Assembly: GCA_933228675.1 (NCBI GenBank)
Contig: OW121742.1
Coordinates: 18,823,850 to 18,887,849, forward strand
Reading direction: 5' to 3'
Source of the DNA: Stomorhina lunata
Taxonomy: Eukaryota; Arthropoda; Insecta; Diptera; Rhiniidae
DNA: 64,000 bases
Shown: positions 1 to 64,000 of the stretch, one piece after another
Numbering within the stretch: the stretch's first letter is position 1
How the letters are laid out: every line of letters starts with the position of its first letter
Position numbers and translations under genes: made by a program
The notes under the pieces: generated by a model
The model's input: the letters and a program-made list of their open reading frames with translations, nothing else
The model's database searches: none
What the model was told of the DNA's origin: nothing

Positions 1-215
1 TTCGTTAAACATTTTTTTCTATAGAAAAATATCGTTAAAAAATTTCTATACAAAAAAATTGTTGCTATAAAAAAATTTTACATCAAAAATTTTCTATAAA
101 AATATATATGGAGAAAATTTTCTATGAAAATTGTTTATATCGAAAAGAGATTTTATTTCTAAAATTTTTCTATTCAAAATAAAAAAGAAATTTTTAAAAA
201 ATGTTTTGACAAAAT
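1..215. repeat. AT-rich palindromic array, degenerate edge copy (array A)
   Basis: Partial units with TTTCTATAGAAAAAT and CGTTAAA linkers lie at the left edge of the window, inside the intron upstream of the exon at 286. They resemble the array at 60.4-62.7 kb. The array stops about 70 bases before the splice acceptor. Confidence 0.75.
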
Positions 216-285
216 TTTTATTTTATGTTATATTTGTCTGTTAAGGAATTATTTTTTATTAATTATTTTCTTCCCCTATGTGCAG

Positions 286-1445
286 ACACCAAAAACAAAG
301 AGGCTCTTTGCAATCCCTACCACAACATTGATGATCCCTATGGAAGGCCAGCTTTATGGGAAGAGATAGCCAGCTCAATACAAAATATAGATCCTGAAAA
401 TGCTCCTATACTAGGCTCAAGTCCAAATACAATGCATCAACATACCCAGCAGCAACAAAACCAAACATCATCAACAACACCCACAGGCAATACATTGCTA
501 ACGCAAGTCAAAATGGAAGCAATTGATGATTCTCTACTAGAGACATTATCAACACCATTGCTCAGTCCTTTGGAGATAAAAAAAGAAAATACATCATCCG
601 CTTTGACCATGCAACCGTTGACACCACAACAAACACCCACGCATCACTATTATGGTCAAACACAATTGCAAACGCATCAAGCTTATCAACAGCAACATCA
701 TATGCTCCATCCACAAGCTCAACAGCACCAGCAGCAGCATCATCATACACATCCGCATCACCTTCATACGCAACATCAGCAACATTTACAGCCTCATCAT
801 ATGCAGCCACAAACGCATCATCATCATCATTTACAGCAATCGCAACATTTATATCAACATCATCCCAGTTTAACGGAAGAACATCATTTGTCCTCAATGT
901 TTACCAATTTAAATTCCCACAATCATAGCCTTCACAATAGTAGTAGTCATTCGCATGGTCATCAGCTGTTGCATAGTAATAGCAATAGTCCCTCCAATCG
1001 TTGCAGCAGTACAGCCAGTAGTCACAATGCTGATCTCAGTCTTACAACCGATTCGGCTAATCTTTTGAATTTAAATGGTTCTTCGTCAGGGGATCATGTT
1101 AGTAGTTATCACCAATATGGTCATAATAATTATTTAAATGATAGTTTAAGTATAAATGCAACAGCAACACAACAACTGGCTCAAAATTCAACAATACATC
1201 AGCATCATCATCACCATCAACAGCCTCAGTCTCAGCAGCATCCCCACCATCTTACCACATTAAACGCCTCGACGCAGTCAACAATTGGGTCTCAACATTC
1301 AACAGCTACAGCCGCTTTACAAAATCTAAAAAATCTCAATAATAACAACAACAACAATAGCAATAGTAATAATAATAATTATACAACTAATGCATCGACT
1401 ACACCAACAACAGCCACTACACCTTACCCATGGCATAGCAGTCAG
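286..1445 (+). CDS. dar1: dar1 exon with Gln/His-rich activation region (internal coding exon)
   Basis: The acceptor is CCCCTATGTGCAG ending at 285, and the donor is CAG|GTAAGT at 1446. The frame is open leftwards to 225, but 225-285 is intron, so the ATG at 225 is not the start. The exon begins with a conserved-looking non-repetitive block ([14 protein letters not shown], then [18 protein letters not shown]). It then becomes dominated by His and Gln runs encoded by CAT/CAA/CAG, and by Ser/Asn-rich stretches at 900-1400. The segment [18 protein letters not shown] includes a VKME-type site that could be sumoylated (inference). The exon ends in phase 0 and joins the exon at 1719. Confidence 0.85.
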
Positions 1446-4400
1446 GTAAGTTTAAGTTTGTCTTGGTTTAGTTTGGTTTCAAATATTTGAAACCCAAAAG
1501 AAATAATTTATTTAATTGCATTTTTTATTATCATTATTCATAGTCTTAAACTCATTCAGACAAACACATTTTTTTATGTGCAAATTATAGAAAAAAAAAA
1601 CGAAAGACTAAAAATAAATAAGTTGTCTTGGTTTAAGTCGTTTATATTAAATGTATTTTATATTTTATTGACGTAATAATAATATTATTATGTTTTTTTT
1701 GTATATTTTATTTAATAGCCTTTTCATAGCAGTAAATACCAAATACCCGCTCCATTACCGCCACCACCTCATCATTTACAAAATGCACAATTATGTCCAC
1801 CTGCTCTAATACAGACCGCACAACAGCAACAAACTAATCAAACAAGTACTGGTCCGATTAGTGGTAGTACGGCGAGTAATAGTAGTTCAAGGCATATGTT
1901 TGTACCGCCACTAACACCTCCCAGTTCAGATCCCGGAAGTCCGGGTAGTTCAATGGCAGCAGCAGCCGCACATGCTGTAGCTCAAGCTAATCAACATCAA
2001 CATCAGCATCAGCAACAACAGCATTCACATTCACACCAACAACAGCAACAACCAAACAATAGACGTACAACTCCACCGCCTCCATATCAACAACAGCAGC
2101 TACAACAACAACAACAGCAACAGCAGGGTCATCCACTTTCCTCTATTTGCCCCAATATTATAACACTGCATTCTAGTTCTCCCACAGCTGTGGGCCATCT
2201 TATGAGTCCGGGTCGTTCTCTTACCACATTGGGCCAAACAGGTGCTCAGCTAATGGTTAATTCATCGGCCAATAGCAATTTAGCTACAACTAACAGTAGC
2301 AACAGCAACATTATGACCAGCTCAACGACAAGGGGCGGTAATCATTCATCAGCGACATCAGCCTCTGCTACACCGTCACACTTGGCCAATTTAATTGTGC
2401 CAACGGTGCGTACGGCACGCTATAATCGTCGCAATAATCCGGAGTTAGAAAAGAGACGTATACATCACTGTGATTATGTGGGTAAGTAGAGAAGAAGTGA
2501 CAAATTTTTTAATTTTTAATTTAAATATTAAAGTCGAAAGAAAATAAAATTGAATAAGGTTTGTGTCGTAAGTCTTTCGTTTTGCTAAAACTAGAAAGAT
2601 GCTTTCATAATAATAGGGTCAAAAAATTGTCTATTGAAAAAGTTTATTGCGAAAAATTTTCTTAAATAAAAAGATAAGTACCTGGTTGACCGAGCCTTGC
2701 TCGGAGCTTTATGATAAGCATTTTATGCAAATATTCAGTTAATTTCGAATTATTTTATTTATATTTTCCGATCAACACATATTTTGCATAGTTTACAGAT
2801 TAACTCATTTTGAAAAAATTTGGAAATTGGACATACCAACAAAAACCTCCGTCGACTCATGCGCAACAACTTTGCTAAATATTATAGCCTGATCAAATGC
2901 ACAGTTTACGATTTATTTCATTTTGAGTACTTTTCAGTGGCGCCACCTGAAGTTGTTCATACCGACTAAGAAATCTTCGTCTGCTTATGCGTAACAACTT
3001 TTCTAATGATTATAACATTTTGAGTAATTTTCAGTGGCACCTTTGGTCATTCCCATTAATAAACCTTCGTCGGCTTATCCGCAACAACTTTGCTAAAGAT
3101 TATAGCATGATTAATATGTACAGCTTACGATAAAATTGACTTTGAGTAATTTTAAGTAGCGCCACCTATCGGAAATTATTCACACCAATTTAAACACCTT
3201 CGCTGGCTCATGCGCAACAACTTTGCTAAAGATCATAGCATGATCAAATATACGGTTTACGATTTAATTAATTTTTAGTAATTTTCAGTGGCGCCACCTA
3301 ACGGAAATTAGTCTTACCAATACTTAAAAACCTTCGCCGGCTTATCCGCAACATCTTCGCTAAAAAGCATAATATGATCAAATTCACAGTTTACTAATCT
3401 ATAAAGAACATACATACAAACATTCATTTGTTTAAAAGTTATAACATTACTCATTTTCCCCCTTTTCATCCACTACTTTCAAAAAGTTCCATATGCTTAT
3501 TTGGTACTTCTTTGGTACCAATTGAATTCGGTACATTTTATTAAAACGCAGTTAACAAAATTCCTCTGTCAAGTCATCATTTTATCCCTTTTTTACCCAT
3601 TTTGGCCCCAAAATCAAAAAAGTACCAAGTGTGTGTTCGATATTTCTTTCATATCTATTGAATGCAGTAAAAAGTTTTTTTCTATATTCTTTGGTTTAAA
3701 ATAAAAGAGTGGGTTAAAAAAGTACCAAAAAAACTATTTTCACCCTTTTTTACCCCCTATCGGACATAGTTTCAAAAAAGTACCAAACACCTGTCCGCTT
3801 ATGTTCATGGCTGTTTAAAACGTAATTTTAATTTTGTTTCTATACCTATTACTTTAGGGTATATAACGTTTTCGATTTTTTCCCCTTTTTGCCCGTTTTC
3901 TAAATTCTAAAGCAAAATAATACAAAAAAATTTCCGACAATTTATAAAAAAAATTTTAAAAATTGTACTTAAATATTATGAGTTGTTGACAAAAACTCTA
4001 TTATTTCGGGACTCCCTCATGGTCCCAGTTTTTTTGATTTTATATTTTGATATCAACACTATAATCCATATTTGACAGAAGGATAAAGGAAATAGAAGAT
4101 ATGCTTTTTAAAATATCCTTGACTAAAGATCATAATGGATACCCTTGTTCTCCAACACTTGATTGAATGTTAATTAAAATAATATAAGACCACAGGCCAT
4201 AGCCCGAAGTATGGGCCTAGTTTTATAAAATTCCGAAAAAACCGTATCAAAACTTATAGGCATATAAAATGGGTATGTTTAAAAAAAATCTTGGAAAAAA
4301 AACGAACCACAATAAAATCTTTACCAAAGCGAAATTTAAAAAGAAATCTAAATATTTGTCTGAAGAACTTTAAAAATTGTATGACCTAAGAGAATGTATA

Positions 4401-7400
4401 TGCAAAATTTCATTAAAGTCGGGAATGATGATGTTCAAAATTCATATTTTTTGTTGGAAAAATTTTGATTTTACTCGATCATTTTAATATTTTTCTTAAG
4501 TTTGTGTCTTAAGTCTTTTGTTTGACATAAGATAAATATGTAAGTATCTTTAGAGAATATTTTAAAATTATTTTTTTAAAAAATTATAGTATTATTTCTT
4601 GATGCTTGTGTCTTAAGTCTTTTGTTTTTATCTTGCAATTTTTGATATTAAGAAAAAAAAAAAGGTTTTTATTAGAAGTTTTTGCCAAAAATTAAGTTAT
4701 AGTAAGAGACGGGTAGTAAAAAAGTATGAATTTCTACAGACAATTTCCCTGGTTATGAATAATTCTAGTGTTTTTCTATGGATTATCATATTGTTATTGT
4801 ATAGTAAAAAAAAACTAATATTATTTTTATCTTAGTCGAAGTCCATAACTGTTCAAAATTGTAAAATCGACCTACCCGAAAACAGTTTCTTGCGAATATC
4901 TCAAAATATCTCATGTTTTAAAATCTTTCGTTTCGTCAAGGAAAAGTACCGTATTCTTCAATTTCGTATTTCAAGCTTTGTATGATTTCCCTCTACTTGG
5001 TCTTTGGTCTACGAGACCCCTTGAGATTGAGATTATTTTTAAACACTTTTCTCGATGGAGTATATTTATCCATACACACGACATGTCCTAGCCAATGTAG
5101 TCGATGCTGTTTAATGAGTTTTACTATGTCGATGTTATTGTTTGGTTCATTCGATGTCGATATTCCTTTTGAAAACTCCAAGAATAGTTTCATTTGCCTA
5201 TGCAAGTGCTCATGACCATTTAGTAGAGGATCATTTTAGTTCTTACAGAGGGAGCTTTATTTCTTAGCTGCCTGTTTAGGACGTAATAGCATTTGATGGC
5301 AAGTATGATTCTACGTTTGATTTCAAAACTTACGTCGTTATTTATGTTGACGGTGGTACCAAGGTAAACAAATTCTTTCACAGCCTTGAAGCTATAGTTC
5401 TCAACGTTTAAATCTAATAACGACCAATTCTTGCAGACTTTCTGCTTGTTAAAATCATCAGTTTTGTTTATGATTCTTTGACAACTAGACCCATTTTATT
5501 AGATTCTTTCTCGATTCTTCAAAAGTCATCTAGCGTAATATGCGTCCCATGATATCAATGTCATCGGTAAACTCGCGTAGCATAAGTTTTCTATTTAAAA
5601 TTGTTGCAGTTTTATTAACTCCAGCGTCTCGTAAGATTTTCTTTAACATAATAATGAAGAAATCGCATGACTATTGGCTTGACTAAATCCCCGTTTAAAT
5701 TTGAATGACCCCGATAGGCTCTTACCTATTTTAACTGTTGAGGCTGTTAATGTAATCAGTTAATATCATCCTACATACATAACTTTATTAGCTCATTTTG
5801 GTTCACATCGGGCTTTGAGAAACAGCTTTGCAGTCAACGAAAATATGATATGTGCCTATTTGTTTCTTTCCGGTCTTCTCCAGAATTAACATTGAGGATT
5901 TTTTCAAGGTTAAAGATCGTAGTCTTTTGAGTCATTAAACATTTGCGTCAAATGTTTTTTTTTTTCCCTAATTAAAGATAGATTCATAGGCAAAGATGCT
6001 AAATTCAAGGCCAAAGTACATTTTGCTTTATATCAAGGTTTGTTTCTTAAGTCTTTTGTTTCTAGTAATAAATTTATTAAGATGATTAGGATAAAGTTCA
6101 TTCAAGAGCAAAGTAAGTTAATTTAAATCGATTTCCTAGCAAGTTATACGTATAGTAATTTAATTAAGATAAATGATTTATGTTAGATTAAAGTTCAGTT
6201 TCTAAGCTCATTAAATGGGTCAGAGGATTTAATATTTGAGAAGTAGAAAGTATTTCTAAGTCATTTGTTTATAGTTAATCAATTAGTAAAGTAATTTTCC
6301 AATTTTGATTTATAAACAAAAAAATTAAAAAAACAAACTATGAGTTTTTTAAATTTTTTGTTTATAACTGGCAAATAAGTCAATGCATAAGAATATTTAC
6401 CACAACAAAGTTTCAGCAACTTTACACATTTTCTTTATTCAAAAAAAAATATTGGTTCATAAAAGATGTTTGTTTCTTAAGTCTAATGTATATAAGTCTT
6501 CTGAATCAAATTTTCTACTAAACCTATTCAAAACTTTTTTAATCATAAAAATAATTCTGGCATTAAACTGTTAACGTAATATTCAGATTTTATAATTTTA
6601 TCTGAATTTCTTTACATTAAAGCTTTTATAGTAAAGCTTATTTTGTTTCTCATATCAAAATCTTAAATAAAACAAGATATTCAGCCTTAAAAGAAGATTT
6701 TGAAGTTTTATTTAATAACAGTTTTATCCACTTTAGAGTTATATGCAATGAAATAATTTTAACTTTGGGAAAAGATGAATAAATTTTGTAACTGTAAACC
6801 GATATCAATAAGTTAGATCTATATATATTTCTATATAGCTTTAAATATACCTGACTTCCTACGCCCTAATTCATAATATAAAAATAAAGCTATAGCAAGC
6901 TTATAATTTATTATTTTCATACAAATTTCAAATTATAAGAATTTAATAATTTTAAAATTTGTTTATGAATTAGAGGGTTAAACATAAGCTCTACATACAC
7001 AGCTTGTAAAAGCTTGATCCCTTGCCTTTCCACAACTGTTTAAAATTTGAAACACGACCTACCCGAAAACAGTTTCTTGCGAATATCGCAAAATTTTGCA
7101 AATGTTTTGAAATCTTTGAAAATGGTCCTCCACTAGGTCTACAACTCCCACTAGGTCTCTTTCCAAGTATTTAAAAAAGTTGTTTATTTGTAACACCTTG
7201 CATTTTAGTTAATATTACTTTTTTTAATTTAATCCCAAAATGACTAATTCATTTCTAAAAAAATTGATCTTTAAGCTTTATATTTTAACTTTTATGAGTT
7301 AAGGTAGGCTTATGATGTCTGTCAATCATTTTAGCTTTTTATATTCTTTAAGAAAAATGTTCTTCTTCCTGTTTCCTATATAATTTTAATAATCTTCAAA

Positions 7401-10400
7401 CTAAATCAGTTTTTTCCCTTAAAACTGCAAGCAATTACCTTTTAAAAACAAAAGACTTAAGACCTAAACCTAAAAGATTTTTCAATGACTTCAACTTTCC
7501 TAAAAGATGATTTTAAATCTCTAAAATATCAGATCATCTATTTATATTTTTTTCCCAAACTTCACAAAACAAAAGACTTAAGATACAAACTTGAAAAAAT
7601 CGATATTTTCTATCAACAAAGAAAATGTAATAAAAAAAATCAAAAAACAACATTTGCACTTAAATATTAATAAACTTGCCATAAAAATTCTTACAACAAA
7701 CATAAATTTTCATTAATAACACATAAAATTTATGTTCAAAACCCGGGAATAAAAATTCTCTATAAGGAAAATAAACTCTTAAATGTTCTAGTTTTAGTAA
7801 CATCCATGATAAACTCACTTACAGCTTAAAAGATTGCCCACTTTAGAGTCGTGGGAAATTTTGCTTATTTCTGCCGATGCGGAATTTCCACACATTTTTA
7901 ACAACATTTTTTTCAATTCATTCTTTTTTTTCCAAACAATTCTAAACAATTTTTAAGTTTTAAACAAAACAAAGACAATATGGACAACATGCATACAAAC
8001 AGACATAACTTTGACCATAATTTAAAACTAATTAATACATTTTTGCCATATTTGTTCAACATTAAATAATTAATTATTATGTTGTGCAAAGCACGCACTC
8101 GGTGGTGTTGACTATAAAAGGTTGTACAAAACACTAAAAGCCGCTGTCTGTGTTAAGTAATTACCACTTAAATGATAATTGGCTAAATGTGGGCATGTAC
8201 GAATGTTAAAATGGTGCAAAAAAAAATGTCACACGCTTAAATTGTTTCTAATGAAAACACAAAATTTGTAAATCAAATGACAAAAGAAAACTTAATTTAT
8301 AAAAATAAAAATTAAAAATATTGTAAAGAGATAATAAATTAAAAATCATTAGCTGTGTTTTAAAAAACTTTTTGCCTGGTTTAGCCTTTAAAGTGTTTTG
8401 ATTAACTAACCACCCACTAACAAATTTTTGCCTGCTTTTTGTTAGAGTGTTAAAGTGTTAGTTTTTCACTGTTTTCCTAACATTTATGTGTTTATAAATT
8501 TTCCTGTTCAAAGTAACACTTTTTGGCTTAAGACATCTTGTTGTTGGGTTGTTGGTTTAGTTATCCCAAAAACAATGTTTCAGTTTCATTTGTCATATTG
8601 TTGCTGTTTAAAAGTGTTTGTTGCTGTTAGTGGTGTTTGTCATTCATTTTTGCTTATGTTGCATGTTGCAAAGTTTAATCAGTGCTTTAGATCACCTAGT
8701 TTTCTACATGAAACGACAGCAACACTAACAACAGCAACAACATCAACGAAAATAACAAGAAACTGACAAACGTTACAATTATGCTCATACACTTACACCT
8801 CTTTTGTGTCTTGTATTGCCAGAGACACAAATACTTCATATGCGATATAATTTTTTTCTATTTCTTTGCAACACTTGAACAAAAAGTCATTTGAAAAAAG
8901 TGGATTTTCTGCATTAATGTCATGTTATACAACCAGACTTACGTTTTTTTCTATATATATATATTTTGTTTTTTTTTGCCGAAGACATCGTTTATTTGCT
9001 TGATGATTCCAAAGCCAGAAAGACAGACAGACAGATAGGCCAATGGACAGACATTTAAAAATAAACAATATTGTGCACACACATGTAACACATGACATGT
9101 AACAAACCATACAATGTCAAAATAGATTTTTTTTAGTAAAATTTTTTCATGTTGTTGTTTGTTTAAGAGTGTAGTTTGCACTAGTTTCTGTTGTAACTAT
9201 GATTTTTTTCTTTATTAAAAATTACAGAAATATGTCTTTTTTTGTTTAAAATTGGTTCTCATAGTTAATTGAGGCTTTATAAGGCTTTACAAAGGAGTTA
9301 AATTTATTTTTCATTAAATCTGATGAGATAATTTTAAGGCCTATTAATTTAATGTTTGAAATTTGATGGGATAATTTCAATTTGAAATTTTTCATTTTAG
9401 AGAAAAAAAAAATGAGTGATGTTTGTTTCTTAAGTCTTTTGTTTTTCTAAAGTTACTGTAAAAATTAGGTTAGATCATTAGTTCAAGGGCCATTATTTGT
9501 TTCTTAAAGGTTTTGTTTTAATGAGTTTAAAAAATCATTAAATCATTTCTAAAGTCTTTTACTTAAAACATCAAATTACTTAAAGAATAAGTTGAGGACC
9601 AATTTCACTAAGCTACAAGTTTACAATTACAAGTTTTTTTTGCCTGTAAAATTGTGAACTTGTAAATAATTGTGTTTCATTAAAATACAATTACAAGTTT
9701 GTAGCTACAAGTGATTTTGACAATTCATAAGTTTACAAGTAGAACTTCTACAAGAGGTTTTGTTTCACTAATCTAAATTTGTACTCGCACACTTGTAGAA
9801 TTGTAGAAAAAAGCATAGGGTCGACGGAGACTCTCAAAAAAATTTTACAAGTTACAAGTGAATGATGAATTGAATTCAAATTTGGTTTTTAACTATTTTT
9901 TAATAAAAATTAGTTAAAATGAACACAAAATCAAATCAATATTAATTACCATTTATTTATTTTATTTGTTTTTAAATATGTTTCGATTAATAATAGTCCA
10001 TTACTTAGTGTACCTTGACGAATTTAGTTTACTTTGACGAATTTTAATAGCACACTACCAAAATAATTGCTTGTGCCAAATTTAATCAAATTATCTTGAG
10101 AATTGCGAAATGTACTTTGATTACAAGGTTTACATGGGGGTCAAGCCAGATGGACGGACGGACTGAGATCGTTTAATCGGCTCAGGAAGTAATTCTAAAT
10201 CCGTTGTTATACTAAAAGGTGGTCTAACTAAGACCAATATTTCTATGCGTTATATATATCAGCCCAAACTTATAATACCCTTTCCACCTATAGTGATGAA
10301 GCGTATGCAGAACAAGGGAGATCAATGATGTCCTTAACTCAAGGATATCTCAAAAAGCATATCTTCCATTTTCTTTATCATTCTCTCAAATGTGAATAAT

Positions 10401-13400
10401 AGTATAGACAACAAAATACGAAAACCAAAAAATGGGCTCATGGTGGATCGGAAAACAAAAAACTTTTTCTTAACTTTTTAATTAAAAGAGCATAAAACTA
10501 CAGGGCATATGCTAAAATATGAGCCTAGTCTTATAAAAATCTGATAACCGTATTAAAAGTTATAGGCATATAAAGTGGGTATGTTTCTGAAAAAATATTG
10601 AAAAAAACGAACTTTGAATCGCCATAAAATTTGAACCAAAGCTAAATTAAAAATTTTGAAGAAGTGTAAAAATTGTCTAGGCTAGGAGAATGTACATATA
10701 TGTATGTATAGAGAATTGCATAAAAATCGTAATTTTTATTTGACTCTATATATTTATCAAAATATTTTATTTTATTATAATTGTAATTTTAGAAATTGTA
10801 ATTGTAGAAATTGTAGTTTACAATTCCAAAAAGCTACAATTGTTGTGAAAATTTTATAGCCTGTTCCACGATCTCGAAAGAGAGCTTTCTTTCTTATCCT
10901 ATACGAACGAAATTGGTTTTTCGTTTCACTAACTTTATTTTATACGAAAGATAAGTCAAAAAACAAGTCAAAAGAAAACGTAAGTATTTTCATACAAATT
11001 TCTGTTTCACTATTTCGAACAAGTTACAAGCAATAGGAAAGCAAATGTCAAAATGAGACACTTGATATTTGGCTTTCGAATAGAAACGAACGAAAGGCTT
11101 CGAAATAGTGAAACCAAAATTAATTCGAATTCGAGTTACTCACTTTCTTTCGAGTAGATTTTCTTTCGAAATCGTGAAACAGGCTATTAATGAAAATTTT
11201 AAAAATTGTAATTGAAACTTGTAAACTTGTAGAATTGTAGTTTAGTGAAATAGGGCCCTGAATTTCAGGGCTTTTGTAGTATTTTTGTAATTGTTAAATT
11301 TTTCAAAGTTTCAAGATATGTACAAGAAGTTTGTTTCTTAAATCTTTTGTTTCTATATGATAAAGTTTAAAACATGATTTGGTCCATCATTTGTTAAACT
11401 GTTTTCAAATGTTACAAGTCAGGGCTCAAAATTATTTCTCAAGTATTTTTTTTTTGTTTAAAAGTAATGAAAGAATCTGATTTAAGACTTTTGCCAAAAA
11501 AAGTGCAACAAAAATAAATGTTTGTAGTTTTTGAACATTACTTTTTAACTTTTCGCAAAAGTCTCTAAACCTTAACAAGGTATTAGGTCCATTTTTGAAC
11601 AGAGTTAAGACTAATATATTAGAATATTAATAAATATTTTAAAATGCAGAAAATTTGACCCCATTAATGGCCTGGCCCTATCAGATTTTTTTACATACTT
11701 TAAGAATTTAATACCTAATACAATTTAATTAAGAAAAGTTTTAAAATCTATAATGAATTTTTTTACAGACCCAAAAAACTCAAGTTTTGTCTAATGCAGG
11801 CCATACACACTGCGACTGTTTGTACAACTTCAGTATGAAAATAAGAAACATCAAAGAATAATGTTGTACGGACATGTTTGCAAACGTTCCAATCTTATTG
11901 TACAACTTCAACTTGGTTGTACAAAAGATGAACATTTTTTTTTGATCTTTTGTACAACCAACTCCAACGACCACACAAACATTGCAATCAGCTTTACAAC
12001 CGTGTCAACTTTTACCAACTGTCGCAGATCATTTTTTTTGATAATGGGACCATGGCTATTGAAATTCGTCTAAATCGGTCCATTATTTATGGTACCTCCC
12101 ATAGATCCCTCTTCCCGGAATTGATATATTGGCCACAAAAATCAATATTTTTTCATGAAATTGTGAACAAATACTGCTAATGTAAATTTAAATTACTGTA
12201 CCGAATTTCGTTGAAATCGGTCCACATTTGACCATAGCTCCCATACAAACTCTTTTCTCAAAACGCGCTAAATGAGACAAAATTCACTAAAACGCTCCTA
12301 AATCCGAAGACAATGAGAATTTTAAGTTTATTTTGTGCATACATAATTTTTGTAAAAACTGTAATCAATTTAACAGATTTCGGGATAATCGGTCCACATT
12401 TGACCTCAGCTCTCATATAAGTCCAAATTACGGAAACAGCTTAAATGTATAAGTTTTGAAAATATGTTTGTATGATGGCAAAATTTAGCAAATATTTGCC
12501 TTTATACACGAAAAAGAACACCTTTGACATGAGTGGTGAAGGGTATCGTATGGTCGGGCTTGACCGACTATAGTATTTTCTTACTTATTTTTTTTTTTAT
12601 TTTTGAAATGATGGCTTACAGTTTTAATAGTAAAGTAAGTATGTTTTTTCAAGTGTTTCCTCAGTCCATTAAGAAATTTATTAGCAATCTTGCAGTATTT
12701 AAAAAAAAAAATTCGTCTTAAAAAAACAGATTATTAAGCCAAAAAAGACCAGAAGTCAAGCCAAAAAACCCAAAAAATTGGGGTCGTACATCTATGAGAA
12801 ATAAGGTCTTGATTTTTTTTAAGAAATTTTCCAAAATATTTACCCCTTTTGGATCTAACCAAATTTGCGAAAGTTATACAGACCCAAATGTGGTATATGC
12901 CTTTGGTCCTCTGTAAAGCCCACTATTCTCTAAAAGCCTTACTTATCTTGTAATGAGTAGTAGTTTAGATTATTGTTTTTTTTTTGTGGAAATCGGCCAA
13001 ATATAAAAACCATAAAATTTCAGTGCATAAAGTTGGTTTCTTAAGTCTTTTGTTTTAAATTTTTCAATTAGCCAAAAGTTTAGTCGAAAGACTGTACGAT
13101 TCACAAGTTTACCTTTTTAAATCGATTGTTTTAGTTGTAAATTTATTGAAAACATCGAAAATTTTCAAGTTTGTATCATAGGTCTTTTGATTTTATGAAA
13201 GAAAATTGACTAAGGAATAAAACTTTGGTACATATTCAAACAATAATCATTTCTTGTAACGCGAGGCAAAAATCCATACAACTGGCGAGAACTTCGGCTC
13301 TGGGAAAGGCATTAAGCTCTTGTAAAAAGGTATGGATGAACGCAGTTAAATTGTCTTAGAAGACGAATGATTAAAATCGCAAATGGACCTACTTCAAAAC

Positions 13401-16400
13401 GATAACAGAAGCAACTATAAAATCTGTAATGGAAAATCGATAAATTTATAAGATAATTTGACGGGTATATTTCTTAGGTTTAGTTCTTAACTTTGTAGAA
13501 CGCTTTAAATATTAAGTTTGTTTCTTAAGTTTTTTTGGGGCAAATTGACAAATAATTAAGAAAATTAAGAAATAAGACAGAAGGAAATATGATTCTGCCA
13601 AAATTTGATTTTTGTATTTGTATTTCAAAACAAGGTTTGCTTTTTTTAATTTACTAATTACACAGACCAACAAGATTATTTTGCGGCACGAGACTTGTTG
13701 ACTAAATCTAAATAACTTTGGTCTGCTTAATCCAAAAATGGCATTGGCTTACAAGTTGTCTTTAGTTTTCGAGATATACATATATTTTTCCAAAAAACAG
13801 TTTTTTTTTTGCAAAAAAATGTTAATATAACTCCAAAAAGGTTTGTTATAATGACCTAAAAAGAAAAAAACAATATTTGAGAACAATTTGATCTTTAAGT
13901 CATCTTTATATTTTTTTTAATCCTCTCAGTCGTTTTAGAGATACTGTAGAATTTACACCGAATAAATTATACTTTAAAAATTTTTTCGTTTTTAAAAATC
14001 TTAAAAAAATAGTAGAAACATCAAAAGTTAATTTTTTTCTATTACACTGGTCAACAAGAAAAATTATTTTGAAGTCTAACTGTTAAATTTCGATGTACTA
14101 TGACCTCAAGTACAAAAAATAAAATTTTATGGACACGATTTTTTTTAATTTTTTTCTAAAAGGTCGTTCACAAAGGTCGTTCCATTGATTTTATCATATC
14201 TTGGGAATGGCTTATCTAAATTCTTGAAAGGCAACAACGACTGATTCATAACAAAATTTTCTTTAAACCCTAAAAAGACAATTTTTTATATGTTCAACGA
14301 TTGTTAAGTTTTTCACATAAAAATGTAAAACAAAATTTTTTTTAGCAAAATCGAAAAATTTGTATTTTTCAAAAATTGATAAAACATTGAAGATTTCAAA
14401 AACTTACCATTTTCCAGGTCTTAAAACTGTAAATATTATAAATAACCGAATCTTAGTATGATAATGCTGAGAATCTTTAAATATATTGTTAGAACAACTT
14501 GAAGGCAATACCATGGCCTAATTTTGTTTTTTTTTTCCTAATTATGGCAAATAATTTTTCAATTATATAAATATTAGTAGTGCAAAAACCGTTTTTCTAA
14601 AAAAAAAATTATATCTCAAAAACTAGAGCCACTACAAAAAAAAAATTTTGTATAGCTGTGTTGTAGTATTTTTATTATATAGAAAATATACTGGACTGGT
14701 GTTTTATTAAAAGACAAAGTTCCTTGAACAAGTTTTTTCTTAAGTCTTTTGTTTAGAATAGATACATATGCGATGATAATAAAAGAAACCCTAACGAATT
14801 TAACTAAAAGGAGTTTTAACTAAAACATAATTATACCCTTCACCACCATAGGTGGAAAGGGTATTATAAGTTTGTGCTGATGTTTGTAAGGCATAGAAAT
14901 ATTTATCTTAGACCCACCTTTTAGTATACCAATAGACTTAGAATCACTTTCTGAGTCGATGCCCGTCCGTCTGGCTGGCTGGATGGCTGGACCCCCATGT
15001 AAACCTTGTAATCAAACTACAGGTCGCAATTCTAAAGATAGTTTGATGAAATTTGGCACAGACATTTAAATGTATGTATATTAAGAAGAATATTATTTAG
15101 GTTAATTTGCTAAACAACGATGACAATACCCATGTCTAAAAAATTTACTTGAAAGAAAAAGAACAATCCATAAGTCAACAGACACATAAAAGTATTTCTT
15201 TAAAAAGATTAAAGAAATTTTAATGAAAAAAAATATAAATCTTCTACTAAGCATCGGACAATTTTAAATTCCTGCCTTTTTAGTCAGATATTTTAGAAAA
15301 CTATCCAAGATATTTTTTTTTTTAAAGAAACAGAAAATTGTTAAATAAATGTCTAAAAAGCATATGTGACACGTTTATATACCAATTTTGGCACAAAAAG
15401 CCGGTAAACATTTAGACTTAGTCTGTCCGCCTGTATGTCTATACATATGTCAAAAAGCTGACTAACAGTTCGTCCGTCCATCAATCCATTCGGCCATCTA
15501 TCCATCCATGAAACTTTTTTCCAACTCCTAGTAGATGTTAAGTTTTGTTTTACTTGCAAGTGGTATTCATTCACTTAACTTTACGTTTACTGCTACCAAA
15601 TGAAGTTATTATGACATAAATGCACGCATCAGATTGTTAAGATTGTAGATTGACATCTGTAATGTTGAATATATGTAGAAAAAAACAATTTACTCGTAGA
15701 AGAACACAATGTACAAATATTCAATATAAATATCTAGATGTTTGAATGTTTTAAAGTCTTTTAGAAATAACAAAAAACATTTGAAGTCCAGAAATCTTTA
15801 AACTTTCATGCGTACCAAAGTGTCTGTCTGTCCGTCCATTTGAACGTCTGTATGTCCATCTATTGTATACGTCTGTCCGTCTGTCTTAGGACTTTGTAAG
15901 TTAAGCATTTGAACGTAAGTTTACTTACGAGATGGATGAATTCTTACGGTATTATTACCAAAGTCTATGCATTGTTTTTTTTTTGTTCACTGAATATAGT
16001 AAAGAATAGTTAAAGTTTACTGAAGTAGACATTTCAAATATTTCTGTACGTGCTGCTGCTATTTTATGTTAAGACATTGTTGTGAATGAAGGCTACAAGA
16101 ATAAATTGTTAGGAGTATCTTGGAGAAAGAAAAAAAAAATGCGTTTTCTTTAGATTGGTTTCTTCTTTAGAAACACATCACATTAGACAGACAAACAGAC
16201 GGACACAAGCAACAATAGCAGTGACAGTCAAAAGACTACTGGTAAAATGTTAACTAACTAAAATTGATGAAATTGAAAAAAAAATATCTGTTCGAAGAAT
16301 AATAAAAGGCAAAGAATTTTGAAAAGTTCTAAACGACTTTGAAGAGCGAGATAAGGAATTAAAAAAATTCTATAGAAACATTTTAATATGAAAAATTTTA

Positions 16401-19400
16401 TATACAGAAATTTCTAATAAGTAATATTTTCTACAGAAAAAATTTTAATTCAAAAAATCGAAAATAGAAAAATTTTTAATACGAAAAATTTTCTATAGAA
16501 AAATTTTTAATACGAAAAATTTTCTATAGAAAAATTTTTAATACGAAAAATTTTCTATAGAAAAATTTTTAATACGAAAAATTTTCTATAGAAAAATTTT
16601 TAATACGAAAAATTTTCTATAGAAAAATTTTTAATACGAAAAATTTTCTATAGAAAAATTTTTAATACGAAAAATTTTCTATAGAAAAATTTTTAATACA
16701 AAAATTATCTATAGAAAATTTCTGAAACGAAAAATTATCTAAAGAAAAATTTTTCATAGGAAACATTTTCTATAGAAAAATTTTTAATACGAAAAATTTT
16801 CTATAGAAAAATTTTTAATACGAAAAATTTTCTATAGAAAAATTTTTAATACGAAAAATTTTCTATAGAAAAATTTTTAATACGAAAAATTTTCTATAGA
16901 AAAATTTTTAATACGAACAATTTTCTATAGAAAAATTTTTAATACGAAAAATTTTCTATAGAAATATTTTTAATACGAAAAATTTTCTATAGAAAAATTT
17001 TTAATACCAAAAATTTTCTATAGAAAAAATTTTACTACGAAAAATTTTCTATAGAGATATTTTTAATACAAAATATTTTCTATAGAAAAATTTCTATTAC
17101 AAAATATTTTCTATAGAAAAATTTTTATAACGAAAAATTTTCTATAAAGAAATTTTGAATACAAAAAGTTTTATAGAAAAATTTTAACACAAAATTTTTT
17201 CTACAGAAAAACTTTTAATTCAAAAAATTTTCTACAGAAACATTTTAAATATGAAATATTTTTAATATGAAAAATTTTCTATAAAAAATTTTTTACCAAA
17301 TATTTTCTATAGAAAAATTTTGATACCAAAAAAATTTTATACCAACAAATTTTCCTTAGAATTTAATGTTAAAAATTTTTTATAGAACAATTTTTAATAT
17401 GAAAAATTTTCTATAAAAAAATTTTTAAAGAAAATTTTTTAATACGAAAAATTTTCTATAGAAAAGTTTTTAATAAGAAAAATTTTTTATAGAAACATTT
17501 TTATACGAAAAATTTTTTATAGAAAATTTTTAATACGAAAAATTTTCTATTGAAAAATTTTTAATACCAAACATTTTCTGTAGAAAAATTTTTACAACGA
17601 AAAATTTTCTATAAAGAAATTTTGAACACAAAAAATTTTATAGAAAATTTTAACACAAAAAATTTTTTAAAGAAAAACTTTTAATAAAAAAAAATTCTAA
17701 GGAAAAATCTTAAATACGAAAAATTTTTAATATGAACAATTTTCTATAAAAAATTTTGTACCAAAAAATTTTCAATAGAAAAATGTTTATACCAAAAAAT
17801 TTTTTATTTATTTATTTTTTGTTTTTTTTTGGAAAATTTTTAATACGAAAAATTTTTTATAGAAAATTTTTAATACAAAAATTTTCTATAGAAACATTTT
17901 TAATAAAAATTTTCTATAGAAAAATTTCTATTTAGAAAAATTTTTAAACGAAAAATTTTTTATAGAAAATTTTTAATATCAAAAATTTTCTACAGAAAAA
18001 TTTTTGATATGAAAAATTTTTTATAGAAAAAATTTTAATACGAAAAATTGTCTATAAAAAAAATTTTAACACGAAAGATTTTCTACAGAAAAATTTTTAA
18101 TACGGAAAATTTTTAATGTGAAAAATTTTCTAAAGAAAAAAAATCTCTAGCAAAATTTTTATTTTGAAAGTTTTTCTATAGAAGAAAAGAATTTTCTATA
18201 GAAATTTTTTTTATGTCAAAACTTTTTCTGTAGAAATATTTTTAATGTGAAAAGCTTTCTATACAAAAAATTTGAAAATTTTATATAGAAAAATTTAAAA
18301 AATTTTCTATAGAAAAATTTAAAAAATTTTTGTAGAAAAATTTAAAAAATTTTTATAGAAAAATTTGAAGAAATTTATATAGAAAAATTTGAAAAATTTT
18401 ACAATTTATTTTTAAAATTTTAAAATTTTCTAAAGAAAAATTGTAGATGTAAATAATATTTAATATGAAACATTTTTAAGATATAAAAATTTTCTAAAGA
18501 AAAATTTTTGAAACAAAAATTTTAAAATTTTTCTTTAGAAAAATTTGAAAAATTTTCTAAAAAATATTTGAAAAAATTTCTATACAAAAATGTGAAAAAT
18601 TTTCAATAGAAAAATTTCAAAAATTTTCTGTCGAAAAATTTTCTATAGAAAAATTTTAAAAATTTTCTATAGAAAAATTTGAAAAATTTTCAATATGAAA
18701 ATTTGAAAAATTTTCAATTAAAAAATTTGAAAAATTTTCAATATTAAAATTTGAAAAATTTTCAATATTAAAATATGAAAAATTTTGAATAGAAAAATTT
18801 CAAAAATTTTCAATAGAAAAATTTTAAAAATTTTCTGTACAAAAATTTTAAAAATTTTGTATAAAAAAATTAAAAATTTTTGTATAGAAAAATTTTAAAA
18901 ATTTTCTATAGAAAAATTTTAAAAATTTTCTATAGAGAAATTTAAAAAATTTTCTATAGAAAGATTTTAAAAATTTTATATAGAAAAATTTAAAAAAAAT
19001 TTCTATAGAAAAATTTAAAAAATTTTCTATAGAAAGATTTTAAAAATTTTATATAGAAAAATTTAAAAAAATTTTCTATAGAAAAATTTAAAAAATTTTT
19101 ATAGAAAACTTTTAAAAATTTTATATAGAAAAATTTTAAAATTTTTCTAAAGAAAAATTTGAAAAATTTTCTATAGAAAAAAGTTGAAAAAATTTATATA
19201 GAAAAATTTGAAAAATTGTATATAGAAAAATTTGAAAAATTTTCTTAGAAAAATTTTAAAAATTTTCTATAGAAAAAAATTTTTAAAATTTTCTATAGAA
19301 AAATTTAAAAATTTTTCTATAGAAAAATTTAAAAAATCCAAACCATTCTTTAAATTAAACTACCAGTGTAGCATACTCTTCTAAGCTATGAGCCATAAAA

Positions 19401-22400
19401 AATCAACTTCTAATAAACAATCGACGAGTACAACAATACAAGTAAACTCTCTTAGTCTTAATGTCAACTTCAGAACTAACTTCAGATATAATGTAACGTG
19501 CTTATAAAGTATGAGCCAAACAAGTGTATTAACGTTAACAGCAACAACAACTACAAAAACACCAGCAGCAATAGCACCAAAGACAACAGCAAAAACAACA
19601 AAACAGTGTTGTCGACATTAACAAAAACTAAGATACAAAACAAAAAAGAACTCTATCGTCTATCTATTATGCGTAGCACGTACAATTTATTTTAAACACG
19701 TCTAAAATTTTTTTCCATTATATTTTTATAAACTTAAGTATTATTGTCAAGATTAAAATCCATAATAAACTAAAGGTGCCAATAAGATATTGTTGTAGCT
19801 ATTTTTTATTCTCTTCCATACAATCAACAAAATAATTCCATACAAACTTAAACAAATAAAGCCATAATTTACAAAAGTTCATGTAAATTAGAAAAATATT
19901 TTTATTTAATAGCAAATCATTTTTCTCTTGCTCCTCCATTAGTCTTTGGAGGTAGAGGAAATATAATTAGTTTAAATAACATTTTACCCACATTTTTTCT
20001 AATACTTATAGAGGAAAACGTTCACTTGTTATTTTGCCACTTGTTAATTTTTATTAAGAAATACATTTTAGTTTAAGTTTTGCTTTACATTCGATTGGTT
20101 TGTGTTGCATTTCATTTTGAATTCATATCTATCTTCTCAACACAATTGACCCAATAAACCACCTTAATTTGTGTTATTTTTGTGGGGAAAAATTTATACA
20201 TTCAAATTTTTGTTTGTGCAGTTTTTCTAACTAATATTTTCAATATTAACCATATCAAGATGCAGTCAGAAAAAATGTTTAGGAAAAATATGTATAACGT
20301 AAAACAAACAACATTCAACCACATTAAAACAGCATATTATAATAAGACATAGAGTAACAAATAAATCCATAAAGCAATCTAATAGAGAAAAATGTTAGAT
20401 GACGTTGCAGTAATAGAAAGGAATTAAATTCTAAATTTTGTTAAACGAAAATTTTTCTATTGAAAAATTTTTTTTTATCGAAAATTTTTCTATTGAAAAA
20501 ATTTTGTTCTACGAAAATTTTTCTATAGAAACAATTTTGTTCTACGAAATTTTTTCTATAGAAAAAATTTTGTTAAACGAAAATTTTTCTATAGAAAAAA
20601 TTTTGTTAAATGAAAATTTTTCTATAGAAACAATTTTGTTCTACGAAATTTTTTCTATAGAAAAAATTTTGTTAAACGAAAATTTTTCTATAGAAAAAAT
20701 TTTGTTAAACGAAAATTTTTCTATAGAAAAAATTTCGTATAACAAAATTTTTCTATACAAGAAATTTTGTGGAACGAAAATTTTTCTAAAGAAAAAATTT
20801 TGTTAAACGAAAATTTTTCTATAGAAAAAATTTTGTTAAACGAAAATTTTTCTGTAGAAAAAGTTTTGTTAAATGAAATTTTTTCTGTAGAAAAAGTTTT
20901 GTTAAACGAAAATTTTTCTATAGAAAAAATTTCGTATAACAAAATTTTTCTATACAAGAAATTTTGTTAAACGAAAATTTTTCTATAGAAAAAATTTTGT
21001 TAAACGAAAATTTTTCTATAGAAAAAATTTTGTTAAACGAAAATTTTTCTATAGAAAAAATTTTGTTAAACGAAAATTTTTCTATAGAAAAAATTTTGTT
21101 AAACGAAAATTTTTCTATAGAAAAAATTTTGTTAAACGAAAATTTTTCTATAGAAAAAATTTTGTTAAACGAAAATTTTTCTATAGAAAAAATTTTGTTA
21201 AACGAAAATTTTTCTATAGAAAAAATTTTGTTAAACGAAAATTTTTCTATAGAAAAATTTTGTTAAACGAAAATTTTTCTATAGAAAAAATTTTGTTAAA
21301 CGAAAATTTTTCTATAGAAAAAATTTTGTTAAACGAAAATTTTTCTATAGAAAAAATTTTGTTAAACGAAAATTTTTCTATAGAAAAAATTTTGTTAAAC
21401 GAAAATTTTTCTATAGAAAAAATTTTGTTAAACGAAAATTTTTCTATAGAAAAAATTTTCTTAAACGAATTTTTGCAAAGTTTGTAACTAAATCTTTTGT
21501 TTTTTTTTTAATTTCATCAACTATGAAACCAAATCAAGTTTCTCGCTTAAGTCTTTTGTTAGAAATTTTTGACTAGAGTATACTTGAAACATAGCTTGAT
21601 AAGGACTTCACTCCTTTAAACAACATTCTCTCCTTTTTTAAGACTCTCGAATGTTTGAATATCAATTTTATATATTTTTTGCTATATTTTGATTTTCTAC
21701 ATAAGAAAAAACACGACAAGCAACAGGTTGCCAACATTAAAAATAACATGCAACATGTAGCAAAGTTACTCAAAAAAAACCAAAAACTCCTCTACTTACA
21801 TACCATTATTTTTATTATAGTTAAGTACTAGAATAAGGTGGTTTTTACAATTCTATGTTTTGTGTTACTTCTAATGCCTTTTCTAATGCTATTTGTGATT
21901 TTATTTGTTCGTCTGTCTGTCTGTTGGATGAATGAATGGGTATTTTTGTGCATTAAATTGCATTTCGCCACAAATAAGGTAGATTTATTACCAAAGTATC
22001 ATTTATTTTTTAATATAGACGAAGAAATAAAATCACCTTCTTTTTAGCTTCTAACTCCTTTTTGTACATTTTAAATTTGGTTTACAGTTTTTATAAGCAT
22101 TTACTGAATGTAATTGTTACTTGTAGTGTCTTTGAATCAAATGAAGCTGCAGTTTTAAAATTTGAAAATTTTGTTTTTAAATTTATTATTTGACTTTCAA
22201 ATGGTATAGAAATATTTTGAACAACAAGTGGCAAAAAAGGGAAGATTTTAATATTGGTGTTATTTTTTTTACCTAAAGTTGTTACCGCAAAAAATCGTGT
22301 TAATCGTGTTATTGCGGTTAAATGATTACAATTGAAATGATTTTTTTTTTTTGAAAATAGTTATGTGTTATTAATTTATAATTCGTTATTGTTGGGTTTC

Positions 22401-25400
22401 TTCCATTGTCTGTATATATTTTAGCTAACCTTTCTAATATTTATATTTTTGGTATTTTAATAATTTTTTGTGTTTTCTTATTGACAGGTTGTACAAAAGT
22501 TTATACCAAAAGTTCACATCTAAAGGCACACCAAAGGATTCATACAGGTAAGAATATAACAGAAATATAATATATATAATATTGATCAATATAATATTTT
22601 ATTGTTATTAAAAAGCTATTGTGATAATTGAAAGTAAAATTAGAAAAATTTTAATTACCAAAAGATAACTTTTATGTTAAGGTTTGTGTCTTAAGTCTTT
22701 TGTTAAAAAAATATAAAAACAAAGTTCAGTTTTTCGTTAAAACTAATTAAAATTCTGATTTAAAAGTAAAGTTTTGTATCTCACTCTTTTGTTTAAAATT
22801 GCTAAGAAATTGTCTATAAAAATTTATTGTGCAAAACAATTTTAATATAAAATAATAGACGTATATGTTTACTACAAAAAATTTTCAGCATAAAATTTTT
22901 CCAAAGAAAAATTTCAATATAAAATTTTCGATATAAAATTTTTTTATACAAAATTTCGATATAAAATTTTCCATAGAAAATTTTCGATATAAAATTTTTC
23001 AATAGAAATTTTTTATAAAATTTTTCTAGAGAAAATTTCTAAAGAAAATTTTCGAAAAAACATTTTTCTAAAGAAAATTTTCGAAAAAAAATTTTTGTAT
23101 AGAAAATTTTCGAAAAAAAAAATTCTATAGAAAATTTTCGATAAAAAATTTTCTTAGAAAATTTTCGGTAAAAAATTTTCTATAGAAAATTTTCGGTAAA
23201 AAATTTTCTATAGAAAATTTTCGGTAAAAAATTTTCTATAGAAAATTTTCGATAAGAAATTTTGTAGAAAACATTTTCGATAAAAAATTTTTTATAGAAA
23301 ATTTTCGATAACAAAATTTCTATAGAAAATTTTCGAAACAAAATTTTTCTGAAGAAAAATTTCGATAAAAATTTTCTATAGATTATTTTCGTCATTTTCG
23401 AAATTTTTCTAAAAAAAATTTTCTTTCGAAAAAAAAAAGTTTCTTTAGAAAATTTTTGAAAAAAATGTTTATAGAAAATTTTCGAAACAAAATTTTTCTG
23501 AAGAAAATTTTCGATAAAAAATTTTCTATAGAAGATTTTCGAAACAAAATTTTTCTGAAGAAAATTTTCTATAGAAAATGTTCGTCATTTCCGAAATTTT
23601 TAGCTAAATTGAAATAGAATTTTCTTTTAGAAAATTTTGATATAAAATTTTCTTAAAGAAAATTTTGATATAAAATTTTTTATAGAAAATTTTGAACATA
23701 GGAAATTTTTAATAGAAAATTTTGTACAAAGAAAATTTTTAATATAAAATTTTTCTATGGAAAATTTTCAACATAAATTTTTCTATAAAAAATTTTTGAT
23801 ATAAAATTTTTCTATAAAAAATTTTTAATATAAAATTTTTCTATAGAAAATTTACAATATAAAATTTTTGTAAAGAAAAAAAAAATTTTTTCTAAAAAAT
23901 TTTAAATACAAAATGTTTTCTATTGAAAATTTTCAATATTAAATTTTGCTGTACAAAATTTTCAATGTAAAATTTTTCTATAGAAAATGTTCGATACAAA
24001 ATTTTTCTATAGAAAACTTTCAAAATAAAATTTTTGTATAGAAAATTTACTATATAAAATTTTTCTATAAAAATTTTAAATACAAAATTTTTTGTATATA
24101 AAATTTTCAAAATAAAATTTTGCTGTAAAAATGTTCAATGCAAGATTTTTGTATAGAAAATTTTCGATTTAAAATTTTTGTATAGAAAATTTTCGATATA
24201 AAATTTTCCTATATAAAATTTTTCTATAGAATGTTTTTTGATATAAAATTTTTCTATAGAAATTTATTGATAGAAAATTTTTCTACAGAAAAATGTTTTT
24301 AGAAAATTTTCGTATAGAAAATTCTCGAAATAAAATTTTTCTATAGAAAATTTTGAATATTAAATTTTTCTGTAGAAAATTTTCGATGTAAACTGTTTCT
24401 ATATAAAATTTCTCTAAAAAAAAAAAAAATTCGATATAAAATTTGTCTAAAAAACATTTCGATATAAACATTTTCTGTATAAAATTTTTCTATAGAAAAT
24501 TTTCGGTATAAAATTTTTTTATAGAAAATTTTAAATATAAAATTTTTCTATAAAAAAATTTCAGTAAAAAATTGTTCTATAGAAAGTTTTCAATATAAAA
24601 TTTTTCTACAGAAAATTTTCAATTCAAATATTTTTCTATACAAAATTTTCAATACAAAATTTCGACATAAAATTGTGCTATAGAAAAATTTCAATATAAA
24701 TTTTTTCTATAAAAAGTTTAATATAACATTAACAAATTCTTTCAAAAAAATTTAGAAAATGTTCCATGTAAAATTTTTCTACAGAAAATTTTCAATATAA
24801 AATTTGCCTACAGAAAATTTTCGATACAAAATTTGCAATATAAAATTTTTTTATAGAAAATATTTAATATAAAATTTTTCTATAAAAAATTTTCAATTAA
24901 ATTGAAATCTCAAATTTTTCTAAAGAAAGTTTTCAATAAAAACTTTTCTATTGAAAATTTTTTATATGCAATTATTTTATAGAAAATTTTCAATATAAAA
25001 TTTTTTATGTTTTAGACAATTTTCGAAATAAAATTTTCAATATAAAATTTTTAATGTAAAATTTTTCTATTGAAAATTTGTAATTTAAATTTTATTTTAG
25101 AAAATTTTCAATCCCAAATTTTCTATAGAAAATATTTAATAAAAAATTTTCTATTAAAAATTTTTAGTATAGAAAATATTTAATAAAAAATTTTCTATTA
25201 AAAATTTTTAGTATATAATTATTTTATAGAAAATTTTCAATATAAAATTTTTAATGTAAAATTTTTCTTTAGTAAATTTTTAATTTAAATTTTATTTTAG
25301 AAAATTTTCAATCTCAAATTTTCTATAGAAAATTTTTAATAAAAATTTTCTATTAAAAATTTTTAGTATACAATTATTTTATAGAAAATTTTCAATATAA

Positions 25401-28400
25401 AATTTTTTATGTCTTTAGACAATTTTCGAAATAAAATTTTCAATATAAAATTTTTAATGTAAAATTTTCAATATAAAATTTTTAATGTAAAATTTTTCTT
25501 TAGTAAATTTTTAATTTAAATTTTATTTTAGAAAATTTTCAATCTCAAATTTTCTATAGAAAATTTTTAATAAAAATTTTCTATTAAAAATTTTTAGTAT
25601 ACAATTATTTTATAGAAAATTTTCAATATAAAATTTTTTATGTCTTTAGACAATTTTCGAAATAAAATTTTCAATATAAAATTTTTAATGTAAAATTTTC
25701 AATATAAAATTTTTAATGTAAAATTTTTCTTTAGAAAATTTTCAATTTAAATTTTATTTTAGAAAATTTTCAGTCTAAAATTTTCTATAGAAAATTTTCA
25801 ATAAAAAATTTTCTATGAAAAATTTTTAGTATACAATTATTTTGTAGAAAATTTTCAATATAAAATTTTCAATATAAAATTTTCGATTTAAAATTTGTCT
25901 TTAAAAAATTTTCGAAACAAAATTTTCAATATAAAATTTTCTATGGAAAATAAAATTATATAATAAATAATTATATAATAAATAAAAAATTTTTTTATAG
26001 AAAATTTTCAATATAGAATTTTTTTTATAGATAATTTTCATTATAAAGTTTTTGTATAGAGAATTTTTAATATAACATTTTTCTATAGGAAATTTTTGAT
26101 ATAAAATTTTTGTATTGAAAATTTTCGATATTAAATTTTTCTATAGAAAATTTTCGATATAAATTTTTTTTATAAAAAATTTTTGATATATAATTTTTCT
26201 ATAGAATATTTATATTAAAATGTTTCTATAGAAAATTATTAATATAAAATTGTTCAATAAAATATTTTTAATACAAAATTTTTTATAGTAAATTTTTAAT
26301 ATAAAATTTTATATATAAAAATAATTAATATAAAATATACAATATTTTCTATAGAAAATATTAAACTAAAAATTATCGATACCAAATTTTTAGAAAAAAA
26401 AAATTTTTAGAAAATTTTCGATATGAAAATTTTTAATAAATTTTCTTTTTTGTAGTAAATTTTCGATATAAATTTTTACTATTGAAAATTATTGATGTAA
26501 GATTTTTTATAGGTACTTTTTCTATAAATAGTTCCATAGAAAATTTTAAAAATAACTTTTTTCTGTAGTAAATTTTCGACATAAATTTTTACTATTGAAA
26601 ATTATTGATGTAAGATTTTTTTTTATAGAAAATTTTTCTATAAATAATTCCATAGAAAATTATAGATATAACTTTTTTATAGCTAAACCTCTAAAATAGT
26701 TTTTTTCTTATTTCCTCCTTTTTGAAACCGTCATAATCTCATTAATTTATTTAAACATCTGTAATAAATCTGGTTTCAAGCCGATTACATTCATTATCTC
26801 AATTATTTGATTAAATCTCATCTTGAAATATAAACAACATCTAAAATCTTCAAAATCGCCCCAGTAAAATAATGTTTAAGCTTAAAGAAAATATTTAAAC
26901 ATCATTACAGATGAGGAAAAAGACAGTAGCAGAAGCAAAAAAAAAATTAAAAAAAACATTTCTACAGTGTTTTTATAATGAAAACGAGGCACCTTTTTAG
27001 CAAACAACCAACATTAAACATAACAACAACAAAAGTCAAACAGCGAAATCATTAATACGGTAGTAAGAGTATGATTAGTAAAGAAGAAAATTGTGAGGAG
27101 GTAAAAAGAATTTAGTTTAAAGATTTCATAATGAGCTATGGACACGTTCTACTAACTAAAAATCTGTGTATAGAAAAAAAATTGTTTGATGCAACACGCC
27201 TCTCCGACTTAACAATGAAAAGAAAAGAACTAAACTGCATCCTTTACAAGTGTTTTCTTAGCATGATTTAAGATTTTTTCTTCTTTGTATATATTTATAC
27301 CTGATGAGGCTTTTGTCCGATGCACTTTATTGGCAAAATGTTTTTGCTGTTGTATTGTGGCTTTGTGGGTCACTGTGTTAAGTTTGTTGTACGTTACTTT
27401 ATACAACAACTACAACAACCAAAACAAGAGCAGCCAAAGAATCAGCATCAACAGAAGCTGTTGTTGCTTCAGCAACCAACTTCCAACAATCAAGAAGTCA
27501 GTCAGAGAAGCAAGTGAATGAATGAACAAACAATTTAACATAAACATACAAGTGGCAGTGGCAAAAATTCTTCATTGTTGTTGCCCTGCTGCTGCTGTTT
27601 GTTGCTTACAATACAAAACTGCCTCTTATAAATTAGGTTAAGTGATGAATGAACAACAAATGAACATATGTATGTATGTATGCAGTATCTAGAAGAATAA
27701 AACACATCCCAGTTACTAAGAATAAACCTCAGGTTTCTTCACTTCATCGGTTTATATATACAAATGCTTGAGATCTTGTTGTAACTGAATGGTCAGCAAA
27801 TGAAGTAGGAATAACATAATTTCGTTTATTTCTTTGTGTCTAAAAATTGGGGTAGTCAACACAAATGAAATTGTAAGAGGAGGTTTTTGCAACAATATAT
27901 TGCAATTTATTCTTTTGTTAAGAATTCTTTTGTTAAAAATTATTTTCAGTTTTAAGAAAGTTTTTTTCTTGTTTTTTTTTTAAACTTTTTAATTTTAATC
28001 TCCTTGATGATGTGGGCTGTTGATGAAAATGTTTAGTAAAATTTCAGAGAAAAGGGAAACCGACCATAATAAAAGTTATGAAGATCTTGTTATTGGAATT
28101 CGTGAGTAAAGAAAGTTCTGAAGAAGAATTCTGATACCAAAAATTGTTAAATGTTAAAAGAAAATTTTTTTTTTGATACCGCAAATTTTTTCTATCAAAA
28201 AAATTGATACCGAAATTTTTTTTTATAAAAAAATTTGATACCGCAAATTTTTTCTATAAAAAAAATTTGATACCGCAAATCTTTTCTATAAAAAAAATTT
28301 GATACCGCAAATCTTTTCTATAAAAAAAATTTGATACCGCAAATTTTTTCTATAAAAAAAATTTGATACCGTAAATTTTTTCTATAAAAAAAATTTGATA

Positions 28401-31400
28401 CCGCAAATTTTTTCTATAAAAAAATTTGATACCGCAAATTTTATCTATAAAAAATTTGATTCAGCAAATTTTTTCTATAAAAAGTTTGATACCGCAAATG
28501 TTTTCTATAAAAAATTTGATACCGGAATTTTTCTCTATAAAAAATTTTGATACCCAACATTTTTTTTTAATAAAAAATTTTGATACCGAACATTTTTTAA
28601 TAAAAAATTTTGATACTGAAAATTTTTTCTATAAAAAAATTTTGATACCGAAATTTTTTTTTTTTATTAAAAAATTTTGAAACCAAAAATATTTTTTATA
28701 AAAAAAATTTGAAACCAAAAATTTTTTTAGAAAAACATTTTTAACCGAATTTTTTTTTTTATAAAAAAAAAATTTTGAAACCTAAATAATTTTTTCTATA
28801 ACAAAATTTTGATATACACAATTTTTGATACAAAAAATTTTCTATAAAAAAGTTTTGAAACCGAAAATTATCTACAAAAAACTATTTTGATGCGGAAAAT
28901 TTTTTCTATAAAACATTTTTGATACCAAAAATTTTTCCATAAAAAAAAATTTGAGACGGAATATTTTTATATAAAAAAAATTTTGAAACCAAAAATGTTC
29001 CAAAAAAAAAAAAATTTAAAACCAAAAAGGTTTCAATAAAAAATGTTATTACCGAAAATTTTGTATGAAAAAGATTTGATACCGAAAATTTTCTGCAAAA
29101 AAATTTTGATACCGAAAATTTTCTATAAAAAAATTTTGATACAGACAATTTTCTAAAAAAAATTTTTAATACCAAAAATTAAAAAAAAAAAAAAATTTTA
29201 ATACAAGAATTTTTTTTAAATAAATTTGTAATACCGAAAAGTTTTCCTATAAAAAAATATTGTTTCCAAAAATTTTTTCTACAAAAAAATTTTGATAGTG
29301 AAAATTTTTTCTATAAAAAAATTTAATATCGAAAATTTTTCCGTTATTAAATTTTTAATACCAAAAATTGTTCTAAAAAATTTTAAACCGAAAATGTTTC
29401 TATACAAAATTTTAAAAACGAAAATATTTTCTATACCAAAGTTTTGATACCGAACATTTTTTCAATAAAAAAATTTTGATACCAAATATTTTTTGATATC
29501 AAAAATTTTTTTATAAAAAAATTTTCACATCAACATTTTTTTTATGTAAAATTTTTGTTATTAAAATTTTTTCTATAAAAATTTTTTGATATTTTTTGAT
29601 ATCAAAAATTTTTCTATAAAAATTTTTGATAACAAAAATTTCTATAAAAAATTGTCTATACCAAAAATGTTTCTATAAAAATTTTTTGATACCAAAAATT
29701 TGTCTATAAAATTTTGATATTAAAAATTTTTCCATAAAAAAATATTTAATATCAAGATTTTTTTTATAAAACATTTTTTTTCTGTAAAAAAATTTTTGAT
29801 ACCGAAAGTTTTTCTATACCGAAAATTTTTTTTATACAAAAATTTTGTTATCAAAAATTTTTCTATAAAAAATTTTTAATATCAAAAATTTTTCTATAAA
29901 AAATTTGTAATATCAAAAATTTTTTTATAAAAAATTTTAATACCAAAAATTTTTCTATAAAAAATTTTTGATACCAAAAATTTTTCTATAAAAAATTTTT
30001 GATACCAAAAATTTTTCTATAAAAAATTTTTGATACCAAAAATTTTTCTATAAAAAAATTTTTGATACCAAAAATTTTTCTATAAAAAATTTTTGATACC
30101 AAAAATTTTTCTATAAAAAATTTTTGATACCAAAAATTTTTCTATAAAAAATTTTTGATACCAAAAATTTTTCTATAAAAAATGTTTGGTATTCAAAATT
30201 TTTTATAGATACAGAAATAGATTTTTTTTCATACCAAAAATTTTTCTATAAAAATTTTTGACTCCAAAAATTTTTCTATAAAAAATTTTGGATACCAAAA
30301 ATTTTTCTATAAAAATTTTTTGATATCAAAAATTTTTCTATAAAAATTTTTGACTCCAAAAATTTTTCTATAAAAAATTTTTGATACCAAAAATTTTTCT
30401 ATAAAAAAATTTTTGATACCAAAAATTTTTCTATAAAAAATGTTTGATACCAAAAATTTTTCTATAAAAAATGTTTGATACCAAAAATTTTTCTATAAAA
30501 ATTTTTTGATATCAAAAATTTTTCTATAAAAATTTTTTGATATCAAAAATTTTTCTATAAAAATTTTTTGATATCAAAAATTTTTCTATAAAAATTTTTT
30601 GATATCAAAAATTTTTCTATAAAAATTTTTTGATATCAAAAATTTTTCTATAAAAATTTTTTGATATCAAAAATTTTTCTATAAAAATTTTTTGATATCA
30701 AAAATTTTTCTATAAAAATTTTTTGATATCAAAAATTTTTCTATAAAAATTTTTTGATAGCAAAAATTTTTCTACACAAATGTTTTGATTTCAAAAATTT
30801 TTCTATAAAAATTTTTTTGATATCAAAAATTTTTCTATAAAAATTTTTTGATATCAAAAATTTTTCTATAAAAATTTTTTTGATATCAAAAATTTTTCTA
30901 TAAAAATTTTTTGATATCAAAAATTTTTCTATAAAAATTTTTTGATATCAAAAATTTTTCTTTAAAAATTTTTTGATATCAAAAATTTTTCTATAAAAAT
31001 TTTTTGATATCAAAAATTTTTCTATAAAAATTTTTTGATATCAAAAATTTTTTTATAAAAATTTTTTTGATATCAAAAATTTTTCTATAAAAATTTTTTG
31101 ATATCAAAAATTTTTCTATAAAAATTTTTTGATAGCAAAAATTTTTCTATAAAAATTTTTTGATATCAAAAATTTTTCTATAAAAATTTTTTGATATCAA
31201 AATTTTTCTATAAAAATTTTTTGATATCAAAAATTTTTCTATAAAAATTTTTTGATATCAAAAATTTTTCTATAAAATTTTTTTCTATACAAAATTTTTG
31301 ATACCAAAAATTTTTCTATAAAAAGTGTTTAATAAGAAAAATTTTTCTATAAAAAATTTTTGATATCAAAAATTTTTCTATAAAAATTTTTTGATATCAA

Positions 31401-34400
31401 AAATTTTTCTATAAAAATTTTTTGATATCAAAAATTTTCTTTTAAAAATTTTTTGATATCAAAAATTTTCTTATAAAATTTTTTCGATATCAAAAATTTT
31501 TCTATAAAAAATTTAAAAATTCAAAAATTTAATTAAAAAAAATTTGTTGAACAAAAATTTTTCTATAAAAAATTTTTGGTACCAAAAATGTTTCTATAAA
31601 TAATTTTTGATGCTAAAAATTTTTCAAAAAATAATTTTTATCATATTTCACTATATTTGCCTTTATATTTCAAACATTGTTTTTAAAGACTCTAAATGGC
31701 ACAAAAATCAATCAGAATCTTTTGTTGATATTCCAACATTTATGTCATATTTTCTTAAATAATATTTTCAAATATTTACCATTTTCTGATTAACTAGCAA
31801 AATATTTTAAATAGACACCTTTTGACTTAAGATGATTAAGAAAAATATTCTGACATTTTCACTTATTTGCATAATTTTTGCTGTTTACACCCCAAATTTA
31901 TAGACAATTTTTGACTTTTTTTTTGCCAAAAGACCAAGTGATAAAGGTATTTACTAGTTTTTCTAATATTAAAGATATTATGGGTTTTTGAGCAAATATT
32001 ATTAAACACAAAGTAGTCAACACATTATTTATAATCTGTTAAAATATCAGCAACTAAAAAAAATTTAAATTTTTGTTTAAATAATAAATTGTGAAAAAAA
32101 ATCTACATATCATTTGATATTTGAATAAAATGAAAACAGAAAAAAAAATAGTTTTGATTGCATTTATGCATAAACTATTTAAATGTCAATAGTATTTAGA
32201 AAAAAGGAATTTTTTAAAAGCTTAAATTTTGCTTAATATGACCAGTAGATATTAAAATGCTATTTATGTTAACATTTTGTTAACAAAACCATTTTTAAAC
32301 AGAAAAGATGACAACCTGACATTATAAGGAAAATAAAGTGTCATTTAATAAAATTTTAAAAAATAAAATTTGTAATAAGTTTCTATTACAAAAAAGTAAA
32401 TTTTTTGGTTTTCCTATATTTTATTTAAATCTTTAAATATTTACCAATCGTCTTAAAGTTTTAAATTACATTTTTTATTTAACAAATTTGCTGAGATAAA
32501 ATTTCCTAAAATAAAAATTTAAAATTTATCTGGGCGTCTAAAATTATATCATTTCCCAATCCATTATATTCTTTAAGAGCAAACATAGCAAATCTGTTAA
32601 ATTTGCTGCCGTTTGTCTAAATAATTTTTCAATTTAAAATCTACGATGTTGATTTTTATGTTACCCATAATGTTTTGGCTTAAGAGGATTTCGCAAAACG
32701 TGATTTAAAGTCTTGTGGTCAAAATTTAGGCATTAAGTAAGAAGAAAATATATAGAAAAAAACCCCAAATCTCCCATAAAACCATAAAAAAGTCTAAGAA
32801 AAATCACTCCACATGGATGAAAAACAAATGTTGATTGTTTAGATTTTTTTCTTTTTGATATTTTGAACGCCTTTCGTGCTTTAAACCATGCGTTGTTGCA
32901 TCATCACCATCAGACTCATGGACGTCTTATTATGCAGCATCCACCAAAAAAGCAACAAGCGGACAGTGCAAAAAAAAAAAGTTTAGTGGGTTTAAAATCA
33001 AATAACATGATCCCCCTCCTTAGCAAAAATAGAAAAATAAAGAAAAAACAAATCTTTGGTCAATGCTTGAACAGCTTCCTTCAAGATTTGAGGCAGTGTG
33101 CCACAAGTAGTGGCAGTCTTAAATTTTGGAAGTACAAATGTTTGGCTTGAATTAAACACCATGATGTCAGACTATGTATGTTTTGGAAAAAAGAAACCAA
33201 CCAAGACTTGTGACTCAGATTACATGCGCTAAAATTATGTTTACCCAATTTTTGTTTTTTTTTTTTGTTGGTGTGTCTTCTAGAGATTTGTATAATTTTT
33301 GTCTGAACATTTGAAATCATTTCATTACAATTTTATATAAATACGCTTGATTGTTAAGAAAAACAAGCACACAAATTAATAAAATTAAATTGCAGCATTT
33401 ATTTTCTTGTTGTTTTGCTTTTTCTTTGAAAAAATCGAAAAAAACAATTCACTCATTTTGCTCATTCATCTTGTAGCTGTTACAAGCAATTTTATGCTGC
33501 CTATAAAAGTGATAATTAATTGCGACTTATGGAGTGATTTATTTAAGCTTTTATTAAATGAAACATAAAACAATCGGCTGTAAAAATAACAATTATTTTA
33601 AAATTTGCAAAACAAAAATTTTGGGCTATAAAAGTTTTGGTTTTTCTATCGAATGAATATTTTATGTAAAATATTTTTTGAAGGTTATGAGCCTATGATC
33701 GAGCCTAGGGTCAGGTCATAAGTTTTTTTTGGAAAACTATGCGATCTAAAATTTTAAATTTCTTCTTTCAAAAAATTTGAATAAAAAAATTTATTTCTAA
33801 AAAATTTTAAAGGGTATATTTTTTGACATAAAAGTAAGAAGTGTCCGTACTCCATACAATTGGATATGGGTTCAATAACATATTCGTCCAAATTCTTGGC
33901 TATACTTGCCAAAAATTTCTGATTTTATCTCTATTGATTTAATTTTAATTTATCTTCACATAATTTTGATTCAAAGTTTGTGTCTTAAGTCTTTTGATTT
34001 GCATTTTTTGAGAATCTTCATTTAAGTATTCCCTCTATTAAATACGATACATTTACGAAGTTTTAGATCAATTTAATTCCCAACATCTTTATAATAATAT
34101 TAAAACATTCTCTTAGATTTCCTGTCAGTGGCTGGGTAAAGCTCTTCTTTACAAAGCATTCAGCTCGATTTAGTGACAATTTCGAAGGCTATAGTTAAGA
34201 CAAAAGTTCAAACTGTTAACAAAAAATTGTAAGGACTGTAGTCCAGATTATAGTCGAGACAATAGCCTGGACTATAGCAGAGACAATTATCCATACTGTA
34301 ATTAAAACAGTAGTCCTAACTAAGGCAAGACAATAATTCCGAACATAGTCAGGACAATAGTCCATACTTTAGTCGAGACATTGTGCACACTACAGTTAAG

Positions 34401-37400
34401 GCAAAAGTCCGAACTATAGTAGAGATAATTGTCCAGACTTTAGTTAAGACAAAAGTCCTAACAAAGTGGATATATTAATCCCGATTATAGTCAAGACAAT
34501 AGTCCAGACTTTAGTCGAGATAGTAGCCCTGACTGTAGTTAAGACAATAGTTCTGACCAAGTGGAGATATTAATCCAAAATGTATTCAAGACAATAGTCC
34601 AGGCTATAGTCTAGACAGTAGACCAGACTATAGTTGGGACAATTGTCCAGACTGTAGGTAAAACAATAGTCCTGACAAAGTGGATACATTAATCCCGAAT
34701 ATAGTCAAGACAATAGTCCAGACTTTAGTCGAGATAGTAGCCCTGACTGTAGTTAAGACAATAGTTCTGACCAAGTGGAGATATTAATCCAAAATGTATT
34801 CAAGACAATAGTCCAGGCTTTAGTCGAGACAGTAGACCAGACTATAGTCGGGACAATTGTCCAGACTGTAGGTAAGACAATAGTCCTGCCTAAGTCGAGA
34901 CAATAATCTCGAATCTTGTCAAGAAAATAGTTCAGACTTTAGTCGAGACAATTGTCCACGTTACAATTGAGACAATAGTCTTGACTAAAGTAGAGACAAT
35001 TGTTCAGTCTGTAGTTAAGACAATTGTAGTCGAGACAATAGAAGTGAATTTTACTTACTTAAATGGCCTATATTTACAATACAATCTTTTAAGGTGAAAA
35101 GCCGAACATATTTTGGAATTTCATTCACTTCGATCTTATGTACATATTCTCCAATTTCGTAGGTCAAACTTTGAGAGATTTTCCTCTACTGGGTCCTTCC
35201 ATCAAAGTACGCGGTCTTCTAACATTCGGGGGCCGTTTTCGTTATAATTTTAGCTTTTTCATAGTAATTGGTTTTTCTGTGGGTTACTAGCCCCAGGTCC
35301 TAAGCCATATTTTTATAGTTCTTATGAAAGAACTTGCGGCACATGTTAGCTCACCATTTTAACGGGTGTTTAACGGTGTTAACCGGCTGATACCACTAGG
35401 AGGTCAGTGTCCATAGTTTTTTGATAAAAAATTTTTCTATAGAAAAATTTTTGATAAAAAAAATTTTCAAACATTTTTTTTTATCAAAAATTTTTCCATA
35501 AAAAAATTTTTTATCAAAAATTTTTCCATAAAAAATTTTTTTATAAAAAATTTTTCCATAGAAAATTTTTTTTCAAAAATTTTTCCATAGAAAATTTTTT
35601 TATCAAAAATTTTTCCATAGAAAATTTTTTTATCAAAAATTTTTCCATAGAAAATTTTTTTATCAAAAACCTTTCTATAGAAATTTTTTTTTATCAAAAG
35701 TTTTTCTATAGAAAATTTGTTTATTAAAAATTTTTCAATAGAAAATTTTTTTATTAAAAATTTTTCAATAGAAATTTTTTTTATCAAAAATTTTTCTGTA
35801 GAAAATTTTTTATTAAAAATTTTTCTATAGAAAATTTTTTTATCAGAAAGTTTTCCATAGAAAATTTTTTTATCAAAAACCTTTCTATAGACATTTTTTT
35901 TATCAAAAATTTTTCTATAGAAAATTTTTAATCAAAATTTTTCAATAGGAAATTTTTATCAAAAAGTTTTCCATAGAAAATTTTTTTATCAAAAATTTTT
36001 CAATAGATTTTTTTTTTTAGAAAATTTTTATCTAAAAGTTTTTCATTAAAAATTTTTCTATAGAAAATTGTGTTATTTTATGTGTTATTTTTCTAAAGAA
36101 AATTTTTTATCAAAATTTTTCAATAGAAAATTTTTATCAAAAAGTTTTCCATAGAAAATTTTTTTATCAAAAATTTTTCTATAGAAATTTTTTTTATCAA
36201 AAATTTTTCTATAGAAAATTTTTAATCAAAATTTTTCAATAGGAAATTTTTATCAAAAAGTTTTCCATAGAAAATTTTTCAATAGAAATTTTTTTTTTAG
36301 AAAATTTTTATCAAAAAGTTTTCCATAGAAAACTTTTTCATTAAAAATGCTTCTATAGAAAACTGTGTTATTTTATGTGTTATTTTTCTAAAGAAAATTT
36401 TTTATCAAAATTTTTCAATAGAAAATTTTTATCAAAAAGTTTTCCATAGAAAATTTTTTTATCAAAAATTTTTCTATGTAAAATTGTCTATAGAAAATTT
36501 TGTTATCAAAAATTTTTCTATAGAATTTTTTTTTTAAATTTTTATTAAAAAGTTTTCTATAGAAATTTTTTTATCAAAAATTTTTCTATAGAAAATTTTT
36601 TTACCAAAAATTTTTATAAAGAAAATTTTGTTATTAAAAATTTTTCTATAGAAATATTTTATCAAAATTTTTTTCAATAGAAAATGTTTGATAAAAGAAA
36701 ATTTTGTGATAAAAAAATTTTCTATAGAAAATTTTTTATCAAAAATTTTTCTATAGAAGATTTAGAAATTTTTTAATATAAAAATATTTTTTTCGTAAAT
36801 TTTTTTATCGAAAAATTTTTCACAGAAAAATTTTTCTATAAAAAAATGTTTGGATTGAAATTATCTAAAAAATATAATACTCATTTTCTCGAGTTTTATT
36901 AATGATCGTGGTATTTACGAAAATTAAAAAAATTATGTGGCTTCTGGTGGTATGGGCTGCCTTCCCCTGATTATAACTAATACAATAACAAAAGCTAAAC
37001 TACACATTTCAATTAAAAACTAAAATTTCTAACACTAACCCACATTAGGCAAATAGAATTAAAACGAAGCATGAGAAAAAACTAATTTATGCTGTGATCA
37101 ACTTAAACCGATAAACTATAATTTGATGTCTCAGTAATTTTCCAATTATTAATTCAATAACTTAATGTTAGTTATTTATTAGTTTCTATAAAAAAGAAAA
37201 GAACAAGTCGAACATAAATTTATTAAAAATTACAGAAAAACGTTCATTAACTCGGGAACAATAAAATAGAATAAATTTTATAAAAATGTCACATAATTAT
37301 TTTTATAAATTTTTTTCTTAATACATTCAAAGTTAATTGAAGAAATGCAATTAAACTCAAAAAATTTATAAAAAAAAAGAAAATAAATTTTAAAACTTAA

Positions 37401-40400
37401 AACATATAAATTAACAACAAGATCATGTTTAAGATTTCACCAAGATTTGTCATAGCAAATAAAAATAACAAATCCTTCAACATATGAGAAAAAAATGTGT
37501 CATTTGTTTTATTTGTTTGTACGTAAAATTTTTTACCCAAAAAGTTAAAAAAAATTCATAAAAATTGTTATGTTACTTATATAGAGAGTGACAGTCTCTA
37601 GATGAACGTGCGTGCTTTTTATATATGACATTTATTAAATCCCAAACAATTGTCAATAAAAATTTCTACGAATTTTTTGTTTAATTTTTTTTTTTGTTGT
37701 ACTTTTGTTGATTTTGTGTTTAAATAATAAAAAAATTGTAATGATTTTTTAAAGCAGCCAATTCAATCTGTCTCCAGATGCATTTTACAGAAATTATTTT
37801 GACACACTTTAAGGTAAATAAAAAGTTATCTTAGGGTTGAGATATTGTGACATTGAATAAGACATTGATCACCAAATTAGAAGAAAACTAGCTCAAAGTT
37901 TTGGAAAAAATACATGATCTTCTTACTAGTTAAATTAATATTTAAATATTATCTAATAATATTTCATAATACGATATTTTCATTTTAATATGAACTCATT
38001 ATAGCCGAACTGTGTAGGGTTACAAAAATTCGTTATTCTGACATAAACATTTTTGATCACATTTACCTCAAAAGTAATCATAACGTAGATCTCTTGTATG
38101 AGTGTCATAAAAAATTATTACAAATTCAGATAATTGTTAACGTTTTTTTCGTATTATTTCTCCCTTCAAAAAAAAGATGTTAAAATTTTTACAAACTCTT
38201 TTTAAAAATTCTGTATGAAGTAAAACAATAAAAATAATAATAAGACAATTCGTGTTGGAATTTTGATTAGTATTAACAAAAGATAAAACAATAAACTTTT
38301 ACCTTAAATAAAGAGGACAAGAAACACATTGAATAATTTTACAAATCTATAAAAATATTACTTACGGGGACCTGAACTAGGTTTCAGGTGACATATATAA
38401 TTTATAAGAAAATAATTGTTATTGAAAAGCAAAAATCAACTAACTCTGCTAAGAAATCAGAATTCTCGTTCTTGATTTGAAACAAAATAAATAAGATTTG
38501 GCACAAAATTGTATTGCATACTTTCAGGAATTTTAAGGTTATCATGTAAAACATTTAAGAATATCGTTGTAAATAATCGCCCTAAAGTATGAGCTGTGGC
38601 CTAATCATGGTATTCAATATTGATCGAAATCTTAGAAACATCTTTAAAAATATTTAATTAACATACTTTTAGGATCAGCTATAACATTTTACAACATATA
38701 AACGTATTAATACTTATCTGTCAAAAAAGGTCAATAATGAAGTCTTATTTAACTATATGTTTCTAAAAACAAAATCACATATAAACCCAATAAAATTCTG
38801 TATCAATTTTAATTTTATTAAATTTTTTTAATTCTAAACATCCCTAAAGTATGCTACAAAATATTTTCTGTGTTTACGAAATCCGTGATCTGGCCTTAGA
38901 CTACGAATTTTTTTGGTAATGTTTACAAACAAAAAGACATATTTAGACATAAATTTTTATGAAATTTTTAAAACGTAAATAATTTTAAAAACCCGTAAAG
39001 TATGCTACAAAAAAATTTACAAAAAAATCAGTGTTTTCGATCGATTTCGATTTCTGTGTTAGACATTATCATTTACGGAGCATGTGACTTATCCAACTTT
39101 CATATTTCTATCTAATGCAACGGATTGTCCTCTGAGCACTTATAAACCTCCAAAAACTTTGCAGAGTTTTATAAATCCTCTCTTTTACAATGAATTCCTA
39201 AACTAATGACACTTATATAATTTTGAATTTTTTTTTCAGACCAAAATATTTTAAATGGAAAATTTATGTAGTAAAAAAGTTTGAAATACTTTCTTGATTT
39301 CCTTAATTAAAACTCTATTTCTAATCTTGCATATCCATTTTTTTAAACAAATAAATTTATTAATTTTTCATAAGAAATTCAAAGTGTATTTATTACAAAA
39401 CATTAATCAATGGAAAATGGAAGGAATAAATATTACATTAGGTCTTTTCAATTCAACTAGACTATAAAAGAAAATTAAGAAAATTTTTTCCTGTCAAATA
39501 AACATAATTTCTAAACCACCTCAAAGTATGCAATGCATTTAAAACTAAGACTAGTGCTTCCATTGTAGTCTAAATATGTGGCTCAACTTTTACATAGTCT
39601 GAAATATCTGATAAATTTTACTCTAGACTATTCCCACGACTATAGTCTACAATATTTTTTCACTATAGGCTATTGTCTCGATTACAGTCTTGACTATAGT
39701 CTGAACTATTGTCTCGACTTTAGTCTCGACTATTGTTTCGATTTCAGTCTGAACTGTCTTGACTATAGTCTATTCTCTTGACTGTTTTCTTGTCTATAGT
39801 CTGGATTATTTTCTCAACTATAGTATGGACAATTGACTATAGTCTGAACTATTGTCTCGACTATAGTCTAGACTTTTCCTTCGACTTTAGTGTGGATTAT
39901 TATTTTGCATATAGTCTAGTATCGACTATAGCCTTGACTATTATCTTGCATATAGTCTGGACTATTGTCTCAAATGTACTGTGGACAATTGTCTGGGCTA
40001 TTGTTTTGACTATAATCTGAACTATTGTCTCGAATATAGTTTTCGAAATTGTATTGTATGGACTATTGTATCGAATAAATTCTTCAAAATTGTCTTAACT
40101 ATAGTCTGGACTATTCTGTATAATATAGTGTGGAAAATTGTGTTGACTATAGTCTTGAATATTGTCTCGACTATAGTCCGGACTATTGTCTCATCTGTAG
40201 TCTGGATTGCCAAATAGTTTTGACTGTAATCTTGTCTATAGTCTGGGCTATTGTCTTGGCTGTAATGTGAACAATTGTCCCGACTATAGTCTGGACTATT
40301 GTCTCAACTATAGTCTGGACTATTGTCTCGACTATAGTCTGGACTATTATCTCGACTATAGTCTGGACTGTTGTCTCGACTTTAGTCTGAACTAATGCCT

Positions 40401-43400
40401 CCACTATAGTCTGACTAGAATATAGTCTTCAAAATTGTCTTGACTTTGGTCTGAACTATCATCTAAACTGTAGTGTAATAAATTGTCTCGACTATGGTCT
40501 GGATTATTGTCTCGATTATAGTCTAATGTCTTGACTATAGTTTTGACTATTATCTTGTCTTTAGTCTGGGCTATTATATTAACTGTATTGTGGAAAATTG
40601 ACTATAGTCTAGGCTATTGTTTTGACCAAAGTCTGAGCTATTGTCTCGAATATAGTCTTCAAAATTGTCTTGACTATAGTCTGAATTAGTTTTGACTGTA
40701 ATCTTGTCTATAGTCTGGGCTATTGTCTTGGCTGTAATGTGAACAATTGTCCCGACTATAGTCTGGACTATTGTCTCGTCTATAGTCTGTACTATTGTCT
40801 CGACTATAGTCTGGATTATTGTCTCGATTATAGTCTAATGTCTTGACTATAGTTTTGACTATTATCTTGTCTTTAGTCTGGGCTATTATATTAACTGTAT
40901 TGTGGAAAATTGACTATAGTCTAGGCTATTGTTTTGACCAAAGTCTGAGCTATTGTCTCGAATATAGTCTTCAAAATTGTCTTGACTATAGTCTGAATTA
41001 TTTTCTCCATTATAGTCATTACTAATGTCTCAACTGCAGTGTGGGCAATTGTTTGAATTCAATCTTGACAATTGTCTCTACTAAAGTCGGGGCTATTGCG
41101 TCGACTATAATCTGGACTATTGTTTCGACTATACCCTGGACTATTGTTTCCACAATAGTCTGGACTATTGTCTCAAATACAGTCTTCGAATTTGCATCGA
41201 CTATAATCTTAAAATTTGTCTTGACTACGATCTGGGGTTTCCTTTTGGTTGTAGTCTAGACTATTTTCTCGAATATAGTATCTAGTCACTAGTCACTTTA
41301 GTCTGAACTGCTTTCTTGATTATAGTCCTTTTTAGCTTAAACTGTTGGCTCGACTGTTGTTTCGACTATAGCCCGAAATATTGTCTTGACTATAAAATTT
41401 TATTTCTTAGGTTCCAACATTGTTTTTCTAAATTTGTTTATATAAAATTAAAATGTTCTAATGCCCGTACGATGTATTTCATTTGCAATTTATTTAACTT
41501 TTATTATTATATTCTTGATGTGCTGTGGCGATGACCAGGTCTTTTGGCCAGAACACGTATTAGCATTTAATAAATAACGATGAAAGGGGAACCAAGCCAC
41601 GCTCAGTTGTGGTGGTATTGACTCCAGTGGTTGGTCTAGTGCTGTTCCAATGTACATGTTGCATTTATGTTCTTGTCAATTGTTTCAATGTTTTGTTAGA
41701 AAATCGTTATTTTTTCAAAGACTTTTGTGTCTTGTTTTAACGCTTGTTTTCAGCTTTAATTTTCTTTGTTTTTTCTTCATTTATTTATTAAGATTTTTTT
41801 CCATTTATTTTAAACCATGAATTAGAATTTATTGTAATTTTGTTTTATTCTAAAAACTTTTATAGCTATTAAATGTGGAAAAAAGTTTTCATATATTTTT
41901 ATACAGATTTTTTTTAGTATATTTTCAGTAAAATAAAGTTTGTTCATGTAAACGACATTTGACAAATTGTTTTTGATGTATTGTATATTTTAATTAAAAT
42001 AGAAAAAAAAGCTTTACATTTCTAGGAAAATATTGCTAAAGTGAGTATTTGAAATATAAAAATAAATATTACTTAAAGCAAAAGTAACGTGGGAAAATAT
42101 TACAGCCATAAGTCAGAGATATCATGTTCTAAAGTCAATTAAATCTTTAATGAATATAATTAAAAAAAGAACGAGAACTAGAAATTATAAGACCAGAAAG
42201 TAACCGCTGGCGATGAGTTTGTAGAATTGATTCTTGCTTCTACACTGTAATAAACTAAGTGAAAAAATATTTGCTATAAGTTTTGTCTTGCTATAGTCGA
42301 GACAAAGGTTCGGCAATATCCGAAAACACAAAGTCCATTCCTTAATCAAAATAATAGTTCAGACTTAATCTAAAAAATAGTCCGCACTACAGTCAAGACA
42401 ACAATCTAGGCTATAGTCAAGAAAATTTTTCAGACCGAAGTCGAAAAAGCCGAGGGGTAAACAAGATAATAGTCAGTAATACAGTCGATATTTTCAAGAA
42501 ATGATCTAGACTAGAATATTTTCTCGACTATAGGATTTTGTCTTGATTACAGTCTTGAATGTGTCTCGACTATAGTGTCTCGACTATAGTCTTGGCTATT
42601 ATCTTGTCTATAGTCCGAACTATTGTCTTGACTGTAATGAAGACAATTGCCTTGACTTTAGTCTGCGCTATTGTTTCGACCATAGTCAGGACCAATGTCT
42701 CGAATATAGTTTTCAAAATTGTCTAGACTGTAATGTTTAAAATTGTCCCGACTATAACATTCTCTACTTTTGTCTTATCTATCGTCTTGATTATTATCTC
42801 GACTTTTGAATTACTGACTTGACTATTATCACCACAACATTCTGGCTAATGTCTTGACTATAGTCGGCTATAGTCTTTGAAATTTTCTAAAAAATTATCT
42901 GGACTATAGTACTTAAATTATTTAAAAATTCATTCAAAACACTAGTCTTACCTCAAGACGATAGTCCATACAATAGTCGAGATAATACTCCAGGCTAAAG
43001 TCGAAACAATATTCCAGACTATAGTCGCGCAACAAGTCCACACTTTAGCCAAGACATACACCAGATTACAGTTGATACTATAGCTTTTATTGGAAGTTAT
43101 GCGTTATAAAATTTTCTTGTGAAAAATTTTTCATTATAAAATCCTCCTATAGAAAATTTTTTGTTATAGAATTTTCTCATAGAAAATTTTTTGTTATAGA
43201 ATTTTCCTATAGAAAATTTTTGGCTATAAATCATAAAATTTTCTTATAAAAAATTTTTCGTTATAAAATTTTCGTATAAAAAATTTTTGTTATTAGAAAA
43301 TTTTCGTAATAAAATTTTCTTTTAGAAAATTTTTCGTTATAAAATTTTCTTATAGAAAATTTTTCGTTATAAAATTTTCTTACAGAAAATTTTTTGTTTT

Positions 43401-46400
43401 AAAATTTTTTGTTTAAAGTTTTCCTGTAACAAAATTTTTGTCTTAAAATTCTCTTTTAAAAAATGTTTCGTTGTAAAATTTTATTATAGAAAATTTTTCG
43501 TTATAAAATTTTCTTACAGAAAATTTTTCGTTATAAAATTTTCTTACAGAAAATTTTTCGTTATAAATTTTTTTCTAGAAAATTCTTTGTTATTAGAAAA
43601 TTTTTTGTGTTATTAGAAAATTTTTCGTTATAAAATTTTCTTTTAGAAAATTTTTCGTTATAAAATTTTCTTATAGAAAATTTTTCGTTATAAAATTTTC
43701 TTACACAAAATTTTTCGTTATAAAGTTTTCCTATAAAAAATTTTTTATCTTAAAATTCTCTTTTAACAAATGTTTCGTTATAAAATTTTCTTATAGAAAA
43801 TTTTTTGTTATAAAATTTTCTGACAGAAAATTTTTCGTTATAAAATTTTTTCTAGAAAATTCTTTATTATAAAATTTTCTTAAAGAAAATTTTTAGTTAT
43901 AAAATTTTTTCTAGAAAATTTTTTTATTAAAATTTTTTTATAGAAAATTTTTCGTTATAAATTTTTCATTGAAAATTTTTCTTCTTAAAATTTTCTTACA
44001 AAAAATTTTTTGTTTTAAAATTTTCTTATAGAAAATTTTTCATTATAAAATTTTCTTACCGAAAAATTTGCGTTATAAATTAATTTGTATATAAAATTTT
44101 TGATTATAAAATTTTCGTAAAGAAAATTTTTCGTTATAGAATTTTCTTGTAGAAAATTTTTCACTATAAAATTTTCTTACAGAAAATTTGTTTCTAAAAG
44201 AAAATTTTTTGTTATAAAATTGTCCTATAGAAAATTTTTCATAATAAAATTACCTTATAGAATTTTTTTCGTTATAAAAGTTTCTTATACAAAATTTTTC
44301 CTTATTAAATTTTCTTATAGAAAATTTTTCGTTATAAAATTATCATATAGAAAATTTTTGGTTGTAAAGTTTTTCTATAGAAAATTTTTCACTATAAAAT
44401 TTTCTTATAAAAAATTTTTCGTCATAAAATTTTCCTATAGAAAATTATTTGTTATAAAATGTTCTTATAGAAAATTTTTCATCATAAAATATTCTTATAG
44501 AAAATTGTTCGTTATAAAATTTTCTTTTAAAAAATCAGTTGTTATAAAATTCTCTTATAGAAAGTGTTTTGTTATAAAACTTTCTTATAGAAAGTGTTTT
44601 GTTATAAAATTTTCTTGTAGAAAATTTTTTGTGATAAAATTTTCTTGTAGAAATTTTTTCTTTATAAAATTTTCTTTTAAAAAATTTTTCTTCATAAAAT
44701 TTTCTTATAGAAAATTTTTCGTTATAGTATTTTCGTTTAGAAAATTTTTCGTTAAAAAATTTTCTTATAGAAAATTTTTCGTTAAAAAATTTTCTTATAG
44801 AAAATTTTTCTTTATAAAATTTTCTTATAGAAAATTTTTTGTTATAAAATTTTCTTATAGAAAATTTTTCTATTAAAATTTTCTTATAGAAAATTTTTCT
44901 ATTAAAATTTTTAAAGAAAATTATTTTTTCATCAAACTTCAATTTCATTAAAATCAACTGTAGTACCAATCTAATCGACTATAACACAAATCTATAGATT
45001 ATTTTTCTAAATGTTATTATATCATGATATTATTCATAGTATAAATAAGTTGCCATAAGCTGTTATTAAATGAAAATCCCCCTTAAAACAAACTGATAGA
45101 CATTGAGTCTGCTTTATTCTTCAAAGACAATGAATGACTTAAATCTTTTCTTAGAATTAATTAGACAACAAATAAAACTATCAGCAAGTTTCTAATTATA
45201 ACAAACAAACCAACACAAATCAAGTATATGTCTTAAGTCTTTTGTTTCAGAGAAAAAAAAATCCATAATTTATATGTAATTTTCTAAAATCATAAAAAAA
45301 TATTATAAAATCCTTAATTATCCACTTATATCTTTTAAATCTTTAACCACAACGAAAAATGATCCAATTATTTTCCATTTCCAATTAAAGTCAATGAATG
45401 CATTTTTTCATGAAATCAATTAACCATTAACACACAATAACTCAAAATACCAGACGTATGTGTGTGTGTGTGTATGTAAGTGTGGAAAAACCTCAGAAAA
45501 ACTTCAAATTCAATTTAACAATGTGTTATGATTCATGCATTACACCAATTAATGTTTATTTTTTAACACCTACGCACCACTAAATAAATAGTAAAAAAAA
45601 ATCTAAAAAACAAAATTGTATAAAAATCTATAACAAAATCACTAGCAAAGCCATTGTTGTGAGTCGAAAACTTTCACATTCACCCTCGTACAATGACAAA
45701 CTGCATTGCTGTCATTTTGGAAACAAATTAAGAATTAAGTTGATAGTATTGAATTACAATAAACGCGTACAATGAAAAGTGCATTGTACGCAATAATATA
45801 TTAATAATAATATAAGAATTAAGTTGATAGTATTAAATTACAATAAACGCGTACAATGAAAAGTGCATTGTACGCAATAATATATTAAATAAGTCAATAG
45901 TTAAATTAGTATAAATAGTAATAACATTTAGTTAAGAGGGGGAATTTTTGTAAATAAAGCAACCAATCAACACCTACTATTAGTAGGCAATCCACTAAAT
46001 AATTGTTTTTTATTTTAAATAGAAAAAAGCCTGACATACACCAGCCTTTAAAGCGGGTCCCTGGACGGCAATACTTTAAAATAAGAAAACATAACATTTT
46101 GGCGCAGCCGGTAACCGCGGAAAAAATTTTTTCGTATAAATTATTAAAATTCGGTTTATAATTTTAATTACGAAATTTTGCGCGGGTTAAGAACTAACTG
46201 GGTTTTGTATTCCTAAGGTACATGATAGGAGCGGTCCAATAAAAGACTAAACACTAGCTACCTTTGGATCGTTTTGTCCTGCATTGAAGGAAACATAAGA
46301 CCCAAATAGGGATTGTGCAAGATTGGCAAACTGATAAGACTTCAGTTTGAAAGTTGCGTACAAAAAAAAAAAAAACCCAAACAAAATTATAATATTATTA

Positions 46401-49400
46401 ATAATAAAATTAATAAATATAATAATAAATAAAAAGTTTCAAACGAAGTTGGTTAAATCGTCCTGCGTCACAGCACAAGATAATTTGATAAAAGACTAAA
46501 CACTAGCTACCTTCGGATTATCTAGTGCTGGGGAGTGGAGCGGTAAGACTAACTGGTTGTGCACAGGGTAAGGCGGACTTGTTAAAGCTACGCTACTTCC
46601 GGCTTGCCTTGGGCAACTTTTGGAACTTTAATAATACAACGGTTTACTTTACTGCTCGAAGGAAAATGACGACAGTCTATGGATCTATGGTAAGTATATT
46701 CTAAATGGACAATCCTCAGACAAAAACCGACGAACTTATAAGTAAATTAAACAGACATAGTTACTCTGTTGACAGCTTACAGGTTTTAGCGTGGGAGGAA
46801 TTAAGACGTATAAATTTAGACAAGAAGGTTATAAACGGACATAGGGAAAAAATAAGACAGAATAAACTAACAAAATTAGATGAAGTAGGATATTTGATAC
46901 AATTGATAGGAGAACTGAATGAGGACCAATCGACAGAGTTAAAAAATAAAGTAAGTGAATTAGAAGAGACAAAGAGGTTGTGTGAAAATCAGAGCAAGAA
47001 ACTGAGGGAACAGATAAATTATACAGACAATTTATTAGAAGAAGTCGTAGCGGAAAATTCCGAGTTATTGCAAACTTTAAAGAAAAAGGGATTAAGCGAA
47101 AAGGAAATTGATAGACATATAAAACAAGAACAACTGATAAACACAAAGGACGACACTATACAAAGACTACAGACTGCATTGGAGAACGCGAGGCGAGAAT
47201 TAGATACTATAGACAGATCAAGATCACCGACTCAATCGTTGAGCTTAGAGTTGAAAGGTGCTGGAATACCTTCAATAGTCGTAACTGGGGCTCAAACAGC
47301 AGAGACACAAGGTCAGGAGATTTTATCGAAGGTAAAAACTGTGTTGAGGAACGCAAAGAAAGCCGGCAGTAGAGAGTACACGGCGGAGACAAAATCCAGC
47401 AAGCTAACCGAGCTAGAGGGGTATAAACAGTCATTTGAGGAATTAGCCATCACCGACGTACACGTTTTGGAAGACTTCAGAACTTCTCTAGAGACAGCGC
47501 AAAATATCTTAGAAAGACGGTGTCAATCTCCTTTACCTGAATCAAAAATAGACAAAATGCCAGCCTTGTCGGAAATAATAAAGATAGTGAACAACGCTGT
47601 TCCTACATTCTTTGGTACTGAAGGGCCCGACTTGTCATCGGAAGTATTTAGATACATTCAAGGATGCAAAATGGTGGAGAGAGAGCTGTTAACCCATGCC
47701 GATGGTCAACTATCTCAGGATATAATTGAATGCCTTAAATTAAGACTTATGGGTTCCGCTTATTCGAAGTTATCACAGTCTAATTTTAACTCAATAGATG
47801 CTTTTTGTGATAGCATAAAAAAAGTATACCTAAAAAAGAAAAATGTCGACCAGATAAGGGAGTTGATTATAAACAGTAAACAGAACGTAAGGGAACCAGC
47901 TAGTAAGTTTGGAGAGCGGCTAGAGAGCTTACTGAAGGAAGCTATTGAAGCAGTTAGTAGTGAGTGGCCAGAAGGAGCAGGTCGTAGCGCAATGATCGCC
48001 GACTTTAAGAGGATTGCTGTTAAAAGCTTCATTAAGGGACTGAGAGACCAGGCACTGAAGGTAAGATTCATTGGACAGGAAAAGCACGAGTTGAACTCTT
48101 TGGTATCACTGGTGGAAGAAGCGGAGGAACTTCTTGGAGAAGGTCAGCATGTTATAAATGCGATTTCTTCTCTGACACCCTGCAGTTTCTGCAATGAGCA
48201 AGGTCACGAAAGGGTAAATTGCCGAAAACGATTAAATACACCGTACTGTATTAACTGTGGCATATATGGACACGAGGTCGGCCCGATGTGCGAAGACAGA
48301 AGCAGTAGGAAAGTGACTTGTGATCACTGTAGAAAAAAGGGTCACACAGTAGAACATTGCAGACAAAGATTGGCATCATTGTATTGCAGAGTGTGTCGGA
48401 CAACTGGTCATCAGGAAAATCAGTTTTGTGGCCAAAGGCAGCAAAGTGATCAAAACCAGTGGAGGAGCAACCGACCAACTAACACCAAGATACCCCCGGA
48501 CAGAAATTTTGAAATGAGAAACGACAAAAATGGGACCCAACTGTGTTACAAATGCGGTCAACCAGGCCACTTTGCGGGAGCATGTCGGAATAATTCTGTC
48601 CCACGAAGTGCAAACTACTCTCGGACAAAAGAAAGTCCAATAAATAATTCGGGAAATGCCAATCGACCCAGTTACGGCCAATAACTGGGGTAGAAGAAAT
48701 AAATAACACGATTACTTGGCGCAAACATAAAAAGGAGAAAGTCCATGAAAATTTAACAGATGAAGAACCTAAGCAAAAGTTACAGGATGTCCCTGAGGCA
48801 GGAGAAGCTACTAAAGTGATCCACAAGGGTACGGTTTCCACCACGCGCTCTTGCCGAGATGTCAAGGAAAAAGAACAAGTGGTACTTGTTGACACAGGAA
48901 CTAAAGTCAGTACAACAACAACAACAGGGAAACAAGTCACGGGTACTGCTCATAAGAGAAAAACATTCGAAGATAGCCAAATCAATATAAGTAACAGTGG
49001 AATAGAGTCACCCGACAGTGTGGACACAGTTTTCATCACGCTTCCATGCCAAGAGGCAAAGGAAGGAAAACTGGTCTTACTTGTAGACACTGGGGCAGAT
49101 TCCAGCATAGTGAAAGAAGAGGCTATTAACGCTTTTCAGAACGGAAATAAGAGAGAAGTAAGAAAATTGGCTGGAGCCTTTGGAGGCAGTGCTTCAACGT
49201 TGGGCGCAGTACAGATACATGTGGTTGGAGGGAAAGCTCCATGGATTTTTCATGTGGTCGCTCAAGGAAGCGGAGTTCCAGGTGACGGAGTTCTCGGGCG
49301 AGATAATATTTGGGGGAAAAGTATAATAAATTCCATGACTCGAACCTTGAAAATTTTCGAGAACAACAATTTAGTTAAAACATTCTTGCTACAAAATGAA

Positions 49401-52400
49401 AGAGCGAGCATAGAATCAACAAACATTAAAAATTTCCTGGTTAAGGAGAGGACAATTACTATGGTGCCAGTTAATTTGAAAACGAAGGACAAAACTGTGG
49501 TGATTCACAAGCAACAACTTCACCCAGGGGTCTATGTAGGAAATACTATAGTCAACGTTCGCAACGGAAATGCAATAGTACCCGTATTGAACGCAACAGA
49601 AGAAAGTATGCCGGTGGGCAAAAACATAAAAATACAGTTCTCGAGGTTAAATCATTACACGGTCCATAAAGAAACCGAAACTTTAAAGACACCCATTATA
49701 GACGGGACTGAAAGAATAAGAGAATTGAAAGAATTATTAATGAAGGAAAAAGATTGGAACTCGGAGGAAAGAGCTTCGATGAACGCAATCTGCGAAAAAT
49801 ATCACGATGTATTTATGCTGTTTGGAGATAAGCTGCCCTTCACAACGCTGATTGAACATAAAATACCCACAAAATTGGATCAACCACCAATCAACCAGAA
49901 GCAGTACAGGCTACCCCATGTACACAAGGACGAGATTAATCAACAAGTATCTGAGCTCTTAAAAGAAGGAATTATAGCTCCGAGCACATCACCATGGAAT
50001 TCACCTCTATTATTGGTGCCTAAAAAATCACAGGACGGAAAGACCAAGTTTAGAATGGTTGTGGATTTCCGGAAACTTAATGACGTCACTACTAAGCAGG
50101 TATTTCCTATTCCCCGAATAGATGAAATATTAGATCAATTAGGAAACAGCAGATACTTCACCACTCTGGATTTGGCAAGTGGGTATCATCAAGTGCTGTT
50201 GGATAAGGAAGATAAGAAAAAAACAGCTTTTAGCACAGACAAAGGACATTTTGAGTTCAACAGAATGCCGTTTGGGTTGACAGGTGCTCCAGCAACGTTC
50301 CAAAGAGTTATGAATACAATATTAACAGGCCTTCAAGGTTTAGATTGTTTTGTGTACCTAGATGACATAGTCATTTACGGAAGGAATGTGGCAGACCATG
50401 AGAAAAAAATAACGAACGTTTTATCTCGTCTGCGCGACAGCGGTCTTAAATTGAATACGGGAAAATGTCAGTTTCTGAGGAGAGAAATTGTTTACTTGGG
50501 ACATAAGTGTTCAGAAAAAGGAGCACTCCCCGATCCCACGAAAGTAGAAAGTGTGAAGAACTTAAATCCTCCAAGAAGTATAAAAGAAGTTCAAGCGCTA
50601 CTAGGGTTAGTCAACTACTACCGAAAATTTGTAAAGGGTATGGCGGAGCTGGCATCACCAATAACCCGCCTGCTCAAGAAAAACTCCAAATTTGTCTGGA
50701 CAAAGGAGTGCCAACAAGCCTTTAATAGAATTAAGGAAAACATTATTAGTCCTCCCATTCTAATTTACCCAGACTTTTCGGAATCTTTCCGTGTAACCAC
50801 AGATGCTAGCAACGAAGCACTGGGAGCAGTACTTTCACAGCTAAGGAATGGCAAAGACCACCCCATAGCATTCGCGAGTAGGACCTTAAGCGACACTGAA
50901 AAAAGGTACTCAACAATTGAAAAGGAAATGTTAGGCATAGTGTGGGCGACACGCACTTTCCGCCCCTATTTATTGGGACGACCTTTTACTGTATTCACGG
51001 ATCACCAACCCTTGAGGGGCATTGCAAACCTAAAAGACCAGACTTCGAGACTTGCTCGGTTCAGGCATAAATTGTCGGAGTATGAATTCGACATTGCCTA
51101 CAAGCCGGGAAAAACCAACTTAAATGCTGATGCGCTGAGCCGACTTCCTGTAGAAGACCAGAAAATACAGGTTGTTACCAGAGCTCAAAAAAGAGAGTTA
51201 AATAAAACAAGCATAAAAGAAGCTCAAAATAATGAAGATTCATCAGAAGAAAGGATCGCTGAGGAAAATTTCAGTATGGAGCACAGAGATGCCGTTAAAA
51301 TTTTAACCGACAGAAAGGACATCGAAGAAGTTCTTCGAAGCTTTCATGACTCGCCTTTAGGTGGGCACCAGGGTGTCTGGAAGACCATAAGGCGAATTAG
51401 GAGACAATACAGATGGAAAGGTATGCAACGGGATATTAACAATTATATAAGAAAGTGTCAGAAGTGCCAAAAGAACAAGTGCGGATCAGTCGGCAAAGAA
51501 CAAATGGTGTTAACCGACACACCGCAAAGACCATTTGAAAAAGTTTATATGGACATGGTGGGCCCTTTGCCAACCACCACTGCAGGCAACAAATACATTC
51601 TCACTTTTCAAGACGATTTGTCGAAATTTTTTATTTGTGCACCAATGCCGGATGCGGAGGCTGAAACGGTGGCGAAAATTTTTTACAGTGAAATCATAAC
51701 CAAGTATGGTATTCCAACAAAATTAATAACGGACAATGGCTCGAATTTCACTTCCAAGCTTTTCGGAAGTGTCTGTAAACTTTTGAGGATAAAGAAACAA
51801 CATATCACTCCATACCACCCTCAAGCAAACGGGTCGTTGGAAAGAAGCCATCGACCACTTACAGAATATCTAAGGAGTTTTGCAAAAGAGGACGGATCAA
51901 ACTGGGATCAGTGGTTGCCTTCGGCTATGCATGTGCATAACCATACAGATCATACAGCCACCAACCAAACTCCCTTTAGAGTACTCTATGGTTTTGACGC
52001 ACCTTTACCGTCGAATCTTAAGGTTAGTACTCCTTTATACAATCCTTATGACTATCCAAAATTTCTCAAGTACCAAATTCAGCGTGCATACGAGATGGCG
52101 CGCAAACATCAGATAAAGGCAAAAATAAAAGCGAAAGAACGGTATGACAAAAATGCAAAAAATAGTATAATTCATATAGGTGATCAAGTGTTGGTAAGGA
52201 ATCAAACACGGAAAAACAAGCTCTCACCCCTATGGGAGGGGCCTTATAAAGTGACAGGTATTCCCTCCCCAGTTAATGTTCAAATACTAGCGAAAGGAAA
52301 GCAGAAGATTCTACACCGTAATTTGGTCAAGCTTTACAGACAAAACCAAGAACAAATAGTGTCAACCGACAAATCATCGTCGCCAAAGAATTATAGTCTA

Positions 52401-55400
52401 TTCTTTGAAAAAAAGAATACTTACAAACATACTAACGACAGAATAACCTCATCGGGTAGTGAACAGCGTCACGAAACGGCGAGTGATTCAAAAGGTATTA
52501 GTGCTTCTATAGAAAAATTCAATCTTTGTGATAGTACAGAAGACAAGGGTGTTCGCACTTCATCGCATTCCTATGATAGAGATAGTACAGGACCATTGTT
52601 GACTTCCACCACGTCCCATAATAGTACGGACGATAATACAGAAGGCTTATGTGGTCTAAGAAATATCGGTAATACTTGTTTTATGAACACCATTATTCAG
52701 TGTTTTAATCACACAAATGAATTGACAAAATTCTTACTAAATCATAATGCAACGAAATCTACAACGTCCAAAAATCAACAAATCTTATTTGAGCTTTCCA
52801 AATTAATTAAGGAAATGTGGAGAGGTAATGTAAACACCGTAACACCTACGGAATTAAAACGAGCCTTTTCTGCCAAATATCACATGTACAGTAACTACAA
52901 TCAACAAGACGCTCAAGAATTTTTACGATTATTTTTGGATTCGTTGCATGGTGCCCTCAATACTGGTACAAAGGGTGAACATTTAAAAATAGATGATAAT
53001 TTAAGTGACAATAAAAAGGCCGAACTTACTTGGAAATGGTATGGCCGTCATGAGAATTCTTTAATACGTGATTTATTTGTAGGTCAACTTAAGAGTACAT
53101 TAAGATGTACCACGTGCGGCAATACTAGCGTTACTTTTGATCCCTTTTGGGATTTAAGCGTTCCCCTACCTTCATCGTCAAGTTGTAAGCTTGACACCTG
53201 CTTGGATTTGCTTTTACGCGAGGAGGTTTTGGAGGGCGACGACATGCCCACATGTTCAAAATGTCAAACGCGGCGAAAATGTACAAAAAACTTTAAAATT
53301 CAACGATTTCCAAAGTATCTTGTTATACATTTAAAACGTTTTTCCGAGACATTGAAGAGTAAACTCTCGAATATTGTCGAATTTTCCACGGGTGAACGTG
53401 AATTGAATATGGGTCCTTATGATGCCAATGCTAACCCAAATATTTGCTATTCCTTATATAGTGTCACAAATCATATGGGTTCAACTGCTGGTGGACATTA
53501 TGTAGCTATTTGCAAACATCCTGTCTCAAAGAAATGGCATAAATTCAATGATAATCTTGTGAGTGATTCATTGTCGGAACATAATCTTGTCTCGTCCAGT
53601 GCTTATATATTGTTCTATGAACGTGTGTAAATAAGTATGATGTTAAACTTCCACAAAAAAGAAACAGCAGCGATGTTGAAATCATGTTAAAATGGTAAAA
53701 TAATAATAACAACCTGATAGAAACAAATTAGTAATTTATTATATGATATGGGATGACTAAATTTTTTTTTTTTGCACTGGCTTAATGTTTTTCATTTAAT
53801 AGTTTTAAAGACAACATTAAATTATTGTGTATAAAACATCCATCAAACTAGGATCAATACTCATTATCGCACCAAACCGAAAAATATCAATCGGTTTTTA
53901 ACGTTTTGTCTTTAGTTGTACTTTGCAGAAGATAACAACGGATTATAAAAACTAATATATTTCACATTTTTCGAAATAATTAATCATAGAGTAAACTCCT
54001 TACATACTTACTTCTATCAGTCACACATCAATTTAAAAATTTAAAAAATTTGTATTTAAGGTGCCAAAGATTTTTTTTAACCTGCATTTTTCTGTCGATT
54101 TTTTGAAAATTATAAGCCCGCGAATAATTTTCTATTGAAATCGTTTAAACAGCTAAAGTGTAATAATTCCTTTTCTCTTTATAAAAAAAATTATTATAAA
54201 AAAAAAACTTTTTATAATTTTTTTTTTTACAAAAATTAAACTGAACTCACTTTTTAATGAAAAAAGTGCTGACATATCAGTTGAAATTTGAAACAAAAGC
54301 AACAAATAAAGTCAAAAAAAAAAAAATTAAGTGAAGAAAAAATATATAAAAAAAAAAGAATCTTTAAAATTTTTTGTACCAAAAGTTGTGTAACTTTAAT
54401 TGATAAAAGGTTATTTTATTAAAAAAAAAAAGAAGCGATTGAAATAAAATCAATAAAGCAATCTTAATTTAACTAATTTTATTTTCCGAAAGAAGTGCAA
54501 TTCGACAAAATAAAATTGGTCATATGGTGAACTCAAAAAATATCCAATATTGCAAATATGGAAATATGCAAATTGACAAAATACTGGTTCATACTGCAAG
54601 AGCAACAAAAAGAAAAAACACAATATATGTATTTATATTACTACAAGAATTATTACACGATAAGCATTTGCAAGAATATTGCATGCTTACACACATTTTA
54701 AATTAAAAAAGAAAAAAAAAATTTATTAAAAATAATAACAACACACTATATAGTATTACACGGTAAGCATTTGCAAAAATATTGTAATTTATATTAAAAA
54801 AAAATATACATATAAATATATAAATAAATATATATAATTGTAAGTCAAAAGAAAAGAATTTATAAAAATGTATCTCTAGATCAATAAGTAAGAGTAGGTT
54901 AATACTCAGTACGGTGCTCTCCAACATAAGCAGTTAATGATTTATCATCTCTGGAAAGCTTAGATGTGGAGCAGTCGCAACATTTCAATGCAACCGACTC
55001 AGTGTCAACCAATTGCAGATCAAAACAAAAGTCAAGTTGTCTGTTGTTGCAATCAAAGAGCACATGCTCAATGTTAGTATAAGCCTCTAAGATGCAAGTA
55101 AAGTCCATAAACATCTAACCTACAACGTGATTATCTCTGGCGGAATTGAAGATGTACGGGACTTCCCAAGTTCGAGGATCTAATTAAAAGTTCTTGTATT
55201 AGATCTCCCTGGAGCAAATGTTGAAATTTGTTTTTATATGCAGACTAAGTTGTATAACAGCAGTCTAAGTTATGTAACAGCCCCATATTCGGGTTCATAA
55301 ACCGCTGGATGTCATTCTAGATAAAGAAACTATGTGCTACTCAATTCTTCGCTGGCAATCAAATGAAACATACTCTTCAGTAGTGGCTATTCTTGCCAAT

Positions 55401-55788
55401 TGGTTTCCTAAGAAACAAAATGCGTCATGTGTTTGTTTTGGCTACCATTCATATACTTTTTGCCTGAAGATGTATTGAAACCAACGTCGAATGATAGTCT
55501 ATATAAAGAATAGACCGATCAAAAGAAGGATTCTAGCCTGCTACATTGTTAGTTTGTGCAGGAAATAATCTGAAATAACACTATTACTACATCCAATAAC
55601 TGCCTATTTTACGATACCTATGGGAAATTTCAGTTACGAAAAACAACATTAACAACAACATCAACTACAACACATCTACAACCAGTTCAACTACTCGAAA
55701 AAAAAAATCAACAAGAAACAACAACAGCAACAACCAACATTTTTGAGAGCATTGTAAGAAATATTTCCATAGTTTTAGGTACCATAAG

Positions 55789-55854
<66 letters not shown>

Positions 55855-58800
55855 ATAATAAACGCGTACAATGAAAAGTGCATTGTACGCAATAATATAT
55901 TAAATAAGTCAATAGTTAAATTAGTATAAATAGTAATAACATTTAGTTAAGAGGGGGAATTTTTGTAAATAAAGCAACCAATCAACACCTACTATTAGTA
56001 GGCAATCCACTAAATAATTGTTTTTTATTTTAAATAGAAAAAAGCCTGACATACACCAGCCTTTAAAGCGGGTCCCTGGACGGCAATACTTTAAAATAAG
56101 AAAACATAACACCATCAATAAAGCCAGCTTTGAAGTTGAACTAGAAAATCGAAAAAAAACTCATATCCAAGTATTAAGGCCTTTATTTTGCAGTTTATAT
56201 AAGTACTTGAAGCCTTTTTGCGAGCTTTATCTCTAGTAATTTTGTTGCTTAATAACCCTATTTTTATGGCAAAGGCCTCTACCAAAATCAAATAAAAAAA
56301 GGGGAGCAAATTCAATATTACAGTTATCTTATGATATTAATGTCTAACTGCCGTTTTACTAAATAACTTTTAAAGCTACTGTTTTTGATGTTGGGAAGTT
56401 GTTGTTGTTGTTGTTGCTGGTAAAATTTCTAAGCTGTTTCAAGTACTTGGGAGTATTATTGTTATTATTGTTGCAATTGCAATTATGTGCCTATTAATGG
56501 ACTAAATAAGGCGAGCACGCTTATAAATGCTAAAATACTGACAACATCAATCGTTTTCATGAACATGATTGTTGAATTCTGTAAAATAGAATTTCCACAC
56601 TAACGAGCTTGATTTTTTTTTCTATCTATCTATTTTATTTTTCTTTCTTGTATTTTGTTATTGTTGTTCATATTTTGCTGCTGCTGCCTGTGTGCCACTG
56701 CCACTTATGAATGCTCCACTTGCAGTTGTAAGAATGAACACTATTATGTTAAGAGACTGTAAACGAAGAAGGAGTTACGTTAACAACACAAACCTCTTAA
56801 GACGTATGTGTCTTAAGTCTTTTGTTTTCAACTAAGAAAAATACATAAAACAAGCGAAGTTTCCTGAAATTTTATCAAAATATTATAAAATCCACAAATT
56901 TTTCTTTTAAGTACAATATCCAATTTTTTATAAAATCAAGAGAATTGCCCATACAAGAGTTTTAGAATAGTTCAATATTATCGAGATAGTACAGTCAAAA
57001 CTATAGTCCATATATAAGCAAGACTAAAGACGAAACAAAGTTCAAACTTTAGTATAGATAATAGTCCAGATTTAAGTCGAGACAATAGTTCAGACTTTAG
57101 TCGAGACAATAGTCCAGACTTTAGTCGAGACAACAGTCAAGACTTTAATAGAAACAATAGTCCAGTCTTTGGTCGAAACAATAGTCCAGACTTTAATCAA
57201 GAGAATAAAAAAGATTATAATCAAGACTATATTTAAGATAATAGTCCAGACTTTTGTCGAGACAATAGTGAAAAATTTAGTAGAGAAAATAGTTCAGACT
57301 TTAGTAGAAACAATAGTCTAGACTTTAGTCGACTAATAAAGAATATATCTATGACTATAGTCGAGACAATAGTTCAGATTTTAGTAGAGACAAATGTTAT
57401 AACAATAGTCCAGACTATAGTAGAGGTAATAGTCTAAACTATAGTCAAGACAATAATCGAGATAATAGGCCAGAAAATATTCGGTACAAAAGTACAGTCT
57501 ATTTTCGAGACAAAAAACGAAGATACGGTCGAGACAATAGTCAATAGTCATGACTTAAGTCGCTACAATAGACCCGGCTTTAGCCGAGACAACAGTGAAG
57601 ACAATTGTTGGAACAATTTTCTAATAATAGTTCAGAATACTTTATGTTCGTCATGACAGCAAAACTTATAAACGAGACAAAAAACTAAGATATTGGGGAG
57701 GCATTAGTTCAAACCATAATTTAGAAACAAGTCTTAGAAAAGCTTTTAAAATTTAAGCTTTTCCTATTACAAAAAAATTAATATTAAAAATTTTCTACAG
57801 AGAAAATTTTAATATCAAAAATTTTTCTATCGAAAAAAATTTAAAATCAAAAATTTTTTTATCGAAAAAACTTTAATATCAAAAATTTTTCTATCGAAAA
57901 AATTTTAATATCCAAAATTTTTCTATCGAAAAAATTTTAATATTAATAATTTTTCTAAAAATTTTAATATCAATAATTTTTCTAAAAATTTTTTTGATAT
58001 TAAAAATTTTTAGAAAAATTATTGATATTAAAATTTTTCTAAAGAAAAAATTTTAATATCGACAAAAAAAATTTTAATATATTAAAATTTTTCTAAAGAA
58101 AAAATTTTAATATCAAAAATTTGTCTAAAGAAAAAATTTTTCTAAAGAAAAAATTTGAACATCAAAAATTTTTGTAAAGACAAAATTTAAATGTCAAAAA
58201 TTTTTCTATCGAAAAAAATTCTTTATATCAAAAATTTTTCTATCGAAAAAATTTAAATATCAAACATTTTTCTATAGAAAAAATTTTAATATTAAAAATT
58301 TTTCTATCAAAAAAATTTTAATATCAAAAATTTTTCTATCAAAAAAATTTTAATATCAAATATTTTTCTATCGAAAAAATTTTAATATCAAAAACTTTTC
58401 TATCGAAAAAATTTTAATATCAAAAATTTTTCTATCGAAAAATTTTAATATCAAAAATTTTTCTATCGAAAAAATTTAAATATCAAAAATTTTTCTATAG
58501 AAAAAATTTTAATATCAAAAATTTTTCTATAGAAAAAATTTTAATATCAAAAATTTTTCTATAGAAAAAATTTTAATATCAAAAATTTTTCTATAGAAAA
58601 AATTTTAATATCAAAAATTTTTCTACAGAAAAAATTTTAATATCCAAAAATTTTTCTATCGAAAAAATGTTAATAAAGAAAAATTTTCTATCGAAAAAAT
58701 TTTAATATCAAAAATTTTTCTATTGAAAAAAATTTAAAATCAAAAATTTTTTTATAGAAAAAATTTTAGTATCAAAAATTTTTCTATCGAAAAAATTTTA

Positions 58801-61800
58801 ATATCAAAAATGTTTCTATTATAAAAATTTTAATTTAAAAAAATTTTTCGATCGAAAAATTTTAAATAACAAAAACCTTTCTAAAGAAAAAATTTTAATA
58901 TAATAAATTTTTCTAAGGAAAAAATTTTAATATCAAAAATTTTACTATAGAAAAGATTTTAATTTTAAAAAGTTTTCTTAAGAAAGACTTTTAATATCAA
59001 AAATTTTTCTGCAGAAAAAAAATTATTATCAAAAATTTATCAACAATTTTTCTATAGAAAAAATTTGAATATTATTAATTTTTCTATAAAAAAAATATTA
59101 ATATCAAAAAATTCTCTAAAGAAAAGATTTTAATATCAAAAGTTTTTCTGAAGACAAAATTTTAATATCAAAAATTTTTCTATAGAAAACTATTCCGTCT
59201 ACCATCTTTATATTTAAGGAACATAAGCCTTTATATTGTTAGCAAAAAAATTGGGGAAAAAATTTATCTTTAATATTAAAACGCCTGTTTATTTTATTTT
59301 AGCTGTTGAATTGTTGTCTGCTTGTTTTGTGCTTCGCTGAATGCCTGCTTCTCTATAAGCCTTTTAATATTTAGTCAAGTTAAGAAGGAAAAAAAGCCTG
59401 TCACATATTATAAGGTTCATTTGTTGCTCCAATCCAGCCAGAAACCAACAACAAAATTTGAGCTTTTCTATATAATATTATTATATATTTTTGGTTAGAT
59501 TTTCTAAAAATTTAATAGACAAAAAGACAGACAGATAGACGGACTTAGATACATATATGAGCATATAAAGTGTATCCGTCCATGGTTATCCGTTCAAGAG
59601 TGTAGGCGGCATATTAGCTTCAATCAAAAAATCTGTTGCCAAATTTTGCTTTGAGTTTTTCTTAATATTTTTCCTCATATGAGATTTTTCTATATTATAT
59701 TTTTTTGTGGCTGTTTGGGGATTTAATCAATGCATTACATTGTCTTGTTAAAAGCAATTATGGTGCATTTTTTCTTCACTATCTGCTCAAAATGTGGCAA
59801 AAATTTTCTAAGAGACGTCATTTAAACCTTTTTCGGTTTAAGGTTTTTTTCTAATATTTCTTATTATTTTTTTTTTTGCTAATGCCTTTAACACAAATCG
59901 TTAATAGAGTTGAGTTCTTGTCTGATATGGCTCATTGATTTGATGGTAGTAGGTTGTGTGTAGTTTGATATATTCCAGTGTCTCTGTAAAAGATTTTTCC
60001 TGTTTATATAGAAAATATATTTAGTTTTTTTCTTTTGAACAGATGATTGGCTGTTTATTGTATTTAGTTGGCGGCTAAAAAAGTAGAGATTTTTGACATT
60101 TTCCTGGCAGTTGTGATGATTGCTTTGATTTGTTTTGATTTGCATCGTTAACTATTATGACAATAGTAATCAAATCCAATTGCCAAAGTCTAAGTTACTG
60201 GCTCACATGCATATTTAGTACACCTCCTCTATTTGGTTGAGGCTCCTTTTGTTAAGTTTTTCTTAATAAAGGAAATTAATGTGATGTCAAAGTTTTGATA
60301 AGCTAAAATTTTATTTGAAAATTTCAGTATTATGCAATGCAAAGTGGACAAGTATGTTCGGTCAAAACCGAAAACAAGATTTATTACAATCAGTTTTATT
60401 TATAATTTTTATATTTTTAAATTTAATTTAACATTTTTTAACGAAAAATTTTCTATATAAAAATTTTTTTAACGAAAAATTTTCTATAGAAAAAATTTTT
60501 TATTACAAATTTTTTTATAGAAAAAATTTGTTTACTAAAAGTTTTCTATAGTTGAAGTTTTTTAATGAAAATTTTTTTAAAAGAAAAAAATTTTTAACGA
60601 ATTTTTTCTACAGAATAATTTTCGTTAAAAAATTTTTTACTAAATTTTTTTTATAGAAAAATTTTCGTTAAAAATGTTTTCTATAGAATAAAAAATTTTT
60701 TCTATAGAAAAATTTTCGTTAAAAAATTTTTTCTATAGAAAAATTTTCGTTAATAAATTTTTTCTATAGAAAAATTTTCGTTAAAAAATTTTTTCTATAG
60801 AAAAATTTTCGTTAAAAAATTTTTTCTATAGAAAAATTTTCGTTAAAAAATTTTTTCTATAGAAAAATTTTCGTTAAAAAATTTTTTCTATAGAAAAATT
60901 TTCGTTAAAAAATTTTTTCTATAGAAAAATTTTCGTTAAAAAATTTTTTCTATAGAAAAATTTTCGTTAAAAAATTTTTTCTAAAGAAAAATTTTCGTTA
61001 AAAAATTTTTTCTATAGAAAAATTTTCGTTAAAAAATTTTTTCTATAGAAAAATTTTCGTTAAAAAATTTTTTCTATAGAAAAATTTTCGTTAAAAAATT
61101 TTTTCTATAGAAAAATTTTCGTTAAAAAATTTTTTCTATAGAAAAATTTTCGTTAAAAATATTTTTCTATAGAAAAATTTTCGTTAAAAATATTTTTCTA
61201 TAGAAAAATTTTCGTTAAAAATATTTTTCTATAGAAAAATTTTCGTTAAAAATGTATTTCTATAGAAAAACTTTCGTTAAAAAATCTTTTCTAAAGAAAA
61301 ATTCGTTACAAAATTTTTTCTATAAAAAAATTTTCGATTAAAAATGTTTTCTATAGAAAAATAAAAAAAAAAAATTTCTATAGAAAAAAATATACCAATA
61401 TTTATATCTCTTGAAAAATTTTCGTTAAAAATTTTTTTCTATAGAAAAATTTTCGTTAAAAAATTTTTTCGATAGAAAAATTTTCGTTAAAAAATTTTTT
61501 CTATAGCAAAATTTTCGTTAAAAAATTTTTTCTATAGAAAAATTTTCGTTAAAAAATTTTTTCTATAAAAAAAAAAAAAAATTTTTTATATCGAAAAATT
61601 TTCGTTAAAAAATGTATTCTATAGAAAATTTTTCGTTAAAAATGTTTTTCTATAGAATAATTTTCTTTAAAAAATTTTTTTTGTATAGAAAAATTTTCGT
61701 TAAAAAATTTTTTTTCTATAGAAAAATATTCGTTTAAAAAATTACGTTAGCATTTTTTCTATAGAAAAATTTTTGTTAAAAAATTATTTCTATAGAAAAT

Positions 61801-63289
61801 TTCCGTTAAACATTTTTTTTCGTCTAATAATGTTTTCTATAGAAACATTTTCGTTAAAAAAATTTTTTTATAGAAAAATATCCGTCTAAATATTTTTGTT
61901 AAAAAATTTCGCTGTAGAACGGAAATTTTCTATTGAAAAAATTTTTAACGAAAAATTTTCTATAGAAAAAATTTTTAACGAAATATTTTCTATAGAAAAA
62001 ATTTTTTGACGAAAAATTGTTTAACGAAAAATTTTCTATAGAAATATTTTTTAACGAAAGTTTTTCTATAGAAAAAATTTTATAACGAAAAATTTTCTAA
62101 AAAAAATTATATGTAAAACGAAAATTTTTCTAAAGCCAAAATTTTAAACCAAAAATTATCTATATAAAAAATTTTATAGCAAAAATTTTCTATAGAAATT
62201 TAATATCAAAAATTTTGTTTAGAAAAACCAAATATTAAAAATTTTCTAAATCGAAAATTTTCTATTGAAAAAATTTTATATCAAAAATTGTCTATAGAAA
62301 AAATTTTTTGTTACAAATTTTCTCACAAAAATTTTTAATTGAAAAAATTTTTTTATCAAAAACTTTTTATAGAAAAAACCAAATAGCAGAAATTTCTTAT
62401 CAAAAATTTTCTGTAGAAAGAATTTTATATCAAAAATTATATATAAAAAATGTTATGCAAATTTTTTATGCAATGATTTTATATAAAAAATTTTCTATAG
62501 AAAAAATTTTATGTTGAAAAATTTCTTTAAAAAAGATTTTATATTAAAAAATTTCTTTAGAAAAATTGTATATCAAATGTAGTTTTAAATAAAAAGTTTT
62601 ATATACAAATCTTTTATATTAAAAAAGTTTTATATCAAATTTAAAAAAAAATTGATATCAAAAAATTTCGTATGAATTTTTTTAAATATTTTTCTTAAAA
62701 AATTTTTCTATAGAAAAATTTGTATCGAAAACTAGTCTTTTGGAAAATTTTAGTTATTTTGGTGTGTTATAAACATTAGAAATTGAAAATACCCTTTTTC
62801 TGATGCTGTAGGAGAAAAACTTGATTTGTGTAAATCAAAAGACTTAAGCAACAAACTTTTTGGTCATTTGCTAGTAAAAATGTGGAAATGTCTAATCTTT
62901 TCTTAATTAATGACAAAAATGTTAATTTGAGGCTATAAAATTTCCAAAGATGAGAGATTAGAGTTACGTTTTGTATTTTTTTTTTAATGGAAACAATTTC
63001 CCTAATTTTTGCGAGATTTGTTGAAAACTTTATTTTTCTTTTTATATAAAAATTTTCCAATTGAAACTAAAAAAAAAAATCTGTTTTTTTTCTCATTTTA
63101 GGCGAAAAACCCTACACCTGTCAATGGCCTGAATGTGAATGGCGATTTGCACGTTCCGATGAGTTAACGCGTCATTATCGTAAGCACACAGGGGCAAAAC
63201 CTTTCAAGTGTATCGTCTGCGAAAGAAGTTTTGCGAGAAGTGATCATTTGGCTTTGCATATGAAGAGGCATTTACCGAAAAATAAATAA
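286..63289 (+). CDS. dar1: Krüppel-like zinc finger transcription factor (dar1/KLF5-like), 5' partial, four visible coding exons
   Basis: Coding joins are 286-1445, 1719-2481, 22488-22547 and 63102-63289, with canonical AG/GT ends at every internal junction. The joined exons give 722 residues plus TAA after the two leading bases complete a codon begun upstream. The N-terminal ~640 residues are low-complexity Gln/His/Asn/Ser-rich sequence, as in many fly activators. The C-terminus carries three C2H2 fingers with the KLF signature (CX4CX12HX3H twice, then CX2CX12HX3H), TGEKPY-type linkers, and a basic lead-in [17 protein letters not shown] that resembles vertebrate KLF5 more than KLF6/7 (luna). 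KLF proteins bind GC/CACC boxes in the nucleus. In Drosophila, dar1 promotes microtubule-based dendrite growth of multipolar neurons (known for the family member, not seen here). Assignment to dar1 rather than luna, cabut or Klf15 rests on the finger sequences. The start codon and promoter lie left of the window. Confidence 0.85.
1446..1718 (+). other. Short intron of dar1
   Basis: This 273-bp AT-rich intron has a GTAAGT donor and an acceptor TTTATTTAATAG. It is the only small intron in the visible gene. No gene is seen inside it. Confidence 0.8.
1719..2481 (+). CDS. dar1: dar1 exon with Pro/Gln-rich region and start of zinc finger 1
   Basis: The exon begins in phase 0 with [19 protein letters not shown], upstream of the first in-frame ATG (1896). 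It is therefore longer than a simple ATG-to-stop reading suggests. It carries a Ser/Pro block typical of KLF proteins ([18 protein letters not shown]), poly-Ala, His/Gln runs, and a basic stretch [19 protein letters not shown] just before the first finger. The coding sequence ends at HHCDYV plus one base of the Gly codon, with donor G|GTAAGT at 2482. An in-frame TAG follows directly in the intron, so retention would truncate the protein before the fingers. Confidence 0.87.
2690..3400. repeat. Minisatellite, about five ~130-bp units
   Basis: The phrase GCAACAACTTTGCTAAA recurs at about 2863, 2991, 3081, 3213 and 3348, giving spacings near 128, 90, 132 and 135. Each unit also carries an AGTAATTTTCAGTGGCGCCACC-type block (with variants) and a TTCGYYGGCTYATSCG block. 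The units have diverged by many substitutions, and the third is shortened. CCGAGCCTTGCTCGG just upstream (2689-2704) is a small hairpin. Confidence 0.8.
3401..3984. other. Intronic sequence without a recognised gene
   Basis: AT-rich intron with several AAGTACCAA/GGTACC phrases (3500-3790) that look like decayed short repeats. The ORF across 3501-3704 has no recognisable domain and is not called a gene. Confidence 0.5.
3985..4440. repeat. Dispersed repeat, copy 1, internally rearranged
   Basis: The segment 4170-4420 (GTATGGGCCTAGTTTTATAA, then TATAGGCATATAAAATGGGT) matches 10490-10700 in the same orientation. The segment 3985-4165 (GATATGCTTTTTAAAATATC and flanks) matches 10330-10480 as a reverse complement. 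The two copies therefore belong to one family but differ by an internal inversion. No ORF is seen. Confidence 0.7.
4503..4522 (+). repeat. CTTAAG dispersed motif, exact copy
   Basis: Exact copy of TGTGTCTTAAGTCTTTTGTT. A second exact copy follows 104 bases downstream. Confidence 0.8.
4607..4626 (+). repeat. CTTAAG dispersed motif, exact copy
   Basis: Exact core copy, followed by T-rich sequence, in the space between two old repeats. Confidence 0.8.
4960..5930 (-). pseudogene. Decayed non-LTR (LINE) reverse transcriptase fragment
   Basis: Read on the - strand and allowing for frameshifts and stops, this encodes RT fragments in the normal N-to-C order. These are a [15 protein letters not shown] block, [15 protein letters not shown] with the catalytic DD, a [12 protein letters not shown] block, and the C-terminal [20 protein letters not shown] (near 5050-5110). 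The last is the usual 'RLRWLGHVxRM' tail of jockey/RTE-type LINE ORF2. The best intact stretch is about 70 codons (4993-5205). The 5' part of the element is missing, so this is a dead 5'-truncated copy. Confidence 0.8.
5940..7020. other. Intronic sequence, no gene seen
   Basis: AT-rich intron. It contains one good CTTAAG motif (6041) and weaker ones near 6252 and 6470, but nothing else that can be supported. Confidence 0.5.
6041..6060 (+). repeat. CTTAAG dispersed motif
   Basis: One mismatch to the core (TGTTTC instead of TGTGTC). Degenerate relatives occur at 6252-6270 and 6467-6490. Confidence 0.75.
7020..7185 (-). repeat. 3'-end fragment of the same LINE family as 4.96-5.93 kb
   Basis: The phrase CGACCTACCCGAAAACAGTT followed by TCTTGCGAATAT is shared with 4868-4905. 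It is followed by CCACTAGGTCT-type sequence like that at the LINE 3' end. Only ~165 bases remain. Confidence 0.6.
7447..7466 (-). repeat. CTTAAG dispersed motif, reverse orientation
   Basis: AACAAAAGACTTAAGAC with a diverged last three bases. It pairs with another reverse copy 121 bases downstream. Confidence 0.75.
7568..7587 (-). repeat. CTTAAG dispersed motif, reverse orientation
   Basis: One mismatch to the reverse-complement core (AAGATACA instead of AAGACACA). Confidence 0.75.
9424..9443 (+). repeat. CTTAAG dispersed motif
   Basis: One mismatch to the core. A damaged copy (TTTGTTTCTTAAAGGTTTTG) follows at 9497-9519. Confidence 0.75.
10075..10315 (-). repeat. Dispersed dipteran repeat end, reverse copy
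   Basis: Its reverse complement matches 14838-15070 over most of its length (ATAGGTGGAAAGGGTATTAT, then a CCGTCC-rich stretch, then CCCCCATGTAAACCTTGTAA, then AAATTTGGCACA). It has the TATACCC...GGGTATA type end common in fly genomes. The family name was not determined. Confidence 0.75.
10330..10700. repeat. Dispersed repeat, copy 2 of the family at 3985-4440
   Basis: Shares GATATCTCAAAAAGCATATC (inverted relative to copy 1) and TATAGGCATATAAAGTGGGT (same orientation as copy 1). It directly abuts the GGGTATA-ended repeat at 10075-10315, so the two may be parts of one larger element. Confidence 0.7.
10858..11185. mobile_element. MITE, 328 bp, with terminal inverted repeats
   Basis: It starts AGCCTGTTCCACGATCTCG and ends CGAAATCGTGAAACAGGCT, imperfect inverted repeats of about 22 bp. 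Inside are several CTTTCTTTCG/CGAAAGAAAG and TTTCACTA/TAGTGAAA phrases. There is no coding capacity. It sits inside the larger foldback-like element, and TGAAAATTTTA lies on both sides (possible target duplication, not exact enough to claim). Confidence 0.75.
11256..12050. other. Intronic sequence with TTGTACAA-rich segment
   Basis: A TTGTACAA(C) phrase is repeated at 11818-11960 in both directions, with GTTTGCAAACG nearby, giving local hairpin potential. ORFs over 11780-12180 have no recognisable domains. Confidence 0.5.
11332..11351 (+). repeat. CTTAAG dispersed motif
   Basis: Two changes from the core, one of them within CTTAAG itself (CTTAAATC). Confidence 0.65.
12050..12600. repeat. Remnant of a dispersed fly repeat
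   Basis: The phrase TCGGTCCA(C/T)ATTTGACC recurs near 12075, 12216 and 12390 with 'CTCCCATA' blocks. The segment ends with GTGGTGAAGGGTATCGTATG and GTCGGGCTTGACCGACTATA (12532-12574), a style of end widely seen in cyclorrhaphan fly genomes. There is no ORF of note. Family not identified. Confidence 0.55.
13035..13054 (+). repeat. CTTAAG dispersed motif
   Basis: The core CTTAAGTCTTTTGTT is intact; the first bases differ. A degenerate relative (TTTGTATCATAGGTCTTTTG) follows at 13171. Confidence 0.7.
14734..14753 (+). repeat. CTTAAG dispersed motif
   Basis: TTCTTAAGTCTTTTGTTT is intact; the upstream four bases have become T. Confidence 0.7.
14838..15070 (+). repeat. Dispersed dipteran repeat end, forward copy
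   Basis: Begins TATACCCTTCACCACCATAG and folds with GGTGGAAAGGGTATTATAAG. It then has CCGTCCGTCTGGCTGGCTGG-type sequence and ACCCCCATGTAAACCTTGTA, and it matches 10075-10315 in reverse complement. It is a likely TE terminus of unnamed family. Confidence 0.75.
15071..16360. other. Intronic sequence with GTCYGTCCGTC blocks
   Basis: GTCTGTC/CCGTCC-rich blocks at 15420-15510, 15820-15890 and 16190-16205 look like remnants of the same class of repeat ends. No ORF is supported. Confidence 0.5.
16365..19338. repeat. AT-rich palindromic array B (31-bp unit), ~3.0 kb
   Basis: The clean part (about 16490-17050) repeats AAAAATTTTCTATAGAAAAA plus a linker TTTTTAATACG, period 31 bp, and each unit is centred on the palindrome CTATAG. 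From about 18290 the linker is lost and units collapse to AAAATTTTCTATAGAAAAAT plus TTAAA, more diverged. Homogeneous centre and degenerate edges fit growth by unequal exchange or replication slippage. It could also be partly an assembly approximation. Confidence 0.9.
19339..20430. other. Intronic sequence, no gene seen
   Basis: Single-copy-looking intron. An ORF at 19498-19695 is Asn/Thr/Lys-rich without recognisable domains and is not called. Confidence 0.5.
20431..21470. repeat. AT-rich palindromic array C (33-bp unit), ~1.04 kb
   Basis: Unit: TTTTTCTATAGAAAAAATTT plus linker TGTTAAACGAAAA, period 33 bp. About 15 units from 20960 to 21470 are nearly identical. Because 33 is a multiple of 3, several frames stay open and give false ORFs of an 11-residue repeat ([11 protein letters not shown]). 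Confidence 0.92.
21541..21560 (+). repeat. CTTAAG dispersed motif
   Basis: CTTAAGTCTTTTGTT is intact. It lies about 70 bases after array C ends; a degenerate relative (AAATCTTTTGTTTTT) lies between them at 21489. Confidence 0.7.
21561..22487. other. Intronic sequence upstream of the 60-base exon
   Basis: No gene is seen. The last 60 bases are T-rich and end in the acceptor TTATTGACAG used by the exon at 22488. Confidence 0.5.
22488..22547 (+). CDS. dar1: dar1 60-base exon encoding most of zinc finger 1
   Basis: The acceptor is TTATTGACAG ending at 22487, and the donor is ACAG|GTAAGA at 22548. The exon encodes [20 protein letters not shown], which finishes finger 1 begun at 2463-2481 and enters the TGEKPY linker. 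Incoming and outgoing phases are both 1, so skipping this exon would keep the frame but delete finger 1. It lies between introns of 20,006 and 40,554 bp. Confidence 0.92.
22685..22704 (+). repeat. CTTAAG dispersed motif, exact copy
   Basis: Exact core copy, 137 bases downstream of the 60-base exon. A degenerate copy at 22771-22795 leads into array D. Confidence 0.8.
22805..26690. repeat. AT-rich palindromic array D, ~3.9 kb, diverged
   Basis: Units of AAAATTTTTCTATAGAAAAT with linkers TTCGATATA, TTCGGTAAA or TTCAATATA, period about 28-32 bp and strongly diverged. Within it a longer segment of about 190 bp is tandemly repeated at roughly 25200-25800 (landmark TTTTATGTCTTTAGACAATTTTC at 25402 and 25644). 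This shows a second, higher-order level of duplication. Confidence 0.87.
26691..28130. other. Intronic sequence, no gene seen
   Basis: Less repetitive intron with CAACAA/TGTTGTTG-rich blocks at 27400-27480 and 27560-27610 and an ATGTATGTATGTATG run at 27666. The two overlapping short ORFs at 27285-27521 show no domain. Confidence 0.45.
28131..31645. repeat. AT-rich palindromic array E (31-bp unit), ~3.5 kb
   Basis: There are three zones. 28190-28450 has TTTGATACCGCAAATTTTTT units. 28450-29900 is diverged. 29900-31510 is highly homogeneous, first with GATACCAAAAATTTTTCTAT and then with GATATCAAAAATTTTTCTAT. The later zone adds a second palindrome, TTTTTGATATCAAAAA, alternating with the CTATA centre. 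The gradual change of linker along the array is visible by eye. Confidence 0.92.
31646..34159. other. Intronic sequence, no gene seen
   Basis: AT-rich and mostly non-repetitive. The ORF 32863-33150 starts with a His-rich stretch (LLHHHHQTH) but has no splice, domain or homology support. Confidence 0.45.
33979..33998 (+). repeat. CTTAAG dispersed motif
   Basis: One mismatch near the 3' end (TTTTGAT). It lies ~160 bases before the AGTC array at 34160. Confidence 0.78.
34160..35045 (+). repeat. AGTC array 1, ~24-bp unit
   Basis: Repeats of GACAATAGTCCAGACTATAG plus TCGA, about 24 bp, with many substitutions. It contains the palindrome GACTATAGTC, also centred on CTATAG. A higher-order duplication of about 240 bp is visible: GACAAAGTGGATA at 34456 and 34675, and GACCAAGTGGAGATATTAAT at 34555 and 34769. 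Orientation here is called +. Confidence 0.9.
35080..35290 (-). repeat. Probable 3'-end fragment of the LINE family at 4.96-5.93 kb
   Basis: The phrases TTCTCCAATTTCGTAGGTCA, then GATTTTCCTCTACTGGGTC, and a following run with CGGTCTTCTAACATTC parallel TTCTTCAATTTCGTATTTCA and GATTTCCCTCTACTTGGTCT at 4953-5001. The similarity is partial, so the assignment is tentative. Confidence 0.5.
35415..36870. repeat. AT-rich palindromic array F, ~1.45 kb
   Basis: Units of TTTTTCYATAGAAAATTTTT with linker TTATCAAAAA, period about 30 bp. CCATAG often replaces CTATAG here, which breaks the perfect palindrome. A block of about 240 bp is repeated (landmark TTGTGTTATTTTATGTGTTA at about 36067, with a close copy at 36364). 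Confidence 0.9.
36871..39540. other. Intronic sequence, no gene seen
   Basis: AT-rich intron. A short phrase CC(T)AAAGTATG(C) recurs at 38580, 38848, 38995 and 39522, with CTACAAAA after two of them, suggesting another decayed dispersed repeat. Nothing else is supported. Confidence 0.45.
39545..41400 (-). repeat. AGTC array 2, ~1.85 kb, opposite orientation to array 1
   Basis: Units of GACTATAGTCTGGACTATTG plus TCTC, period ~24 bp, the reverse complement of the unit at 34160-35045. A segment of roughly 300 bp is duplicated: TTTTGACTGTAATCTTGTCT at 40218 and 40689, and CTAATGTCTTGACTATAGTT at 40523 and 40835. ORFs here are 8-residue periodic artefacts (LDYSLDYC). Confidence 0.92.
41401..42284. 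other. Intronic sequence, no gene seen
   Basis: A less AT-rich block at 41520-41660 (GAACCAAGCCACGCTCAGTT, then GTGGTGGTATTGACTCCAGT) stands out against its surroundings. It may be a fragment of a transposon or a regulatory block. I could not identify it. Confidence 0.4.
42285..43090. repeat. AGTC array 3, mixed orientation
   Basis: 42285-42500 and 42930-43080 carry AGTCGAGACAATAGTCCAGA-type units (+). 42520-42890 carries GACTATAGTCTTGGCTATTA-type units (-). The array is thus an inverted-repeat composite and runs directly into palindromic array H. Confidence 0.85.
43091..44935. repeat. AT-rich palindromic array H (30-bp unit), ~1.85 kb
   Basis: Unit AAAATTTTCTTATAGAAAAT plus linker TTTTCGTTAT, period 30 bp. 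The centre is CTTATAG, one base longer than in the other arrays, so the core is an imperfect palindrome. The period keeps one frame open for 218 codons (44220-44876), an artefact of the repeat. Confidence 0.92.
44936..45650. other. Intronic sequence upstream of the retrotransposon
   Basis: Non-repetitive AT-rich intron with a GTATGTGTGTGTGTGTGTAT run near 45457 and a CTTAAG motif at 45227. Confidence 0.5.
45227..45246 (+). repeat. CTTAAG dispersed motif
   Basis: One mismatch (TATGTC instead of TGTGTC). It lies ~400 bases upstream of the retrotransposon insertion. Confidence 0.75.
45651..45654. repeat. Target site duplication (left), CCAT
   Basis: CCAT precedes the TGTTGTG start of the 5' LTR and recurs at 56112-56115 after the CATAACA end of the 3' LTR. 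Four-base duplications are usual for Ty3/gypsy integrases. Confidence 0.8.
45765..45791. promoter_or_regulatory. U3 palindromic element, copy 1
   Basis: Perfect 10-bp inverted repeat GCGTACAATG / CATTGTACGC with the 7-base spacer AAAAGTG. A partial relative (GTACAATGACAAACTGCATTG) lies upstream at about 45690-45710. It could bind a dimeric host factor or form a hairpin; this is inference. Confidence 0.6.
45849..45875. promoter_or_regulatory. U3 palindromic element, copy 2
   Basis: Same 10-7-10 palindrome as copy 1, 84 bp downstream and 35 bp upstream of the TATA box. The 3' LTR keeps one copy at 55864-55890. Confidence 0.6.
45910..45917 (+). promoter_or_regulatory. LTR TATA box
   Basis: TATAAATA in U3. 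The equivalent in the 3' LTR is 55925-55932. It is the probable promoter of the genomic RNA. Confidence 0.6.
46100..46111 (+). other. tRNA primer-binding site
   Basis: TGGCGCAGCCGG begins 3 bases after the LTR end (spacer TTT). The initial TGG is the complement of a tRNA CCA end. TGGCGCAG resembles the tRNA-Ser-type site that I recall for the 17.6/297 group. The tRNA was not checked. Confidence 0.75.
46112..46704 (+). other. Retrotransposon leader with duplicated motif
   Basis: Non-coding leader. A 26-base segment (ATAAAAGACTAAACACTAGC plus TACCTT) occurs at 46239-46264 and again at 46488-46513, each followed by YGGAT. This duplication may relate to packaging or dimerisation signals, or may be a simple duplication. 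Confidence 0.75.
46666..46704 (+). CDS. 13-codon upstream ORF containing a splice donor
   Basis: ATG at 46666 encodes [12 protein letters not shown] and stops at TAA 46702-46704, directly against the gag ATG at 46705. A strong donor, ATG|GTAAGT, lies inside it at 46689/46690 in phase 0. Unspliced RNA would have this uORF limiting, or re-initiating into, gag. Spliced RNA would give a short leader peptide MTTVYGSM joined to a downstream exon, as in env expression of gypsy-type elements. No splice product can be seen from DNA. Confidence 0.45.
   Translation: MTTVYGSMVSIF
46705..48684 (+). CDS. gag: Gag polyprotein with five CCHC zinc knuckles
   Basis: 659 residues, intact from ATG to TAA. Residues ~60-180 are charged and heptad-like (coiled coil likely: [20 protein letters not shown]). 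The middle part (~280-480) corresponds in position to the capsid region. The C-terminus has five CCHC knuckles: [58 protein letters not shown] and [14 protein letters not shown]. Numbers 1, 3 and 5 have the classic CX2CX4HX4C spacing; 2 and 4 have one extra residue before the last Cys. Most gypsy-type Gags have one to three. Gag should assemble cytoplasmic particles and bind the genomic RNA. Arg codons are mostly AGA/AGG (7 of the first 8). Pol overlaps its end by 37 bases in the -1 frame. Confidence 0.95.
   Translation: MDNPQTKTDELISKLNRHSYSVDSLQVLAWEELRRINLDKKVINGHREKIRQNKLTKLDEVGYLIQLIGELNEDQSTELKNKVSELEETKRLCENQSKKLREQINYTDNLLEEVVAENSELLQTLKKKGLSEKEIDRHIKQEQLINTKDDTIQRLQTALENARRELDTIDRSRSPTQSLSLELKGAGIPSIVVTGAQTAETQGQEILSKVKTVLRNAKKAGSREYTAETKSSKLTELEGYKQSFEELAITDVHVLEDFRTSLETAQNILERRCQSPLPESKIDKMPALSEIIKIVNNAVPTFFGTEGPDLSSEVFRYIQGCKMVERELLTHADGQLSQDIIECLKLRLMGSAYSKLSQSNFNSIDAFCDSIKKVYLKKKNVDQIRELIINSKQNVREPASKFGERLESLLKEAIEAVSSEWPEGAGRSAMIADFKRIAVKSFIKGLRDQALKVRFIGQEKHELNSLVSLVEEAEELLGEGQHVINAISSLTPCSFCNEQGHERVNCRKRLNTPYCINCGIYGHEVGPMCEDRSSRKVTCDHCRKKGHTVEHCRQRLASLYCRVCRTTGHQENQFCGQRQQSDQNQWRSNRPTNTKIPPDRNFEMRNDKNGTQLCYKCGQPGHFAGACRNNSVPRSANYSRTKESPINNSGNANRPSYGQ
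48651..48657 (+). promoter_or_regulatory. -1 ribosomal frameshift heptamer, G GGA AAT
   Basis: GGGAAAT matches X XXY YYZ in exact register with the gag codons (GGA at 48652, AAT at 48655). It lies in the only window where the frames overlap, between the pol-frame stop TAA at 48645-48647 and the gag stop at 48682-48684. Slippage would read GGG AAA then continue in the pol frame. A stimulatory downstream structure was not computed. Confidence 0.7.
48651..53630 (+). CDS. pol: Pol polyprotein (PR-RT-RNase H-integrase) fused in frame to a USP2-like deubiquitinase
   Basis: Open from 48648 to TAA at 53628-53630, read by -1 frameshift from gag. Residues are numbered with 48816 as codon 1. Protease: [12 protein letters not shown] (Asp91). 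[40 protein letters not shown], catalytic YLDD 514-517. RNase H: Asp663, Glu704, Asp729, Asp772. Integrase: zinc residues His844, His851, Cys881, Cys884; DDE triad Asp913, Asp973, Glu1009 (35-residue spacing); GPY at 1142-1144. A Ser/Thr/Asp-rich linker (about 1180-1275) leads into the USP domain, residues 1277-1604. All catalytic residues are present, so the element looks autonomous. No initiator ATG exists near the frame start, which fits frameshift expression. Confidence 0.95.
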   Translation, partial: GKCQSTQLRPITGVEEINNTITWRKHKKEKVHENLTDEEPKQKLQDVPEAGEATKVIHKGTVSTTRSCRDVKEKEQVVLVDTGTKVSTTTTTGKQVTGTAHKRKTFEDSQINISNSGIESPDSVDTVFITLPCQEAKEGKLVLLVDTGADSSIVKEEAINAFQNGNKREVRKLAGAFGGSASTLGAVQIHVVGGKAPWIFHVVAQGSGVPGDGVLGRDNIWGKSIINSMTRTLKIFENNNLVKTFLLQNERASIESTNIKNFLVKERTITMVPVNLKTKDKTVVIHKQQLHPGVYVGNTIVNVRNGNAIVPVLNATEESMPVGKNIKIQFSRLNHYTVHKETETLKTPIIDGTERIRELKELLMKEKDWNSEERASMNAICEKYHDVFMLFGDKLPFTTLIEHKIPTKLDQPPINQKQYRLPHVHKDEINQQVSELLKEGIIAPSTSPWNSPLLLVPKKSQDGKTKFRMVVDFRKLNDVTTKQVFPIPRIDEILDQLGNSRYFTTLDLASGYHQVLLDKEDKKKTAFSTDKGHFEFNRMPFGLTGAPATFQRVMNTILTGLQGLDCFVYLDDIVIYGRNVADHEKKITNVLSRLRDSGLKLNTGKCQFLRREIVYLGHKCSEKGALPDPTKVESVKNLNPPRSIKEVQALLGLVNYYRKFVKGMAELASPITRLLKKNSKFVWTKECQQAFNRIKENIISPPILIYPDFSESFRVTTDASNEALGAVLSQLRNGKDHPIAFASRTLSDTEKRYSTIEKEMLGIVWATRTFRPYLLGRPFTVFTDHQPLRGIANLKDQTSRLARFRHKLSEYEFDIAYKPGKTNLNADALSRLPVEDQKIQVVTRAQKRELNKTSIKEAQNNEDSSEERIAEENFSMEHRDAVKILTDRKDIEEVLRSFHDSPLGGHQGVWKTIRRIRRQYRWKGMQRDINNYIRKCQKCQKNKCGSVGKEQMVLTDTPQRPFEKVYMDMVGPLPTTTAGNKYILTFQDDLSKFFICAPMPDAEAETVAKIFYSEIITKYGIPTKLITDNGSNFTSKLFGSVCKLLRIKKQHITPYHPQANGSLERSHRPLTEYLRSFAKEDGSNWDQWLPSAMHVHNHTDHTATNQTPFRVLYGFDAPLPSNLKVSTPLYNPYDYPKFLKYQIQRAYEMARKHQIKAKIKAKERYDKNAKNSIIHIGDQVLVRNQTRKNKLSPLWEGPYKVTGIPSPVNVQILAKGKQKILHRNLVKLYRQNQEQIVSTDKSSSPKNYSLFFEKKNTYKHTNDRITSSGSEQRHETASDSKGISASIEKFNLCDSTEDKGVRTSSHSYDRDSTGPLLTSTTSHNSTDDNTEGLCGLRNIGNTCFMNTIIQCFNHTNELTKFLLNHNATKSTTSKNQQILFELSKLIKEMWRGNVNTVTPTELKRAFSAKYHMYSNYNQQDAQEFLRLFLDSLHGALNTGTKGEHLKIDDNLSDNKKAELTWKWYGRHENSLIRDLFVGQLKSTLRCTTCGNTSVTFDPFWDLSVPLPSSSSCKLDTCLDLLLREEVLEGDDMPTCSKCQTRRKCTKNFKIQRFPKYLVIHLKRFSETLKSKLSNIVEFSTGERELNMGPYDANANPNICYSLYSVTNHMGSTAGGHYVAICKHPVSKKWHKFNDNLVSDSLSEHNLVSSSAYILFYERV
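52641..53630 (+). CDS. USP2-like ubiquitin-specific protease domain (C-terminal part of the Pol frame)
   Basis: A 329-codon C-terminal module, close to the ~340 residues of a USP (peptidase C19) catalytic core. Landmarks: Cys box [12 protein letters not shown] with catalytic Cys1288 (codon 52677); [26 protein letters not shown]; zinc pairs Cys1431/Cys1434 and Cys1480/Cys1483; [28 protein letters not shown]; His box [11 protein letters not shown] with His1561; KFNDN with Asn1578/Asp1579; terminal [11 protein letters not shown]. The closest family I recognise is USP2 (fly Usp2). The predicted reaction is removal of ubiquitin from target proteins. No introns interrupt it, as expected for a captured mRNA. 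Arg codons here are 11 CGN of 14, unlike the AGR-rich gag, supporting a separate origin. The capture point lies somewhere in the linker after ~52370. Confidence 0.93.
   Translation, partial: EGLCGLRNIGNTCFMNTIIQCFNHTNELTKFLLNHNATKSTTSKNQQILFELSKLIKEMWRGNVNTVTPTELKRAFSAKYHMYSNYNQQDAQEFLRLFLDSLHGALNTGTKGEHLKIDDNLSDNKKAELTWKWYGRHENSLIRDLFVGQLKSTLRCTTCGNTSVTFDPFWDLSVPLPSSSSCKLDTCLDLLLREEVLEGDDMPTCSKCQTRRKCTKNFKIQRFPKYLVIHLKRFSETLKSKLSNIVEFSTGERELNMGPYDANANPNICYSLYSVTNHMGSTAGGHYVAICKHPVSKKWHKFNDNLVSDSLSEHNLVSSSAYILFYERV
53631..55794 (+). other. Non-coding tail between USP stop and poly-A run
   Basis: 2.16 kb, AT-rich, longer than the usual short gap between pol/env and the 3' LTR. It may be the 3' UTR of the captured host mRNA, element sequence, or both. 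A 30-bp direct repeat (ATTACACGATAAGCATTTGC...) occurs at 54652-54681 and 54755-54784. 54890-55200 is less AT-rich; its - strand reads a short ORF (54899-55114) with HVLFDCNN, faintly like LINE RT tails, not enough to call. 55640-55740 is CAACAA-rich. Confidence 0.5.
55795..55852 (+). other. Uninterrupted run of 58 A before the 3' LTR
   Basis: Preceded by AAGAAATTT and followed by TAATAATAAACGCG of U3. A polypurine tract normally sits here; none is visible otherwise. It could be the poly(A) tail of a captured transcript, a hyper-expanded purine primer tract, or an assembly filler. No AATAAA lies in the 30 bases upstream. Confidence 0.6.
55857..56111 (+). repeat. 3' LTR, 255 bp, missing the first 187 bp of U3
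   Basis: AATAAACGCG to CATAACA, identical by eye to 45842-46096. TATA box 55925-55932, AATAAA 55968-55973. The segment corresponding to 45655-45841, including the TG start and the first 84-bp repeat, is absent and replaced by the A run. Confidence 0.9.
56112..56115. repeat. Target site duplication (right), CCAT
   Basis: Matches CCAT at 45651-45654. It marks the right boundary of the element. Confidence 0.8.
56116..56955. other. Intronic sequence right of the retrotransposon
   Basis: AT-rich with GTTGTTGTTGTTGTTGTTGC at 56399-56418 and TTGTTGTTCATATTTTGCTG at 56660-56679. Short ORFs here run across LTR and intron and are not genes. Confidence 0.5.
56807..56826 (+). repeat. CTTAAG dispersed motif, exact copy
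   Basis: Exact core copy. A half-copy in reverse (CCTCTTAAGAC) ends just upstream at 56803, and AGTC array 4 begins about 130 bases later. Confidence 0.8.
56960..57730 (+). repeat. AGTC array 4
   Basis: Units of AGTCGAGACAATAGTCCAGA plus CTTT, 24 bp, same orientation as array 1. Most homogeneous at 57060-57170. It is followed directly by palindromic array I. Confidence 0.9.
57770..59195. repeat. AT-rich palindromic array I (~32-bp unit)
   Basis: Units of CAAAAATTTTTCTATMGAAA with linker AAATTTTAATAT. CTATCG and CTATAG centres are mixed by zone: CTATCG at 57830-58480 and CTATAG at 58490-58610. This shows separate local spreads of two variants. Confidence 0.92.
59196..60419. other. Intronic sequence, no gene seen
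   Basis: Mostly non-repetitive; GACAGACAGATAGACGGACT at 59526-59545. An ORF on the - strand at 59888-60145 shows no domain. Confidence 0.5.
60420..62740. repeat. AT-rich palindromic array J (31-bp unit), ~2.3 kb
   Basis: The homogeneous centre (60700-61250) is TTTTTTCTATAGAAAAATTT plus TCGTTAAAAAA, period 31 bp, about 18 nearly identical units. At 60440-60600 and 61930-62090 the linker is inverted (AACGAAAAATTTTC). The right end decays into TATATCAAAAA-linked units. Confidence 0.92.
62741..63101. other. End of the 40-kb intron
   Basis: Non-repetitive stretch with one reverse CTTAAG motif and the terminal acceptor TTTTTTTCTCATTTTAG. The - strand ORF at 62776-63060 has no recognisable domain. 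Confidence 0.55.
62834..62853 (-). repeat. CTTAAG dispersed motif, reverse orientation
   Basis: ATCAAAAGACTTAAGCAACA: the reverse-complement core with a few changes. It lies 250 bases before the final acceptor. Confidence 0.7.
63102..63289 (+). CDS. dar1: dar1 terminal coding exon, zinc fingers 2 and 3
   Basis: The acceptor is TTTTTTTCTCATTTTAG ending at 63101. The exon encodes the rest of the linker, finger 2 ([20 protein letters not shown] then RKH) and finger 3 ([20 protein letters not shown] then H). It ends with LPKNK and TAA at 63287-63289. The base-contacting helices (RSDELTR, RSDHLAL) are standard for KLF proteins that bind CACCC/GC boxes. The short tail after the last His is typical, as KLFs end just past finger 3. 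Confidence 0.95.
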
Positions 63290-64000
63290 ATTAAATACTA
63301 AAGAAAAAGACGAAATTATGAAGCAAAAAACCTAATTACACTAATGATGTTCATTATTATCAAACAATCCAAAGGACTTTAGTTATGTTAGATTTATAAT
63401 TCAAGAAAGAAAAAACCATATAGAAATTAGTATAAATTTTAAGCAAACAACAAATTAAATAAAATTAACTAATAATTTCATTAATTTTATTAAGAAAATA
63501 ATAATAAATTGTTTTGTTTTTTTTTATAATTTGTTACAAAAATTAATTGCCATAATTTTTTTTTTTCTAATATAAAAAATTAAGTTTTAGTTGTTCTAAT
63601 TTTAAAACTTAAATTAGTTAATTTTCCTAACCCAGTGTCTCTTATCAAAGATTAAATTCTATAAAAATCTAAAATCTAGTTTGTTAAAGAAAATTTTATT
63701 TAATTTAAATAAATCCTAAGTAAAGATTCATTAAACTAAAATCTTAATTTCCAACTTATGTTAACTCTAAATCATATTTAAACTAAAAAAAAACTTTTAC
63801 TTTAATTTCACTATAATTTTAAATTGTGTATACGTTTCCTTTTTAAGTAAAAACATCATAAAAACTATTTTAAACAAAACTCTTATAAATTAAAAATTTT
63901 AGCAAATAGTATTTAAAAATCCTTAAAAAAATCAAATCAAAAATCAAGTGTCTTAAATTAAATTAAATATTTTTAAAAAAATTTCCAACAAAACAAAAAT
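63290..64000 (+). other. dar1 3' untranslated region (continues beyond window)
   Basis: The sequence after the stop is AT-rich, without repeats of the palindromic type or any convincing ORF. A canonical AATAAA lies at 63458-63463 and another near 63706. Which one is used cannot be decided here, so the 3' end is open. Confidence 0.6.

Follow-up and report, generated by a model that had tools for sequence, protein, structure and literature searches.

A Usp2-type USP domain behind the integrase of a Ty3/gypsy-type LTR retrotransposon in Stomorhina lunata

Ty3 particle formation reportedly meets a ubiquitin-dependent block, to go by the title of a 1996 article by Menees and Sandmeyer, and deubiquitinases are already known in DNA transposons and herpesviruses. 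Ginger1 elements, one of the groups compared here, have neither a reverse transcriptase (RT) nor LTRs. According to the portions of their description available, they encode a Gypsy-like integrase/transposase with a C-terminal cleaving domain of the OTU (ubiquitin) or Ulp1 (SUMO) kind, and a transposase-C19 protein of Trichomonas is cited in the same source (PMC2836005). Helitrons and Helentrons are likewise mobile elements that encode active or predicted deubiquitinases, of the VTD and OTU types; the excerpts available describe the Helitron tegument-like enzymes as active and propose that they shield proteins on which transposition depends (Erven et al. 2022, PMC9741609). Amongst LTR retrotransposons, orchid Ty3/gypsy elements have fixed a host-type mark-removing enzyme, an m6A demethylase, as described in the accessible part of PMC9289625. 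Here we describe an LTR retrotransposon in which a Usp2-type domain follows the integrase in frame. The element lies in the window, which is the whole stretch of 64,000 nt that was analysed.

Architecture and genomic copies of the element

The region 45655-56111 of the window is a young Ty3/gypsy-type LTR retrotransposon with the 4-bp target duplication CCAT on either side (45651..45654 and 56112..56115), and the extent proposed in the initial annotation was matched exactly by the LTR coordinates. All element features are on the forward strand. The 5′ LTR (45655..46096; TGTTGTGAGTCG...AAAACATAACA) includes an internal 84-bp tandem duplication, and the LTR ends, TGTTGTG...ATAACA, are of the TG...CA type. 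The 3′ LTR (55858..56111, left edge approximate) is truncated on its 5′ side in the window copy and lacks the U3 start, and the polypurine tract is also deleted; both were kept in the other copies looked at (n=7, polypurine tract read by eye). Across their common 255 nt, the two LTRs are identical. A candidate primer-binding-site-like sequence, tggcgcagccggtaaccg, was read by eye at 46100..46117.

The gag ORF (46705..48684, 659 aa; PF00098, PF16588) contains zinc knuckle(s) and is separate from pol, although the ends of the two overlap, with pol in the -1 frame relative to gag. As the initial annotation had read it, one uninterrupted frame leads from protease to USP: 1660 stop-free codons (48648..53630) hold the Pfam domains RVP, RVT_1, RT_RNaseH, Integrase_H2C2, rve and UCH in that order. 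The aspartyl protease (RVP, 49077..49349) scored 20.2 bits against a cut-off of 20.7, and RVP was above its cut-off in three of the seven related pols tested (P0130, P0149 and P0160). It is followed by the RT (RVT_1, 50016..50447, a stretch cut by the boundary of the searched piece), RNase H (50697..51083; PF17919/PF17917) and the integrase zinc-binding domain and catalytic core (51309..51821; PF17921, PF00665), for which an NCBIfam search of the integrase piece matched only distant transposases. A GPY/F-type motif, LWEGPY, is positioned close to the integrase C-terminus (52230..52247; motif named as in the available part of PMC2836005). Behind the integrase lie a captured pre-catalytic segment of Usp2, here termed the linker (52377..52646), and the USP catalytic domain of 327 aa (52647..53627). 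An AT-rich non-coding 3′ region (53653..55793) and an A tract (55794..55851), both of variable length among copies, precede the 3′ LTR. A search for env, the criterion for insect errantiviruses, found no stop-to-stop frame of at least 150 aa between pol and the 3′ LTR. Shared with Ty3/gypsy (Metaviridae) elements are the LTRs, gag, the 4-bp target duplication and a -1-frame pol of the order PR-RT-RNase H-integrase, along with the putative polypurine tract of other copies.

The initial annotation had named copies without the USP, and a misassembled join, as the observations that would count against it, and had called for several copies with the same pol-USP junction. Dozens of such copies were found, and a USP lies within 2.6 kb in each of the 44 full-length, near-identical copies of the integrase. 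Of 47 element USP copies, 37 are part of a frame of 1659-1751 codons without a stop, and 17 of the 19 other measurable copies have a 4-bp target duplication of their own. In four copies, distributed over about three sites, the USP has a 423-codon frame of its own, so copies may be able to spread without the enzyme being fused to Pol. For one partial copy, C7:76208370 (98% across piece positions 1-336), the USP copy search gave no match. The junction is also old: the diverged loci L009 and L054 share it, their USP being preceded by sequence from the integrase C-terminus, which led us to reject these loci as independent Usp2 retrocopies. At the older locus L055, the USP is followed by short stretches of 50 and 27 nt that match the element, and the same explanation was rejected there less firmly. 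The alternative of a faulty assembly, or of a Usp2 pseudogene landing by chance beside or inside a retrotransposon, is favoured by nothing beyond prior expectation, and the presence of the USP in 44/44 full copies, the separate target duplications around whole units, the junction shared by L009 and L054, and the USP and short 3′-region pieces of L055 make it extremely improbable; we rejected both misassembly and a neighbouring pseudogene on the first two of these grounds.

The USP domain and its relation to host Usp2

The domain matched Pfam UCH (PF00443, peptidase C19) over profile positions 1-254 of 254, with 226.6 bits against a cut-off of 23.9 (E = 4.9e-67), far beyond chance, and its best solved-structure relative was USP2 (4.3e-88). 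The catalytic residues are Cys1344 (52677..52679), His1617 (53496..53498) and Asn1634/Asp1635 (53547..53552), and two CxxC zinc pairs, CTTC and CSKC, are present. The initial annotation had recognized the same residues and pairs, under residue numbers that were all 56 too low through a counting offset. Its description of a complete USP2-like enzyme holds for the catalytic domain and not for whole Usp2, of which only ~90 residues before the domain were kept. Since the pol tail gave an AlphaFold2 model with a mean pLDDT of 39.9, which was set aside, the fold assignment rests on sequence. Deubiquitinating activity is predicted for the element USP.

Element positions 52377-53652 align block by block with the host Usp2 gene at C10:101803932-101794834 (identity 73-93%), with the linker aligned to C10:101803932-101803786, 101803369-101803340 and 101800411-101800326 (73-90%). 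In the host, the domain is encoded by six exons, each preceded by AG; GT follows all but the last of them, with which the gene ends. The element is continuous at each of the five host introns, which have GT...AG borders. Both domains are 327 aa long, are 85.6% identical and have zero indels between them, and the host catalytic domain is open in the same genome. In a tree built with host Usp2, as the initial annotation had suggested, the element USP fell inside the calyptrate Usp2 clade (support 99/98); since all rows of this tree are Usp2, the separation from other USPs rests on the solved-structure matches, of which USP2 was the best. An inner group of the element with the host, Lucilia, Calliphora and Cochliomyia had support of 93/94, below the starred level. 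The Pfam match, the tree and the many copies with the same junction bear out the proposal that a Ty3/gypsy-type element captured a USP2-type domain. The exon-by-exon match without introns, together with the grouping with calyptrate Usp2, makes capture from a spliced mRNA likely.

Such a capture could have occurred by template switching during reverse transcription, in a particle with packaged host Usp2 mRNA. Its traces are the absence of host introns, a frame that continues past the pol end of relatives and enters the Usp2 linker, and a stretch of 22 nt behind the stop (53631..53652) that can still be aligned with the Usp2 3′ untranslated region (block 53558-53652, 92.6% identity). The host match stops there, and the A tract begins ~2.1 kb downstream of the USP stop. 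The intervening region 53653..55793 had no collinear match to the host Usp2 flank or to the 59% relative L056. The idea that the A tract is a fossil Usp2 poly(A), with the ~2.1 kb as its 3′ region, was unsupported, as the host match ends at 22 nt and the tract length varies freely.

The branch of the element USP is long (0.16), and the domain differs from the host-type sequence at 18 of the 225 positions that are invariant across 19 fly Usp2 rows. These rows are 18 of the 25 fly tree rows plus host Usp2, leaving out P0024, P0081, P0095, P0102, P0119 and P0121 (length not 327, or a register shift) and P0100 (length 328). The long branch and the altered positions indicate that the host function is relaxed in the element, and that substrate or chain preference may have shifted.

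Selection on the domain and domains in related Pol proteins

All catalytic residues (C, H, N, D) and the four zinc cysteines are present, without a stop, in 40 of 41 full gapless copies; the remaining copy has the residues and one stop. Variants common to at least four copies were all synonymous (seven, against no replacing variants), and rarer variants comprised six synonymous and nine replacing ones (Fisher two-sided p = 0.017; 22 variants in 42 of 47 copies, two of these copies being possibly one duplicated block). Against the dead relatives L009, L054 and L055, USP dN/dS was 0.37, 0.36 and 0.49, with bootstrap upper bounds of 0.60-0.84, although comparison with dead copies mixes selection with decay. 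Integrase dN/dS against L009 was 0.50 and so not below the USP value, and the short linker gave 0.47 and 1.14. The intact residues, the seven-to-none synonymous variants and the dN/dS of 0.36-0.49 indicate that selection has kept the USP as dozens of copies spread with it.

The nearest protein among the matches listed was P0125 (76% over the integrase-side query), which was sister to the window element (100/100) in an RNase H-region tree whose rows are almost only unnamed relatives. The listed P0125 sequence reaches little further than the integrase C-terminus (HRNLVKPYKVSTGDVNKST) and has no USP, its end being a point where a stop and a contig end look alike, whereas the window element reads on into Usp2. 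The initial annotation had known of no Ty3/gypsy element with a USP fused to Pol, a claim that P0160 overturns as a second pol-USP fusion. Like the window element, P0160 has a USP (UCH 2.7e-33) inside a Ty3-type pol, but its USP follows RNase H and precedes the integrase, has USP35/USP46 as best solved relatives, being distant from USP2, and belongs to a pol in another clade of the RNase H-region tree; its different position, divergence from USP2 and separate pol clade mark a separate acquisition. Among 1800 candidates, no relative of the P0160 USP was found but P0160 itself. Other related pols carry a herpes-tegument-like deubiquitinase (P0149), a tyrosine phosphatase (P0130), or macrodomains of the ADP-ribose-handling kind (P0195, P0211 and kin). 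Scans of viral contigs with P0004 and with P0003 gave no relatives.

It is rather improbable that the USP is a passenger, captured by chance and spread without a selected role because one active copy had it. The near-identity of the copies (USP 99.4-100% among 40 fetched copies) points to one recent burst, in which few selection events would be visible. The exclusively synonymous shared variants speak against this explanation, as do dN/dS values below 1, with their upper bounds, in comparisons with three older relatives in which the USP was already present, the absence of indels in 327 codons relative to the host, and the recurrence of deubiquitinases in related pols.

Proposed role and comparison with described systems

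We hypothesize that the complete in-frame Usp2-type domain, likely derived from spliced mRNA and predicted to be active, strips ubiquitin from Gag, Pol and integrase of the element itself, sparing particles and integration complexes from the proteasome; we regard this full proposal as evenly balanced between right and wrong. Deubiquitination of Gag and Pol in cis is the most likely candidate role. As the C-terminal part of Pol, the USP would be packaged with the integrase and possibly released by the element protease. Because most of the long N-terminal region of Usp2 was left behind, tethering to Pol, rather than binding of host adaptors, would select the substrates, which favours action in cis.

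Action in trans on host ubiquitin signalling, for example lowering Imd-type immunity as overexpressed fly USP2 does, appears unlikely. The link between fly Usp2 and Imd noted in the initial annotation is in print: in the part of PMC4140012 available, fly USP2 takes K48 chains off Imd, whose degradation it promotes, and suppression of fly immunity by USP2 overexpression is stated in one of the headings. The element domain shares 85.6% of its residues with that host enzyme, but it lacks most of the N-terminal region, the host already has an open Usp2 catalytic domain of its own, and this analysis revealed no link between the element and Imd. We likewise consider it doubtful that the USP acts in the nucleus or at the integration site, such as by deubiquitinating histones, or proteins of DNA repair, in the vicinity of the integrase complex. 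Its place directly behind the integrase fits this possibility, as does the equivalent C-terminal location of the OTU or Ulp1 domains of Ginger1 transposases, for which a repair role is suggested in the available text (PMC2836005). However, the added domain of P0160, of P0149 and of those macrodomain pols that were tested stands before the integrase, so the place behind the integrase is not conserved, and Pfam found no chromatin-reading module in the window pol.

A broader interpretation of protection in cis is an arms race over protein tags, in which hosts mark proteins and elements carry an eraser in the particle. Related Ty3 Pols would have gained erasers separately several times (deubiquitinases three times, as Usp2 and in P0160 and P0149; the P0130 phosphatase; the P0195/P0211 macrodomains) because hosts tag retrotransposon proteins for destruction or silencing. 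We see this as about equally apt to be correct or mistaken. Ubiquitin-dependent control may be a fly defence against retrotransposons strong enough to select a counter-enzyme, an idea made directly testable by the presence of the parent gene in the host, by the numerous young copies and by a sister element that shows no USP. The other captured erasers suggest a general route by which retroelements adapt to their hosts.

Among the matches listed in our literature searches, none showed a USP inside an LTR-retrotransposon Pol. Relative to fly Usp2 (peptidase C19), whose catalytic and zinc residues it keeps, the element USP is intronless, without most of the N-terminal region, located behind an integrase and multicopy. 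Ginger1 elements differ in being cut-and-paste DNA transposons, with no host donor gene named in the portions available (PMC2836005). Helitrons and Helentrons are rolling-circle DNA transposons whose enzymes have other folds, and the main text of their description has no words beginning with 'retro' (PMC9741609). The orchid elements are LTR retrotransposons like the one described here, but in the accessible text their enzyme is an RNA demethylase encoded by a separate extra ORF, in plants (PMC9289625).

Structure and genomic copies of the element

The LTR retrotransposon lies at window 45655-56111 with CCAT on either flank. Its 5' LTR spans 45655-46096, its right end is at 56111, and the two LTRs are identical across the 255 nt common to both. 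A gag ORF of 659 aa with zinc knuckle(s) is overlapped, in the -1 frame relative to gag, by the pol-USP frame (48648-53630; 1660 codons, zero stops). Read piecewise against Pfam, this frame encodes a protease (20.2 bits against a cut-off of 20.7), reverse transcriptase, RNase H, both the zinc domain and the core of integrase, and finally UCH, which is matched over profile positions 1-254 of 254 (226.6 bits, E = 4.9e-67). A complete, conserved catalytic domain is joined to integrase, and the uninterrupted frame and full USP domain claimed by the initial annotation are both borne out. USP2 structures score best against the pol tail in the Protein Data Bank (to 4.3e-88). Between pol and the 3' LTR of the window copy there is no stop-to-stop frame of ≥150 aa, and hence no visible env.

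The element sits within an intron of ~40 kb, in the same orientation as the surrounding Krueppel-like zinc-finger gene, exons of which flank it at window 210-2489, ~22508 and 63155; we take this gene to resemble fly dar1. Long tandem arrays with a unit of ~30-32 bp occur on both sides of the element (43000-44900 and 57600-59000), and a 251-aa frame arising from one of them is spurious. In the LTR U3 (45722-45888), the number of tandem copies of an 84-bp unit is one, two or three depending on the insertion, including L017 and L046 elsewhere in the genome.

The genome searched comprises 728 Mb in 104 contigs, with the window at C7:18823850-18887849. A UCH profile search gave 91 matches, 47 of which were taken as element copies by score; the others, treated as one group, are host USP genes, more diverged copies and fragments. 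A stop-free frame of 1659-1751 codons holds the USP in 37 of the 47; the other 10 are interrupted or shorter. The integrase-side piece gave 79 matches, 44 of them full-length and near-identical, and every one of the 44 has a USP within 2.6 kb; for three of the 47 USP copies, this search gave no full-length partner. These copy counts are lower bounds, with scoring restricted to the best candidates. No USP was matched in the genome UCH search at C7:76208370, where the pol copy is partial (positions 1-336, 98%).

All 40 copies for which the 3' part was read contain the USP (nucleotide identity 99.4-100% across 969 nt), and the 3' LTR is visible within the sequence taken for 34 of them. The 5' edge was read for 20 copies, and a 4-bp target duplication is present in 17 of the 19 measurable at both edges; of the remaining two, one has a 5-nt repeat and the other none. 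The initial annotation had named, as refuting the capture, the absence of the USP from all other copies together with long reads exposing a misassembled join. The 44 USP-bearing copies, the 40 3' parts and the 17 target duplications rule out misassembly or a chance neighbour, neither of which can give such copies and duplications, and the element is therefore one replicating unit.

The non-coding stretch between USP and 3' LTR is far more variable than the USP among these 40 copies. It includes an A tract (window 55794-55851, and the corresponding place in other copies) that differs greatly in length among copies and lies ~200 bp upstream of where other copies have their polypurine tract; a Usp2 poly(A) tail does not account for it. 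In four copies (L023, L038, L043 and L044), a one-base change in the length of a linker homopolymer is common to all and splits the coding sequence into separate open frames, with pol at 1262 codons and USP at 423; two of the four, 17 kb apart on C11, are probably one duplicated block. This shared inheritance suggests that copies with the split frames still spread.

Origin of the USP domain

A protein search with the pol tail (candidates of ~530-1680 aa) was topped, among the best 120 of 5893 matches, by Usp2 of blow flies and relatives (Cochliomyia, Lucilia, Calliphora) at 75-84% identity. No Pfam retroelement domain was present in these 120, and P0103, the odd one by source, proved on inspection to be Usp2. 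The host Usp2 gene lies in pieces at C10:101794859-101807072, and window 52377-53652 shows 73-93% identity to it in successive aligned blocks. The host domain is encoded by six exons, all preceded by AG and the first five followed by GT; once spliced, it is 327 aa, the length of the element domain, and 85.6% identical to it with zero indels. The start of the alignment lies within an upstream exon, ~90 residues ahead of the domain, and its end 22 nt past the stop, in the 3' untranslated region of the host gene.

The pol of L056, a 59%-identical relative, ends ...NLVKLAG. P0125, the closest database relative among the matches listed, ends at ...NLVKPYKVSTGDVNKST, where the window element reads on ...NLVKLYRQNQEQIVSTDKSSSPKN, into Usp2 sequence. 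In a 27-row USP tree the element falls within the calyptrate Usp2 clade (99/98), in agreement with the USP2-like assignment made initially, on a long branch (0.16); its grouping with host, Lucilia, Calliphora and Cochliomyia (93/94) is below the starred level. The simplest reading of these sequences places the event in a calyptrate ancestor, in which a spliced Usp2 mRNA would have been captured, presumably through template switching. We consider the observation confirmed and the capture well supported, with very little doubt.

Age and selection

The USP is already present in three degraded relatives: L009 (C11; 83% over 1.8 kb spanning integrase, junction, USP and 3' region), L054 (C1; integrase end into USP) and L055 (C2; USP and short pieces of 3' region). 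Compared with these in turn, the USP of the window copy has dN/dS of 0.37, 0.36 and 0.49 (bootstrap upper bounds 0.60, 0.65 and 0.84). The integrase value against L009 is 0.50; those of the linker, 0.47 against L009 and 1.14 against L054, come from too few codons to interpret. Between element and host Usp2, dS is 0.368 and dN 0.071, a ratio of 0.19 (0.11-0.29) that derives in part from the host branch.

Forty-two of the 47 copies were compared, and in 41 of them the domain is full-length and without gaps. The catalytic Cys, His, Asn and Asp and the four zinc cysteines, picked out in the initial annotation, are kept in a stop-free domain in 40 of the 41, and one has a stop. Among 22 distinct variants in the 42 copies, all seven common to at least four copies are synonymous, whereas the 15 rare ones comprise six synonymous and nine replacing (one a stop; Fisher two-sided 0.017). 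Because the domain is conserved, the variants shared by at least four copies are synonymous and USP dN/dS is below 1, the USP appears to have been under purifying selection in copies that transposed, on sequence tests of modest power. Counting against this reading, 19 Usp2 rows have 225 invariant positions, of which 18 are altered in the element USP (single rows 0-8 on leave-one-out), so it is probably no longer doing exactly the job of host Usp2.

Possible function and related systems

Our best guess at mechanism, held at about even odds, is protection in cis: the captured USP would be enzymatically active, made as part of Pol and then packaged, and would remove ubiquitin from the element's own proteins. 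This is favoured because Pol-tethering would make those proteins its neighbours, because the host N-terminal region is mostly gone, and because related pols, and Helitrons too, repeatedly have deubiquitinases built on other folds. Ty3 particle formation is reportedly subject to a ubiquitin-dependent block under stress (Menees and Sandmeyer 1996). Alternatively, the USP may act at chromatin or on Imd-type immune signalling, or may have no function; Imd is a target of fly USP2 (PMC4140012).

An integrase-side protein search (best 120 of 1103 matches) placed other domains in Ty3-type pols. P0160 has UCH between RNase H and integrase (2.7e-33, Pfam), closest to USP35/USP46 structures, and P0130 has a complete tyrosine phosphatase (4e-68; HCSAGIGR motif) after integrase, where the window element has its USP. 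Macrodomains lie between RNase H and integrase in P0195 and P0225 (Pfam), in P0173 and P0227 (above cut-off) and in P0211 (by precomputed annotation alone); ahead of integrase, they fall just below cut-off in P0178 and P0188 and are weak in P0183. The motifs of P0195, P0225, P0173 and P0227 resemble those of ADP-ribosyl-hydrolase macrodomains. P0144 has a G-patch, and the long linker of P0166 had no domain match. The RNase H-integrase stretch exceeds 150 residues in 40 of 100 measurable proteins, and the C-terminal extension does so in one of 108, P0130.

For an RNase H-region tree, the motif cut kept 36 of 58 database candidates and dropped 22; with the window element and L056 this gave 38 rows, rooted at the midpoint. 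P0125 is sister of the window element (100/100), with P0130 near it alongside L056 and P0131; neither P0160 nor P0149 falls in the supported ten-row clade that includes the window element (100/99), and the three macrodomain rows are in the other half. Because place in pol, domain kinship and pol tree all differ, the sequences indicate that the USPs of the window element and P0160 are separate acquisitions.

Among the titles and abstract openings listed from the openly licensed literature (in some cases 20 of 31 or 10 of 46 entries), none names a USP in an LTR retrotransposon Pol, an absence that is weak evidence, and passages on Troyka elements (PMC12440569) offered nothing relevant. Passages on insect retrotransposon polyproteins describe accessory helicases and do not mention ubiquitin (PMC6338049), and orchid Gypsy elements are described as carrying an RNA demethylase (PMC9289625, in part). 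According to excerpts of two papers, Ginger1, Mutator and Helitron elements carry deubiquitinase or SUMO-protease domains, with one transposase-C19 protein on record (PMC2836005, PMC6431247). The insert of P0149 (Herpes_teg_N below cut-off, 19.1 against 25) matches structure 8ADD (7.2e-10), a Helitron-encoded deubiquitinase, and in the passages available such Helitron enzymes are proposed to protect proteins required for transposition (PMC9741609).
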